Assembly (NCBI GenBank): GCA_014871385.1 | Contig: CM026425.1 | Span: 868,001-932,000 of the forward strand | Source: Ceratodon purpureus | Lineage: Eukaryota; Streptophyta; Bryopsida; Pseudoditrichales; Ditrichaceae | Reading direction: 5' to 3' | DNA: 64,000 nt | Shown here: positions 1 through 64,000 of the stretch, piece after piece | Layout: every line of letters begins with the position of its first letter | Position numbering within the stretch: the stretch's first letter is position 1 | Translations under genes and position numbers: made by a program | The notes under the pieces: generated by a model | What the model saw: the letters and a program-made list of their open reading frames with translations, nothing else | Told to the model about the DNA's origin: nothing | Database searches by the model: none

Positions 1-307
1 TATATCATATGTACTCATTAAGGTAGAGGTTTTTATGAAGGGTTAAAAATAGAATTAAGTTTGCTTGGAAAAGCATGGCAGATGCATCAACGAATTCAAT
101 TCTACCAGCTCGCTTTTGACTATGAAGATCAGATAATTACCACTTCTACAAAGGATTGGAAAAGTGCACGGCACGTAGTCCAAACAATTTTCCATCATTG
201 TATCATTTCAAGAACGTGGATGGACGCCAGCAAGATTCTCACCCTTGAATTATCTTGGAATAGTATCGCATACGAAAGTGCACAGGTGCATGATGTTACA
301 CACATTA

Positions 308-615
308 AGGTGAAACCACCTACAAGCGGGCACCACCCCATGGGCGTGCCCTAAGATTCTTGCCTTTATAAAGATATAACCTCCCTTGCATGTACCTCAT
401 GCGTACATAAACAGGGTGTCCGCTTATAGGTTACCACTTAAGGCTTTGAAAATTTGTACTTAATTATGTGTGTGCTTTAAAATATCAAAAAAATAGGGAA
501 AATTTGTCTTTTCCTATTCCTTGTCCCTGAAAAATAGTAACCCACTCATTTCATCACCCAAGAATATAGATTCCTTACATAATCCTTAAATGCCCGCTTA
601 TAGGTGGTTTCACCT
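308..615. mobile_element. 308-bp MITE-like inverted-repeat element
   Basis: The ends are inverted copies of each other over about 25 bp with one mismatch. The left end starts AGGTGAAACCACCTA and continues to GCGGGCA; the right end is its reverse complement. Both are flanked by the dinucleotide TA (306-307 and 616-617), which suggests a TA target duplication as in Tc1/mariner-type elements, although the terminal sequence is not the Stowaway consensus. A related terminal sequence (TGTCCGCTTATAGGTTACCA, about 417-436) lies inside, so the element may be composite. It has no coding capacity. Confidence 0.6.
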
Positions 616-1324
616 TATCGATTAGAAGGATCTGCGTCACGTAGAATTACAGCGAAGTTTGAAATACATTTTAAACATAGCAAGAAATTTTCAGCGCAAG
701 GAGATGTTGACACATTTCAAGTAATGCATATTTATGAACGGTAATATATCTGACATGCGCTGGCACGTTTTTATGAAATTTGTTCACTACATTATCACAG
801 GGTGTTGCTGCTATTGGTATATCCAGTACAGTACATTAATAAACCTTTTCAACAACTTTGTTCCACCTATTAGTTCATGCATACCATAATCGCTGCACAA
901 AAGCCCGATTGATTGCCCTATCCATCAATCAGTACACGCTACTTAGTAACTGATCACAACACTTTGTACGGTGTCTAGCTGGGCCACCGCCACCCATCCA
1001 AACAGCTAGCTTCATATGCATACAATTGAGTAACCTAACTATGCCCAACTACAAATGATTGATTGTCGCCGAATTGATAAGAGAGCTCTGGAAGGCAGCT
1101 TTCGCTAGATGAACGTCTCATTCCCTTTTCGCTGCTTGCGAAGGTATATTCCCACGCTGCAAATTATACAACGATGTCGATACTAAATTTCATGTCATAG
1201 AAAAGTCAGCAGCAAGGAAAACCTGTTGAGGGAGCCCCGTCGGTCGCTCACAACTAGTGTCTGTACAATTGTTGTGGAAAGGGGGATCCTCAGATATCAA
1301 GTGAGAATGAAGCGAGAGAATAAA
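616..1324. other. Intergenic spacer, nothing recognised
   Basis: About 700 bp of mixed-composition DNA downstream of the minus-strand HODM-like gene. No supported ORF, RNA gene or repeat was seen. Its last part probably holds the 3' UTR of that gene. Confidence 0.5.
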
Positions 1325-2450
1325 TCATGATTCAACGGGTCTGCTGGCGCATTCCCGGAGGTATTGAAGTGCGACATCGTAGAACCCTGCCATGATCTTG
1401 TACTTCGTGATGGACTCAGGAAGCGTCTCCACGGCGCGCACCATCTGCTGGGCGAGCATGGGGCGCGACTCGAACACAGACAGTGGTCGGATGTACGTCC
1501 GAATGGTGAAGAGAATGGCCCCTGTCTTTGGAAGCCGCATCAAAGTCTCCCGCTCACACCGCGTGTACAGACGAGAGCCCACGTTGACGCACTTGTGCGC
1601 TGCGAAGTCGAAGTTTTCCTTCACCTGGCCTCGCAATGCGGCGTAAATGTCCTCCTGATAACCAAAATCCGCGAATGGTTAAAGCCATGTCCATCAACAC
1701 ACGTGATGACCATGTCAATCACAGTGATGGAGATGGTGCCTTACCTCGAGCAAAGGCTGGAAGAGGGTGGGATCATCGACAATAGCCCAATTCGCACGCC
1801 AGACGGGTTTGCCCACTTTCAAGCGCGTCATGAACTGGTTCACAGCGGAGCCAATCTCGTCCGCGAACAGCGGGACTGGCAAGTGAATAGACGCGATATC
1901 CATGCCCATTTTCTCCAACAAACTCCACCGTTGGGGAAACAACACAGCGCCCGAGACAAGGCGGAATGAGCCGTCCACTTTCATCAGCAAACAGACGTCT
2001 TCCTGCAATGCCACGCCCTGATGCTATGAGACTGGCAATCCAAACCTTCAGACCAAGAGTGCTGCTGGTTCAGCAGAATGTAGCACGTCTATGACGTACC
2101 TGGATGAGACGCGGAAGCACTTGAAGCGGGTCGAGTGACTTGTCGTTGATGTTGAAACGCTCCCCTGTAGTTAGGTTACACAACATGCCCCCGTCACGGC
2201 GGAAACGAGTGGGGAAGCGCATAGGAAGGAACTCCGCTACAAGCTCCAGCGCTTCCCAGTTTGCTTCGACAGCTTCGGGTCGACTGACGATGGCCACTTC
2301 TTTACGACTTTTGAGTATCTCCCGGCGCAGCGCCATCTCCTCGTCGTAAAAGATGTCGATTTCGATCCAGTCCTTCATATTAAGAGGCTCCGTGCCCATC
2401 GTCATTCGGAAGGGCACTGTCAATGGCAAGTACTCGTAGGTACCTGACAT
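1325..2450 (-). CDS. HODM_asu-like (DUF3445) haem-dependent oxidative N-demethylase-like protein, 3 exons
   Basis: Joining exons 2450-2100, 2002-1745 and 1654-1325 gives 939 nt, a 312-residue protein. Both introns are phase 0 with consensus borders (CAG|GTACGT...GCAG and GAG|GTAAGG...TCAG). Exon 1 has FRMTMG followed by an acidic DWIEID stretch. Exon 2 has LFPQRWSLLEKMG, HLPVPLF and VWRANW. Exon 3 has ERETLMRLPKTGAILFTIRTY. These match the pattern of the HODM alpha-subunit-like family (PF11927, formerly DUF3445), known mainly from bacteria and fungi, where the studied bacterial member is a haem-dependent N-demethylase. The start is the first ATG after an in-frame stop about 55 nt upstream. 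Residues about 5-300 are family-like, so the protein looks complete although short beside fungal members. Substrate is unknown. An additional 5' exon cannot be excluded. Confidence 0.8.
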
Positions 2451-4012
2451 ATTCAAACCAAGCAATCCTTCATCAGAAACGAGCGATCCAGGTTATATTT
2501 AAAGTTGGCATTGCAAATCAATGGCGATCTGGTCTAGGGCAACGAGATCGAACCAGGTCCAAGGTTGACGCTGTCCGGGGCATCGGAAGAGGGAGCTAGC
2601 GTGTCTTGGGTGTTCATGAAAGGGCTGGCGATTGCAGCGACGTTCGTTTCCACCGAGAATTCCCTATTTCCTTTCCCGATCGGACTCTTGAATCCGAATG
2701 GACATCCTCCCGCTCGTGCGACGGATAGTCGTGATCCTCGTGACATCTGTGCACACAATATAGAGAAAACCTCCAGTCAGAATATTTACCCTAAGATTCT
2801 ACAAATGCACGTCTCGCAACGCCCTCGCAATCCCCAATCGACCAAACAAAATAGCGCCTCCAACCGCTTACGTTGAGGTTCGGAGATGCGAATTCATCTC
2901 CATGGCGATTCAGCGAGATGAATGACGGGCAGTTGGTCCAGGTGTTGTGCAGGTGCCGCAAATTGTAAGCCTGTACCTGCAAGATAATATAGCTCTCTCA
3001 ACACAAATCGAGTGAATGATACACCTTACAGTGAGAGCAGTGCCCTTTCACGGCTTTGATCCGTAAGAGAAATTTGTGAAAGAATCGGAATCTCTGTTCC
3101 ACCAGGCTGGCTCACGAAATTGGGAAGGAGAAGAAATTCTAGAGTACTGTTCAAACATCAGAGGACTAACTGGTTGACAGAGGCAAAACCGCTGGACAAC
3201 CTTTTTCAAGAGAAGCAAGATCTTACAAAAGTAGTCACAACTTGGAGGGACGCCATTTCCACGCTCAAATATCGTGTACAAGCCTTTGATCTGTGTTTAG
3301 GACGGAGTTCCACCAACCTCACGGTCAGTACGTGACAACAAATTCTGCTCCCAAAGGTGAACAACAATTCTCCCACCACTCCGGCTCCGCAAATCAAACA
3401 ATTTGATTTCTCCACAGAAGTCTGCAGTTCTAGCAGATCGAGGCCAATTCAATCCCCTGCATAAACTACATGGCGACATCTCAATTTGTCTTGGGCATGA
3501 AAACAGGCTTTATCAACAAGTCGCATCCACTGACACAATCTTTCCGACACCGCAACACCCAAGTTCTCACGAACGAGACGCTAGTATTCATTTTCTACTA
3601 ACCTCTCCAATGCACCGCGACCCGCGAGTTGATCGCTACGAGCCCCCTTTCTGGAAAAATCGCCGGTTCAAGCAGCCGATGAGAAACGTAGCACCTTGAC
3701 AACTACAACTGCATCGCATTGACTAAGGAATCCATCAAAATCAACCCGTCACGCTACAAATATCGAGTCCGATGTACTTGACCGACGAAGACAAGTTGCA
3801 CCATGGACATGAACCGAGAGGCTCACAAAGGGAATTCACGACAGACAGTGAAAGAGAATGGAAACACAAACAGTGGCGCACAGAAACCCAAGGGGAATCG
3901 TTAAGGTAGCTTGAGGGTGGGAGAAGGTGCGGAGTCCGGCAGTGACTTTGAGTGTGTGCAGTACCTTACCAGCGACCCACTTGCAGATCGGCTCGCTCAA
4001 GCATGAAAGCAA

Positions 4013-4044
4013 GGCAGGGCAGGGCAGGGCAGGGCAGGGCAGGG
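4013..4044. repeat. (GGGCA)n microsatellite
   Basis: About six tandem copies of the pentamer GGGCA. Open reading frames across it are artefacts of the repeat. Confidence 0.9.
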
Positions 4045-5210
4045 CCCCACTGCACCCAAAGGCTTTTATGGAAGTGCGGACTCGTTGATCAGGGGGGGCG
4101 ATGGCCGGTGAAGTGGAAAAGGAGGACGTATTCTGACTGGACACGGGAGCCTGGAGGGATCGATGCGCGAGAGCCGAGAGCCGAGAGGGGCAGTGGCAAG
4201 GAGCCGAGTAGAGTAGGACGGAGGGACGGAGGTCGCGTGGGGGGATCCCATGGGATCCCATGGCATGGGCCCTGGGGCATATGACATTGCGTGTGGGGCG
4301 TGTGCATGCGCGGCGTTCCGCAACCCGGCGTCACTCGCTCTCGTAGTCGCCTCAGGTCGCCCTCGGCGCTGCCACACGCATCATATTTACATATAGATCA
4401 ACCCTCCGTCCCCGTCCCCGTCCCTTCCTTGGCTCCATGCCTCCCTTGTGCCGGATCTGTCTATTTCCCCCATCAAGCGGTGCTTGGGGGGTGGGTCGGA
4501 TGCCAGGGTCGGGGGGTTGGGGAGGGGAGGGGCAAATCTCTGCCCCTCTTATTTGCCTTGAGTGGGGGTCCTAGTGATCTCATGAGGATCTCCCTAGGAG
4601 AAATTGGGACCTACGGCCCCAAATTTATAAAAAAAAAAAACCAAAAAAGGACCCCAAGACCCCAAAACGGGGAGGGGCAGCAAAATGGAACCCACCGAGG
4701 CTAGCAACCGAACCTGCGGTTGTAGTTCGGTAGCACCTCTTGATGGGGGGAAATAGAGAGACCCCCTTGTGCCCTTCCACGCTCCCATTCCTTCCGTTGT
4801 CCATCTCCATCATCTTCAGCAGAATTCTCCTACGAGAAAACATCCGCTTCTCGGAAAAATCTAGGCACACATAAATTTTTTATCCAAAATCTCTGGTAGG
4901 ATAATTTGGACGTCCTTTTGAAAGGGCGAAAGAGCGTCGATCAACCAAGCAGTACTTGCATTAGGGGAAAAATCAGGTCTCCAACGGGCCTTGTAAGACA
5001 GCCCGGATTAGGTGAGCTTCCTGCCCGCTGACACTTCTCTTCGAAATCTCATTGGCCGATATCCTGCCCGCTGACAACAAAATTCGCCCCGCTGACAGCA
5101 GGATTCGCTGACATGAGGATCCGCTGACAACAGGATCCGGTACTGTCCAATGGGGTGACAGCAGTGGGCACACGGTCGGTGACAGTGTCATTACTGCTTG
5201 TATTGTCCAA

Positions 5211-5245
5211 TGGGGGGGTGGGGTGGGGTGGGGTGGGGAAGGGAA
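5211..5245. repeat. (GGGGT)n array with G-quadruplex potential
   Basis: A run of G followed by four GGGGT units and GGGAAGGG on the plus strand. Several G-tracts of three or more bases with one-base loops fit a G-quadruplex-forming sequence. Function is unknown. Confidence 0.7.
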
Positions 5246-5559
5246 GCGATTGGCTGGACCCCCCAAATGCCAACTGCTGGCACTGCTGGCAGCATTTGGC
5301 GACCTGCTGGCACAGTTGGTGCCAGCAGGTAAAGTGCACGGGCATGGCAAAAATTCAGGCACGGAAAACCTGGAAAAGGCCCGTTGGAGACCCCAAACTT
5401 CCCCTAATGAGCCTCAACCATGAGTATCCATATTGATATGCCAAATTTATCCATATGGATTCCGTATGGAGACGCCCGCCCGCCTTAGAGGGGCTCACAG
5501 GCTAGGAGGGATTTTGAAAGGAAGGGCAACGGCGTAGCCCCCAGTTGTAAGGATCCCTC

Positions 5560-5563
5560 TTAA
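5560..5563. repeat. TTAA target-site duplication, left
   Basis: TTAA directly adjoins the left piggyBac inverted repeat and is paired with TTAA at 14447-14450. Confidence 0.9.
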
Positions 5564-5861
5564 CCCTTTAGTGCCCAAGCTGTGTACTGGTATCTAAACT
5601 TCTTGTGTGCCCTGTTTCTGTTATGGAGGTGTCTACTTTCCGGCAGAAATCACCCACCTTGCAGGGGTATGGATGTCGAGAGCCGTGCTTAGCGCGCTAT
5701 AAGACATCAGAGAAAATAATTCGGGTGAGAAAATGCACAGGCAGTCCGGCAGAGAACTGTCCATAAAGAAGCTGATGAATTAATCTACAACTATTATAAG
5801 GAAGAGGTGTGTCAAAGGGCAACATAAGGAAAATTGAGTGGGCATGTCGAGTAATCCTTAC

Positions 5862-7367
5862 CGGTGGTGTTCTGTTCTGCGAGATACTTCCACACTGCTG
5901 CCATTCCGGTGCGGTAGTCAGGGTTGTCATAACGGACGGACATGGGCAAAATCTGGCGGACCGGACGGCACTTCGGACGGACGGACCGGTCGGTCTTCGT
6001 GTTAACCGGAGATCCCCCTCTCCCTCTTTGTGTTTTCCTCTAAGTCCCCCTTAGTTTTTACCTTTGCAGTTTTCAGACAGTCATCCAGTCATCTGGATGA
6101 ACTCTGTCCAGCCGACTGGATGAACTCTGTCCAGCCGACTTAATGATAGCCGCCAGGTTTCAAGGGGGGTTTAAGAGGCAACTTTAGGGTTTCCTGTAAT
6201 CATTCCAGACTAGAGGAGTTAGAGTAGAGGAGTCTGAGAGCCATTAGAGGCTGCTGTACCATGGTTATGGGCTGTTTTTGACTCATTAATTGCAGTTTTG
6301 ACTGTTTTCTCCACTTGTATTGTATGTTTCTAGCTTGTTATGAGTGGTTGGAGTACTTGAATGTGTTGGGTTTTGTAGGGTTTTGATGGGTTTATAGAGA
6401 TTAGGGTTTGGTTGATAAATCCTCCCTCTATCACTTCGACATTTATCGGACATAGCGGTCCCCTTGAAAAATATTAATAGGTATATATCTTCAATATGTG
6501 CAAGATAATATTCAATATATGCAAGATTGGGACGGTCAAACCTAAGTCTCGGTCAAACGGACCTCCCCTAACCCCTAACGGACGGACGAGCGGACCGGAC
6601 GGCACTTCGGAAGTTCGGACGGGGAGGTCTTGTGAACAACCTTGGCGGTAGTCATACAAGTCACTTGGATTTGAGTTGCCTGCTGAGGAGAACATCGAAT
6701 GTTGCGATGTGATTATCGGAGCAGAGGTAGACCGAGAAGAGAAGACATCCCCTGGGGCCGGGGTGTTGGGCGCCACCACAACCTGCCAATCATCGCCGGG
6801 GGGCGTCGTCTCCTCTGGAGGTGACAACACTGACAGGGCGTCCTCCAGTAGGCGGATCCACTCGGATGTGCACGCAGAGTGCACTTCGGGAGGCGGGGAT
6901 GCTGCGTTGGAGATCTGCCATTGCTCCCCAGCAGGGAAGCCGCTGCTGCCACTGCCGCGGTCCCGTCTATGGCTCCCTGGCATGCTACGGTTAGGAAAAC
7001 AATTCCACTCAGGCGTTCCATCTCCAGCAGTTGGAGAGTGCACGAGACTGACCAAAACCAGGGCAAGCCGCGCACCATGAGGTCCAGAAGAAGGCTCGGT
7101 CGAGGTGTGGCATGAAGTCTGGTGCGACGCCAATCCTCTACGGCTGCCAGCCACGGGGCCAGGTTGGCGGCACAAGTCGGGTCGCGGCACTTCCGGCCCC
7201 TGCTCCGCGCACACGGAGCCATATGAAGGAGTCCGAGGGTTCTCTACACGCACAATTGCAAAGAGGCAAGGGGTTTCACAGTCCAACGAATCAGATGCTC
7301 CACAACTATGTGCACCCTCCTGCAGTCCTATCGCGACTCTTCCCGGCGCAAGCACATACGTTGGCAA
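5862..7367 (-). pseudogene. Unknown ORF in the piggyBac element, interrupted by a hAT MITE
   Basis: A minus-strand frame is open from 7367 to the MITE edge at 6645 and on into the MITE to 6474. If the MITE and one 8-bp duplication are skipped, the frame stays open on the far side (residues such as TGMAAVWKYLAEQN) and meets a good splice donor, ACCG|GTAAGG, at 5862/5861. This suggests a coding exon split by the insertion. The protein is Pro/Ser-rich with a helical patch (WIRLLEDALSVL) and is not recognised. The first 100 or so codons may not be coding. It lies downstream of the transposase in the same orientation, so it may be a second element gene or a captured host fragment. Confidence 0.4.
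5919..6644. mobile_element. Nested hAT-type MITE, 726 bp
   Basis: The ends are CAGGGTTGTCA on the left and, reversed, CAAGGTTGTTCA on the right, matching the CA(A/G)GG style of hAT termini. The 8-bp sequence GCGGTAGT directly flanks both ends (5911-5918 and 6645-6652), the target-duplication length of hAT elements. Both subterminal regions are rich in GGACGG units and contain CGGACCGGACGGCACTTCGG. No transposase is present, so it is non-autonomous. Confidence 0.8.
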
Positions 7368-8358
7368 AGGATACTGTACACAAAGAAAGCAACCACCTGG
7401 TTCTCCGATAATAGTAAGAGAGGGTTATGGCATTAGAGAAATGGGGACATTGACCTAGTTCATGGCCCTAGCTGGATGGAGAAGAAAGCAATGAAAGCCC
7501 AAATTGTACCCGACGATTTTCATGATTGCATACATTGAATGGCCAGTACAATCATGAAATAATTACAAAAGGTGGAAATTTATTAAGCAGGTGCCATTGT
7601 CTGGCGGTACAGATGATGAGACCTACGAGAAGGGAAACTACTTGGGGGCCTAGGGCTGGACTGTATCGTCCGTTTAGTCTATAAAACTCCGCTATGATAC
7701 CGTGAATAATAAAGAGGAAAAAAACAAGAGAAATGAAAGAGGTCAAAGAGCACCTAAGGGAATAACAGAGTAACCTACTTATGGAGAAGGCAGATGCACC
7801 ATCGCCAACTGAGGACCCACGAACAATTGGAAGGGGCCTGCAGGCAATGCCCTCAGGGGACCAAAGACATCAAGAACGGACTCAAAAAACAAAACACCTG
7901 TAGCAGGGCAGGGGAGAAATCGACGAGGGTAATTACGAATTCAAAACAAAACGGCCCCATAATGCAGCACCCTGATGCCGCCAGACATCAACGACTACGA
8001 AAAAACGGCTGGCCTGCACGCAATGGAGAGACCCGGGTCGACCAAGCGCCAAAAGCAACGCTCTGTTCATGAGGAAGGGTGCACGGAAGGTGCACCAATC
8101 CTGCGGGCTCTCTCGACTTGGGCATCATGTATTGCCCAAGTCTTCTGCCTACAAGCAGCAAGGGGCGATGTCACTTCAAGAACTCTGTACAACACCCATG
8201 GTTCTAATTCAACTCCCGGAAAGCAATGAAAATAATCCAATAGTGGAGTTAATGTGAAGATAGACGGGTTAGGGGTCAACCTCCACTGGTGCATTCAGCG
8301 CCTAAATCCAGGCATGTCAAGTAATCTCTTCCACTCTGCAAAGGGTACGACAAAGGTG

Positions 8359-11300
8359 TCAAAGTTTCACCGATCCATGAAACTGCAGAAAGCAAGTGCC
8401 TGGACACATGGACAACAGTCGGCACCCCTTGCAAATCCAATACGTGCTTTTTTTACACACTCTGCAGCATCGGCGTAATGAGCCCTTGGCGCTGTGGCGT
8501 GGTGAAGACCGCCTGCATGGGGATGGGGCGGCAGTGCGACTCTCCCCCGCAGTGGAGGAGCCACGGCGGTGCAGCGGGGCGGGGTTAGAGATGGCCTGAC
8601 GGGGAATGCTCGCTCCGCTCTCATGGGGGCGGCACTCAGTTGCTGCGGGGCCAACGCCTAAACCATTACGATGAAGAGGCATGTCTGCTAGGAGGGCATC
8701 ATCCCCAGGCTCTCCAATGTCGGCTCCCCCATTGACAGATTCCTGTGACAATAACATGTCATCGGGGTCACTGGTTGCTGGATCAAGAATGGACTGCGGA
8801 GTCTCGTCGGGATGTAAATCCCATGCCATGTCCGAAAGGCCAGACCGGCGAGGGCTTGGATTCCCACCTAAGTCCCCCACTAGGGAACATTCCATTAGTC
8901 CATGGGCAAGAATGACCATGAATCTCTCGTGATCCACAGGTCTCTGTCCTAAGTCCGTGCAAATGTGCTTGTACCGGAGATAAGAATTTGTTAAGGCAGA
9001 ATCCAGTCCAAAGAAAAAGAGTCTATGCCACCACTTCTTGGTGAAAATCTGAGTTGTGTAAGAGGCCCTGAGCTGATCTTGGGTGTCCACGCCACGCATG
9101 GTGGCTGAGTACAATTTCTGTATCGAGCTCGTGGAGATTTCGCTCTTGCCTCCACTGTGGTGCCGGGTCAAAGTAGTGCCCCCCTGTACCATGGTATCTG
9201 TAGCACTTGAAAGGAAGTGCACACCTTTTGTGTCTTGCCAATGGATTGCAGCCATGGTGCGGTCCTTGTTAACACGGATCTCAAGCGATCCCCTTGGCAC
9301 CTTCTCGGGAACATCAAGTATGTGAGGAAAGCCCACCCGCCCCTGTCGTGCAATGCCCACGGCGTAGAAACCTCTTCCCAGCAGGTTCTCAAATAGCATG
9401 GGACTGGTAAAGTAATTGTCCATTGCCACCGTATACCAATGCCCTTCCCAGCCATGTGTCATCCGTGAGACCACTCCCGCATCAGCTCCGCAAGCATGCG
9501 GTGGAAGCCCCGCCAAGGCTTCATTCGCTGCTCCCACGTACACTTCCAAATTCAGGACATACTTTGTTATCGAGGAGCAGAGGCACCACACCTTTATCCC
9601 GTGAGTTATGGGCTTCAATGGAAGGTATTGCTTGAAAGAGCAATACCTTCCATTATATGGTACCATAGACTCATCAACGCAAAGGTACGAGGAAGCATTC
9701 CACAATGTCTGGAAATTCAGCACAAGGATGTTTAGAAGCCAGCGCACTTGGGCGATGGGGTCGTAATTAGGGTCACGTTTATCGAGCTTCAGTGAAGTCT
9801 TCGAAGCTACATGTAGACACTGCAGGATGTTGAGAAACCGTTTTCTCCGCATAGTTTGGGCCACTGGTGCATAGTGTAGGGCATCGCTCTGGACACCCCA
9901 TAAATCCCGCACTTGTGGCTGATTCCGCACAGCCATGAGGATACAAATTCCAATAAATTCCCTGTGCTCCTTCAAGGTGATTTTTGCTTGTGCTTCTGCC
10001 CCGCCCTTTCTCTTTCCTGTCGTCGGGTCGACCCATTCAGAGTAGGCATTGGACTCCTTCACGATCCTTTGCTGGATTACCTCATTCCAGATCCCCAAGA
10101 AAGTGTCGAGCGGGCCAATGGCTGTGGCATATTGGATCTTAGACCCTTGCTTTGGGCTAGAGAACTCCTTCCTTGGGAGAAGACTCCAAGACTTGAAGTG
10201 CCAATTCTTCTCTGAGTAGCGCTCCTCAAAGGACATGTCCTCTTCGATCATTGGACTTGATGTATACTGGCCGAGGCCGGGAAGCACAGTGTGCACACCT
10301 TCAGGACCATCTGCGTCTTCGTCACCACTGGAGAGACCTCCGTAGATGCGTGGCGGTGGCCCCCCCATTCCCACTCCACCGGCTGCGCCCCCCTGTGAAA
10401 GCATCCCGCCTGGAAGCCACTCCGGGTCAGAGTCTTCGTCGGCTCCCTCTGTGAATGTCAGCACGCCCCCTCTTCCATGTGCTCCAAGAATTCGTGACTC
10501 TGTTGCATACGGTAGTAAGCCTCTTGCGTCCCCCGTGAGTGTAGGAGCCATGTGCGTGTCATTCCCCATGTCAACTGATATGTCCTCCGCAGTGCATGGC
10601 ACCGCCAAAGCCGTGGCGACTCGTTTCTCAACAACCAGGATTTCAAGCGTTGTTGGCGGACATGGCACCCACACGGAGCACGCTTCTGTCTTGATGGACT
10701 GTACACCGAAATAGCCCCCAAAGTCCACTTCGAAGCATGGTGCCCCCGTCTCATCGGTACACAAGCTAGTTACATAACCCAATACGCTCTGACAAGGATT
10801 ATGAATCGACTCCCCCCCCCCCCCCACTGCATGTCAAGAATCTTCACAGACACTTTCCTGAGAGAATTACCTTCAAGTGACATCTCGGTGAGATCGTCCA
10901 TCACCAATCTGCCGGCAGAGGGTTCTGCGATGCTTGCTGCAGGGTCGAGAAAATCAGGAGGCCGCAACTCTGGGGCTAATTGTCCACGATGTGGCTGGCA
11001 CTGCAAAACCTCCTCTGATGCCCCCGATCTAACCCGTGTCCCGGCCGTGCTCATCACCGCATCGAGGGCTTCGTAAAAATCACCATCGCTCTCTACTGGA
11101 AGTGTTCCACCTGTCACACACATCAAGGGACATCGTGAGTTTGCGGAAATTCATGTTCCTCCAATGCTTCCCCTGGATCCCCCCATGCACTAAAAGGCCT
11201 GCAAACACAATGCAAAATTTACATTGCATAAAGAAGTGAAGAAGGGTCGTCCATGGTAATGGGCAGATATTGGACTCACCTGCAACTTCACCTTCAACTT

Positions 11301-11682
11301 CTACCGACTGGCAGCCTGAAGCTCCACCTTCCTGCGACCAACGCAAGCTCCACAGGTACCGCCTCAATGTAGAACGTGGAGGCTCACCTCTTCCCCCTGA
11401 ACGTCTCGTAAGGGGCGGACAGTAAGGCCCATATTCGACTACCACTTCATCCTGCCCCCCCGTCTCCACCGGAGCCCCTCCGTATTCCCCCTTCTCAGGT
11501 TCGGGATTATGCACGCCACTGCCTCCCCTTGCCCTTCCAGCCGAGGATGCTCTTGCTCGAGTCTTTGATGGTCCACATTCTGTTGCCGGTGGACGTTTTC
11601 CCTTCGTGCTTGGCATCCCGTCCCCCGTCTTGCCGCGGTTCGCCTCCTTCATGTCCTGCGCTCCCTTCTTGCATTGCACCAT
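8359..11682 (-). CDS. piggyBac transposase (DDE_Tnp_1_7), spliced, with a frame break at a C-run
   Basis: Exon 1 is 11682-11280 (ATG start; basic, NLS-like GKRPPATE...KTRARASS). An intron with GCAG|GTGAGT and GTGACAG borders joins it in phase 1 to exon 2, which starts at 11110. The long 3' frame (10827-8359) holds the domains. An N-terminal acidic area (DEDSDPEW) precedes the catalytic core with VDESMVPYNGRY (Asp codon 9675-9673), MDNYFTSP (Asp 9420-9418) and GVDTQDQLR (Asp 9087-9085), the three aspartates of piggyBac. A C-terminal Cys-rich zinc domain (CRVCKK...CKGC...CPGTC) follows, as in piggyBac. Between exon 2's frame and the core frame lies a run of 14 C (10812-10825), one base short or two too long for a continuous frame. 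The core frame has no early ATG, so it depends on the upstream exons. The run may be a sequencing or true indel, or a small intron may bypass it. Expected protein is about 1050 residues. Confidence 0.85.
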
Positions 11683-12084
11683 GCGCGTAGCCCCTAGCCC
11701 CGCAGACTCGTGCAGATCCTTGCCGTCACAATTGCACCTCTTGTACGCGGTCTATTGGCCGATCCGGCACAACCACCAGGCACTGGCCCATCACCGGCCT
11801 TCCTCTTGCCTTTTAGTATACATCCCCCATGGGCAAGTCAGTCCCAATCTTGACAAGGAAGTCTGAGTCCAGCGGGGTGTGGTCTCCGATCTCGCCCCTA
11901 AGAACCTCGTCCTGCTTTGCCTCTGTAATTTTGTCGATCATGGCTGTGACTTGTCTGTGACTTGTCTGACAAAGGACATTGTCCCCTCCTGGCTCGCCAT
12001 GGCTTTCGAGTCGGTTTTTTTCTTCCTCTCATATTTTCGGACCGGTTTACCTGTGCGCTTGCTGAACTTAACGGGGATTGTTGG

Positions 12085-13358
12085 CTACGCCAGTCCAGTG
12101 TCAGTGTCGATGTGTACAGGCATGGATGCCAACTTCCCTACGAGGTGCCCTTCTCCGGCATGAGGGAGGACAACCCTCGCATCCAGTACCTCAGAAGCAT
12201 GCTGTGGAGGCTTCACCGACTGTCCTGCATCACTTCCTCGCAGTGGAGATGTCTCCGCATATGTGCAGGCAGGAGCCAGCACGCACGGATCCATGCCGAC
12301 TAGTTCTCCTTCCACGCCCATCGGGGTCATGGATTGCGGCACTTCATCATGTGCTTTCGTGTGCACAGCCGTACATGCCATTCCATGTGGCTGTGGCTGG
12401 CTTGTGCACCGTGTAAACCTCAGGCCGGAATGGTCGACATCCTTAGAGTAGTCTCCTCTGCTACCTGTATGTGGACAATGCTCATCCCGTTCGGGACTCT
12501 TCATGGCCTCTGGTACTTGGCGCGTGGGATCCGCCCCGGTAGTGCACTGGTTCTCTGTCACACGCTCTGCCATAGAGTTGCAGAATGTGGCCGCCACCAC
12601 ATCCGACGAGGTACCCGCTCTCACCGCCTGGATTATGAGGTCAGATTATAACTCCGTCTTCCTGAGGCTCGCCCTGCAATCCGGGTCCGCTGCTAAACCA
12701 AAGTGACCCCATTGACGAAGAAACTCCAAAATTCTCCTGACATTTCCCTCGCTGTGCGATTCCTCCAAGGTAGCCGCTCCCATCTCCATGCATCTGCCCT
12801 CTGCGAGCACCTTCTCCACTTTAACTTCGACCGAGGTCTTATGCCTTTGGCCCTGCTGCCCTTTTTCCAACGCTGCGGGATCGCCAAGTGCTGGGCCCTC
12901 TACTATGAATACCTCATCACCAAGACGTTCTCCTTCTGCCATAATGCAGCATTCACACCCCATACAGAGCCCTCCCCCCCCCCCCCCCCCCCCCCTCGTC
13001 ACCTGGCATATCCCCAATCGCTTGGGGCTGTCCTCCCCTACGCATGGGAATTCCTCCTCTCCCAAATCCCTCCCCACATCCGCATGAGCGAGACATCATC
13101 CCGCGGCTACAAATCCGGATACACGGTTTCCCGGATTGCCCTATTGACCCGCTCACAAAATCCTTCCGGATTGCCCTCTTCAATTCTCTGTCTCCAGCCG
13201 AGAATCCTCGCGCAATGGCGACGGAATAAGTAACGGAGCTGACGAGGCTCCAAAGTATCCAAGTTCTCGAAACCCCTGCAACCACAAGGCAAGGGCAGGC
13301 GCAAAAGGTACTCTCGCCTGAGGAATGCGCACAAGACTTCCAATTTAAAACCCTGCAA
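12085..13358 (-). CDS. Coding-like minus-strand ORF cluster upstream of the piggyBac transposase, function unknown
   Basis: Three minus-strand open stretches follow each other: 13358-13107 (acceptor GATTGCAG just upstream; residues LEPRQLRYLFRRHCARILGW and CERVNRAIRE), about 13077-12646 (VEVKVEKVLAEGRCMEMG, RRILEFLRQWGHFGLA) and 12624-12085 (acceptor ATAATCCAG about 10 nt before it). Splice-like sites are present, but I could not build one continuous frame through all three. The 22-base C-run at 12974-12995 lies beside a potential donor, CCAG|GTGACG, and would be intronic. They may be 5' exons of the transposase gene or a second element gene. No domain is recognised, and exact ends are uncertain. 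Confidence 0.35.
12974..12995. repeat. Poly(C) run, 22 bases
   Basis: An uninterrupted run of 22 C in the piggyBac interior, on the non-coding side of a potential splice donor. Its length is likely to be unstable or mis-assembled. Confidence 0.85.
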
Positions 13359-14407
13359 TCCCCGACCCTATCCCCACGCGAAGAGAATTCGGTGGGCATC
13401 GGGGAAGGGATGTGGCGTTGTTGGGGGTGGCGGCCAGCGCATTGCTGCCATCCTTGGCCTTGGATGTAGCCCCCCATTACGACTTGAATTGACGGCGCGA
13501 CCCATTGCATGACCAATCAAATTTCACAAAATACCGTGAATTCTCTGAGCTCCGTAAAGATTACCCTCGCCCCTACTCGTTCGACTTCCCTGCCAACGCC
13601 GCCAGCACCATGAATCCCTTGCCCACATAAAACAAGTTAAGAAAACCACACAACATACCTTGCACTCTTTCAGGTGATGTAGTCCACAAGCAGCACTAAT
13701 TGTGATGGATTCCTGGTAGCTGCGCTCCCCTCATCACGATGGCCTCTGCGGCGCTACTCTCCCCTCCTGCCGGGACGTAGCCACCCCAATACGCAATCCT
13801 CGTAATGAACCAGCGACACCACTCCAATCCTAAGACGCCTCGTGATCCCATCTCTCAACGCAAGAACTGCGAACTCCGAGAATTTCCTGCAAAATCTAAC
13901 ATTCCCCACACCCTTACGCATTCGCAATTAATTGAATTCCGCTTGGGTGGCGACAAACACCACTCTCCTCGCCCCCTTCCAAACCCTCGTGGAATGCCAA
14001 CGAGAGGACGAAGGTGACAGGTTTCCAAGAGAGGAACTCAAACAAGAAGATGGGTCCGACGCAGGGTGAACCCGGGTCCACCTGGTCTTTGCCTGGGGGA
14101 CGTTATGGGGAACAAGCCCTCACACCACCCGCGAACGCATCCAACGCCCGAGATGGGAACACTCCAGTCATTTGTGGAAACCAATGTGCCAATGGACGCC
14201 CCGTGTACGTAGGCGTTCCATCTTTCCCCCTCGATCTATACTTTCTTTCAGACGGTGGCTGCGTATAAAGTGGTATTTGGAGTCCTTCCACTGCTCCGAT
14301 TCCGGAAGTTTTTGTCCCACCATGCAGGAAATGATCCAGCCCTCCTCCGTCCCGGTCTACACGAAGGTAGATTCCAAACAGCCACACCGGAATTTCAATT
14401 TCAGAGG

Positions 14408-14436
14408 CCCAAGCGACCAGAAACTAGTCGCTTGGG
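14408..14436. repeat. Subterminal hairpin of the piggyBac right end
   Basis: CCCAAGCGAC (14408-14417) and GTCGCTTGGG (14427-14436) form a perfect 10-bp inverted repeat with a 9-base loop, and the right arm overlaps the terminal inverted repeat. Internal inverted repeats near the ends are known in piggyBac and help transposase binding; that role here is inference. Confidence 0.75.
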
Positions 14437-14446
14437 CACTAAAGGG

Positions 14447-14450
14447 TTAA
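14447..14450. repeat. TTAA target-site duplication, right
   Basis: TTAA directly adjoins the right piggyBac inverted repeat and is paired with the copy at 5560-5563. Confidence 0.9.
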
Positions 14451-17363
14451 CCCGTGAGCCCCTGCCTCTGAGGCTGGCCTCTCCTTGTACAATCACCTTG
14501 ATCACTGGCTCCCTAGCGCGCTCATCAACTCTACTTCATCGTGCTCTTTTTGCATGCATGTGTGTCTGCCTGCCTGCCTGCCTAGGTGGTTCCAATATTT
14601 TCACTTTCTCTGTTCCAAATCTCACTTCCTATTCCCCGTTCCCGTTTCTTATCAAAATTACACCCGTGCTACTCTCCCAGTGTTCTCTTCCACTTTCATA
14701 AGCCTCGTTCCTTCCCTCTCTCCCTCCTTCCTTTAATCTCTCACGGATCAAGAAGCCGGAAGTGGGCCATTTACCTTTTAAGGTAGCTTATAGGAGATTT
14801 TAAATAATTTTTTCAATTTTTTGAATCCTTGAATCTTGTAGTGTTTTCAATTTTGAAAATCCATATTAAAACTATTGTTTTTTTTACTTTGAATGCAAAA
14901 ATTATGGCCTAAAAACATCGTATAGTAGACCCCTCTACTGTCTAGGACAACTTGCACCCAACAAGATGCGGATAATTGTGCGCATCCAAGGCTACTCCAT
15001 TGAAGCTTAAGAATGAAAGATCTTTTATTTTCATTTGCTCCAAGAAATATATTCCAAAATCTAAGTTTTTATTTAAGATCAATAATTTTTACTTTAAATT
15101 ATGTTTATAATGTTTTTTCCTTCAACTTTCAAGTCATATATACCATTACAAAAAATTGACCATGCACCTTTAGTATATATATTTTTGCATTTTACGTTGG
15201 CTTTAAAACATTACTCTTATAATTGTATAAAAAACAAATCTTTTATCTGTGCAAATTTAATTTGTCTTGGTTCCTAAAACATTTTAGAAGTTGTTCATAA
15301 CACAAACAAGTACATAAATTTATTGAAGCGCAATTTGCTAGGCATATGAGAATTGTTCTTGAAATGTTTAATGGTCGCTTCACAATTTGGTCATTGGGTG
15401 AAAAAACTCTTGAAAATGTTTACAAGTTAGGATCTTACAAACCATGTGCATCCAAGGTCTTACTCTTTTTTGTTGAAGACCGCATTCCTATGGTCTTTAA
15501 AATCATATGGTTAAATTTTTTTAATTTCTAAATTTATGTAAAAATTTAGAGCATCATTGAAATAAGAAAAATACGACACTACGTTTTCCGAAATGCACCT
15601 TGATGTTGTATTAAGCAACAAAGATATCTAGGTAAAAGATCACCTCATTTATATAAATCACAATAAATATCCATGTATAGTTTATTAATATCCTTTTGTA
15701 TAAAGATACCACTAAGTTCTTTTTTAAATTAACATCTATTAAAAGTGAACAAATTATCTCATAAAAATTAGAAATATCATCATTTTCAAATTTCAAAAGA
15801 TTTTACAAATAAATAGGTTATCTGCACACATTTAAATAGTCCGATAAATACTTTAATAGTAATTAAAGTGTTCCAATAAAATTTTACCATGTTGAAACTA
15901 AAATTTGTAAGATTTGTTTTGCTACATATTATTAGTTTTAACCCTTAAAGGACAATTGTCCTAGAATGGGCTTATTGAAAATTTGGGCATGTATAGGTGA
16001 TGTCAATTTTAGGTCATTTTTTTTATACTTTTTGTGAATGTAGGCTACAACACGAACTTTGAGGAAATGTAATTTCTTTTTCAATTAGAGAGTTGAAAAT
16101 ATAATTATAGTACACTAGGTGGAATTTTGTGTTTAGTGGACGATTTGGGTAGCCGTGCTAAATATATTTGTTACCTTTTATATTTTTCTATAAATACTTA
16201 ATGTTGTAGTCTTTGAGAAAACAAAACTTCTTTTAATAAAAAATAGTCATTTCACAAAAAATCAAAGTTTTTCACCGTTTCGAGCAATGTACCAAAGAAG
16301 ATCGTACTTTCCTTCATAAAAGTTAGATAATTTGTTTTTTTATTCTTCACTTAAAAGACGGACATCAATCTTTAATTTGACGGTTTGGATTGGAACTTTA
16401 TGAAACAATGGAATTTCTAGAATAGATATATGATTTAGCATTCTTGTATATTCAACTTATTGAAAATATCGTTTTCAACATTAGACTTATCTTCTGTATG
16501 TAATTTTTTTTATACAAATAGCTAACTTAGTTGTCTTTGTCACGCACCAAAACCCCCAAAATCTATAATGCAAAATACCTAAGAAAACAAAAGTTAACGT
16601 GTATCAATCTAGTTAAAAATAAGTCTTATAAAAAAATTATTTTTAAATTTCAATCATTATAATTTTTTAATCTTTATGTTCATTGTAATGAGATTTTTTA
16701 AACTATCTACTACAATAATCTAGTTTAAGATCTTCCGATTAGAATTGGAAAATAATGATTTTTTAATCATTCGTGCTTTTTTCATGATTCTAACATTAAA
16801 AATGGCAATTTTAGAATTCTAAGCAAGAATTCTTCAAGCCAAGATGCTTAAATGTATGATAAAGAACTATATAGGTAGTCTTCCCAATTGCCAGCAGCAA
16901 ACAAATGCATGGTTATAATTCATTTATCTAATTATAGTTTTACCATCTATTTATTTAAGAGGCTTTAAACTTTAGAACTTATTAGCTTTTATTGTCTTTT
17001 CATTTCCTGCAAATAAGCATATCAAATGCTGGCTTCAGTCTTCATCGTCACATTATCCTCTACGTTTCTTGATTTAAAAATACTTTAATTTTCTATATTT
17101 TGAACAATAAAAAATAAAAATCTAAAATTCAGTCTTTAAGGAGTTTTACTTTCTGTTCTCCCAACTTTGATAAGTAGCAAATCATGAGCTCAGAACTTAA
17201 ATGCCTTTAGATTAGAGTCACAATTAGGCTTACAAAGAAAAAAACGTCTCCTAGTTTAAGCTATTAGACTTCAGATAATGAATAACTTTCACCAGCACCC
17301 TTATAAGATGTGGAAATTATACTCCTTGAAGCCACAGCTGGACTTCAATTTTGACCACTAAAA
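14451..17363. other. AT-rich spacer without genes
   Basis: The first 300 bp contain a short CTGC repeat (about 14566-14583) and pyrimidine-rich sequence. From about 14790 the DNA becomes strongly AT-rich, with short chance ORFs only. The part nearest 17363 probably contains the 3' UTR of the DUF89 gene. No element ends were found. Confidence 0.5.
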
Positions 17364-20171
17364 CTATGGAATGGCTTCAGTAAACTTGATAACACAGTCA
17401 TAAAGTCGCCCACCGAGAAAATCTGCAACTTCCTTATGCTTCACCTGGATGCAACCAGTCAATACAACGTTTATGATCCTCACCTTGTTCAATCCGACTA
17501 GTACAACTTTCTGTTTGTGCCAGAATGGAGGCATTCGATGAAACTCGACATGTTCCTAAAATAATGAACTGAATGTCACCAGCTTAAAACAAGATAATAT
17601 AATAAGTGAAAACCCTTCTGCAAAAGTAAAAGCTGAGAGGCAAGAATAGAAGAACTTGTAGCCACATCATGAAAAATTTGGCTACTTACCATTCCAATAT
17701 TGAGCGAGTCACATTTAAAATGTGCATACAAATTTGTCTCAATACCGCGCCCCTGAAAATGCAATGTCTAAAGTCAGATCTTCTACGACAGGGAAAGTTC
17801 TTAAATTGAGTTGTAACATTACAGGTAGGCAAGCAAAACTGTATTCACAACCAACTTAAGAATTTGTTCTACGATTGTTCCTTATCCTGTTCTGCAAAAC
17901 GTGAAATCAATTTGTAACATGTTTCATGGCCACGTTGAAACAGCAATAATAATATAGGATTAACAGACCGTATTTTCTTACCATTCCTTCCATCACAACC
18001 AAGTCTGCATCTTCAGCCGCATATGCCAGCTCCGGAGAGATGTGAAATAAATCAAGAACCTGGATCAACACACTTTTCAAACTAAGTAATTTTTTTCAGT
18101 TGAAGAATCATGTCAGTTAACCAAACTATGTGTGCTGTAAAACCTAAACTCAGATAATTAAAAGAAAACATAATTACAAAGAGATGCAAGCACCACAGGT
18201 CACCAAAGTCGCACCAAGCGCTGCACAGAACGAGCAACCACCATGTGTGTGCTTGGCTAGCATTAAAATCCAACTCACCGGCAAGTCGCTTCCAGAATTC
18301 AAGACCATAAGATGCTGAGCATCCACTCCGTAGAGTAGTTCTTTCCCTTCTGAAGTAATATGTTTGACCTGCATACATCCGAAGTACATCATTATCATGA
18401 ATTCGGCAAATGGATTACTTACCAGCGTCTATCCGATCTATCAAGTATCAGCAGATAAAGGTGACAAGGAACTAGAATTGTCAAAATAAATACTACTGCC
18501 TATTTAAGTTCTAAAAATATACCTTTGAGATAACTTGCACCAGCTCTTCATATGTGATGTCATTGATGGATGGCATATCATTCGCAGCCAATATTACCTG
18601 CAGAAAGCGCAGGAGCGAATCAGCAGTAACAAGAGACCAACAATGAACATCTGCAGTAACGGATACATCAGTTAGACAATTCGACCTTACAGCGCATCAA
18701 ATAAACAGATTTCACTCCCACTCATGGCTTTTGAAATTAACAATTTTGAAAAACGTGTGTTAACAGGACTGGTATAAGTGGGGAAGTGTGGCAGGCGGTA
18801 ATCAACTTAATGCTATATCAAATAGTCAGAATCTACATATAAGGTGTATGAGAGAGTATATGACAAACCTGTGTTCCTCGTCGGAGAAGTTCTCGTGCAA
18901 ATGGTAAGACGCCCAATACAACATCTGAACCTGAATTATCCACAAAGATCACTGCCTGTTGACGAACATTAGACATACGTTAGTTAATCGCTAAAAGGGT
19001 CAGCAAATCGGGAAAAACATTCACCCTTTCGGCTACTAGTAGACTGACAGCCTGCCAGTCATGCAGTGAGTACAAAACCAAGAGCAGTATATGAGATTCC
19101 ACCTTATGATTCAGCCTGAAATCTACCCATCGCAAATACGACTAATGATTAGAAGGCGAAGTATCATTCAGAACTTTACAAAACGCCCAAAAATTGCTTA
19201 AAATTTTGAAACCAACTCCAACTACACATAATTAACTAATATCTGTATAAAAGTTCGAGGTTAAAAATACCCACCTTCTTCCAAGGTTTGCGTAACCATT
19301 TCTGTTTGAATAGATCTAGGTCATCCAACACCCATGGACGAGGAAGCAGTTTCTCAAAACTGTCCTGAAAATTTGAACCGGTAGACTCAAAGATTTCCGC
19401 CAGCTTCACAAACCCACCCAGAGCCAAGCAAGATGTGAATGCTTTTCCCCAGGAGTGCATCTGCTAAAAATTCTAAATCATCTGACGTGAAATAGACCAC
19501 AAAGTACAAATCTGTTCCGAGAGAAAACTACCACCAAAAATAAAGCAGAATGAAGCCGGCGAGTACCTGTGCAGCTCCGAGATCGAAGATATTTCCAGAG
19601 AACACGCCCTTAATAAGATGCTCTATACGAGCTCCAACGTCCTCAATTGCATCTGCCTGGGCAATCACTCCCTCCAGCAAAGCTACGGCTTTTGCATTCT
19701 CATCATCCTTCATGAAATAAATAGTATATTAGAGTAGGAAGGAAAACTGAATCATGTCAGATCAGAGAATAGCCCATGTATGCTTGGTACTTGAGACGAA
19801 ATGAGTATTGCATAGTACAGTACAGGAAAGAGGGCATACCTTGATCTTCCTGAAAATATCATAAAACCCAACTTCCCGGAGTACCACGTCGCGAAGCCTT
19901 GTAAGCAGCTGTTATCGAGAAGCACATCCCACACTCATTGTTTAAAAAGGTAAATTAAAAGGGATTACCAACCAAATCGCAGATACAGAGGAAATTGACA
20001 AAAACAGAAATGATAAGAAAATTTCACTATGCCCCGACAATGCTGGAATCCTCGAGGTCCAAAATATTGTTTTCACCCATGGAACAAAAGAAAAACCACC
20101 ACATCGAAAGTTACATCTTAACCCACCAGCCAACTAACTGGGAACGTGCACAATACTGCAATACATAGGCA

Positions 20172-20241
<70 letters not shown>

Positions 20242-21209
20242 ACCTTCAAATCGGGTCTATCTACCAAAAACCATCTCATCTCAATCACCTGATTGCAGAA
20301 CTAAATAGTGAAACACTTACGATACAGTCTGGAGGTCCACCATGACTCTCTGGGTGGGCCAACATATCATCTAAAATTTCTCCATACCTGCAACAACCAG
20401 AATAAACGATGAGAACAATCTGCAGAGCATCCACACTGTTTCATAGATCAGCAAGCTGGAATTGCAATTCTCTGTTCAATGATTAAGATTTTGCTCTACC
20501 AAAATTAGAGAAACTTGAAGTATAATATTCGGGAACATCGATAAAACATTTAAAACATCAGAAAAATTTAGAAGACGGCATTCAACCTGAGAGCAAACTT
20601 GGCAGCTTTGACTGGTGCATCTATCACAGTTGAGTCAAGCTCCGCCTGTTTCCTGAAAGTAAAAACAAGCAACAGAGAGCATCAATATCAAGGGGAAGAC
20701 CATCTTTAATCCTAAGGAACAGGTGCAATAAAACCTTCGAATACTACTCCACTAAGGTTTAAGGCCAATAGAAAATTAAAGTCCGAGATTTTGACCAAGG
20801 TGGTCAAACCGGTCTCATTGTTATATTAATCAACTGTTAGGGAAAAAGTTCCAGACCGGTCGAGAAAATTTCAATTCCTATCACAGGTACCTTGTACATC
20901 AATGCACGAGCAGATCCAATCCAAGCTACTAGACTGACCATGTGAAGTATGCTTTAAACTTAATCCCAATCATAGCCATGACATTCAAATGCAAAGAATA
21001 TATGAAGAAAAATGAAGAGTCTTCGGAGACTTGGATCACCTGAAACTTGGAATCGACTTCCGAAATAACTCAATCCATAGAGCCTCAGCAGGAGTGGCCT
21101 GGTGTGGATTGTCAGAAAGAGATCGCCATGGGATTGTGCACGGATTATACGTGTACTCAGTTCGTGGCTTGAGCAATGGAAACTCCACTAGTTCAGCTGT
21201 GCTTTCCAT
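17364..21209 (-). CDS. DUF89 damage-control phosphatase, At2g17340/PANK4-C-terminal type, 12 exons
   Basis: Twelve exons with GT-AG borders join to 1116 nt, 371 residues: 21209-21040, 20652-20587, 20387-20321, 19908-19840, 19707-19567, 19403-19275, 18955-18869, 18597-18523, 18368-18279, 18059-17982, 17752-17690, 17444-17364. The protein follows the plant DUF89 family end to end: an N-terminal VEFPLL...[63 protein letters not shown] (metal-binding Asp/Asn motif), [38 protein letters not shown] and [10 protein letters not shown]. Family members are Mn/Mg-dependent phosphatases thought to remove damaged phospho-metabolites; the plant stand-alone form matches the C-terminal domain of pantothenate kinase 4. 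The start ATG has a good context, and length is close to the Arabidopsis protein (about 367). No break was found. Confidence 0.96.
20175..20239. repeat. (TA)n microsatellite in a DUF89 intron
   Basis: About 32 uninterrupted TA units within the intron between exons 3 and 4 of the DUF89 gene. Expected to be length-polymorphic. Confidence 0.95.
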
Positions 21210-22234
21210 GATGGCAACCGTCAAAGTCTTACTTCACTGCCCTCAGAGATCCCTCCAAAATATATACTCTAGAGTAGTACTGGTATAATTCTAGCCAAAC
21301 CTTCACCAAGACTCATGGAGAGTCCTATGCAATCCTGCACACATGAAACACGGCAAACTCTTCATTTGGCAAAACAGTTTCTAAAAAAAGACTGTAGAAC
21401 CTTGAATTTGTAATTTCAGGGTTCTACATGAGGTATCCGTCTAAATCTCAAGTTACGAAGTGCACATAGGAGGTCTTTCTAGACGGGGCACATCATCACC
21501 TACGGCGTTCACAACCATCAATATATTCTAACATCGACGCTCAATACATTTGTATAAAAAGCCCTCTCTGCTGCCACAACCATATGGAGCGAATCAAATG
21601 GCATCTACGTGACCCGGACTTGGATTCCAACTACAGAAAAATGTGGAAAACGGGTCCTTTCCTCCAAAGAAAGCCCACTGCTCTCCAAAAAGAGCACTAC
21701 GCCACTCACTGCAAGACGTGTCTACAACGGCAAGCCAAATCCATTCAAACGCGGGGCAACCTTCACAACCGCAAAAAGGTTAACCGCACTCGTTGCCATC
21801 AATGGAGAGCTATTCTTCCTAGCGCGCTGAGCCCATAAGCAGAATCAAGATAGAGCTAAGCGTAGTATCATTTCTGCTCCGTGGGCTTAGTGAATGTTGG
21901 CTCCAATAAGGTTGCAGAGATACTCTCACGACCTCTGGTGCTATGGTGCAGGAGTTCGTCACGAAATTCCAGAAGCCTCCAAAGACAAAATCCGGCTTGG
22001 TTGACGAGGTACCAATTTCCAATCACAAAAAAAAATTAAAAATAAATAGCTATTTCAAAATAGGAATGCTTCAATCAAAACTTGGCAATGAGTGAACAAA
22101 CTGCCAAACTAGAACCAGGCAACTGATTGATTCCCAAGCGAACGAATCAATTCCTACAAAGGAGATGAAAAGAAGATCGATCAATCGATCGAACGCGGGT
22201 GGGAATCCAGCATTAAATTGAAATTGTAAAAATA
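21210..22234. other. Upstream region of the DUF89 gene
   Basis: Probable promoter and 5' UTR of the minus-strand DUF89 gene. No convincing TATA box or other gene was identified; short ORFs here do not look like proteins. Confidence 0.4.
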
Positions 22235-22253
22235 AGTGACAATACCCTAAACT

Positions 22254-22985
22254 AGAAGCGATTTTGGGTCGAGAGGGAGAGGGAGGTGGTGGTGTGTGTG
22301 GGGAGGGGGGGTGGGGGGGGGGGGATCAAACGACAACACACCAAGAGAAGAGCTGAGTTGAGCTGGGAAGCCCTGCGAAGTGAAGGAAGGCGTGAGTGTG
22401 GAAGGTGGATGCACTTGGAACGCCCGTGCGTGCGCAGAGCAGAGCAGAGCAGAGCAGAGCAGAGCAGAGCAGAGCAGGTGCCGCCTGAGTGAGGTTTCAG
22501 GTGAAGTGACAAGTGTGGGTGCAGCAGTGCAGCAGTGCATGCGATGCCAATGGCGACCCTCCCTCGAATGCAAACGAGGTAAGTTAAGTTGTCCAATGCA
22601 TTAAAGCTTAGGATGTGCGATGATGGATCTGGAACAGACTAGACTGCGCAGTGCAGTGCAGTGCAGTGCAGTGCAACGACGCAGAGCAAATCACACTCGT
22701 GGCAACCCCCTCCCCTCCCCCTCCCCTGTTAAGTTACCCCAGGTCCCCAGCCCAGGCCCCAGGTCAGGTCAGGTCAGGTCAGGTCAGGTCAGGTCAGGTC
22801 AGGTCAGGTCAGGTCAGGTCAGGTAGGGTCTGCATGCGCCTTTAGGGCCTTTCAGATTCCGCACTCGCACTCGCACTCGCACTGGCACTGGCACTGGCAG
22901 GCACCCATTCAATTGCCATCATTCATTCATTCATTCATTCATTCATTCTCTCTTTCTTTCTTTCTCACGCAAGGTGGAGCCCCCA
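22254..22985. repeat. Cluster of pentamer and other microsatellites
   Basis: Successive arrays: G-rich tract (22296-22325), AGAGC pentamer (22435-22477), GCAGT pentamer (22648-22675), AGGTC pentamer (22761-22824, about 12 copies), GCACTC-like hexamer (22861-22895), ATTC tetramer (22921-22948) and TTTC (22949-22966). Long open frames in this stretch are caused by the repeats. Confidence 0.9.
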
Positions 22986-22989
22986 CGCA

Positions 22990-23200
22990 CAAGGTTACCG
23001 GAGTACAGGAATATTCCTGTATTTGCAAATTTTAGCTGCGTATTTCTGGCTATATTAATACGTACTTCCAGATTATTTTACGTACTTGTAAGTAACCATC
23101 ATCGGAATATTCTAAATATTTTAGAAGTACGAAAAATTTGTATGTATGTGAAAGATTCCTGGAACAAATACAGCATATTCTCTGTACTCCGGTAACCATG
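22990..23200. mobile_element. hAT-type MITE, 211 bp
   Basis: The left end CAAGGTTACCGGAGTACAG and the reversed right end CATGGTTACCGGAGTACAG are inverted repeats that continue with lower identity for about 35 bp. Flanking 8-mers CCCACGCA (22982-22989) and GCCACGCA (23201-23208) match at seven of eight bases, consistent with a hAT 8-bp duplication. It is AT-rich inside and non-coding. Confidence 0.75.
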
Positions 23201-23305
23201 GCCACGCAGCCAGCTGCCCCAAACCTAAAGCCATGTGAAACGTATCTGGAACACACCACACACTCCTTTCACCCATGGGCTAAGTTTATGGACATCCTCC
23301 TCCCC

Positions 23306-23352
23306 TCTACTCTACTCTACTCTACTCTACTCTCCACTCCACTCCACTCCAC
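23306..23352. repeat. (CTCTA)n/(CTCCA)n compound microsatellite
   Basis: About six CTCTA-type pentamers run into several CTCCA-type pentamers. Confidence 0.9.
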
Positions 23353-24784
23353 AGGTCCCTCCATGATTCGCCATTGAAGCCTGCGCAGTGCTGCTGCCAG
23401 GTGGACTGTTCGTTCTACTTGTGTGTTCTCCTTATTCCCCTCTTCTCTAAGCTGCAAATCTTTCCATTCCCTACTCTTTCACGCAGTGCAGTACGGGTGC
23501 CAGCAGATGAGCTTTATGGGACGGGGACGCAAACAGATTTATGTATTCTTGCAAGCATGGTGTCGAAGCCCTAATATGCAACACATTCTAAATCAACAGA
23601 AAATGATGGTTCCATGGTAAGCACGGCATTCTAAAATTCTGCAAAATACCCCACAGGTCTTTTGGGGAGTTTCAGCTGACCATGGATCAGAGCTTTAAGC
23701 AATCCAAGAGTTCAACCTAGTAGCAACAACGAAAACATTCAATGGAGTGGTTGAGCACGAGATAGCCCTTTCAAAATAACATCAATGACCTCATTCTTCC
23801 ACCTGCATTCATATGTCCGCCCACTCGGTATCCACAGCAATGTGTCACGTCAAATTCAGTCTAGATCAGAGGATTTCGAAAAGCATTGACACTAAACCAG
23901 GCCAGTATAATACAATGCAAGCATTAGCAATGCCATGCAATACTGGACAGCAGAACTTCATACATTCTTAATCGCATCGGTCACCATTCAACTCTTAACT
24001 AGAGATCTTCCAACATACTTGACGCAGGATACTGGGAAATTCGTGAGCGTCGTCCCTCGCCTTTTCGCACGTCGTCATTGATCAATCGTAGTCTCAGTTG
24101 GATAAATAGGTTCGTTCTTTCCTGCTGCACAACCAGATTCGTGATCAACCACAGTAAGGAAGAGGTGGAAAGCAAGCGAGATACCAAGAATATATGCAAT
24201 TTTGCCTCAATGTTTGCCATCCATTAACCTACGTTGAGAAATAGGTAAGATGCGCGAAGGTGAAGTCAGAGAGATCACTGAATACGTTACAGCAAAACAT
24301 TTTGCCACGGCGCGAGATTCCTACAGCGAAGGTGTCAAGAAATGCAGATAGCTGCATACCATTCTGTCTAGGCTCCTCAAATTTCATGACTCCTCCACAG
24401 TTGCTGCCAAAGATCTCAAGTTCTCTGTACACAACCACCCTGATATTCATACACATGGTTAGTGACGAATTTGAAGGAATTGCGTCACAGCGCTCCGTCA
24501 GTGAGCAACATGCTGAATGTCTAAAATGTCTGGAGATTGTTTTGAACTCACCAGCATGAGAGCAGGGAAGGCTGAGAGCACGATCGGAAGACTCATTGGC
24601 ATCGTCACCGAATACATTCTCAAACCAAGAACTCCGTAGCTGCGGCGCTCCGACCTAAGTACTATGGTGATTTGAATAGCTTAACAGGTCAAGAATAAGC
24701 CACTCATGAAGCAGCTATTGCGCAGCAGAGAATCTACTTAGACCACTTCTGACAGCCTAAAGCCCTCAACGTAGGCACGTCCTA
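23353..24784. other. Region downstream of the MOCOS-like gene
   Basis: It contains no supported gene. It should include the 3' UTR of the minus-strand gene ending at 24785. Short ORFs on both strands lack recognisable features. Confidence 0.4.
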
Positions 24785-27259
24785 TTACATAAGAATGGTT
24801 TGCTGATTGAGGGCTCTGTAGTGGAAGAGCTCCCGATGCACGAAATCGGTGTCAAGAAAGAGGGCCACAAACTCCAAGAGCCGGTACACGTCTGTGAAGC
24901 TAGACAAGAAGCAAAGCGACGCACATAGCACAGAGAATTGACCAGCCTGCACGGGGTCGTCCTTAGAGCTCCACCTCTGCCGAGCCAGGTCCACACCGCC
25001 CGGACTTCTCATCCCAGACTCTGACTTGGACCCTGCTTTCCTGGCCTTGGAGTTCATTCGATGATGCTTGGATGGTTTGGGCGCGTCTGCCTCGTCCACC
25101 TCCAGAACAAAGGAGCCTTGGATGACGGATGTGCCCAGCGAGATGCTGTTGCGATCCGCCAGACGCTGCACCAGGACAGGATCCAACAAATGCCCGTCAG
25201 AGCCAGCGATGTTGAATGAGAACGTGGAACTGCGATCGTTCTGGCACAAGGGGCCGTAGATGAGAACCACATGCGGGTGCCCAGGAGTGGAGTGGCGCAG
25301 CTTGCTCAGCGAGGAGATCAGCCAGTTGATGAGAGCCCGCAGGCGGAAGTTGATACGTGAGAGGCCAATTTTGTCAGCAAGATCCAAGCCTCGGCAGACG
25401 ATGATGCCAGAGCGGTGGCCAGGCAAGTCCAGATTACCTGAACGCGGGCGAGGACAGGGGCAGCGTGGAGAGCACGGGGCCGACACAGAGGATGGAGTAT
25501 CCGGGAGCGAGCCCACCAGAACCTCTTGGCGCACTTCGTGCATGCTCAAGGGCGGCGTTCGGTTGCCGTTGCCGGGACTATCAAAGCCCTTGGGTAGGGT
25601 GAGCATGAGCGGAGATTTCTTCCCAAAGTCTCGCGACAGGAAGCTCTCATCGTCCACATTCGACTTCTGATCCCAACCCTGTTTTGGAATCTGCAAATAC
25701 CGTAACCCTGCCATAGCCTTCGCCCGAATCTCCAGAGGCTTGGGGCTGGAGCCCGTCGCATCCTGTTGCCTGCCCGAGCCTTGATCGCTCTCATGCCGTG
25801 GCAAGACCTCTGAGTAGTATCGCCTGTGCGACCTAGAAGGTTTCAGCACCTGCACAATCTCTTCCTCCTCGTTCTCCAGGGATGCTCGACTGTTCTCGTC
25901 GAACCCACTCGAACCGCTTCTGGGCCAATGGCCTAATGTGGTGTTCTCGGACGGGTAGCCGGAGGATGGGGATGACTGCGATCTCACCCAGCTCTGTTTT
26001 GATGCCTCTTCCTCTTGCCACTTAACATCTTTTATAGCTACCATTTCTTTCAAAACTTCGACATCATCCCTTCGCCATAGCGCTTTTGCTTTCCTCTGAG
26101 ATTGAAGTTGTGAACCACCAGAAGTACTAGTACTGAACCTCTCTTCAAATTGCGCATTTAGAGCCTCGTTCTCGCAAGGCAAAGGCGCGGATCGAGTGGA
26201 ACGGTGGTGCAGCTCCATGAATGACGAAGAGCGGAATGAGTCCCAGCTACCTGAAGTGGAGGTTGAAGATGTTCCTGCAGTCGAAACGATCCTAACCATC
26301 CCGATGGCACGGGCGCGCGAGGAATCGCCCAAGCTTTGGATCACGGATTTCTTTATCACCAAACAACCAAAGCCCGTGGGATCGAACCCAAAGACCTTGT
26401 AGAACGATCCCACAATGAAGTCAGGATGGAACAGATTCAACCCGATAGTGTCCATCGCCTTTGCGCCGAGCCCTGAGACATCCAGCAGCACATGCCAGCC
26501 ATTCTGCCCTGCTTCACGAATCCATTGCAGCGAGTTCTTGGCACCGGAGCCGCACGATACGACGGGGTACGCCATGATACCCTGCGTGCCCATGGGGATC
26601 TGCTGCTGGTTGGGCGAAAAATCCCCTGCATTTGCCGCTCCATGTGTGGAATGGAAGCCCCACACCTTAGATCTCACAGCCTTCCTCTTGAGCACGAGCT
26701 TCTTCCGTACGTCCGCCTTATCCAGCTTCAGGCTCGGCCACGCCAAATTGGCGCTCAACACCGTGGCACCTTTGGATTTGGCACACTCCGCGAGCGCATC
26801 CTGGTCCTCGCATCGGTGGTCGTATCCTAGGAGCAGCTTCGAGGAGATGTGAAACGGGTACGACTCGCCCAACAGCTTGAAGGCTGACAATTTGTTCGCC
26901 GTGAAGACGATCGCGTACTCGTTCTCATCAATGTTCATGTAGCGCAGCACCCTTCGCCTGACCATCATCTCGGTTTCCTCCGCTGTGTAGAGCGCGTGCG
27001 TGGCGAGATTGGCGGAGATGTATGCCAACCCTAATGCCGCCGAATGCAAATTGGCCTCCGCTTGCTGCGAGTGCGAGAACAGGCCCACCCCCATGTAGTC
27101 GAGGCACACCTGCGACCGCTCGTTCAGATGCGGATACTCTTCCTCGCGGATGTGGTCCACCAGCAACGTATCCAAATACAACGGATACATCCTCAGAAAC
27201 TCTTGAAACGCCTGCCCTTGGTTGGGCAACGCTCTGCGTTCGTAGAACACCTCGTCCAT
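24785..27259 (-). CDS. Molybdenum-cofactor-sulfurase-like PLP-dependent protein, intronless
   Basis: A single open frame of 824 codons from the ATG at 27259; the frame is open slightly further upstream but without an ATG. The N-terminal half is an aminotransferase class V fold: EFLRMYPLYLDT, EYPHLNERSQVCLDYMG.GLFS, MNIDENEYAIVFTANKLSAFKLLGESYPF, WHVLLDVSGLGAKAMD, and FIVGSFYKVFGFDPTGFG, whose Lys is the expected PLP lysine. A low-complexity Ser-rich middle (residues about 330-600) is followed by a conserved C-terminal block (LGLSRINFRLRALINWL, VVLIYGPLCQNDRSSTFSF, ISLGTSVIQGSFVLEVDE). This is the architecture of the plant proteins related to At2g23520/At4g37100, not of true Mo-cofactor sulfurase ABA3, since no MOSC domain is seen. 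Their reaction is not established. Plant relatives are also intronless. The N-terminus may be somewhat shorter than in relatives. Confidence 0.92.
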   Translation of the reverse strand: MDEVFYERRALPNQGQAFQEFLRMYPLYLDTLLVDHIREEEYPHLNERSQVCLDYMGVGLFSHSQQAEANLHSAALGLAYISANLATHALYTAEETEMMVRRRVLRYMNIDENEYAIVFTANKLSAFKLLGESYPFHISSKLLLGYDHRCEDQDALAECAKSKGATVLSANLAWPSLKLDKADVRKKLVLKRKAVRSKVWGFHSTHGAANAGDFSPNQQQIPMGTQGIMAYPVVSCGSGAKNSLQWIREAGQNGWHVLLDVSGLGAKAMDTIGLNLFHPDFIVGSFYKVFGFDPTGFGCLVIKKSVIQSLGDSSRARAIGMVRIVSTAGTSSTSTSGSWDSFRSSSFMELHHRSTRSAPLPCENEALNAQFEERFSTSTSGGSQLQSQRKAKALWRRDDVEVLKEMVAIKDVKWQEEEASKQSWVRSQSSPSSGYPSENTTLGHWPRSGSSGFDENSRASLENEEEEIVQVLKPSRSHRRYYSEVLPRHESDQGSGRQQDATGSSPKPLEIRAKAMAGLRYLQIPKQGWDQKSNVDDESFLSRDFGKKSPLMLTLPKGFDSPGNGNRTPPLSMHEVRQEVLVGSLPDTPSSVSAPCSPRCPCPRPRSGNLDLPGHRSGIIVCRGLDLADKIGLSRINFRLRALINWLISSLSKLRHSTPGHPHVVLIYGPLCQNDRSSTFSFNIAGSDGHLLDPVLVQRLADRNSISLGTSVIQGSFVLEVDEADAPKPSKHHRMNSKARKAGSKSESGMRSPGGVDLARQRWSSKDDPVQAGQFSVLCASLCFLSSFTDVYRLLEFVALFLDTDFVHRELFHYRALNQQTILM

Positions 27260-30200
27260 GATCGCATGCCTCACGCTTGCATGCTCTTCGATACCTCTCC
27301 ACACTCACAAATACTCACAATTTACAATCCTCAATGATACACATGACTGCAGTCTGCGTTTCGCCCAACCTGAGCACACAGCGAGTCAAGAGAATTGTTG
27401 TCAGTCTCCAGGCTAAACCCTAATGAATTTGAGCTGTTTAGAGATGCACACTCCCTGAGAAGTCCTCTGGAATTAAGTAATGCACACGAGACGTAATTCC
27501 AGAGGACTTCATTCGTACAGGGCATTGATTGCAAGAGTTGCAACACCAAGATTGAAGGCGGAATTCGAGAACTTGACAATCGGGGACATTCGTTGTTTAG
27601 GTTATGAACCCAACATCCCCGGCCCGGGCAGAACTTGCTCTGCTCCTCGTTCGCTCTAGTTTTGGTCGCAATCTGAAATAGCCTAGTCCAGACTGACACC
27701 GCAACCTATTATTGCAAATTGCTGGGCACTTTTTTCCCCAAGCTCCCACAACTAACTTACACTCAGCACAATCAAGTAACTTAATGTTATGTTGGTGCTG
27801 CTAGCCTACACACTGCCGTGTCTGTTCCTGCTGCGGCACGAGCCAGCATATATGTCAGCCTGACTGGTAGCTGAGCAAACTAATTTCTGGTTATGCGCTC
27901 ACTTCTGGAGCGAGCAGAAAACAGAGAGGGAACTCGACGAATCGAATGTGGAATCATTTCAGCGAAAATTGCCATTTCTTCTCAGATCGTCCCACAAGAT
28001 TCCATGCAATTGCTAAATCACGTTGCCAGCCAGCCAGCCAGCCAGCCTGGTATCTCAACCGATGCAATTCCATCCGCAAGGCTGCGTCGAATCTAAGTTA
28101 ATTCTGACGCGATCAGAGAGCTGACGATGCTTCACAGAGTGAAACTTTGATCCAGACTCCAGAGCTGATGGAGGGTACTAAGTTAGGTAGCGTTCAGGTC
28201 AGTGGAGTCTGGCGGTAGTAGGTACCAAACGGAAGGAAAGAATAGAAAGCAGGAGGAGCAATCCATTCTCACGGCTGTCCATAATCATGAAGTTACACAA
28301 AAAGGAAATGGGAAACTTGATCGTGGCGCAGAGCAGACGTAGAGAAGAGTCTGCAGGGAAGGGGATGGAAAAGGTGGCTGTTCCAGGGGTCTAGATTCCA
28401 ACTGCATTTTCTACTGCCCAATATGTGTAGAGTAGTACAATATGCAGGCCAGGGTCACAGTAGTACTCGATCGCTTCAAAAACGAGATTAGTACTTGCGG
28501 TGTAGCAGGTGGAGAAAGCTGCCTGCGATGGAACTCGTAGGAGAATGGTTGCGATAGTGTACGTACAGAATGAAATGAAATGAGTGGGCAGCAGCAGCAG
28601 CAGCAGCAGCGGTCCGTCCGTGATGGCCATGGCTGAGAGGGAGAGAGAGATGGGGGCACTAAGTTAGTAGAAAAGGAGACGTGGATATATGAGGAAGGGG
28701 ATGCAAAGAAGGCAGGCAGGCAGGCAAGCAGGGGCAGGTAGGTAACTTAGATAGGTGGTGGGAACCAAGCAAGCAAGCAAGCAAGGGATGCTGATGCTGA
28801 TGCTGATGCAGATGCAGATGCGGATGCGCGAGAGTAAGTTAGTACCAGTGCAGTGTGCACCCCACTCGACTCCCCTCAGGGCTCAGGCTCGCCCCTCCGT
28901 CCCCTCCTCTGAGTCCCCTCCCCTCCCCTCTGCTCCGGAGTCCGCTCCAGTAACTTATCATAGATAGTGGTGGTGAGTCGTGACGAGACAGCTTGCGTGA
29001 GCTTGAGCGGGACAGGGACAGCACACTACAGTAAATTGATGCACAGTACAGTACAGTACAGTGGCGTCTGCACTCAAACCCTGGGATCACTGATTCACTG
29101 GGCAGTGGGAATGGAATGGTCCCCACTCCCCACTCCCCACTCCCCACTCCCCACTCCCGACTCCCGGTCTTGGTGCCTAGGGACCTAGGGTTGGACATTT
29201 GTGCTGTGCAGTGTGCAGTGTGTATGTGTATCTGTCACGTCTTTTTCACCATGTGCGTGTTCCCATTCACGTCCCCCAACCCTCAGCCCTGATACCTGAT
29301 CCCTGACCCCCTCCGCACATGTAGTCCAGGGACACTCAAGTCAAGCCCCGAGGGAGGGAGGGAGGGAGCGAGGGGCGCCCCCCATGCCCCATGCCCCGTT
29401 GCACCACTCTCATCTCTTCCTCCACCTCATCATACTTCCATGAAGTGGGAGAATGGTAACTCAAGGTAACTTCTACTTGGATGAAGTAACATTCCAGGAG
29501 AATGGACATTCCCCGAGGTTTCTCTAGTGTGACTCCCACTATTCTATTTTCTCACTCCTATGTCAAATCCATAGCAAAAAGGATCCCCAAGCTTTTACAT
29601 ACCTAACCATGACAAATATTCACTTCCAAAATCTTCTATTCCTCATTGTTCTTTTGACATGGAAAAAATCATTCAATCAAAACCAAAAATTCATAGCATT
29701 TTGAATATTTTAAAGTATGGTTCCATTGAAGTAAATGAGGACGTGAGAGAAAGAATGCTAATTATTCTATAGATACCAAAAAATATAGAAGGTCAATAAA
29801 TGGGCAATGAAATAGAATGTACTATATTTTCAAGTTTTTTTTAATAAATATGAACCTTGAACAAAATATGAATGAATATATGAAATTTATGAATATAATA
29901 CATCACATGTAAAAAGGTTTTTTGAAACAAACTCCAAAATAATTGTTTGAATGTAAAAGATATTACCTTACACTTACAATATGTTAAATTTTAGTTTTCA
30001 AATAGATTAATATAGAAATTTATTTTTCATAATTACAAATAAAATATAAATTTAAAAACAATGAAGATCTTAATAATTTAGATAGATACCAAAAAATGAA
30101 TAATATTTTAAGAACTCTACCATTTTTCAAATGTCATTTGGTCTTTAAAAAGTCGCCTTTCTACAAAACAAAATTCGAGCAGCCAATAACCAATGGAAAT

Positions 30201-30781
30201 CTTCCATTTTCTGCCAAAGTTGCCCGTCATTCAAAATTTCAATAGGGCAGAAAGTGACAAGACAAATTTTCAAAGGGTGGGCACTTGCAAAATCAATGGG
30301 CCCAATATTTTTTCATCCATATACATTTATGACGGTTTTCATCCAATAGAAAATCTTCATCTAATGGACCATGTCTATCTAAAGAGGTTGCTGATTTTTT
30401 TCATCCAATCAACAATTATAAAATTTTGGATCTCGGATCACTAAAAATTTGGATCTAAAGTCCCCTTATCTATCCGAACTTCCAAATTGGTAGCCGGGTG
30501 CAATTGAGTCCCAACGTTGATCACTACCAACTCATTCGTGAACTCCTATTTACTAACTGCTTCCAGACGAATGGTTACGAAAGCTCCGGCACAGTGGTGT
30601 GCAAAATATGTTGGCCGGTAGGTCCGCCTGTTGTCCGTGTATGACAGGGGTGAGCCCGATTGATATGGTAACAAGGTGGACCGGGGCTATGACGTCACTT
30701 TCGGCTTCCCGAGGCTCTTTCCAAGGCATCCAGATCGTGATTGAAAAGCCCAACGCAATGAAGTGCCTCCGGCTTGCTGGT
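27260..30781. other. Promoter side of the MOCOS-like gene, simple repeats, then AT-rich spacer
   Basis: 27260 to about 28400 probably holds the 5' UTR and promoter of the minus-strand gene. From 28025 to 29360 there are many short arrays: CCAG (28025-28047), CAG (28588-28610), GGCA/GCAA tetramers (28712-28786), GATGCT-like hexamers (28787-28826), ACAGT (29043-29062), CCCCACT (29120-29158) and GGGA (29350-29370). From 29560 to 30450 the DNA is AT-rich. 30480-30781 is the GC-richer left flank of the gypsy insertion. No gene is supported. Confidence 0.5.
28588..28610. repeat. (CAG)n microsatellite
   Basis: About seven and a half CAG units. The poly-Leu open frame on the other strand is an artefact of the repeat. 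Confidence 0.9.
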
Positions 30782-30786
30782 CACAG
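30782..30786. repeat. CACAG target-site duplication, left of the gypsy element
   Basis: CACAG precedes the left LTR and is repeated directly after the right LTR at 47167-47171, the 5-bp duplication typical of LTR retrotransposon integration. Confidence 0.95.
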
Positions 30787-32539
30787 TGTGAGCTGATTTT
30801 TTTTGAGAAAAGTCCCTTTTCAGCAAAAACAGTGTAAATAGGACCAAGTTACCATGTCAATTTGAAATCCATGTAGATAGTGGCTGTAGAAATCTGGTTG
30901 AGAGTCAAATAGACATAGTGTAGAATTCAGGGGACATGACCCTACCTAGAGACACGACTTGTCAAATTGACTCTACGTACAGGCACACCCTTTAGAAATT
31001 AAGGCATAACTAGGAATTAAGGAAGAAGAAAGAATTACTTCACCACACCACACAACACTGTGTGAGTGATAGTCACATTATGTAAAAAATATAAAAATAG
31101 AATTCCATTGTCTAATTGATTGTCAACTTGACTCTGAGTAGCTCACTGTATATTTGATTCACAATGCTCTTTGTCAAATGGAACTATAGCTTCGATGCAC
31201 AGTGTATTAATCTGCAGAACTGTAGAATCAGAATGGAGAACTGGAAACAACTGATTACTGTCTAATTGATTTGCGAAGCTTACTGTCTAATTAATTTGCG
31301 AAGCTTACTGTCAAATTGAAACTGCAGATCTGCTGAACAGTGAATTTATATGGGAGATAGAATGAATAGTTCGATCCAATGGCTACTGTCTAATTGACAA
31401 ATTGAATTCAGATTGCTTGCTGCATAATGTCTAGTTAACACTGGTCAAATGGACAAGATGGTGGTTCGGTATGCATCCATGGGCATGCATACAGTGTCAA
31501 CTTGACTTGCATGGACCATGTCTAATTGACTCAGTGGAGAGTTGGTGAGAGTTACAGTGAATGTGGTGACTCACACTGGATACTGTCTATTTGAAATCAA
31601 AGATGCTGATGGAGCAGAGTGAAGAGTGGGTGAGATTGTCTATTTGAACTCAGAACGAAGGAAGAGTTACTGAGTGAATAGAAAATAGAAATTATGGAAA
31701 ATAAACACAACAGTTTGTCCAATTGACATTGCATTGTTGTGAATGGGAATTATGGAGAATGAGAGTTCCATGTGAGTACTGGAACAGTGAAGTGAGTATT
31801 ACTTGATAGTCTTTTAAATTAGATTGGCCATCTGAAATAGAAGACTGAGAATGACTTAGAATTTATGGAAGCCAGATTGAGTACATTGATGGATAAAAGT
31901 GACATTAATTATTAAGGAGTGATCAGCCTTAGTGATTATTAGTTCTCATTATAATAAAACTTGAATGTATTCAACTGAGCAATAGTACAGTCATTGTAAT
32001 TGAGTAATACAATTGAGAAGTATAGTTGTGATGAATGGTAGAGTTGGAGTATGATTGAATGTGAATGAGTAGACAGTGATTACATGTCTATTTGAAATGC
32101 GATGGATGGGAGGAAAAAGATGAAGACAAGCAAGGAGTTGCTTGAGATAAGTTAATCTATCATAACATATCCCAAAGCATCATTCATAGGCATAAATAGG
32201 TTGAACACTAGATTCTAACCTAGTAATGAATGAACTTGCATATGCATAATAAATGCATTGTCTAATTGAACTAGAAAGGGAGTGATGGCAATAAACCGAG
32301 AGATGGTACTTGTCAATTTGAACTCCCATTACCCTTGAACCAATTAAGAGTTTGGATTACTTGGGTTTTATGTGACTTGGGGTAATTAAGACATTAAAAT
32401 TATAAAGAGATTCTTTTAAGGAAATACTTTGCATTCTATACATTCTTTACTTACTACAGTGACCTTTAGTTACGTTAAAAGCTAAACGAAAAGACCTATT
32501 CCCATGACTTACCACTATTTGTAAATTTTACCAATTACA
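30787..32539 (+). repeat. 5' LTR of the gypsy element, 1753 bp
   Basis: It starts TGTGAGCTG and ends ATTACA (TG...CA borders). It holds roughly twenty copies of a degenerate TGTC-W-A-N-T-T-GA motif (see 30961-30971 and 31122-31132). A 25-bp tandem duplication (31256-31280, 31281-31305) is absent from the 3' LTR. The promoter should lie here, but no unambiguous TATA box was chosen. Confidence 0.95.
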
Positions 32540-32542
32540 TTT

Positions 32543-32560
32543 TGGCGCCGCTGCCGGGGA
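32543..32560 (+). other. Primer-binding site
   Basis: TGGCGCCGCTGCCGGGGA begins 3 nt after the LTR end. TGG pairs with the CCA end of a tRNA, and the sequence resembles sites used by plant Tat/Athila elements, which are complementary to a tRNA ending GGCGCCA (tRNA-Asp type). The tRNA identity is inference. Confidence 0.8.
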
Positions 32561-33057
32561 ATAGGTTCCGGTTAAGCGGTAGCTAAAAGTGTAGATAAAG
32601 TAAAGAATAGAAGATCTTTGTGCTTTAAGCTAGAAGATACCTCGTGTTTCTTTAAGAATTTAAAATTTCAACTTCTTCTTAAGAAAGACTTCTTAAGCAA
32701 GTGGTTGTGTATTCTTTTAAGGACAAAGAGGAAATCTTAATAATCAGCTTTAACCTTTAAAGGAATCTTCTAAGAGAAGAAAGGGTCATAGTAAAAGTAA
32801 AACATAGATTAAGTATCGAATTAACTCAGAGAAGTGTATGGTAACAAAATATTGTACTATACCATGGGTTAATAAAAGAAACTTTAGACTTTTGAAATGT
32901 CTTAAGATGTGAGTTTATGAATTTTCTTAAAGGTTGATTGAGAGATAGTAATTAACCTTTCTGAGATTGTGAGTAAGAGGTAGAAGATCGTAATTAGAAG
33001 ATTGCGATATAGGTTTAGAGTATATGAGTTTTGATTGATGACAATCAATAGTAAATA

Positions 33058-33555
33058 ATGTATCCATTTCCATGGGAAGTCCAACAAAAGGATATTAATC
33101 AATTCTTTGAAGGACCTTTCCTATTTGCTGCACTTTACCGAGTTTATAGGGGAGCATATTTTGGGCAAGGTTTTCAAATTTGTGGTACACACTCTAAATT
33201 TGATTCAAACCTTCAAAATAAATTTGACCAACTACCCATTGATATCAAAAGAATAATATTAGCAAAAATTTGGGATAATGGAACAAGGTTTAATGCTTTG
33301 ATAGTTTTCAAAGGAGAATTATTTTTACAAAGCAATTTACATTTTCTATTTGCCCAATATGGGAGATTGAAAAATTTAACTTCACCTATAATCTCTAAAG
33401 GTTGTGGAGCATGGAATGGATACAAATTAGATACCAAAACTTATATCTTTAAATACGGACCTCAGAAACTAGATAGTCAAGTTTTAATTCCAGATTTTCT
33501 ATCTAGAGAATCTAACAAACCAATTTCAATTGCGTTTGGATTATTATGTCTTTAA
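33058..33555 (+). CDS. Leader ORF 1 of the gypsy element, 165 aa, unknown
   Basis: The ORF begins with ATG at 33058 and lies about 500 nt after the primer-binding site. The product is rich in Phe, Leu, Ile and Asn and contains WEVQQKDINQFFEGPFL and GCGAWNGYKLDTKTYIFKYG. No domain is recognised and no signal peptide or membrane span is obvious. AT-rich codon use matches gag-pol. The next ORF starts 4 nt after its stop, suggesting a polycistronic leader or coding remnants. Confidence 0.5.
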   Translation: MYPFPWEVQQKDINQFFEGPFLFAALYRVYRGAYFGQGFQICGTHSKFDSNLQNKFDQLPIDIKRIILAKIWDNGTRFNALIVFKGELFLQSNLHFLFAQYGRLKNLTSPIISKGCGAWNGYKLDTKTYIFKYGPQKLDSQVLIPDFLSRESNKPISIAFGLLCL

Positions 33556-33559
33556 AGAC

Positions 33560-33859
33560 ATGACAATCGAGAGTGAAACAATTATCGAACAATTAGTCAG
33601 ATTAAGACGATTGTTGATAATTTATGAGGGAATACAAAAAAATGAGGAAGCATTGATTCACCTTTTAGCTAAAGAGATAGATCAAATTAGCAAGGAAGGT
33701 GAATCAAATTCTGAACAGAACTTTTTAATAGAAAGGTTGATTAGTGAACATAATTATCCTAGGAATTTTCAAGAAGAAGAGGTTGATGAGATATTTGAAG
33801 TAGAACCTTTCACCTTGAATACTTGGATAATATCTTGGTTTGATACCAATAAGAGTTAG
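33560..33859 (+). CDS. Leader ORF 2 of the gypsy element, 99 aa, unknown
   Basis: It starts at the ATG 33560, just after leader ORF 1. The product is acidic and helix-prone (ETIIEQLVRLRRLLIIYEG, EALIHLLAKEIDQI), so a short coiled coil is possible. Not recognised. Confidence 0.45.
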   Translation: MTIESETIIEQLVRLRRLLIIYEGIQKNEEALIHLLAKEIDQISKEGESNSEQNFLIERLISEHNYPRNFQEEEVDEIFEVEPFTLNTWIISWFDTNKS

Positions 33860-33889
33860 TCGTTATTCTAATTGAATGGAATAAAGAAA

Positions 33890-34039
33890 ATGGTAAAAGT
33901 AGAGGAGGAACGGTTAAGGGAATTAGCCAAACTTGGGCGACAAAACTACTATAGACAATTCAGAGCACCTGTAAAACAAAACAAGGTTGGGAGAATCATA
34001 AAAAAAAAAAAAACTTTCTTAAGAGAAGTAGGGAAGTAA
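33890..34039 (+). CDS. Leader ORF 3 of the gypsy element, 49 aa, basic
   Basis: A 50-codon frame (ATG 33890, TAA 34037-34039) encodes a short, strongly basic peptide with a run of lysines (GRIIKKKKTFL) from an A-rich stretch. It could bind nucleic acid or be a chance ORF. It completes a series of three short ORFs before gag-pol. Confidence 0.3.
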   Translation: MVKVEEERLRELAKLGRQNYYRQFRAPVKQNKVGRIIKKKKTFLREVGK

Positions 34040-34163
34040 TAGTTAAAAGAAATAGGTAGAGTGAACAACAAAATTAAGTGATCATTTTTCTTCAAGTAAA
34101 ATTGGGGATAGAAAATCATTTAGGTCTAAGCTTCAATGCTTAAAGCCTAAATGGCATTTATCA

Positions 34164-37100
34164 ATGTCTGAGAAGGATAAAGAATTGAGAGAAAAGCAAA
34201 ATATTGCAAGAAATGAACGTTTGATAAAACGGATTGAAAGGAAAGAAAAACAGATCTTAACATTAGTATCTGCCAATCCTGTTTACAATTCAACACCATC
34301 CCCAGTACTTAAAGAAGAAACTATTCCCTCAAATCTTAATACCTCAACTAGCCAAGTTAGTGAAACAATTCAAAATCCACTTTCTATAGAAGAACAACAC
34401 CAAAGTTCTCTAAAGAATGAGGATTTAGAATTACCAGAGGAAGGTTTGAGAAGGTCGCATTATTTATGTTGTCACTCACCACCATTTAGGAGGTTAACCT
34501 GGGGATCTTCAAGTGAAGTAAACCCACTTCAAATTAATTCTGAAAAGGGAAAGAAGGTAGAAGAATTAGTCACACCTTCTTCCTCAGAATTTGAGAGTTC
34601 TTTGAAGAATCCATTTACCACAGAGGTTGGAGAACCTTCTAACCTACCTGAATTCTCAACACCAACCCAAACTAATTTTGAAACACCAAAACCTTATCTC
34701 GACGAAGCTGTACAAACCTTTGTTACAGGTATAGAGAGTTGGGTAAATGATATTGCAGATATTACTGAGGTAGAAACCACAACCCCTATTGAAACATACA
34801 TAAAGGAAATTTCATTAGAAGACAATAGAAAAGAGTGGAATGATGAGGAAGTAGCTTATGAGGCATCTCTTCCAGAAACATTTCCAACTATACAACCTTT
34901 TACCAACCCTTATGAACCATCTAATGATGAAAGTAATGAGGATTGGGAAGGGATAAATTGTTGGAGATTTTCATCAGGAGATTCCTCTGGGAGTAGTAGT
35001 AGTGAGAGTAGTGATACAAGGAGAGAAACAAGCGAAGAAGAATTGTTAAGACCTTCTTCTTCACCTCCTTCACGACCTCCTCCCAGACCTCCAACTCCTC
35101 ATCCTAGACCTCCACCACCCCCACCACCACTACCACCTCCACCACAGACTTTACCACCTAATATCATGGCACAACAAAGGATTTTAAACATAGCACCATA
35201 TCCTATGTACCATGGATATCCAGGGTCTGACCCCGATAGACATTTGGAAAGATTTAGAGTGGTTGCACAAGCAAATCAGTTACCTGAACATTTATATTTA
35301 AGCACTTTCCCAAGCACATTGCTTGATGATGCTCATGAATGGTATGTCCAATTGTTAACCGTATCCACAAGATGGGAAGATTTAAGGAGAGCTTTTCTTG
35401 ATAGGTTTCGACCTAGATCATTTATACCAGGGTTAATCGATAGATTTCGAACTATAAGAATGGGTATAAATGAGGGTATAGATTCCTATTATACAAGATT
35501 TAATGCTCTTCTAAAGAGATGGACAAATCATGGGTTAACTGATCAAGTATTAGCATGTACCTTTGTAGGAGGGGTTTGGCCTGATGAGTTAAGAATTTAC
35601 TTAAAAGAACGAAACCCTCAAGATATTGCTAGTGCTTATACACAAGCTAAAACTTGGGAAGAGGCTAGAGTAAATACTGATTTTGCACAATATGCAGAAG
35701 TATATCCACCTAGGAGAGAAGGTTATGATCATGCTCAAGGCATGGACGCTTATGGCCGTGATCATTATCCTTATTTACCTCCAGCGAGATCACAACTACC
35801 AGTTTCGACTTATCCTTCAAATCCCACAGTCATGAATCCTCAACCTTTAGCAATCAAAGCCCCTACAGATGATATATTAATGAACAACATTACTAAATTA
35901 GAGAAAAAATTAAATGAACTATCGGTACAAATAACTCATGGGAAAGATAAACGTTCAAAACCTACAAACATGCGTACCAATATGTGGTGCACTAATTGTA
36001 ATGGACATGGACATCTTTCCAATGAGTGTTCTACTCCGATAGGTGGGGAATTTAGTAATAAACCTAAATGTAGTTTTTGTGGAGGACCTCATGACGTATC
36101 TAAATGTTGGAATTTGGGGAAAGTAGTAGCTGCAGTGAGTTCTAATTTGCAGGCAAACGGGACAAATAATAACAAAGCACCTTATAGTGTAACTTCAAAA
36201 CGTCCGTTTACTAGACCAAATGTAGGACCTCCCTATAGACCTGGAGATGGGAGACCAAGGTGGAATGATACTTATAATGCTGCACCCGTGTGGAATGGAC
36301 CGCCTACTAATCCTAATACCCATAGATATGGAACTCCTGAGAAAGGAAAACACTTAGTGTGTTATAACTGTCAGGAATTAGGACATATGGCGAGAGATTG
36401 TCCAAATCCAAAGAAACAAATTGGGTATAATCCTTTATGTGGGAGGTGTAAACAAAGTGGTCATATAGCAAATAATTGTACAGCTCCAGCACCTGTGAAG
36501 AGTGTTCAATTTAGTGAAATTGAAAACTCAAGGAATGTAAATCAAATAACACAATATGAGAGAGATAAACCTCAGGAGGTTTATATAACACGTGCACAAG
36601 CCAAAAAGGCTATGGTTGAAAGTGATCAACATAGCAGCTCTGATAGTGACTATAGAAGTAGTAGAGTGAGAAAAAACAACACACCTTCGAAAGTAGTTAA
36701 GGAAAAGGATGTTGTAAAACCTAAACCAATATTTCCCTTAATACCTCCAAACATTCCCATAAATAGTGAGAAAACAATACCATTAGAAGAACCTAAGGAG
36801 AAGGATAAGGGTAAGCAACCAGTTGAAGAACCTACAATATTACCTCAAGATTTACCAAATGATTTTGCTAACTTACCTAGTACTTCAAATTCATTACCTA
36901 CGTTTTATAGACCACCTAAAAAGAAACTAAAAGAAACACCAACTATTCCTAAGAAAAGGAAGTATAATCGTACAATGAAATTGTCAGAGGGAATGAATCC
37001 ATATGATATCTTAACAAATATGGATAAAATCCAACCTGACATATCTTTGAGGCAATTGTTAGCAATAGCACCTAAATGTAGAGGTGAACTAAGTTCTTCG

Positions 37101-40100
37101 TTGGTTAGAAAAAGGAGTAAAATCGTGGATGTGCATCATATATCCTTGGACCCTGGAGCACCTACTGTGGATGTAATCATAGATGGTTCTCTAATTGAAG
37201 GAGTCCAAGTAGATAGTGGTTCTAGTGTCAACTTAATGAATGTTGACACCATGGAAGAACTAGGATTAACTCATATGACTTCCACTCCTATTATCTTAAG
37301 AATGGCAGATCAAAGTCGAGTAGTACCATTAGGTATTTTGAGAGGAATAGTTACAACTATAGGAGGACTTAACTTTAAGATTAATTATATAATCTTTAAA
37401 GTGAGTGAATCCATATCAACATACCCAATATTACTAGGTCGTCCATGGCTTAAATCTGCTAGAGCTAAAGATGATTGGGGAAAGGGAACATTAACTATAA
37501 AAGCAAAAGGGAAACGGGTTGTATTACCAATGTTTCCAGTTAAATATCATGGTGAGACTCAAGAAGAAGACACAGATGTCACTTCTGAAGCCTCATATGA
37601 TTCAAATAGCGAAAGTACTAAAGTAGTAGAACAAGAGAAAATGCCTGAGTTTAGATGTTTAGGGACTGGAGAATATTCCTTTCTGAATAACGAAGTAGAT
37701 TCAGATGATGCTATTCTAGCATGGGAAAATTCGCCAGTACTTAATGTAACCGCCGAAATTGAGTCGGAATTAGAACCTCAATATTTGAGTGATTCTGAAG
37801 AATTAATGGAAAACATGTCTCATATAAAAGGTAGTAATATAAGTCCTGTTAAAAGCACTTGCATTGATATGAATTTGGGAACTCCAGAAGAGCCCAAAAA
37901 CATAAGAATTTATGAAGGATTAAATCCAAATGAATATGAACAATGGTTTAAATTCTTTAAAGAATGTAAAGATGCATTTGCATGGACTTATAAAGACCTT
38001 AAAGGAATACCTCCAGAAGTCTGTCAACATAGAATTATTTTAGAACCTAATACAAAACCGGTAAGACAAAGACAATATCGTATGAACCCAAAATATTCTC
38101 TCATGGTTAAAGAGGAAATAGATAAACTACTAGAATGTAATTTTATATATCCAGTACCTTATAGTGAGTGGGTATCTCCAATTGTTGTGGTGCCTAAGAA
38201 AAACGGGAAGCTAAGGATTTGTCAGGATTTCAGGAAATTAAATAGTGTCACTAAAAAAGATTATTTCCCTTTACCCTTTACGGATGCAATCCTTGATGGT
38301 GTAGCAGGACATGAATGTTATTCTTTTTTAGATGGATTTTCTGGTTATAATCAAGTACAAATCGCCCCGGAAGATAAACCTCTAACAACTTCTACAACTG
38401 ATTGGGGAACCTTTGCTTATAATGTCATGCCCTTTGGATTGTGCAATGCACCAGCTACTTTCCAAAGAGCAATGACAACAGCCTTTCAGGAATATTTAAG
38501 AAAATTTATTGAAATTTTCTTAGATGATTTTTGTGTCTTTAGTCCTAAAGCTGAACACCAGAAATGTTTAAAGAAATGTTTTGAACAATGTGAAAAATAT
38601 GGTATTTCAATAAACGCAGCCAAGTCCGAATTCGCTGTACCTTGTGGACGATTAGTGGGTCATATAGTTTCAAAAGAAGGTATAGGTGTTGATCCAGATA
38701 AAGTAGCTGCTATCAAAAAATTAGAAATACCTAAACATATGACAGAACTTAAAGGATTTTTAGGAGCTTCTGGATATTATAGAAGATTTATCTACTTTTA
38801 TGCAGAAGTAGCAGCTCCTTTAACGCATCTAACAAAACAAACCGATACTCCTGGTGTTTGGACGGAAGAGTGCACGAAAGCATTTAATAAACTTAAAAAA
38901 CGGCTTAGTAATGCTCCCATTCTAATACCACCAGATTGGGAGAAACCGTTTGAAGTTTATGTAGATGCATCAAATTATGCTATTGGGAGTGTTCTCAGTC
39001 AAAAGGACGCAAAAGGTCATGATCGACCTATATATTTTTCTAGTAGACAATTAAGTGCTGCTGAGAAAAATTACTCTGTAACGGAGAGAGAAGGGTTAGG
39101 AATGATATATTCAGTCCAAAAATATAGACATTATTTATTAGGTTATAAGTTCACTTTTCATGTAGATCATGATGCACTTAAATATATGGTTAATAAACCA
39201 CAATTGAGTGGAAGAATAGCTAGATGGGTATTGTTACTTCAAGAATTTGATTTTACGGTTAATGTAAGGCCTGGCAAAAAACATGCCAATGCCGATTTCT
39301 TATCACGAATTAGTAAGGAAGTGAATCCAGAATCCATAGATGATAGTTTTCCAGATGCGCATATTTTTCAAGTGGATATCATTCCAGCAGAATATGCTGA
39401 TGTTATTCATTACTTGAGTACCAATACCTTCCCTCAAGACTATACAGATAAACAAAAACAAAAATTAATATTTAAATCTCAACCATATACATTAATTGCA
39501 AAAGTTCTATATAAAAGGGGTAAAGACGGACTTTTAAGGAGATGTATTAATCCAAGTGAGGTACCATTAATTCTTAAAGGTTGTCATGACGCTGCATGTG
39601 GCGGTCATTTTGCCGGAATGGTAACTGCACATAAAGCGTTACAATCCGGATATTGGTGGCCAACACTCTTTGGGGATGCACATAGATATACTAAAAAATG
39701 TGATCCATGCCAAAGAGTGGGAAAACCTACACCTTCAAAGGCAATGCCTTTAAATCCAATTTTAGCTCAAACACCGTTTGAGAAATGGGGAATTGATTTT
39801 GTAGGACCTATTAAACCACCTAGTCGACATGGTCGAAATAGATACATATTAATTGCAACTGAATATGTAACTAAATGGGCAGAAGCTCAACCTACGAAAA
39901 CCGATGATGCTAAAACTGTTGCCAAATTTTTATATGAAAATATTATTACAAGATTTGGATGTCCAAAAGAATTAGTAAGTGATCGGGGAACTCATTTTCT
40001 TAATGAAATAATTGAACAACTAACTGAAAAATATTCAATTAAACATAGAAAATCTACACCATATCACCCCCGTGCTAATGGTCAGACAGAGAAAACAAAC

Positions 40101-40640
40101 GGTATATTATGTCGGATAATTACTAAAACTGTACAGGGTTCAAATACGGATTGGGATGCAAGAGTACCAGATGCATTATGGGCTTATCGATGTGCATTTA
40201 AAGTATCTACAAAATTTACTCCATTTCAATTAGTTTATGGTCAAGAGGCTATCTTACCAATTGAAATGGAACTCCCGTCTTTAAGAATTGCATTAGATGA
40301 ACGATTAGGAGACGAAGAATCTTTAAGACATAGACTTTATATGCTCGAAAAATTAGATGAAACAAGAGCCCAAGCGTATCTTAATAATGAGGCTATTCAA
40401 AAACATCGTAAAACATATTATGATAGCAAATTGGAACCCAAAGTTTTGAATCCTAATGATTTAGTATTATTATATGATAGCCGATTTCAAAAATTTCCAG
40501 GAAAATTTAGAATGCGTTGGTTTGGACCATATCGGGTATTAAAATCGTATCCCAATGGTTCAGTTGAACTTCAAGATTTTGCAGGAAAAATTCATGCCAC
40601 AAGATATAATGGTTTTCGTTTGAAACCATACATAACTTGA
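34164..40640 (+). CDS. Ty3/gypsy Gag-Pol polyprotein, 2158 aa, single frame
   Basis: Domains by approximate residue: acidic and Pro-rich N-terminus (1-335); Gag core (345-505, HEWYVQL and DRFRPRSF); four CCHC zinc knuckles, two near 608 and 635 and two near 733 and 758; aspartic protease (VDSGSSVNL, about 1015); reverse transcriptase (about 1335-1500, with FLDD in place of YLDD); RNase H (VDASNYAIGSVL, about 1600); integrase with HHCC zinc domain (about 1805-1850) and the D,D,E core (GIDFVGPI, SDRGTHF, NGQTEKTNG); GPY-type C-terminus (WFGPYRV, about 2118). No stop or frameshift interrupts it. Gag and Pol are in one frame, so it needs no frameshift for expression. It would make virus-like particles, copy the RNA and integrate the DNA. 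Confidence 0.97.
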   Translation: MSEKDKELREKQNIARNERLIKRIERKEKQILTLVSANPVYNSTPSPVLKEETIPSNLNTSTSQVSETIQNPLSIEEQHQSSLKNEDLELPEEGLRRSHYLCCHSPPFRRLTWGSSSEVNPLQINSEKGKKVEELVTPSSSEFESSLKNPFTTEVGEPSNLPEFSTPTQTNFETPKPYLDEAVQTFVTGIESWVNDIADITEVETTTPIETYIKEISLEDNRKEWNDEEVAYEASLPETFPTIQPFTNPYEPSNDESNEDWEGINCWRFSSGDSSGSSSSESSDTRRETSEEELLRPSSSPPSRPPPRPPTPHPRPPPPPPPLPPPPQTLPPNIMAQQRILNIAPYPMYHGYPGSDPDRHLERFRVVAQANQLPEHLYLSTFPSTLLDDAHEWYVQLLTVSTRWEDLRRAFLDRFRPRSFIPGLIDRFRTIRMGINEGIDSYYTRFNALLKRWTNHGLTDQVLACTFVGGVWPDELRIYLKERNPQDIASAYTQAKTWEEARVNTDFAQYAEVYPPRREGYDHAQGMDAYGRDHYPYLPPARSQLPVSTYPSNPTVMNPQPLAIKAPTDDILMNNITKLEKKLNELSVQITHGKDKRSKPTNMRTNMWCTNCNGHGHLSNECSTPIGGEFSNKPKCSFCGGPHDVSKCWNLGKVVAAVSSNLQANGTNNNKAPYSVTSKRPFTRPNVGPPYRPGDGRPRWNDTYNAAPVWNGPPTNPNTHRYGTPEKGKHLVCYNCQELGHMARDCPNPKKQIGYNPLCGRCKQSGHIANNCTAPAPVKSVQFSEIENSRNVNQITQYERDKPQEVYITRAQAKKAMVESDQHSSSDSDYRSSRVRKNNTPSKVVKEKDVVKPKPIFPLIPPNIPINSEKTIPLEEPKEKDKGKQPVEEPTILPQDLPNDFANLPSTSNSLPTFYRPPKKKLKETPTIPKKRKYNRTMKLSEGMNPYDILTNMDKIQPDISLRQLLAIAPKCRGELSSSLVRKRSKIVDVHHISLDPGAPTVDVIIDGSLIEGVQVDSGSSVNLMNVDTMEELGLTHMTSTPIILRMADQSRVVPLGILRGIVTTIGGLNFKINYIIFKVSESISTYPILLGRPWLKSARAKDDWGKGTLTIKAKGKRVVLPMFPVKYHGETQEEDTDVTSEASYDSNSESTKVVEQEKMPEFRCLGTGEYSFLNNEVDSDDAILAWENSPVLNVTAEIESELEPQYLSDSEELMENMSHIKGSNISPVKSTCIDMNLGTPEEPKNIRIYEGLNPNEYEQWFKFFKECKDAFAWTYKDLKGIPPEVCQHRIILEPNTKPVRQRQYRMNPKYSLMVKEEIDKLLECNFIYPVPYSEWVSPIVVVPKKNGKLRICQDFRKLNSVTKKDYFPLPFTDAILDGVAGHECYSFLDGFSGYNQVQIAPEDKPLTTSTTDWGTFAYNVMPFGLCNAPATFQRAMTTAFQEYLRKFIEIFLDDFCVFSPKAEHQKCLKKCFEQCEKYGISINAAKSEFAVPCGRLVGHIVSKEGIGVDPDKVAAIKKLEIPKHMTELKGFLGASGYYRRFIYFYAEVAAPLTHLTKQTDTPGVWTEECTKAFNKLKKRLSNAPILIPPDWEKPFEVYVDASNYAIGSVLSQKDAKGHDRPIYFSSRQLSAAEKNYSVTEREGLGMIYSVQKYRHYLLGYKFTFHVDHDALKYMVNKPQLSGRIARWVLLLQEFDFTVNVRPGKKHANADFLSRISKEVNPESIDDSFPDAHIFQVDIIPAEYADVIHYLSTNTFPQDYTDKQKQKLIFKSQPYTLIAKVLYKRGKDGLLRRCINPSEVPLILKGCHDAACGGHFAGMVTAHKALQSGYWWPTLFGDAHRYTKKCDPCQRVGKPTPSKAMPLNPILAQTPFEKWGIDFVGPIKPPSRHGRNRYILIATEYVTKWAEAQPTKTDDAKTVAKFLYENIITRFGCPKELVSDRGTHFLNEIIEQLTEKYSIKHRKSTPYHPRANGQTEKTNGILCRIITKTVQGSNTDWDARVPDALWAYRCAFKVSTKFTPFQLVYGQEAILPIEMELPSLRIALDERLGDEESLRHRLYMLEKLDETRAQAYLNNEAIQKHRKTYYDSKLEPKVLNPNDLVLLYDSRFQKFPGKFRMRWFGPYRVLKSYPNGSVELQDFAGKIHATRYNGFRLKPYIT

Positions 40641-40657
40641 GGACAAGTTCTAGATTT

Positions 40658-40667
40658 AAGAGGGGGG
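40658..40667 (+). other. Internal polypurine-tract-like site just after pol
   Basis: AAGAGGGGGG lies 18 nt after the gag-pol stop, exactly where simpler gypsy elements have their 3' polypurine tract and LTR. The true tract is at 45425-45435. It may be an ancestral or central priming site. Confidence 0.55.
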
Positions 40668-42270
40668 CAGTAAGGGTAAAAATTCAAAAATTTTAAAAAA
40701 AAACTGTCCTACTTAAGTACTAGAAACTGTGAAATTTTGAAAAAATTAAAAAACCAGCGATCTAAAAAACTGAGTTTACAAAGAACAAGTTCAACAAATT
40801 TAAATTCTGAACTTGAGAATTTTTCGAAGCAAATGGAAATTACTAATTGACAAGTAGACACTAACTAAAATGATGAGTAAGTAGTAATGATCAGAAAATA
40901 CAATTAGTGAGTGGAAAGACGGCTGATATGATAACATGAATTGGGGGCTGTGATCATGATGACCACGTTGCATGGAAATGAGTGTAAAATCCCACTAACT
41001 GTCAAATAGACAAAAGAGACTGGTCGAGTCGAGTAGACCACATCATCTTCTCTAAATGGGAAAACAGAACCTCAAAACAAACACATTTTCTTGAGAGGCA
41101 CCGGCTGCAAGTCTGAGAGAAGTGGACGAGGTTTTGTCAAGTAGACAGAGCGCTCCTGTGTGAGTGATCAGGGTTAGGAGTGGAGAAAGATAGTGGTCAA
41201 GTGGACACGGAAGGAGTCACATTGTGAGGAGATCAGAATGAAGATAGAGTGAGATACCGAGAAGACTGAGAGGAAGAGCAGTTTAGTCGAGGGTCACATT
41301 GTCGCATTCTGTGTAACTAAGCTGTGAGAGATACCGAGAGACCCAAGAGAAAGGAAGGAGCAAAACCAAGTGAGTATTGTTGTAATCACAGCAGGTGTGT
41401 GTGAGAGAATTGAGCAATTGAAAGGGGAGCGAGGTACGTTTCAGTTACACATTGAAGGTGAGTTGTTGTCAACTTTGCATACTGTTTTGTCAATTGGACA
41501 ACCTGATTAGCAGTTACAGATATCTTAGGTTAAGAAAACACGATGTTGTCGAAGGAAGTGTTGCGATGTTCTCAATGTTAGAAGTAAGTTGATATGATAC
41601 CTTAGGTCAACTGGACCCAGAGTTTCTGATCATTGTGAGTGTCAATTGGAAACAGTGCGACAGAAGGGGAAGACGAAGCATTGCATCTTGAGAGGCATAT
41701 CTCTCATAGTCAAGTTGACACATTGCGGGTGAGTTTCATTGCATCCATTCTGTTGTGTCAAGTTGATTACATGTTGTCTTCGCATCTTCTTCTTGCATGT
41801 CCAATTGAACTGTCACTTGAAAAAAATGAGACTGTCCAGTAGACAAGGATGAAGGAATCACAAAACACAACTTGCCGAGAGAAAGAAAGTGTAAGAAACA
41901 AGGAACGAAACTGAAACATGGTGCTGTGATGTATGTATGATGATAGTAATGTAGGAAAATATCACAAACTGATTGCCGAGAGAAAGGAAGGAGAAGAACA
42001 GAAAGAATGAAGCTTAATATTTTCAATGGAATGTATGCTTAGATGATTGTGAAGTAGAAAATTAGGGATAGAAGTGATTGCCGAGTGGAAGAAGTGTTTT
42101 ATAGTTTTAAAAGTAAGGAAATAACAAAGATAAAATTCCCGAGAGTTCAAGTAGACAGTGCCGAGAGTTTCAGGGAGAGTCAATGCCGAGAAAAATTTCA
42201 ATTAGACGAAGTAAAAACTGAAGCAAACTAACTGCCGAGTGTGTAGTCTAATAGACAGAAAGAAGGAACA
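40668..42270 (+). other. Post-pol spacer of the gypsy element, motif-rich
   Basis: It contains no long ORF but many copies of the palindromic motif, for example GTCTAATAGAC at 42246-42256, and repeated GCCGAGAG words. It separates pol from the 3' ORF and may carry a promoter or splice acceptor for that ORF. Confidence 0.6.
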
Positions 42271-45200
42271 ATGGTAAACGAAGGTCAAGTTGACAGAGAA
42301 GCCAGAGGAACTGATCAAGGGAGGCCCCAACCCGAAGTTGCAGGATCGGTCAAATTGACAAGGCCAATTGCTCGGCCCAAAGTGAAGGCGATGAAGAACA
42401 AGAAGTCAAAGAAGACTGTGCTTGCGGAGGCAATGCAACAGGACCTGTCAAGTGGACCAAGACGTCAAATTGAACACTTGGAGTTGAAGAAGATTGACCG
42501 GGAGGCATGGCCGCAGTTTGAAGCCAACCGGGAGAACTTTGTGAAGGCAGGACTTTGGGACTTCGTGATGGTTGTCTTCGAGGATCAGGATGATGGGAGG
42601 ATCAATCAATTCCTGACTTCTTCGGAGTATGGATCCAGAGGGATGGCCGTGGTGGATGGAAGAAGCGTACCTTTCAACTCGACCACAATTTCCAAGATGC
42701 TGAAGCTGCACCAAGGGGACAGGTTGTTAACGGAGGAAGTGGGAGGAATCTCCGAGGAAGATTTAGCCAACGTCTTTGACAGAGCTGCCAAGACACAGAG
42801 TGGCTACAAGTTGGCGAATGCGAAAGAGACGTGGAAGGAGTGGTTGTTATTCTTCAATCAGAGAATCATGCTGGCGGAGAAGGGGCCGCTGATCATGTCG
42901 AAGGAAGGAGTAGCAGCCGCGATTTACGGGTGGAATGGTGTCAAATTGAGTTGGGGAAACATTCTATTTGACAACATCAAGGTGGAGATTAGCAAGAAGC
43001 ATACTAGATATCCCATCACACTCTACAGTGCGATTTACCTCTCAGAGCTGACCAAGCCATCAAGTCAAGTGGATTCAGGTGTGTCAACTGGACCGGTGAG
43101 AGTGCTTCCAGACTTGCTCAATTTGACAAGGGATCCAGAGCCGAGAGCTTCGACTCCATCATCCTCGAGGGCCAACAAAGTAAAGAAGAGGAGGGTGGAT
43201 GACTCCTTACCTCAATGTCTATTTGAACTGAACCCGAGGTTGGGAAGAGGAGCAAGATCAGCCAGTCAAGTAGACAATCGTGAACCTGCAAGGCAACCCG
43301 CGTTGCAGCTCACGCAGACTGAGGTGGCTGCACAGCTCAAGGATGCACTGGTGAGAGAAACGCATCTACGGTTGAAGATCAAGGAATTGGAGCGTACAGT
43401 GTTCAACTTGACCACTGAGAACAACCTAGCTGTGGAAGATATACGAAGGCTCAATACACAGTTGGCTAACTTAGCGGAATTGAATGAGGAATTGACCAAG
43501 CCTACCGTTGCAGACATTGAGATCGACACTGGGAAGTCGTTCCAAGAGTTGTATAACGATGAGAAGCAGCACCGCATCGAACTTCAACGTCAATTTGACC
43601 AACTGAATGATGCCAAGATCGCCATTTCCAAGCTCTGCACCGAGGAGAGGAATGAGAAGAAAAAGCTCAAGGCAGAATTGGAAAGCTTGAAGAAAAATCC
43701 GATGGTGAAGGTTGTCAACCCCTCGGATTATGCGACTCTGAAGACCAATAACGAATTGTACCACCGTACTATCGAGATTGGTAAGAAGCAGTTGCAGGAA
43801 GCCCGGATGGAGAACAGGGCGTTAAGAGGAGAACTTTGGAAGGTCGACTTGACATCACCACCAAGTTATTCCCTTTTCCATGCATACGAGTTGCAAAGGG
43901 ATAACTGGTTGGCTATGGTGGGGAAAGACAGGGGATGTCTATTGGACAGCGGTGATTTCGATGCAGTATGGGCAGCGTCTAGTAGACATGCTAATCAGCA
44001 GAATCTCATCTGTGAGATGATAGCAAGAGGCGATGTCCAGTTGACCGACCAGAAGAAGTTGTTTCTTCCCATAGGTCACTTGGGAGCTCGAGTAGTGTTA
44101 TACTACACCACTCTGGAGGAGCAACTCCAGAAGAGACGTCAACTTGACATGTCGGTGAAGAGTCACAGACTGGTTAAGATGGGCGATTCGAGTAGACAGG
44201 TGGTGGATGTTGCGGAAAAGATGCCAAGTGAGGAGCTCAAGGAGTGGACAGCAACTTTGGAGGGGCTGCTCAAGGAGTTCGATGACCGTGATAACATCCT
44301 TGTCAAGTTGTCATGTGTGCTGGAGAGGGAGACTTATGTTCAAAGGGGCGAGTTGACCACAGCACACTATGTTTACGGGATGCACAAGGTGAGGCAGCAG
44401 ATCATGGACACCTTGAGAGAGTTGAAGAAGGACCACCTACTCATCACTAGCCATGATCTTCAAGTCGAGTTGACCTTGCCTCCACCCACATACAAGGCAC
44501 CGGGGTGGCTGTCCATTCGAACACCGGTTACAGGATCCCCCTTAACAGTCAAGTACTTGGGAAATTATGCGAGTCTATTTGACAATGAAGCGGTTTTTCC
44601 GCTACCCACGTGGACTGCGATTGAGTGGCTGCTGGAGGATTACGGACTGTCTCGAAGGGAGGAGCGGTCATGGGATTTGATCTACAAGGAGATAGTAAAT
44701 GTCAATTGGACCGATGCGGCTCCTGAGGCTGTGAGGACAAATGGACATTTCTGCGACTGTAGAAGAAGATTCAAGTGGGCTCCAGATAGTCTAATTGACT
44801 CGGTGGAGTATAATTGGCCACTGATCCCTGGTCAATTTGACACGGCATGGAATTGTGCCACGGCCTATGAGGGCTTCTGGCAGATTCACCACACACACAC
44901 CGACCCTGTGTGTTTCCGAGCAGCAATCTTCTCCAAGTTTTTGGCTCGGATTTGCAGGGATTTCAAGGTGGTGGTGAATGTGAACCGCTACGATGAGAGG
45001 AGGCCGGAGTTTTTGATCAATCTCAAGCTCCGTTACCACTCAAGTCGTTGGGGGAAGATGCTGGAAGTCATGGCCATGACTCATTTTCTTTACGGGTCTA
45101 ATGGATGCTTCATCAACGAATTCAGGGGAACTCGGAAGATAGCTATTGACAACTGGCTAACCTTCCAGCATTCCAATAACACTGAATTACTTCGGAAGGA

Positions 45201-45306
45201 TGATGAAGTAAGGAGGGAAGTGTCTAAGCTCATGGCACAGCGGATCCAGAAGGAGAGCCATTACGGTGACCAGCACCGTAATCACCACCGACGTCACCAT
45301 GTCTAG
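42271..45306 (+). CDS. Extra 3' ORF of the gypsy element, 1011 aa, putative plant transposon protein-like with coiled coil
   Basis: The frame opens at ATG 42271, with higher GC than gag-pol. The N-terminus is basic (ARPKVKAMKNKKSKK, possible NLS). Residues about 70-265 (NQFLTSSEYGSRGMAVVDGRSVPF, WKEWLLFFNQRIM, YPITLYSAIYLSEL) resemble in arrangement the putative plant transposon domain (Transposase_32 type) of Tat/Ogre-like elements; this is pattern-based. Residues about 350-520 form a long coiled coil (LRLKIKELERTVFNL, KKLKAELESLKK). The C-terminal part has Trp-rich segments and ends His/Arg-rich. The gene is saturated with the GTC-H-A-N-T-D-GAC motif, e.g. 42284-42294, 42349-42359 and 42447-42457, in different codon phases. 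It lacks env features (no signal peptide or membrane span seen). Function is unknown. Confidence 0.75.
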   Translation: MVNEGQVDREARGTDQGRPQPEVAGSVKLTRPIARPKVKAMKNKKSKKTVLAEAMQQDLSSGPRRQIEHLELKKIDREAWPQFEANRENFVKAGLWDFVMVVFEDQDDGRINQFLTSSEYGSRGMAVVDGRSVPFNSTTISKMLKLHQGDRLLTEEVGGISEEDLANVFDRAAKTQSGYKLANAKETWKEWLLFFNQRIMLAEKGPLIMSKEGVAAAIYGWNGVKLSWGNILFDNIKVEISKKHTRYPITLYSAIYLSELTKPSSQVDSGVSTGPVRVLPDLLNLTRDPEPRASTPSSSRANKVKKRRVDDSLPQCLFELNPRLGRGARSASQVDNREPARQPALQLTQTEVAAQLKDALVRETHLRLKIKELERTVFNLTTENNLAVEDIRRLNTQLANLAELNEELTKPTVADIEIDTGKSFQELYNDEKQHRIELQRQFDQLNDAKIAISKLCTEERNEKKKLKAELESLKKNPMVKVVNPSDYATLKTNNELYHRTIEIGKKQLQEARMENRALRGELWKVDLTSPPSYSLFHAYELQRDNWLAMVGKDRGCLLDSGDFDAVWAASSRHANQQNLICEMIARGDVQLTDQKKLFLPIGHLGARVVLYYTTLEEQLQKRRQLDMSVKSHRLVKMGDSSRQVVDVAEKMPSEELKEWTATLEGLLKEFDDRDNILVKLSCVLERETYVQRGELTTAHYVYGMHKVRQQIMDTLRELKKDHLLITSHDLQVELTLPPPTYKAPGWLSIRTPVTGSPLTVKYLGNYASLFDNEAVFPLPTWTAIEWLLEDYGLSRREERSWDLIYKEIVNVNWTDAAPEAVRTNGHFCDCRRRFKWAPDSLIDSVEYNWPLIPGQFDTAWNCATAYEGFWQIHHTHTDPVCFRAAIFSKFLARICRDFKVVVNVNRYDERRPEFLINLKLRYHSSRWGKMLEVMAMTHFLYGSNGCFINEFRGTRKIAIDNWLTFQHSNNTELLRKDDEVRREVSKLMAQRIQKESHYGDQHRNHHRRHHV

Positions 45307-45424
45307 TAGACAGTAACTGCAGGGTGTGTGCAAGTCAATCTTTGTATATAATTTTTGAGTCTAGTTGACATAGTGTCTAGTAGACAATGCTGTAAATGTG
45401 AAACTTGCCGGGAGTCAAGTAGAC

Positions 45425-45435
45425 AAAGAGGGGGG
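45425..45435 (+). other. Polypurine tract of the gypsy element
   Basis: AAAGAGGGGGG lies 3 nt before the 3' LTR, the expected position of the plus-strand primer. Confidence 0.9.
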
Positions 45436-45438
45436 CTA

Positions 45439-47166
45439 TGTGAGCTGATTATTTTTGAGAAAAGTCCCTTTTCAGCAAAAACAGTGTAAATAGGACCAAG
45501 TTACCATGTCAATTTGAAATCCATGTAGATAGTGGCTGTAGAAATCTGGTTGAGAGTCAAATAGACATAGTGTAGAATTCAGGGGACATGACCCTACCTA
45601 GAGACACGACTTGTCAAATTGACTCTACGTACAGGCACACCCTTTAGAAATTAAGGCATAACTAGGAATTAAGGAAGAAGAAAGAATTACTTCACCACAC
45701 CACACAACACTGTGTGAGTGATAGTCACATTATGTAAAAAATATAAAAATAGAATTCCATTGTCTAATTGATTGTCAACTTGACTCTGAGTAGCTCACTG
45801 TATATTTGATTCACAATGCTCTTTGTCAAATGGAACTATAGCTTCGATGCACAGTGTATTAATCTGCAGAACTGTAGAATCAGAATGGAGAACTGGAAAC
45901 AACTGATTACTGTCTAATTGATTTGCGAAGCTTACTATCAAATTGAAACTGCAGATCTGCTGAACAGTGAATTTATATGGGAGATAGAATGAATAGTTCG
46001 ATCCAATGGCTACTGTCTAATTGACAAATTGAATTCAGATTGCTTGCTGCATAATGTCTAGTTAACACTGGTCAAATGGACAAGATGGTGGTTCGGTATG
46101 CATCCATGGGCATGCATACAGTGTCAACTTGACTTGCATGGACCATGTCTAATTGACTCAGTGGAGAGTTGGTGAGAGTTACAGTGAATGTGGTGACTCA
46201 CACTGGATACTGTCTATTTGAAATCAAAGATGCTGATGGAGCAGAGTGAAGAGTGGGTGAGATTGTCTATTTGAACTCAGAACGAAGGAAGAGTTACTGA
46301 GTGAATAGAAAATAGAAATTATGGAAAATAAACACAACAGTTTGTCCAATTGACATTGCATTGTTGTGAATGGGAATTATGGAGAATGAGAGTTCCATGT
46401 GAGTACTGGAACAGTGAAGTGAGTATTACTTGATAGTCTTTTAAATTAGATTGGCCATCTGAAATAGAAGACTGAGAATGACTTAGAATTTATGGAAGCC
46501 AGATTGAGTACATTGATGGATAAAAGTGACATTAATTATTAAGGAGTGATCAGCCTTAGTGATTATTAGTTCTCATTATAATAAAACTTGAATGTATTCA
46601 ACTGAGCAATAGTACAGTCATTGTAATTGAGTAATACAATTGAGAAGTATAGTTGTGATGAATGGTAGAGTTGGAGTATGATTGAATGTGAATGAGTAGA
46701 CAGTGATTACATGTCTATTTGAAATGCGATGGATGGGAGGAAAAAGATGAAGACAAGCAAGGAGTTGCTTGAGATAAGTTAATCTATCATAACATATCCC
46801 AAAGCATCATTCATAGGCATAAATAGGTTGAACACTAGATTCTAACCTAGTAATGAATGAACTTGCATATGCATAATAAATGCATTGTCTAATTGAACTA
46901 GAAAGGGAGTGATGGCAATAAACCGAGAGATGGTACTTGTCAATTTGAACTCCCATTACCCTTGAACCAATTAAGAGTTTGGATTACTTGGGTTTTATGT
47001 GACTTGGGGTAATTAAGACATTAAAATTATAAAGAGATTCTTTTAAGGAAATACTTTGCATTCTATACATTCTTTACTTACTACAGTGACCTTTAGTTAC
47101 GTTAAAAGCTAAACGAAAAGACCTATTCCCATGACTTACCACTATTTGTAAATTTTACCAATTACA
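45439..47166 (+). repeat. 3' LTR of the gypsy element, 1728 bp
   Basis: Same TGTGAGCTG...ATTACA borders as the 5' LTR. By eye it differs by a T/A change near the start, a G/A change near 45949, and lack of one 25-bp tandem copy; no other change was seen. Confidence 0.95.
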
Positions 47167-47171
47167 CACAG
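47167..47171. repeat. CACAG target-site duplication, right of the gypsy element
   Basis: Direct copy of 30782-30786. Confidence 0.95.
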
Positions 47172-47646
47172 GGACCCCAGAGTGGGAGATGTATCTATTT
47201 GTGTTAGCTGCAGTGTGCCTTGGTTAGATCCCTCCGTGATGTCCTCTCCGATGTGACATCCACGAAGTTTGGTGGAGTTGTGTGGGATCCGAGAAACTCA
47301 GAATAACCCGGAAGAGCCCAGCCGGCGTAAGTATTCCATTAATTTTTCATTTTTTTTTTGGTTAATTAGGTAAAAACTAGCCAGACACTAGCAGTATTAG
47401 TAGTTAACGCAAACCGGATACTCCAGAAATGTTAAAACAGTTAACGCAGGAAGTGTTCCCGGAACCTGGATTCCGAAACTCGGAAGATAAAACACGGAAC
47501 GGGTGGACGATCCGTGTACTGACCGTTACTGTAACCGCGTCAAGGATCCGAAGCGACGCGGAAGTCATCATGACCCGGATAGGCGTTTAACCCGGTACGT
47601 TGGCGGCTGCAATTACGGGCCACCACAGCGTTTATTATGCCTGGGG

Positions 47647-47653
47647 TATATAA
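47647..47653 (+). promoter_or_regulatory. TATA box of the second retroelement ORF
   Basis: TATATAA in a GC-rich setting, about 155 nt before the ATG at 47806, with a pyrimidine-containing leader between. Fits a Pol II core promoter driving the ORF independently. Confidence 0.6.
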
Positions 47654-47805
47654 GCGAGGGTGTTAGGGTTTGGAGTTCCTTTTTGCGAACTGGGAGTAGA
47701 GAGTGAAAGAGCGGTGAGGTGTTTTTGTCTTTTCCGATTCACCGGCAGTTGGATTGCCGGGTTTCTTGCTGTAGGAGTGTAGAGGGAGAGACGTAAGGCG
47801 TAGAG

Positions 47806-50016
47806 ATGGCGCACGTGCAGTGTTGCGTCCTTAGCCCCGGAACTCCGGTGAAGGAATCGGATATGGAGGAACTGATCACCGACCTCACCCGGATGAGGTG
47901 TGAGGGATTGTTGGCACGGCCGTGGTTACTAAAAAGTGAGGTGATGGTGAGGGAGGTCCTGGAAGGGCCGGACAATCGGTGGGATAATACGATCCGAGGC
48001 AAGCCCACGCTGTGGAATGCGGAACAGTGGGCAGCAGCTTACGGTTTTGAGCAGACCGGGCTCCTTTGGGCGACCCGGACAGATAAATACGTACAGGATA
48101 GGTTCCATGGGAAGATCCATAGGAATAATGGATACGAGATAGACGCCTGCAAGGATAGGCGGCAGAGGCAGGTCTTAGCTTTCCTCGTTCCGATCCTGTA
48201 TCCGCAAAAACCGGCACAGGTCACCATTACGGTCGGGAACACCATCCTCGGAGCATACTCAGGAGAACGTCCGGTGAATTGGGCCGCACTCATGGCGGAA
48301 GTAGTGCAGAAGTTGGTGCCCTTGATCGGAAAGAAGCCGACGCCAATCACCCCTTTTCTCTTTCACCTTTACCATGCGTATGAGCTGCTGAGCGATAAGG
48401 AGGACGAGACATATACGCATGCGAAGAAATTCCTCAAATTTTCGGAGATTCCGCCCGGAATGGAACCCGATCCGCGAGGTGAGACCTCAGATACAACGTC
48501 CTCGGAAGATGAGGACGATACGAAGGAGGTTCCGAACTCTGGCACTACTAGGGCTCAGTCCAGATCATGATCGGAGCGGGCTGCGTCACAGCACGCGGAG
48601 CCCTCTACGGCCCGGGGAGATACGGAACGGAGGGAGGTCAGTTCCGAGCGGGGATTTCCGGTGGAACTATTTCGGGGGATTCGGGAGGAGACTCACCGGG
48701 CGCAAGCTTCTTACGATCGGATCAAAACACTGTTCCGGAGGGTCTGTACATCGCTGGGAGGTTGCTTACCAGAAGAGGTGATCCGAGAAGTGGAGTTGTT
48801 GAAGGACGCCCCAAATCTTCGGAGTGAGAAGAAGCGGCTAGAGCTTCAGTTGCAGGAGCTGACGAAGGTACTGGCAGCAAAGAGTGATGAGATCCGTAAG
48901 TTCCACGCCGAACAGGAGGAGACTTTGGGGGAGCTTCGGAATTTGGTGGGAAATTCGGGGGCGGTAATCAACAAGGCCCGGCTGTTTGATGAGAACGTAG
49001 TGCAGCCGGCCGATTTCAAGGACAAGCAGAGGATCATCATGATCCTCTCCAAATGCGAGCACTCGATGAATCTGATCCTGAAGAAGGTCCGGCAGCTGCT
49101 CAATCCGAGTACCGGAAGTCCTAGTTACGGAGTCGCGGGTCGGAGCCTTCCGCTCCCCGGATCGCCCTCTCGGGCCGTTGTAGGAGAATCTCGCGGAGTA
49201 GGGTTCCGAACCCCGATAGGGAGTAACCTCCAAGTCGAGGAGCGGATGACAGTCGAAGAGGCCGCCATGACGAATCGGACGATCGCGGAGGTGATCCGGG
49301 AGCACCAAGCACATGTGGCGTCCCTCGGAACCAGTACAGTACAGCAGAGCTGCGCGATTCCCACAGGTCAGGTGGAGGTGACCGGAACGACAGTCACCGA
49401 GAGGCGGATCGAGGAGAGGACGGTTTCGGAGCAGGTGACTCGGACCGTGCCGCCGGATGTTCTTCTACGACTCGGAGAGGAGGTGATCATTGCGAATTAC
49501 CGAGGGGAGATAGCGGGACCGGAATGGGGACGAGCTAGTTCACCACCCGGACGGACCCGAGTGACTCAGGAGGGGGGATTGACCCCTTCACCCACAGCCA
49601 AGACCGGAACGGTGACGCCTACTCCCACCGGAACGCCAGGAGCGGATTCCCCATCGAACAGTGTCGGTGCTCGGAGGACTTTGCGGAAAAGGAAGGAGCC
49701 GACAGAGAAGGCCCCGATTACGATTTCAGAGTCCGACTCAGAGACGTACGAGAGCTCTCCGGTTGAGACAACCGGAACTGAAACTCGGACTCCGACGTCC
49801 GGAACCTTTCCCGCACATATGATCCCGAAGTCGCCCAAGTCTCCCAAGCCCCGGATCGTTACCCGGTTGTCCTTGGAGGCTCAGGAGAGGGAGTCAAAGG
49901 CGGAACGGAGTGCTAGGCGCAAGGTGGCGCGAGCAGCAGGGGCGGGCGGATCAGAGCCGCGGGTGACCAGGTCGAAGGATCGCGAGCAGGAGAGCCACAA
50001 GAAGCCAAAGAAGTGA
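47806..50016 (+). pseudogene. 3'-ORF-type protein of the second retroelement, single in-frame TGA
   Basis: From ATG 47806 to the stop at 50014-50016 there are 737 codons in one frame, interrupted only by TGA at 48568-48570. A CGA to TGA change in a CpG context would explain it. Residues 1-210 (RPWLLKSEVMVREVLEG, LWNAEQWAAAYGF, QRQVLAFLVPILYP, PFLFHLYHAYELL) have the layout of the putative plant transposon domain and parallel the gypsy 3' ORF. After the stop comes a coiled coil (EKKRLELQLQELTKVLAAK) and a long Ser/Thr/Pro- and Arg/Lys-rich tail ending in basic clusters. Codons are loaded with CGGA/TCCG. It may be decayed or the stop may be read through; function unknown. Confidence 0.6.
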
Positions 50017-52117
50017 TAGATTCCTCTCACTGCCACTTGTCGTAACTTTCCGGATTTATAGGAGTAGATTCCGGATCGGGAGATCCGTTCTAGTCGTAAA
50101 GTAGAATTCTAGGTAGATAGTTAGGGATTAGGGTTTTGATTGAACTGCCGGCGCCGCCGCTTTTGTGAAAGCCCCTGCTTACTTAAACCAGGCAGGCGAT
50201 GCGGTCCGGGTCTTCGTTTTTGCATGTTTTCCCCCTATATTCCTTATCAGTAAAGTATTCGTGTTTTGCAAGTACTGTGCGTGATTTCCGGCTAAGTGTG
50301 AATGATCCGGGAAGGATATGAGAGTTCCGCTATAGCTCGGATAGGAAGGTGATGGGAGTTGCGACAAGACCCGAACCGGAAAGGAAATGGGATTGAGCGG
50401 AAAGATTTAGCGGATTGTCGTAGGAGTGAAGCCTCACTGTTCCGTCCCCAAATCAACCTCATACGGAATAGCCGTCGCTAGGGTCGAAGCGGATCAAGGA
50501 TTACTTGGTCGGGCTCCCTGAACTTCTGAAGAGGTTCCGTGCACAGTGAGGGGGGGAGTCGGAACGTGGTACGGGTCGCCTAGGGATAATCGGATCCTGG
50601 TTCTCCCAGATCCGGATTGGTTTGTCGTTGTAGTCTCACGGATCGGAGAGGATCGTTTGTGTGACCTGCTGGCCAGAGTACTCTAGGACAGTTGTGAGAC
50701 GGTAACTGATCCGAGACGTTGGGGTTTGTGGACGAAACACCTGATGAGAGAGAGGAAGAGAGAGAGAGATAGTTAAGGAGTTACGTTCCGAAGACACTAT
50801 CCGAGCAGTGGTAAGGCTCGGAATGATCAGAAGTAACTACTTGGTGAAACACTATTGAATCCCTAGACGATACTCGGAACTAAGTGACAATACGGAAGTT
50901 TACGCCCAATCAGGGTGTTATCCGGATGTTAGTTGTGTTTCCGTGTTCCGACAAGTTGCCTCATATCCATCTCGTGAGAGGTTGAGGCGCTGTAGATCCG
51001 CCCACTCGTCTAGTAGATTCGCGACCGCCCTAGTTGGCGCTTTGTCCGATTGCCTCTTTTGAGAGAAAGTCACTGAACCAACTTGCACAAAATGCCATTT
51101 GCCAAATGCAAAGCCGACTGGGAGCCTTGGTTCTCTAAGTGCATGCTATTCCCGACGTCAGAATTCATCCCAAACGTTCCGGGTGTGAAGCATGTATCTC
51201 ATGTCAGCATCATTGTAGCTCTGATGGGGGATAAAGAAGGCGAAGGTTACGGGTTCAGAGAGAGCAACGGAGATGAGACTTTCTACATGTAGGGAAACTA
51301 TTCGAGCAATGTCAGTAGCGTCCCATGAATGGAAGAACCCTGCCAGTACACTTTGCTCGTAGTCTCCTGGAAGAGGAGAAGGGGAACTAGTAGATTGGAT
51401 AGCGTTTGCAATGATGCAATGTTTTCCTGTTTAGAAGATGGGGCCGTTTGAGCTATGGGGACCATATGCAAAAGTGTGAGGACCTATCCCATGGCTCCAC
51501 CTTAAATGTTAGCCCTTTGCGGTTCCAATTGAAACCAGATGGAGACCTTCCAAGCATATTTTAGTGAGTTTTGTCTTTTTTTTGGTAGCATAGTACGTTG
51601 CATGTGTTTTCTTACGTGCTAATTTGGAAATCTATCTTTTATCATATGTCAAAATTGCCGTGTACTCTACGATTTCTAAACACTCCCACCCCTGTTTTCT
51701 GAATTTTTTTTTCATCCTCCAAGTTCTGTCACTCCCTAACTCAGCATGCACATTTCCTATCATTGCCAATTCCAGTGGACGTGCACTAACAAAATAATTG
51801 GATGTTCCCATTAAGTTTGAGGACCATACATCACATGATACTTCAATAAGTAGATTCTGAGGCAGCCGTATCTTGCATTTTCAAGTCAGTAGTCTAATTG
51901 TTGCATTTTGGCACAGCCTTTTGTTTATTAGCAAATTGCTTGTAAGATCGAATAGTTGCTTTCACTAGTAGGAATTCGAGATTAAATGACGTGAAAAATG
52001 ACACAAAATGCAGTCATTGAGGGCATCAGTGCAAGTAAATGACATAGGGCAGTCTATGTCTTCTTGGACAAGTCATTCCGGATTCTGAGTCGTTTGGGAC
52101 CGTTTTTCACATCTCGG
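50017..52117. other. LTR-like tail of the second element and unique spacer
   Basis: 50017 to about 51030 stays rich in TCCG/CGGA and includes the polypurine-like tract. After 51055 the composition changes. A 66-codon ORF with ATG at 51092 (KCKADWEPWFSKC) is not recognised. 51300-52117 is AT-rich with nothing seen. Confidence 0.4.
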
Positions 52118-52120
52118 TAA

Positions 52121-52860
52121 GGGAGGAAGCATGGTAAAGTGGACCACAAAGTGCAATTTGTGATCAATAAGAAGTGAATATGAAGTGTGCTGTTTTTCAA
52201 AGCTCAAAGCTGATTTTGAGCATTTTGGTGTAGTTTTTGAGCATTTTAGTTACTTTTTAAGGTGTCACAAGGTATCTTCCAGGCATCTCCATAAAAGAAA
52301 CCTCTTCAATTGAAACTTAATTTGACCGCTATTTATAAATCATAAAAATGAACTTTTCCAAAGTCTTAATTTCTTCACTTGGCCACCTCTATTGTCTATA
52401 GAGGATGTTTTTTCCAATTTAAAAAAACAATGTTCGGTGAAAAAAACCTCACAAAAAGTTTCACAGAAAACAGTGTTTTAAAAACGTCCTTGAAATACTT
52501 TTCGTCCGCCCAAACTTTCATTTGAACTTGGTCATGGTCATTTCTACAACCCCAATTAAGAAACAGAGGTGTCGTCGAAATCGAAAGTGATTTCTGAACA
52601 AAATTCCCCATCTTCTTATCACTTTTTCAAATGACAGCTTTCACTTTGTCGCACTTTGCGGTTCTCGTTCGACATCGTAGAAGCCGCAGATCCGTTCAGA
52701 AATTCCCCACACTCTTTATAACCAAGTCTGTTTTCCATATCCAAACTTTTTTTCAACATCTCGTAAATGATGATGCCACTTTTTCTAGTATTTGCAAGAA
52801 TGGCTGAAATTGACAATGAGCTAAGCACTTTTGTGGTCCACTTTACCATGCTTCCCCCCG
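52121..52860. mobile_element. PIF/Harbinger-like non-autonomous element, 740 bp
   Basis: Inverted repeats of about 30 bp share GGAAGCATGGTAAAGTGGAC and then CACAAAGTGC with one indel, starting GGGAGG on the left and, reversed, CGGGGGG on the right. The trinucleotide TAA flanks both ends (52118-52120 and 52861-52863), like the TWA duplication of PIF/Harbinger (Tourist) elements. The interior is AT-rich with only short ORFs. Confidence 0.65.
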
Positions 52861-52863
52861 TAA

Positions 52864-53536
52864 ACTATCTTCACGGGACTAGTGTCAGTTTAGACATATA
52901 CTGATTAAGGACATGCACATATGTTCGAATCGAAACCTGCATTCATCTGGTCGTGAATATACAATCCTAAGCTTGGTATGTCATCGGTATGTTCATTTGA
53001 AATATGTACAACTTAGCTTTTCTTCATGTACATATGGGCTTGAAGCCCTCTTCCAACATCAGCCGGGTATAGTCTTCGCCGGTCCGGTTCAAAGACCACG
53101 CGTCGATCTGCTGTGTAATGTTTAGTTCCAACGTCTATCCAATGGGTGATAGACACGTGTATTTGTTCTAGAGGGTATCCATATATGGAATAACCAGACT
53201 ATTAAAATAGCCACAGTGCATAATCGGAATTTGAAGCGAAATATGCATGCAAATGCATTGTTACAAATACTGTATTCCATGGGTAAAAACATATATATCA
53301 ACTCAGTGATGTATACGTTACTTTATTCCACACAAACACATGAGCCATTTTCCTCGCAGAGGAATTAATGGCATTGCCTAATGCAGTACTTCCTCTACTG
53401 CAAAACTAATGGCTCCTCTAGTCTTTCACCACAACTACGAATTTTAAGTTCAGTAAATACTCTATGCACGGCCTGAGCAACAACAGTCAAATTTGGCGAC
53501 CTCACCATTATGTAGATGAACATGACACCTTTGTCT
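52864..53536. other. Spacer, nothing recognised
   Basis: About 670 bp of AT-rich sequence downstream of the minus-strand DUF8039-like fragment. No gene or repeat is supported. Confidence 0.4.
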
Positions 53537-53809
53537 TCAAGTTTTCTTCTTCCGAAACGTCAGACCTCTTGGCCAGAGCACACTGGATCCTATAGCGTCC
53601 TGCAAATTCGTTTGATCGGCGAATTCCACCGAAACAAAAAGAGGGACGTTCACTGACACAGTCTCCACGTTAACGCGCACGTATTGGGCTGGAATGGGCC
53701 GGTTATGGAACATTCCTCCGTCTCCGAGTCCACAAACTTGGCCCGTGCCCACTGTTGTCTTCGGATCTACTTTATCCGCCAAATGAACCCAGTCCCCGAC
53801 TTTCAGTTG
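53537..53809 (-). CDS. DUF8039-like C-terminal exon, plant transposon-associated
   Basis: After the acceptor TTATGCACGCAG, the frame reads QLKVGDWVHLADKV, then TVGTGQVCGLGDGGMFH, VNVETVSVNVPLFVSVEF and AIGSSVLWPRGL before a stop at 53537. This pattern (a VA.G.v... motif, a V.VN.V stretch, then DA.G..v.WP) is that of the DUF8039 domain found at the end of many plant En/Spm-associated and related proteins. Candidate upstream exons at 53931-53882 (IKWSFVENRCFLK) and near 54160-54104 (QLASRYITKNNDQ) have splice-like borders, but their phases do not join cleanly, so this may be a decayed gene. Confidence 0.5.
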   Translation of the reverse strand, partial: QLKVGDWVHLADKVDPKTTVGTGQVCGLGDGGMFHNRPIPAQYVRVNVETVSVNVPLFVSVEFADQTNLQDAIGSSVLWPRGLTFRKKKT

Positions 53810-54103
53810 CTGCGTGCATAAAATAGCGATATAATCAGTAAGTGAAAGCCTCAATTCTGGACTGGTGTTGATAGTGTTTACCTTAAGAAAGCAACGATTT
53901 TCCACAAAACTCCACTTAATCAACGCTTCCCCTTCCAGTCAAGTTACAAGTCATCATGGATTTCCAACTAACAGTTTGCCCCCCCCCCCCCTCCAAACAT
54001 TCACAAGTTTGAAGGAAACCATAGACTGTGATGGTGTTCGAATAAGGCGACTCATGAAACGGATTTCATTAGTGTTTAAGTATTATTGAAATGGCAAATA
54101 CCT

Positions 54104-54160
54104 GGTCGTTGTTCTTCGTAATGTACCTAGATGCTAACTGGTTGCCCTCCATATTCTGAT
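54104..54160 (-). pseudogene. Possible upstream exon of the DUF8039-like gene
   Basis: A short open stretch between an acceptor (TTGCATCAG) and a donor (CCAG|GTATTT). It joins the next candidate exon out of frame, so the structure is unresolved. Confidence 0.25.
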
Positions 54161-54534
54161 GCAAAAACAAAATCACTATCAGTCTTTTATAAATAATTGC
54201 TTGAGTCAATTTCCAAATGAAGAGAGGTATAGTGTGCGCATTCAAATGATCAAAACAGAACTTGCTATTGGAACGTGTACTTTGATACAGTATGTTACGT
54301 GTAACAACGTTTTCCAATCTGTCTTAGTTATTATTACTCTCTCTTCGTTCCCGACTTGTCCAATGGACAGTCACTGAAAAAAAACGGGTAAGAACAAGGT
54401 AACCAGGAAAAACCACCACTGTATCTCGTTACGTATAACACTATATATTTAATTGGCATCAGTCCAAGCTATGCCAAGCTCCGATAGCTATGCCATGCGC
54501 ACAAAGAGTGAAGCCATCCTTCTTCCCCGCAAGC

Positions 54535-54730
54535 CAAAGCCATCTCCCCAAGAGCCCAAGTTCAATCCCGCCCTCGCCCAAGCCCAAATCCACGTGCACA
54601 CCCAACAAAATCCCGCATACAAACCCCAACAATCCAACCAAACCCAACTCCCAATCTCCACAATACCCGAATCCCAAATTCGTCAAATCCCCACAAACCC
54701 CAAGCAAACCCCACAACCCACATTCGTCAC
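54535..54730. repeat. C/A-rich, G-poor strand-asymmetric tract
   Basis: About 200 bp in which the plus strand is mostly C and A (CCCAA, ACCCC and CCCACA words) with very few G. Both strands show low-complexity open frames, Pro/Gln-rich on plus and Gly/Leu-rich on minus, which are probably not real proteins. Confidence 0.6.
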
Positions 54731-54918
54731 TCTATCAACATAGAAATTCAACATTGAATTAAAAAATTTACCTCGACGTCGGTGTAGCGGCGGCGCTGCT
54801 GTCTCTGCTCCTCTACTGCAACCTCCTCTTAGTCGTCCTCCTCGTCCTCTTCTCCATCCTCGTCTTCGTCCTCTTTCCCGTCATCATGGTCGTCGGCGTC
54901 TTCCTCTTGGTCCTCGCC

Positions 54919-56040
54919 CTATCGTCCCACCTCCTCATCCTCCCCCTGCTCTTCCGATCCTGGATCTCCATCCCGGTCTTCTTCCTCCCCCCGAGCCCGG
55001 GCAGCCATATCGGATCCTTCTCCTTCGTTGGTGCGACCACGCCCTGCTCCCCGCCCACCGCGCTGCCCTCCTCGCCTCTCACCTCCGCGACGCCCCCTCC
55101 CGACCTCCATCTTCGAGCCCTGTCCCTCTATACCCCTCCCACGGCCTCCCCCTCTCCCACCTGCTCGCCCTCCCCGCACCGCCCCTTTTCGCCCACCTTT
55201 TTTAAGACTTCCGTGGACCGCAAGCTCACGATCCACTGCCTCTCCTTCCTCCATTATTGCTCTCCTTGCTCTCGCAGCACCTGCCTCCCACTCACCAGTT
55301 CCTTCTGGAGCTTTTGAATCGCCCTCTCTCCCTCCTCCACTCTGTTTAGCAAAACTAGAACCTCCGCCCTCGGTCCACTTCCTCAAAAGAACAAACTTAG
55401 CTTAACTACAGAGGAGAATTCAAAATTTTACTATGTGAAATCTGCGATTAAAATAATTTCTAAGATTTCGCTGAACAAAAAGCACAGTAAAGTACATCGG
55501 TTACAACTAAAAGTATGCTACTTAAGACAATATCATGAGAAACGAAGCAGTCTCATTCCGAATTGAACAATACACATTCAACATTTAAATGGAAGGTCGG
55601 TAACTTACTTCAGTAGAGAGTCGGTCCTCTGTGGATCCTACAGCTATCTCCTCTGGAAGTGACTCGTTTAAGCCAAACGAAGGCTGTGGAGACTGTGGTG
55701 TTTCTAAACCACTAAACCCTAAATCTTCCGTCATCTCATTGCTTTTATCGTCCATGTTTAGTACACCATGGTCCCTCACCGTGACACATACAAGCTCCTC
55801 TTTTTTTTCCACTATAGACTCAAGAATGAGTTTCCGAATGCTACAAAAATTAATTGCTAGAGACAGCCCTACTCCTCTAACCTTCAGAGGTGCACTCAGG
55901 AGATTGCCTTTCGACTTCTCCTTTCTACGCGATTCTCTCCTTTTCCTCGCTCTCCTATTCGTAAAATCTGTACGACATGATTTTCTTCTAGGTTTAGGAG
56001 TGACATAAGTGGAGGGAACTGACCCTCCACTCTCCTTCAT
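54919..56040 (-). CDS. Hypothetical basic/GR-rich/acidic protein, 2 exons
   Basis: Exon 1 is 56040-55609 (ATG; donor TGAA|GTAAGT, phase 0) and exon 2 starts at 55377 (acceptor GAGGAAG, phase 0) and runs to a TAG at 54921-54919. That gives about 296 residues. The N-terminus has strong basic clusters (NRRARKRRESRRKEKSK, NLS-like), the middle is Gly/Arg-rich like RGG proteins, and the end is acidic (EEDRDGDPGSEEQGEDEE). The acidic frame continues for about 28 more codons after the TAG, so that stop may be secondary (CAG to TAG) and further exons may follow toward the DUF8039-like exon. Not recognised. It lies divergently 600 bp from the Mutator-like gene. Confidence 0.4.
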
Positions 56041-56638
56041 GTGTCTAACTAACGAGAGAACTCTCCCCACAATATAGCTCTCCTTCTAACTTCCCTTCCT
56101 CCTATATATCTCAAATCTTCAACTACTCTGACTCAGCCCTAAATACTGACATTATTCTAAACCTACATAAATTAAAGAAAACTATAATTAAACGCATTTT
56201 GAATTAAAGCTGATGAGATCAATCTATATTGGAAGAGAATCAACCAAGCCCACAAAATAATAAAAGATTTGAATTAAGCACTAGAATACTTGTATTAAAT
56301 AAGGAAGCAACTGACGGCTCACTCTAATCTCACAAAACTTTACATCGAATAGAATCGGTTCCATGATTCAAATATTAAATGCGTAGTTCTAGAAATCCCT
56401 ACCCTGTTAACTCGAACCTGCAAAAAGCAACATTCTAATTAGTTAGCGCCGTCTCTCTTTAATCATACATTCGTTACCTAACAGAATGAATCATTCTTCA
56501 ACTGTTCACATAGACATTCCAACCTGAATAAAAAGATCAACAGCGATGCATCATTCCTCTCACTTTGCTCTCGCGATACTGCTTTGCTAATACACTATTC
56601 TCCCTTCTTGCACAATTATCACTGAGTTGCCTGCGATC
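56041..56638. other. Divergent intergenic region upstream of the Mutator-like transposase
   Basis: AT-rich 600 bp between the start of a minus-strand gene and the plus-strand transposase gene. It may hold both promoters; no specific site is assigned. Confidence 0.35.
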
Positions 56639-59600
56639 ATGGGGATGGTCTGCCTGTACGCCCAAGGCATGGGCATCCCTCTTAGGTTTTGCGTAGATGA
56701 CGATGGTCTAGCTACAGTTTCCTCTCTTCGCCTTAGTCTCAGATTCCATTTCCGTGAGGATTCCATCAGTATAGAGGAGGAGATCTTTGATGACGTTACT
56801 GCCGAGGTTACCCACACCCTCGGGCAACCTTCACTGAGAGATGAAAACAATATGTTGCAGTGGAGACTCCTCCCTGGATCCTACAGAGTCTATGGTCTTA
56901 TTGATTCTCTGATGGCTGCATCCACTGAGATCCTAAACCCCCGTCGCTCTTCTACATGCACAATTCAGACTCCCTTACCTCGTGATGTCAAGGTCAAAAT
57001 CGAGCCTGGTACTGAGACTTCAGATGTAGAAAAACCTCCTCCTCCGTCCGTCATATCCCTCTCCTCGAATGATGAAGTCAGTCCCGTCAAGTTGGTGCCT
57101 AAGGTCGACGCTGCTGCTCCTCCTTCCAATGTGTCTCCTCCATTGTCCCAAGTCATAGTTAGCATTGTTCCGCTCCTTAAAGAGATTGCTAAGACGCGTG
57201 GGTCAAAAAACATTTTGAAGAAGATAGACTATTCCACTATTAGACACGAGAGAGTAGAGTACTTGCCTGCGAAGTTTGATGGTCCGGTTCTTTTTGAGTT
57301 GCCCCCAGCTGCTGCAGGATCCTCTAAGCTCGCCGCCAAGTCAATGCAGGGAATGGACAAAAGATATGACGGACACTTGTGGACCAAGACCATCACAACA
57401 AACATCAAAAACGACTTCGGACTCTCTTTTCGAAGTTCCACCTGCATCGGATGGCTGCGCTGCAGCAACAAGGAGTGTGACTTCCTAGAGCGTGTTCCCA
57501 AGATCTTCGACGTTAACGAGACTGAGTTCGAAGGGTGTACTCTTCAAGCGTTTCTCATGGATCAGCCTCCTCCATCTGACTTCACACTAGTGTGCAAGGT
57601 ATGTAAAGAACCTCCATCATGTGTAGCTACATGCGAGGCTAAGATTTATTACGTTGTGGGCAAAGCGAATCAGACTAGAGCTTGTATTCACATAGGAACA
57701 CATGATCATCCAGTGAAAGTTGGAGACTACAGAGACTCTAAAGCAGAAATTAGTAGCTTAATAGAAGAGCAGGTAGAGATGAACAACAAAGCAACAAAGA
57801 GCGCCGTTGTCTTGGAGGCGAGCAAACTCCTCATCGGGAGCTACCTGCTACAGCCCGAGGATGCACCACCGAGGAAGCTGACGATGGAAGAGCTGGTTCC
57901 TATTCTGGATCGATGCAAAGACATGGCGTCACAAAACATCCGCAACAAAGTCGCCACCTTCAAAAAATTCAAAAGGTACGGAATCATGGACGGTATCACC
58001 AAGCTCCGTGGTAACAGTCTCTGGGCGTATGTCCAGGAGAATAGGTTTCCTGGTCAGGGAGCTATGCGTGACAAAGTCTTCGTCTTCAAGATGTCGGAGG
58101 TCAGGCCGGGAAGTGGTGTCGACTTGGTCAGCCGAATGCAAGCCGGTGGAGACTTGGAGAACGCATGGATCATGTTTGACCATGTCAAACGCGTCAAAGA
58201 TTGGTCGACGATGGCGTGCCATGTGTACGATGCCACCTACTGCCGCGTGATGACAATCGCCACTTGCGACATGCAGTCCGAGGACATGGAGGCCCAGCTT
58301 GTCTTCTGGAAAAACCTGAACCTGGTCATGGAGATCTATGGCGTTGTAGCGCCGAACTTCAAGGGGTTCATGGCGGATAAGGCACAGGCGAATTGGAATG
58401 CAGTGCGAATCCTTTACGGCAATGGCAACAAAGAAGACCCAATGGAGGACCGGGAGAGGTCGTGCTTGTTCCACTGGACTCAGAACATGGTGGCGTATAC
58501 GCAGAAGCACTTCCCCGAAGAACTCTGGGAATAGCACAAGAAGATGTGCACTCAGTACAAGAATGCGACCAGCATGGCAGAGGCGGAAACTCTTTACCAC
58601 GCGTTGCGAGCCTGGTGGGCATCCACCGGGGTCGTTGGCGAGAGCGGGCTCATCAAACTCGATCAGTGGCTGTCATTCTGGCACCACCGCTTCCGCTAGT
58701 GGGGGGGATTCATGACCACAGTATGATTTCTGCACTCCATTTTGATGATCTTGATACTGGTTTCCAAGTCCTAACCTACAAAACTCTAATCAGTGAATCT
58801 AACGGCACCTACTGCCTAAACTGCAGAAATTCACGGAAGAAGAACTCACAGAGATGCCCACATGTAACCTCGCCGAAACAGTTCACAACAAGTGGCTCCA
58901 AGCTTCAGGAAACAACGGGAACGACCTGTACGTTGCTACCGTGGACGATTTCGTTCGGGCTTTTCTACAGGTTGTTAACTACTACCAGTTCCTCAAAGGT
59001 GACGCCGGCGGGACAGGACTGTCCAAGAAGGAACTCAGGCTCCAGATGGCGGAACGCAACGCGAAGAAATGGGGAAATCCTACACTGCTCGAAAACCCCA
59101 TGCTCGATATGCCAGGCGCGGATGAGTTCTGCACCCGTCAGCGTATCATGCCTGGAGCGGAAGTCTTCGGTTCACAGAAGCAAAAAGCCGACGTCTCCAT
59201 CGGAGCTGACGAGGAGTCTCATCGCCCGGACAAGACAAACTTCTCACGCCCAAGAGGCCCAAAACGTGCCGTCAGGGCTCGCCCTATGCAGATGCCTGTC
59301 ATTGTGGAAGACGACTCCGAACACGACACCGAGGTACAAGGTACCCAATCTCCTGCCCATGAAGTTGATTCCCCTTTACCTTCACTTGTGAACAAGGGCG
59401 GCATTCGCCATGTCAACGCGGTTGAAGAAACCAAGGTCGACGTGAAGGAGTGGCATATTTCGAGACTTCACAAACTTTCTCCGAAGTGCTGCTGGGCCCA
59501 AAGAGCTGGAACGAAGAAGAAGTGCACTGAGAGAATCGTCAGGGGGCCCCATTGCACAGCTGCACCGACCTTCACTGGGCTCTAGACTAAGTATCGTAGG

Positions 59601-60320
59601 AACACAGTCGAGAAGACAGAGTTCTTCCTCTGCTCCAACGATATTGAGCGCTGCGTGAAAGGCTCTAAGCGCAAGTGGGTAGCACATTACTCAAAGGACC
59701 AGGAATTCCCCTCCATTCCTGAGGTCTGGCCAGTGAAACTAGGTACTAACCTAAAACTCACGGAGATTCTTGCCCTCGAAGCAGCAGGCTTTCAACTTCC
59801 GCCGAAGAAGCTGGTCTCCCCAAGACGCCTCTTCTCCTCTGCCCCGCCCTCTGCAAATCTCAGCTTGGTGCCAGTCCCTGCAGACGCTGACCGCTACCCA
59901 GGCAAGAGAGACGGCAAGATGGTGAAGCGCACTGCCACTCGACCCAATCCGGCGCAGCGACTGTCCATGGGCTCCTCCGAGTCACTTAAAGCGCGCCTCC
60001 GTTCCGTCACCATGATACCTAAGCCGGGCCACGGTTGCATCATTGGGCTGGATTCGGGCGTTGCTCCACACATCACACGGTACCAGATTACCATCAGTTC
60101 TTACCCTGGTTGCACTTGTCCCGCATTCCAGAAGACGATGACTACGTTCCGAGGCAGGACTCAGTTCACGTATTGTAAGCACCTTTACTACATACTCTTG
60201 AAGGTCTGCAACCGTGATCCTGAAGCGGAGCTTTTCATCCATGCGCCCACCTTCAGCTTTAACGAGGTCAAGCTACTCCTAGAGAGTGGAATCTTGCGTC
60301 ACCCCTTGGCGAAGAAGTAG
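56639..60320 (+). pseudogene. Mutator-like (MULE) transposase with SWIM finger, three in-frame TAG codons
   Basis: Exon 1 (ATG 56639 to 58720) and exon 2 (58827 to 60320) join in phase 0 across an intron with borders ACA|GTATGA and CTGCAG. The total is about 1191 codons, with TAG at 58532-58534, 58697-58699 and 59583-59585. Residues about 270-360 form a Cys/His finger of WRKY-GCM1/FLYWCH style (CSNKEC, CKVCKEPPSC, GTHDHPV). About 490-690 is the MULE DDE core (WIMFDHVKRVKDW, DATYCRVMTIATC, FKGFMADKAQANWNAV, CLFHWTQNM). A Cys cluster near 910-940 and a SWIM finger (CTC...YCKH, near 1120) follow. The product would be a transposase or a domesticated relative. The stops make it probably non-functional unless other splicing avoids them. 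No terminal inverted repeats were found. Confidence 0.8.
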
Positions 60321-60574
60321 GTAGCCCTCCTACTTTAGAACTGCCATTTCCACAATGGCCATTGATAACGTACTGAATGATTTTAGTAATATACCATGTA
60401 CTAAGTCAGCTATTTAGAAGTTGTATTGACTTTTTCATTATATTAAAGGCTTTGTCGTTCACATTGATTGCATTCTATTTCAATACATTCTATCTTGAAG
60501 AAGTGCACTATATACCTCGTATCCCCTGACATGTACCCTTTATTACAGCAAACATATACTTGTTTTTAGATGTC

Positions 60575-61027
60575 CTAATCTTCGAACCTAACACGTTTAG
60601 GGTTGCCCACTACACTATCAGCAGGGCTGCAAATCTCTGACTGTACTGCAGGACAAACTACATTTGCGTTCACCTTCGTTCCCACACTTGCCAAGTGTCC
60701 TTGGTATGAACGTTTCAGCAATGCCCCACCTCCCCGCCTCCGATTCACTGATTCCCTGGAATAGGTTCCCCTTGGGATCTTTCCAACCTTGGAGTATGCA
60801 TGAGGTTGCAAAGGCACATCTGCGTCCTCCTCCAGCACTCTGATATCATCCGAATTTTCTGAACGTGGAGGGTCAGCTCTTACATCCGGTTGCACGTCAA
60901 CATCCGTTGTCAAAGGACGCCCTTGGCTGTTGGCCATCACCTCTTCTTCGTTCTTCACCTCAACATATGGTTGAAATGGACAAACATCGTCAGCAAGTGA
61001 AACAACAATATCTCTGACGTCCTCCAT
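60575..61027 (-). CDS. Small convergent ORF, 150 aa, unknown
   Basis: ATG at 61027 (MEDVRDIVVSLADDVCPF), stop at 60575. The product is acidic in the first half (ENSDDIRVLEEDADVPLQP) and basic in the second (ESVNRRRGGGALLKRS), ending NPKRVRFED. No domain is recognised. It is convergent with the Mutator-like gene, 250 bp downstream, so it could be an accessory gene or exon of the same element. Confidence 0.4.
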   Translation of the reverse strand: MEDVRDIVVSLADDVCPFQPYVEVKNEEEVMANSQGRPLTTDVDVQPDVRADPPRSENSDDIRVLEEDADVPLQPHAYSKVGKIPRGTYSRESVNRRRGGGALLKRSYQGHLASVGTKVNANVVCPAVQSEICSPADSVVGNPKRVRFED

Positions 61028-63545
61028 AACTGCTGTCCCGCACTACGGAAAAGAGCTTCACAAAACACCAACAGAAAAGAGGAAGAGATGATGCTTGGCG
61101 CCCTTGGAAATCGGCTTTTCATTCATTTGAAAGTTGTCGTCGTCCTAAAATGAATGGAAAAGGATGAGGGTTGAGCAGAAGTCATTTAGCATTTAAAATT
61201 TAAAAAAAAATAAAAATAAAAAATGAAATTATAAAAGCAAAAAAAAAAAAAAAAAAAAAAAAAAACATTTATAAAAAATGAAATTAGAAAAATGAAAGTA
61301 AACAAAAGGAAAAATAAATATTAAGGTTGAAAATAATATGAAGGCGATTGAGAAAATGAAAGAGAAAATAAAATGAAAGAGAATTAAAGGAAAGGACTCT
61401 TTTGACCCCTTTAACAAGATAGATAGAATAATGGAAGTTAATATAAAAAATAAAAGAAATAAAAAAGTTGTAAGGCATGTAGACTATGGCGGATGAATTC
61501 TAGCAATGTTAAGAAAATGTTAGGAAATTAAATGTTACTTGATTCCTCTTAAGAGGTTCAATACCAATACATTTTAAGTAGTAATTTGCAGATAAATTTG
61601 AGGAGATAAGGGGAATTAATGTATGTCTGAACTAGTTAGAAGGAGCTGGAGCATAGTAATTGGTGCACGCTAAAAAATTAATCACCAAGAAAAGAGAAAA
61701 CGAACTACAAATTCAATGAAAATACTGTAATTAGTCCACGGTTATAGGGTCAATAAAATTACTAAAATCAGTACCTTTCCAAAAATATACTAAGAATATT
61801 CGAATCTTCTAATTTTATAAATTTTTTTAGTAAAAAATTTGTTATTTTAAGGTTATGTCCTCCATTCTGTGCTCTCCGCTCTGCGCTCTTCGCTCACGTA
61901 CAAGCTACGTCCCGTAGACCAGGAATGCGATCATTCCAATCTGGTCAATTCCACCTTCATGAACTCTTCATTGTTTTCTTTGAATTTTTGGTTTTGAAGA
62001 TGGGGGATTTTATTGCTCACTGTTCTAAAGCGTGTTCTCAATTGCAGGGTACCAACGACGCACGGATGCATTGTATCAGCTAGTAGAGTTCGGTGTTTTG
62101 AACTATTATCTCTGTGTCGCGTAGACAGTCTATCGTGATTAGCACCCAGTTTCGGAGATAGCGACTGGAACGCCATACAGACGTGGACGATATTCAACAG
62201 CTCACAGTACCGGCTAAATTCAGGTATTTCCTAGAATCAATTCACTTGTTTACGCTTCTGTGTTATGCGGTTTTCTGTCCCAGAATGGAGTATAGGGTTT
62301 TGGGTTTGTCCTCTCTAAAGTTACCGAGTCTGCAAGATACGCTAACACTGGTGCCATGTTATTAAATATGCGTCATCATTGATAGAAGATCGTAGCATTC
62401 GAATTCCAGGAGTTGTTATTTCATTGTTACCTTATGAATTACAAATTACTTAATTCACGTGCCCTAGGGATTCTGTAACCGTCTATTTCTCCAATTATAG
62501 TCTTCATGAAAATAATCAGTTCGTAGTGGCAATTTCATAATTTGTTTGAAGGGTTTACTAACTCCGTTGTTTGCTCTTCCTGTACAGATTAACATACCAG
62601 CGCAGTTCCTGGACGATTCATATTCTCCGGTGACCGCCACTCCGGAGACTCGTTTCTGTTCCTGATGTACGATCAGGTGAGCCTCTTCATCGGCTACCTA
62701 TATCAAATGATTAAAAAATTTAATTGTGCTGGAGTAGCTAATGTAGAGGACATATTTCAGTAATCGTTTGGACTATGAGTGTGCCTTCTATTTGGAATGC
62801 AACATTTGGTTTCGATCTACACTTTGACTGAGGATAGCACCTTTCCTGCGAACCGCACCTTCAGTGCGGACAACACATTCACCGTGAAAAGTAACTCCAA
62901 CATTAATAGCACCTACGTCTGGGCACTACATCTTCACATACATGTTCATTGTATTTCAGTTTTTCAGTTGGTTTAAATCGTAAGTGTCGTCTTGAATTTT
63001 AATTCACGATAGTCATCCAGACGTCCATGTGATGTTACGATAAAGCTTTGACATATTAATATAGAGTTCTTAAATTATGATCAGGTTGAACAAAAGAAGT
63101 TTTCGCAGACACATATAAGTAGGACTCCTTTCGCATACCCTGCACATTCAGGTCAGTTGCGAAATTCTGTACAACATAGTTCCTTCTCGCATATTCCATT
63201 TCATTTCGAAGAATAGATAATGTCAAACTACATTTATCGACAACCACATGGATCTTACCGTACTAGCACTGCGTCAAAGCTGTTGCAGAAAGATATTTGG
63301 TGATGTCAATATCTGCAATAGACCCGTAGCGTTTACTGTCTTGTCTGTCGAGATGTTGTTCTAGTTGTCGTTGCTAGGCGGTGTTAAAGGGTGATTTAGC
63401 TTCACCCTTCAAAAGCTATTGTACTATAGATCTAAAAAGGAATCCTCGAAATTTTTAGTACCCACCTAAACAATTCTGCTCAGCCCTATTCTGTCCCTAA
63501 ACAACACCAGATTCCAATCATTCTACTCTGATCTACTGCTCCATC
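61028..63545. other. AT-rich spacer without clear gene
   Basis: It starts with A-rich low-complexity DNA, including poly(A) at about 61240-61265. Between 62040 and 62690 a few splice-like sites border short open stretches (e.g. a donor after 62674), but no domain or continuous frame could be built. Confidence 0.4.
61240..61265. repeat. Poly(A) tract
   Basis: A run of about 26 A in an A-rich region. Confidence 0.85.
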
Positions 63546-63590
63546 AAGGCAAGAACCCACAAGGCAAGAACCCACAAGGCAAGAACCCAC
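63546..63590. repeat. 15-bp tandem repeat, 3 copies
   Basis: AAGGCAAGAACCCAC is repeated exactly three times, followed by a degenerate start of a fourth copy. Confidence 0.9.
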
Positions 63591-64000
63591 AATGCAATTC
63601 CACCTTAATCTCTAGCATTCAATGTACACTAGTTCCAATGATCCAAGGTTGCTTTCTCATCAATATTCTCTTCATGTACAATAAGTTCTGCCCCTAGATC
63701 CTGCTCTACAGCAGTAACGTCCCCTCTCCTACCTCCTAATCTCCTCTACCATACTCACATACCTCTGAAAACACATCCACACACACAAGAGAGAGTGAGA
63801 GCCGCCATGCTCTCACTCCTCACTACCCCCAAACCCTAGCCGTCGTCATCCACTGTCCGTTTTTCATCCAAGTCGATTTTTCATCCGACTGTCAAAACTT
63901 CATCCAAAACGCAGTAACTAAGAAATCTGCAGTAATTAACTGTTTTACTGCTCCTAACTGTTTTTACTGCTCCTAGCAGTTTACTGTTCTGCTCCTAAAT
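63591..64000. other. Window end, no gene recognised
   Basis: Pyrimidine-rich sequence, then a degenerate tandem of TTTACTGCTCCTA-like units in the last 100 bp that runs out of the window. Confidence 0.4.

What the first reader, a model, noticed from the sequence alone, without database searches (positions are those of the whole stretch)
30787..47166. Dispersed palindromic 11-mer GTC-H-A-N-T-D-GAC throughout LTRs, spacer and 3' ORF of the gypsy element
The degenerate 11-mer (H = A/C/T, D = A/G/T) is its own reverse complement. Exact examples are 30961-30971, 31122-31132, 42246-42256, 42284-42294, 42349-42359 and 42447-42457. Near copies (TGTCTAATTGAA and similar) occur about twenty times per LTR and dozens of times in 40.7-45.4 kb. 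In the 3' ORF the motif falls in all three codon phases, so it is kept or spread as DNA, not as a peptide. I saw essentially none in gag-pol. VANDAL elements of Arabidopsis carry arrays of short motifs bound by their own anti-silencing VANC protein; a similar system in a retrotransposon is an inference.
Basis: partly seen in the sequence, partly recalled or inferred. Interest (0 to 1): 0.88.

Follow-up and report, generated by a model that had tools for sequence, protein, structure and literature searches.

The report
Plant retrotransposon with conserved palindrome array
A plant jumping element carries dozens of copies of one short two-fold symmetric DNA word that selection keeps nearly unchanged, and it encodes a protein whose predicted first domain resembles an Arabidopsis transposon protein solved bound to DNA, so this retrotransposon may mark and protect its own copies.

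The parts
30787..47166 (+). Ty3/gypsy LTR element, flanked by 5-bp target-site duplication CACAG (30782-30786, 47167-47171)
   Evidence: LTR pair, TG...CA ends, TSD, PBS and PPT read directly
30787..32539 (+). 5' LTR (1753 bp). Exact motif starts: 30904, 30961, 31122, 31388, 31444, 31496, 31520, 31717; 11 one-mismatch sites
31255..31319 (+). 25-bp tandem repeat, 2.6 copies, with motif-like sites; the 3' LTR has one unit fewer
32540..34064 (+). 5' leader with primer-binding site; no exact or one-mismatch motif
34065..40640 (+). gag-pol single ORF (2191 codons): gag, zinc knuckles, RT, RNase H, integrase (protease below cut-off); no exact motif, 3 one-mismatch
40641..42246 (+). pol-ORF3 spacer. 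Exact motif starts: 41001, 41136, 41196, 41489, 41606, 41709, 41834 (and 42246, straddling the boundary)
42271..45306 (+). ORF3 (1011 aa, same strand as gag-pol). Exact motif starts: 42284, 42349, 42447, 43083, 43265, 43589, 43937, 43977, 44035, 44138, 44573, 44701, 44789, 44831; 45301 covers the stop codon
42436..43074 (+). ORF3 N-terminal domain (residues 56-268), VANC21-like predicted fold; weak Transposase_32
43300..43854 (+). ORF3 coiled-coil region (about residues 344-528)
   Evidence: predicted long helices; matches shown lie mostly over this region in coiled-coil proteins
43858..45285 (+). ORF3 conserved C-terminal domain (residues 530-1005) with invariant Cys, Trp and His
45307..45438 (+). 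tail and polypurine tract; exact motif starts 45359, 45375, 45414
45439..47166 (+). 3' LTR (1728 bp). Exact motif starts: 45556, 45613, 45774, 46015, 46071, 46123, 46147, 46344; 10 one-mismatch sites

Best explanation
The array is a set of binding sites for a sequence-specific, probably dimeric, DNA-binding protein: each monomer reads TDGACA and the two face each other across one free base. SHOWN: the word is enriched, concentrated in this element family, and held by purifying selection as DNA in the LTR, the spacer and coding sequence. By coating the LTR promoter and the ORF3 transcription unit at many sites it would keep the element free of repressive marks or active, as VANC proteins do for VANDAL transposons; a single stray site in the host genome would be too sparse to matter.
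Confidence: 0.5

Rival explanations
1. A host transcription factor (dimeric) reads the sites; the element has built itself an enhancer array driving the LTR promoter and a promoter for ORF3. ORF3 has another job.
For: Palindromic repeated boxes in the LTR upstream of the TATA box and upstream of the env gene are known in Sireviruses and were read as possibly regulatory (PMC2829016 section 9). Selection on DNA fits any reader. Sister family B keeps an ORF3 relative without the array. The half-site TTGAC resembles a WRKY W-box and TGTC an ARF site (both recalled).
Against: Fourteen exact sites inside coding sequence at all phases, held against synonymous change, are more than an enhancer seems to need. 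TAGAC and TGGAC half-sites also occur, which a W-box core would not allow (recalled rule). The motif is not enriched outside the element in the stretch listed, though a host factor's sites need not be enriched genome-wide.
Confidence: 0.33
2. An architectural or insulator-type array, as the Su(Hw) sites of Drosophila gypsy (recalled): a host chromatin protein clusters there and shields the element from its surroundings.
For: Many degenerate sites of one kind in one element; selection on the sites.
Against: Sites are spread over LTRs, spacer and a coding region and not in one block; no host protein is indicated; ORF3 offers an element-encoded candidate.
Confidence: 0.1
3. Mutational or repeat artefact: tandem or dispersed copying of a short unit without function, or a mutation cold spot.
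For: One 25-bp tandem unit in the LTR carries a motif-like site and varies between the two LTRs. Singletons are also about twofold rarer in the core.
Against: Flanks of the sites share no sequence beyond one base on each side. Shared variants are depleted far more than singletons, and degenerate positions inside the site still vary, which copying or a cold spot does not explain.
Confidence: 0.03
4. The motif acts as RNA (packaging or dimerisation signal).
For: Palindromes can pair between two RNAs; much of the LTR and the 3' region would be in the transcript (inference).
Against: The two halves are not required to be complementary: 13 of 34 exact sites are, 13.5 expected.
Confidence: 0.03

Closest known systems
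VANC anti-silencing system of VANDAL (Mutator-like) transposons, Arabidopsis (PMC5735166 passages; PMC10398659 abstract)
   Same: Short motif at high density in the family's own copies and sparse elsewhere; element-encoded accessory protein; N-terminal domain of ORF3 fits the VANC21-DNA crystal structure 9lnj best; number of motif-bearing tandem units changes.
   Different: LTR retrotransposon, not a DNA transposon; palindromic GTC-N5-GAC, not YAGTATTAY; sites also throughout a coding region; mostly dispersed, not tandem; no sequence match to VANC21 found and no DUF1985 match among the N-domain fragments scanned; no methylation data.
Repeated palindromic motif (RM) boxes of Sirevirus (Ty1/copia) retrotransposons (PMC2829016 section 9)
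   Same: Family-specific palindrome repeated in the LTR and again between pol and a 3' accessory (env-like) gene, in two elements with a few copies at the start of that gene; up to 32 copies reported.
   Different: Ty3/gypsy element; no CGG-CCG core and low CpG (LTR CpG o/e 0.23); sites run through the whole accessory ORF; here selection on the sites is measured and the ORF has a candidate DNA-binding fold.
Additional ORFs of plant Ty3/gypsy elements, e.g. sunflower Athila aORF with Transposase_32 PF20167 (PMC11728184 passages)
   Same: Extra ORF with a weak PF20167 match of the N-terminal domain (E 0.009 for this ORF, best relative 7e-06).
   Different: This ORF also carries a coiled coil and a conserved C-terminal domain, and a motif array around and inside it. 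PMC12844716 (passages) says it remains to be investigated whether Tork and Athila encode similar ORFs and whether such proteins modulate the epigenetic landscape.
Su(Hw) insulator sites in Drosophila gypsy (recalled)
   Same: Cluster of degenerate binding sites for one protein inside a gypsy-type element.
   Different: Host protein, one block of sites, animal (recalled).

Membership tests
VANC/VANDAL anti-silencing system | Element encodes a VANC protein (DUF1985 family) | tested here: inconclusive
VANC/VANDAL anti-silencing system | Short motif dense in own copies, sparse elsewhere | tested here: met
   sparseness elsewhere from the rest of the window and a partly listed contig only
VANC/VANDAL anti-silencing system | Motif mainly in non-coding regions, as tandem repeats | tested here: not met
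   14 exact sites within ORF3; in the element, Tandem Repeats Finder shows one motif-bearing array, 31255-31319
VANC/VANDAL anti-silencing system | Mutator-like DNA transposon | tested here: not met
   LTRs, RT, RNase H, integrase
VANC/VANDAL anti-silencing system | Protein binds the motif and causes loss of DNA methylation | not testable with these tools
   needs binding assay and methylome
Sirevirus RM boxes | Ty1/copia Sirevirus backbone (integrase before RT; order recalled) | tested here: not met
   RT 1376-1533, RNase H 1624-1728, integrase core 1903-2002 in the polyprotein
Sirevirus RM boxes | Palindromic motif, eight or more copies, in LTR and upstream of the 3' gene | tested here: met
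Sirevirus RM boxes | CGG-CCG core forming CpG islands | tested here: not met
   motif GTC-N5-GAC; LTR CpG o/e 0.23
Ty3/gypsy LTR retrotransposon | LTR pair, PBS, PPT, TSD, RT-RNaseH-integrase order | tested here: met
Ty3/gypsy, Athila-type lineage | RT phylogeny within Athila | not tested
   genome search with RT-integrase did not complete; no tree made
Env-like 3' gene | Transmembrane segment | tested here: not met
   highest 19-residue Kyte-Doolittle mean 1.18; no dedicated predictor was run
Transposase_32 (PF20167) | Pfam gathering score 45 bits | tested here: not met
   16.3 bits for this ORF, E 0.009; 12 of 41 members of A3 match at E <= 0.1, best 9.1e-05

The most novel reading that the evidence does not exclude
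This is a self-recognition anti-silencing (or self-activation) system in an LTR retrotransposon: ORF3, a VANC-fold protein, binds the palindrome array, and the array has been written even into ORF3's own coding sequence under selection. Because the N-terminal domain also resembles Transposase_32 of Athila-type extra ORFs, the unexplained extra ORFs of plant Ty3/gypsy elements may in general be target-specific DNA-binding proteins sharing a fold, and perhaps an origin, with VANC.
Probability: 0.35. Interest if true: 0.92.

Novelty: new variant of a known kind. Interest (0 to 1): 0.82.

Why it matters
Self-targeted anti-silencing is documented for Mutator-like DNA transposons (papers seen). What extra ORFs of plant LTR retrotransposons do is open: PMC7264820 (passages) calls functions of a class of them yet unknown, and PMC12844716 (passages) says their epigenetic role remains to be investigated. 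Here one family offers a protein with a testable fold, a precise 13-bp site, dozens of sites per copy, at least 45 genomic copies, and a sister family without a detected array as a natural control. It also shows a regulatory DNA word held inside coding sequence across three phases.

Tried and rejected
Relatives in viral contigs and genome contigs: none confirmed. Rfam at gathering scores: none. Pfam on the whole ORF3 at E <= 1: none. First structure prediction with two sequences: pLDDT 31.6, discarded. Foldseek on the better model: nothing at E <= 0.001, and the 50 rows printed do not include VANC21. PDB profile of the whole ORF3: the 60 rows shown are mostly coiled-coil stretches. No PDB match to the C-terminal domain stood out, but that is no proof of a new fold; it was not folded alone. 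Motif search in family B (four loci, two subtypes): no palindrome, spaced pair or seed beyond the level of the gag-pol control, apart from C-runs. Helical phasing of site spacings: none (R 0.08 at 10.5 bp, 50 gaps). ORF3 as envelope: rejected, no transmembrane-like segment. Protein constraint as the cause of motif conservation: rejected, motif residues in the C-terminal domain are not more conserved among relatives (0.357 vs 0.389), and only 2 of 17 fourfold core sites vary. P0001 (97% identical) was only looked at by eye. One search aligned the minus-strand loci unturned and was replaced.

Rows dropped: of the 46 ORF3 matches only the 30 with loci were aligned. L010 is the window itself, L039 was dropped from the site tests (foreign spacer, 0.416 identity). 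In some searches the LTR part of L020 (0.71 identity) was left out as well, so 28 copies count (27 in the LTR); it was kept. Sites were chosen in the window copy. P0041 was left out of alignment A3.
Full report
WHAT IS THERE. The window lies at G000:C5:868001-932000 in a 362.5-Mb genome of 151 contigs; contig C6 is 110.5 Mb. From recall, size and giant contig fit a moss such as Ceratodon with its large sex chromosomes; no call names the organism. At 30787-47166 stands one Ty3/gypsy element with a CACAG target duplication, LTRs of 1753 and 1728 bp, a gag-pol ORF of 2191 codons, a 1.6-kb spacer and a same-strand ORF3 of 1011 aa. The LTRs differ by two substitutions and one 25-bp unit, so the insertion is young. 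That unit belongs to a tandem repeat at 31255-31319 which holds motif-like sites.

THE MOTIF IS REAL. GTCHANTDGAC: 43 in the window against 0.59 expected, 42 of them in the element. By part, exact/one mismatch: LTR5 8/11, leader 0/0, gag-pol 0/3, spacer 7/7, ORF3 14/12, tail 3/0, LTR3 8/10, plus two exact sites on part boundaries. In LTR5 plus 40641-45438, GTC followed by GAC at start distance 8 occurs 37 times, against at most 4 at any other distance from 3 to 30. Without assuming the motif, the top dyad among 3- and 4-mers and 16 gaps is GTC-N5-GAC in the LTR (p 1.4e-08), the spacer (1.7e-09) and ORF3 (3.1e-15) separately. It is not in the five rows shown for leader plus gag-pol or for any other region; there the only dyads below 1e-06 are an AT repeat and TAA-N1 (1.8e-07). 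Seed scans with mismatches agree. Flanks of the sites share nothing beyond T before and A after (36 of 64 each).

IT IS KEPT AS DNA. In ORF3 the sites lie in all three phases, and synonymous shuffles give 0.68 sites on average (maximum 4 in 500 shuffles) against 14. An ORF3 search of the own genome gives 46 matching rows, a lower bound, 30 of them full length without a stop, the window's included. Thirty had loci; 28 copies besides the window were usable (rows dropped are listed under Tried and rejected). The spacer is 85-91% identical to the window's in 24 of 28 copies (93-98% in the other four), yet every one of the 28 keeps 5-8 exact sites there. 33 of 34 sites persist in at least 24 of 28 copies; the exception, 41606, is kept in 14. 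Per-cell variation at the eight fixed bases against the same mask shifted: spacer 0.0065 vs 0.134, ORF3 0.0006 vs 0.029, LTR 0.0006 vs 0.023; none of 96 shifts was as low in any part. The three degenerate positions inside the site vary more than the core, 0.036, 0.017 and 0.052 per cell in spacer, ORF3 and LTR, against 0.118, 0.033 and 0.028 outside sites, so they are constrained in spacer and ORF3 too; 14 of 19 changed cells at H are to G, the base the pattern excludes. In the core there are 12 singleton and 3 shared alleles in 272 positions, against 544 and 878 in 5591 elsewhere. Scaled, shared alleles are about 14 times rarer and singletons about twice rarer. Singletons include mutations after insertion, which should be neutral, so this is the pattern of selection on the mobile lineage. 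Fourfold-degenerate ORF3 sites: 2 variable of 17 in the core (2 cells) against 135 of 356 outside (867 cells). Among relatives the C-terminal-domain residues at motif positions are not specially conserved (0.357 vs 0.389), so the protein does not explain it.

AGAINST. A sister family has an ORF3 relative: 50-54% identical to P0005 in its main rows, while family A matches P0005 at about 40%; the end of gag-pol is about 76% identical to family A over 143 residues, seen in subtype B1 only. 14 of its 18 rows hold stops. In four loci of two subtypes there is no exact family-A motif and only 1-2 one-mismatch sites, and no array of another word was found. In the LTRs all one-mismatch sites (11 of 11 and 10 of 10) lack the downstream half, against 7 left, 3 central and 9 right in spacer plus ORF3; a symmetric dimer does not predict that, while VANC21 motifs are also arrayed in one orientation (PMC5735166, passages).

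HOST USE. Genome-wide the motif occurs at 4873 places against 2063 for the reversed pattern. In the listed part of contig C1 between 227.7 kb and 3012.9 kb I count 9 isolated sites (about 3.2 per Mb), below the control's 5.7 per Mb, so the excess seems to be the element family. This is an estimate from a partial list.

KNOWN KINDS. Two are close. Sirevirus RM boxes (PMC2829016 section 9): same layout of family-specific palindromes in the LTR and before a 3' gene, but Ty1/copia, CGG-CCG, CpG islands, and without a measure of selection or a named reader in the section read. Paper searches listed no report that I recognised of a VANC-like protein with a self-motif array in an LTR retrotransposon; only the listed rows were seen, most subscription papers are not in that library, and the EMBO J 2022 VANC paper was not held.

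VERDICT. A functional DNA word array: about 0.95 (selection shown). ORF3 as reader: about 0.5-0.55. Anti-silencing as the outcome: about 0.4. New variant of a known kind, with high interest because the test is simple and the question is open.

Noticed in passing
30787-32539 and 45439-47166: All one-mismatch motif sites in the LTRs (11 of 11; 10 of 10) are defective in the downstream half-site, so the LTR sites have an orientation although the motif is a palindrome.
   Followed up: partly
L040-L043: Sister family in the same genome with an ORF3 relative, two subtypes, 14 of 18 rows with stops; no motif array found.
   Followed up: partly
L039: A copy whose spacer is unrelated (0.416 identity, no motif) although ORF3 and LTR match: recombination, insertion or replacement.
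   Followed up: no
33055-33555: Open frame of 166 codons in the leader between 5' LTR and gag-pol, no Pfam match.
   Followed up: partly
47797-50016: Two adjacent + strand ORFs just downstream of the element, perhaps from another retroelement (by eye); only sub-threshold Pfam matches.
   Followed up: partly
8359-10833 (-): 824-codon ORF that looks by eye like a piggyBac-type transposase (recalled resemblance; one search lists the ORF, no family search made).
   Followed up: no
24785-27304 (-): 839-codon ORF that looks by eye like a plant molybdenum-cofactor sulfurase family protein (recalled resemblance, not searched).
   Followed up: no
54358-54368: The one exact motif outside the element in this window; isolated, no one-mismatch site in its kilobase.
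   Followed up: no
ORF3 C-terminal domain, 43858-45285: Conserved domain of about 450 residues with invariant Cys, His and Trp and 41 matches in public genomes and metagenomes; no Pfam match at E <= 10 for this copy.
   Followed up: partly
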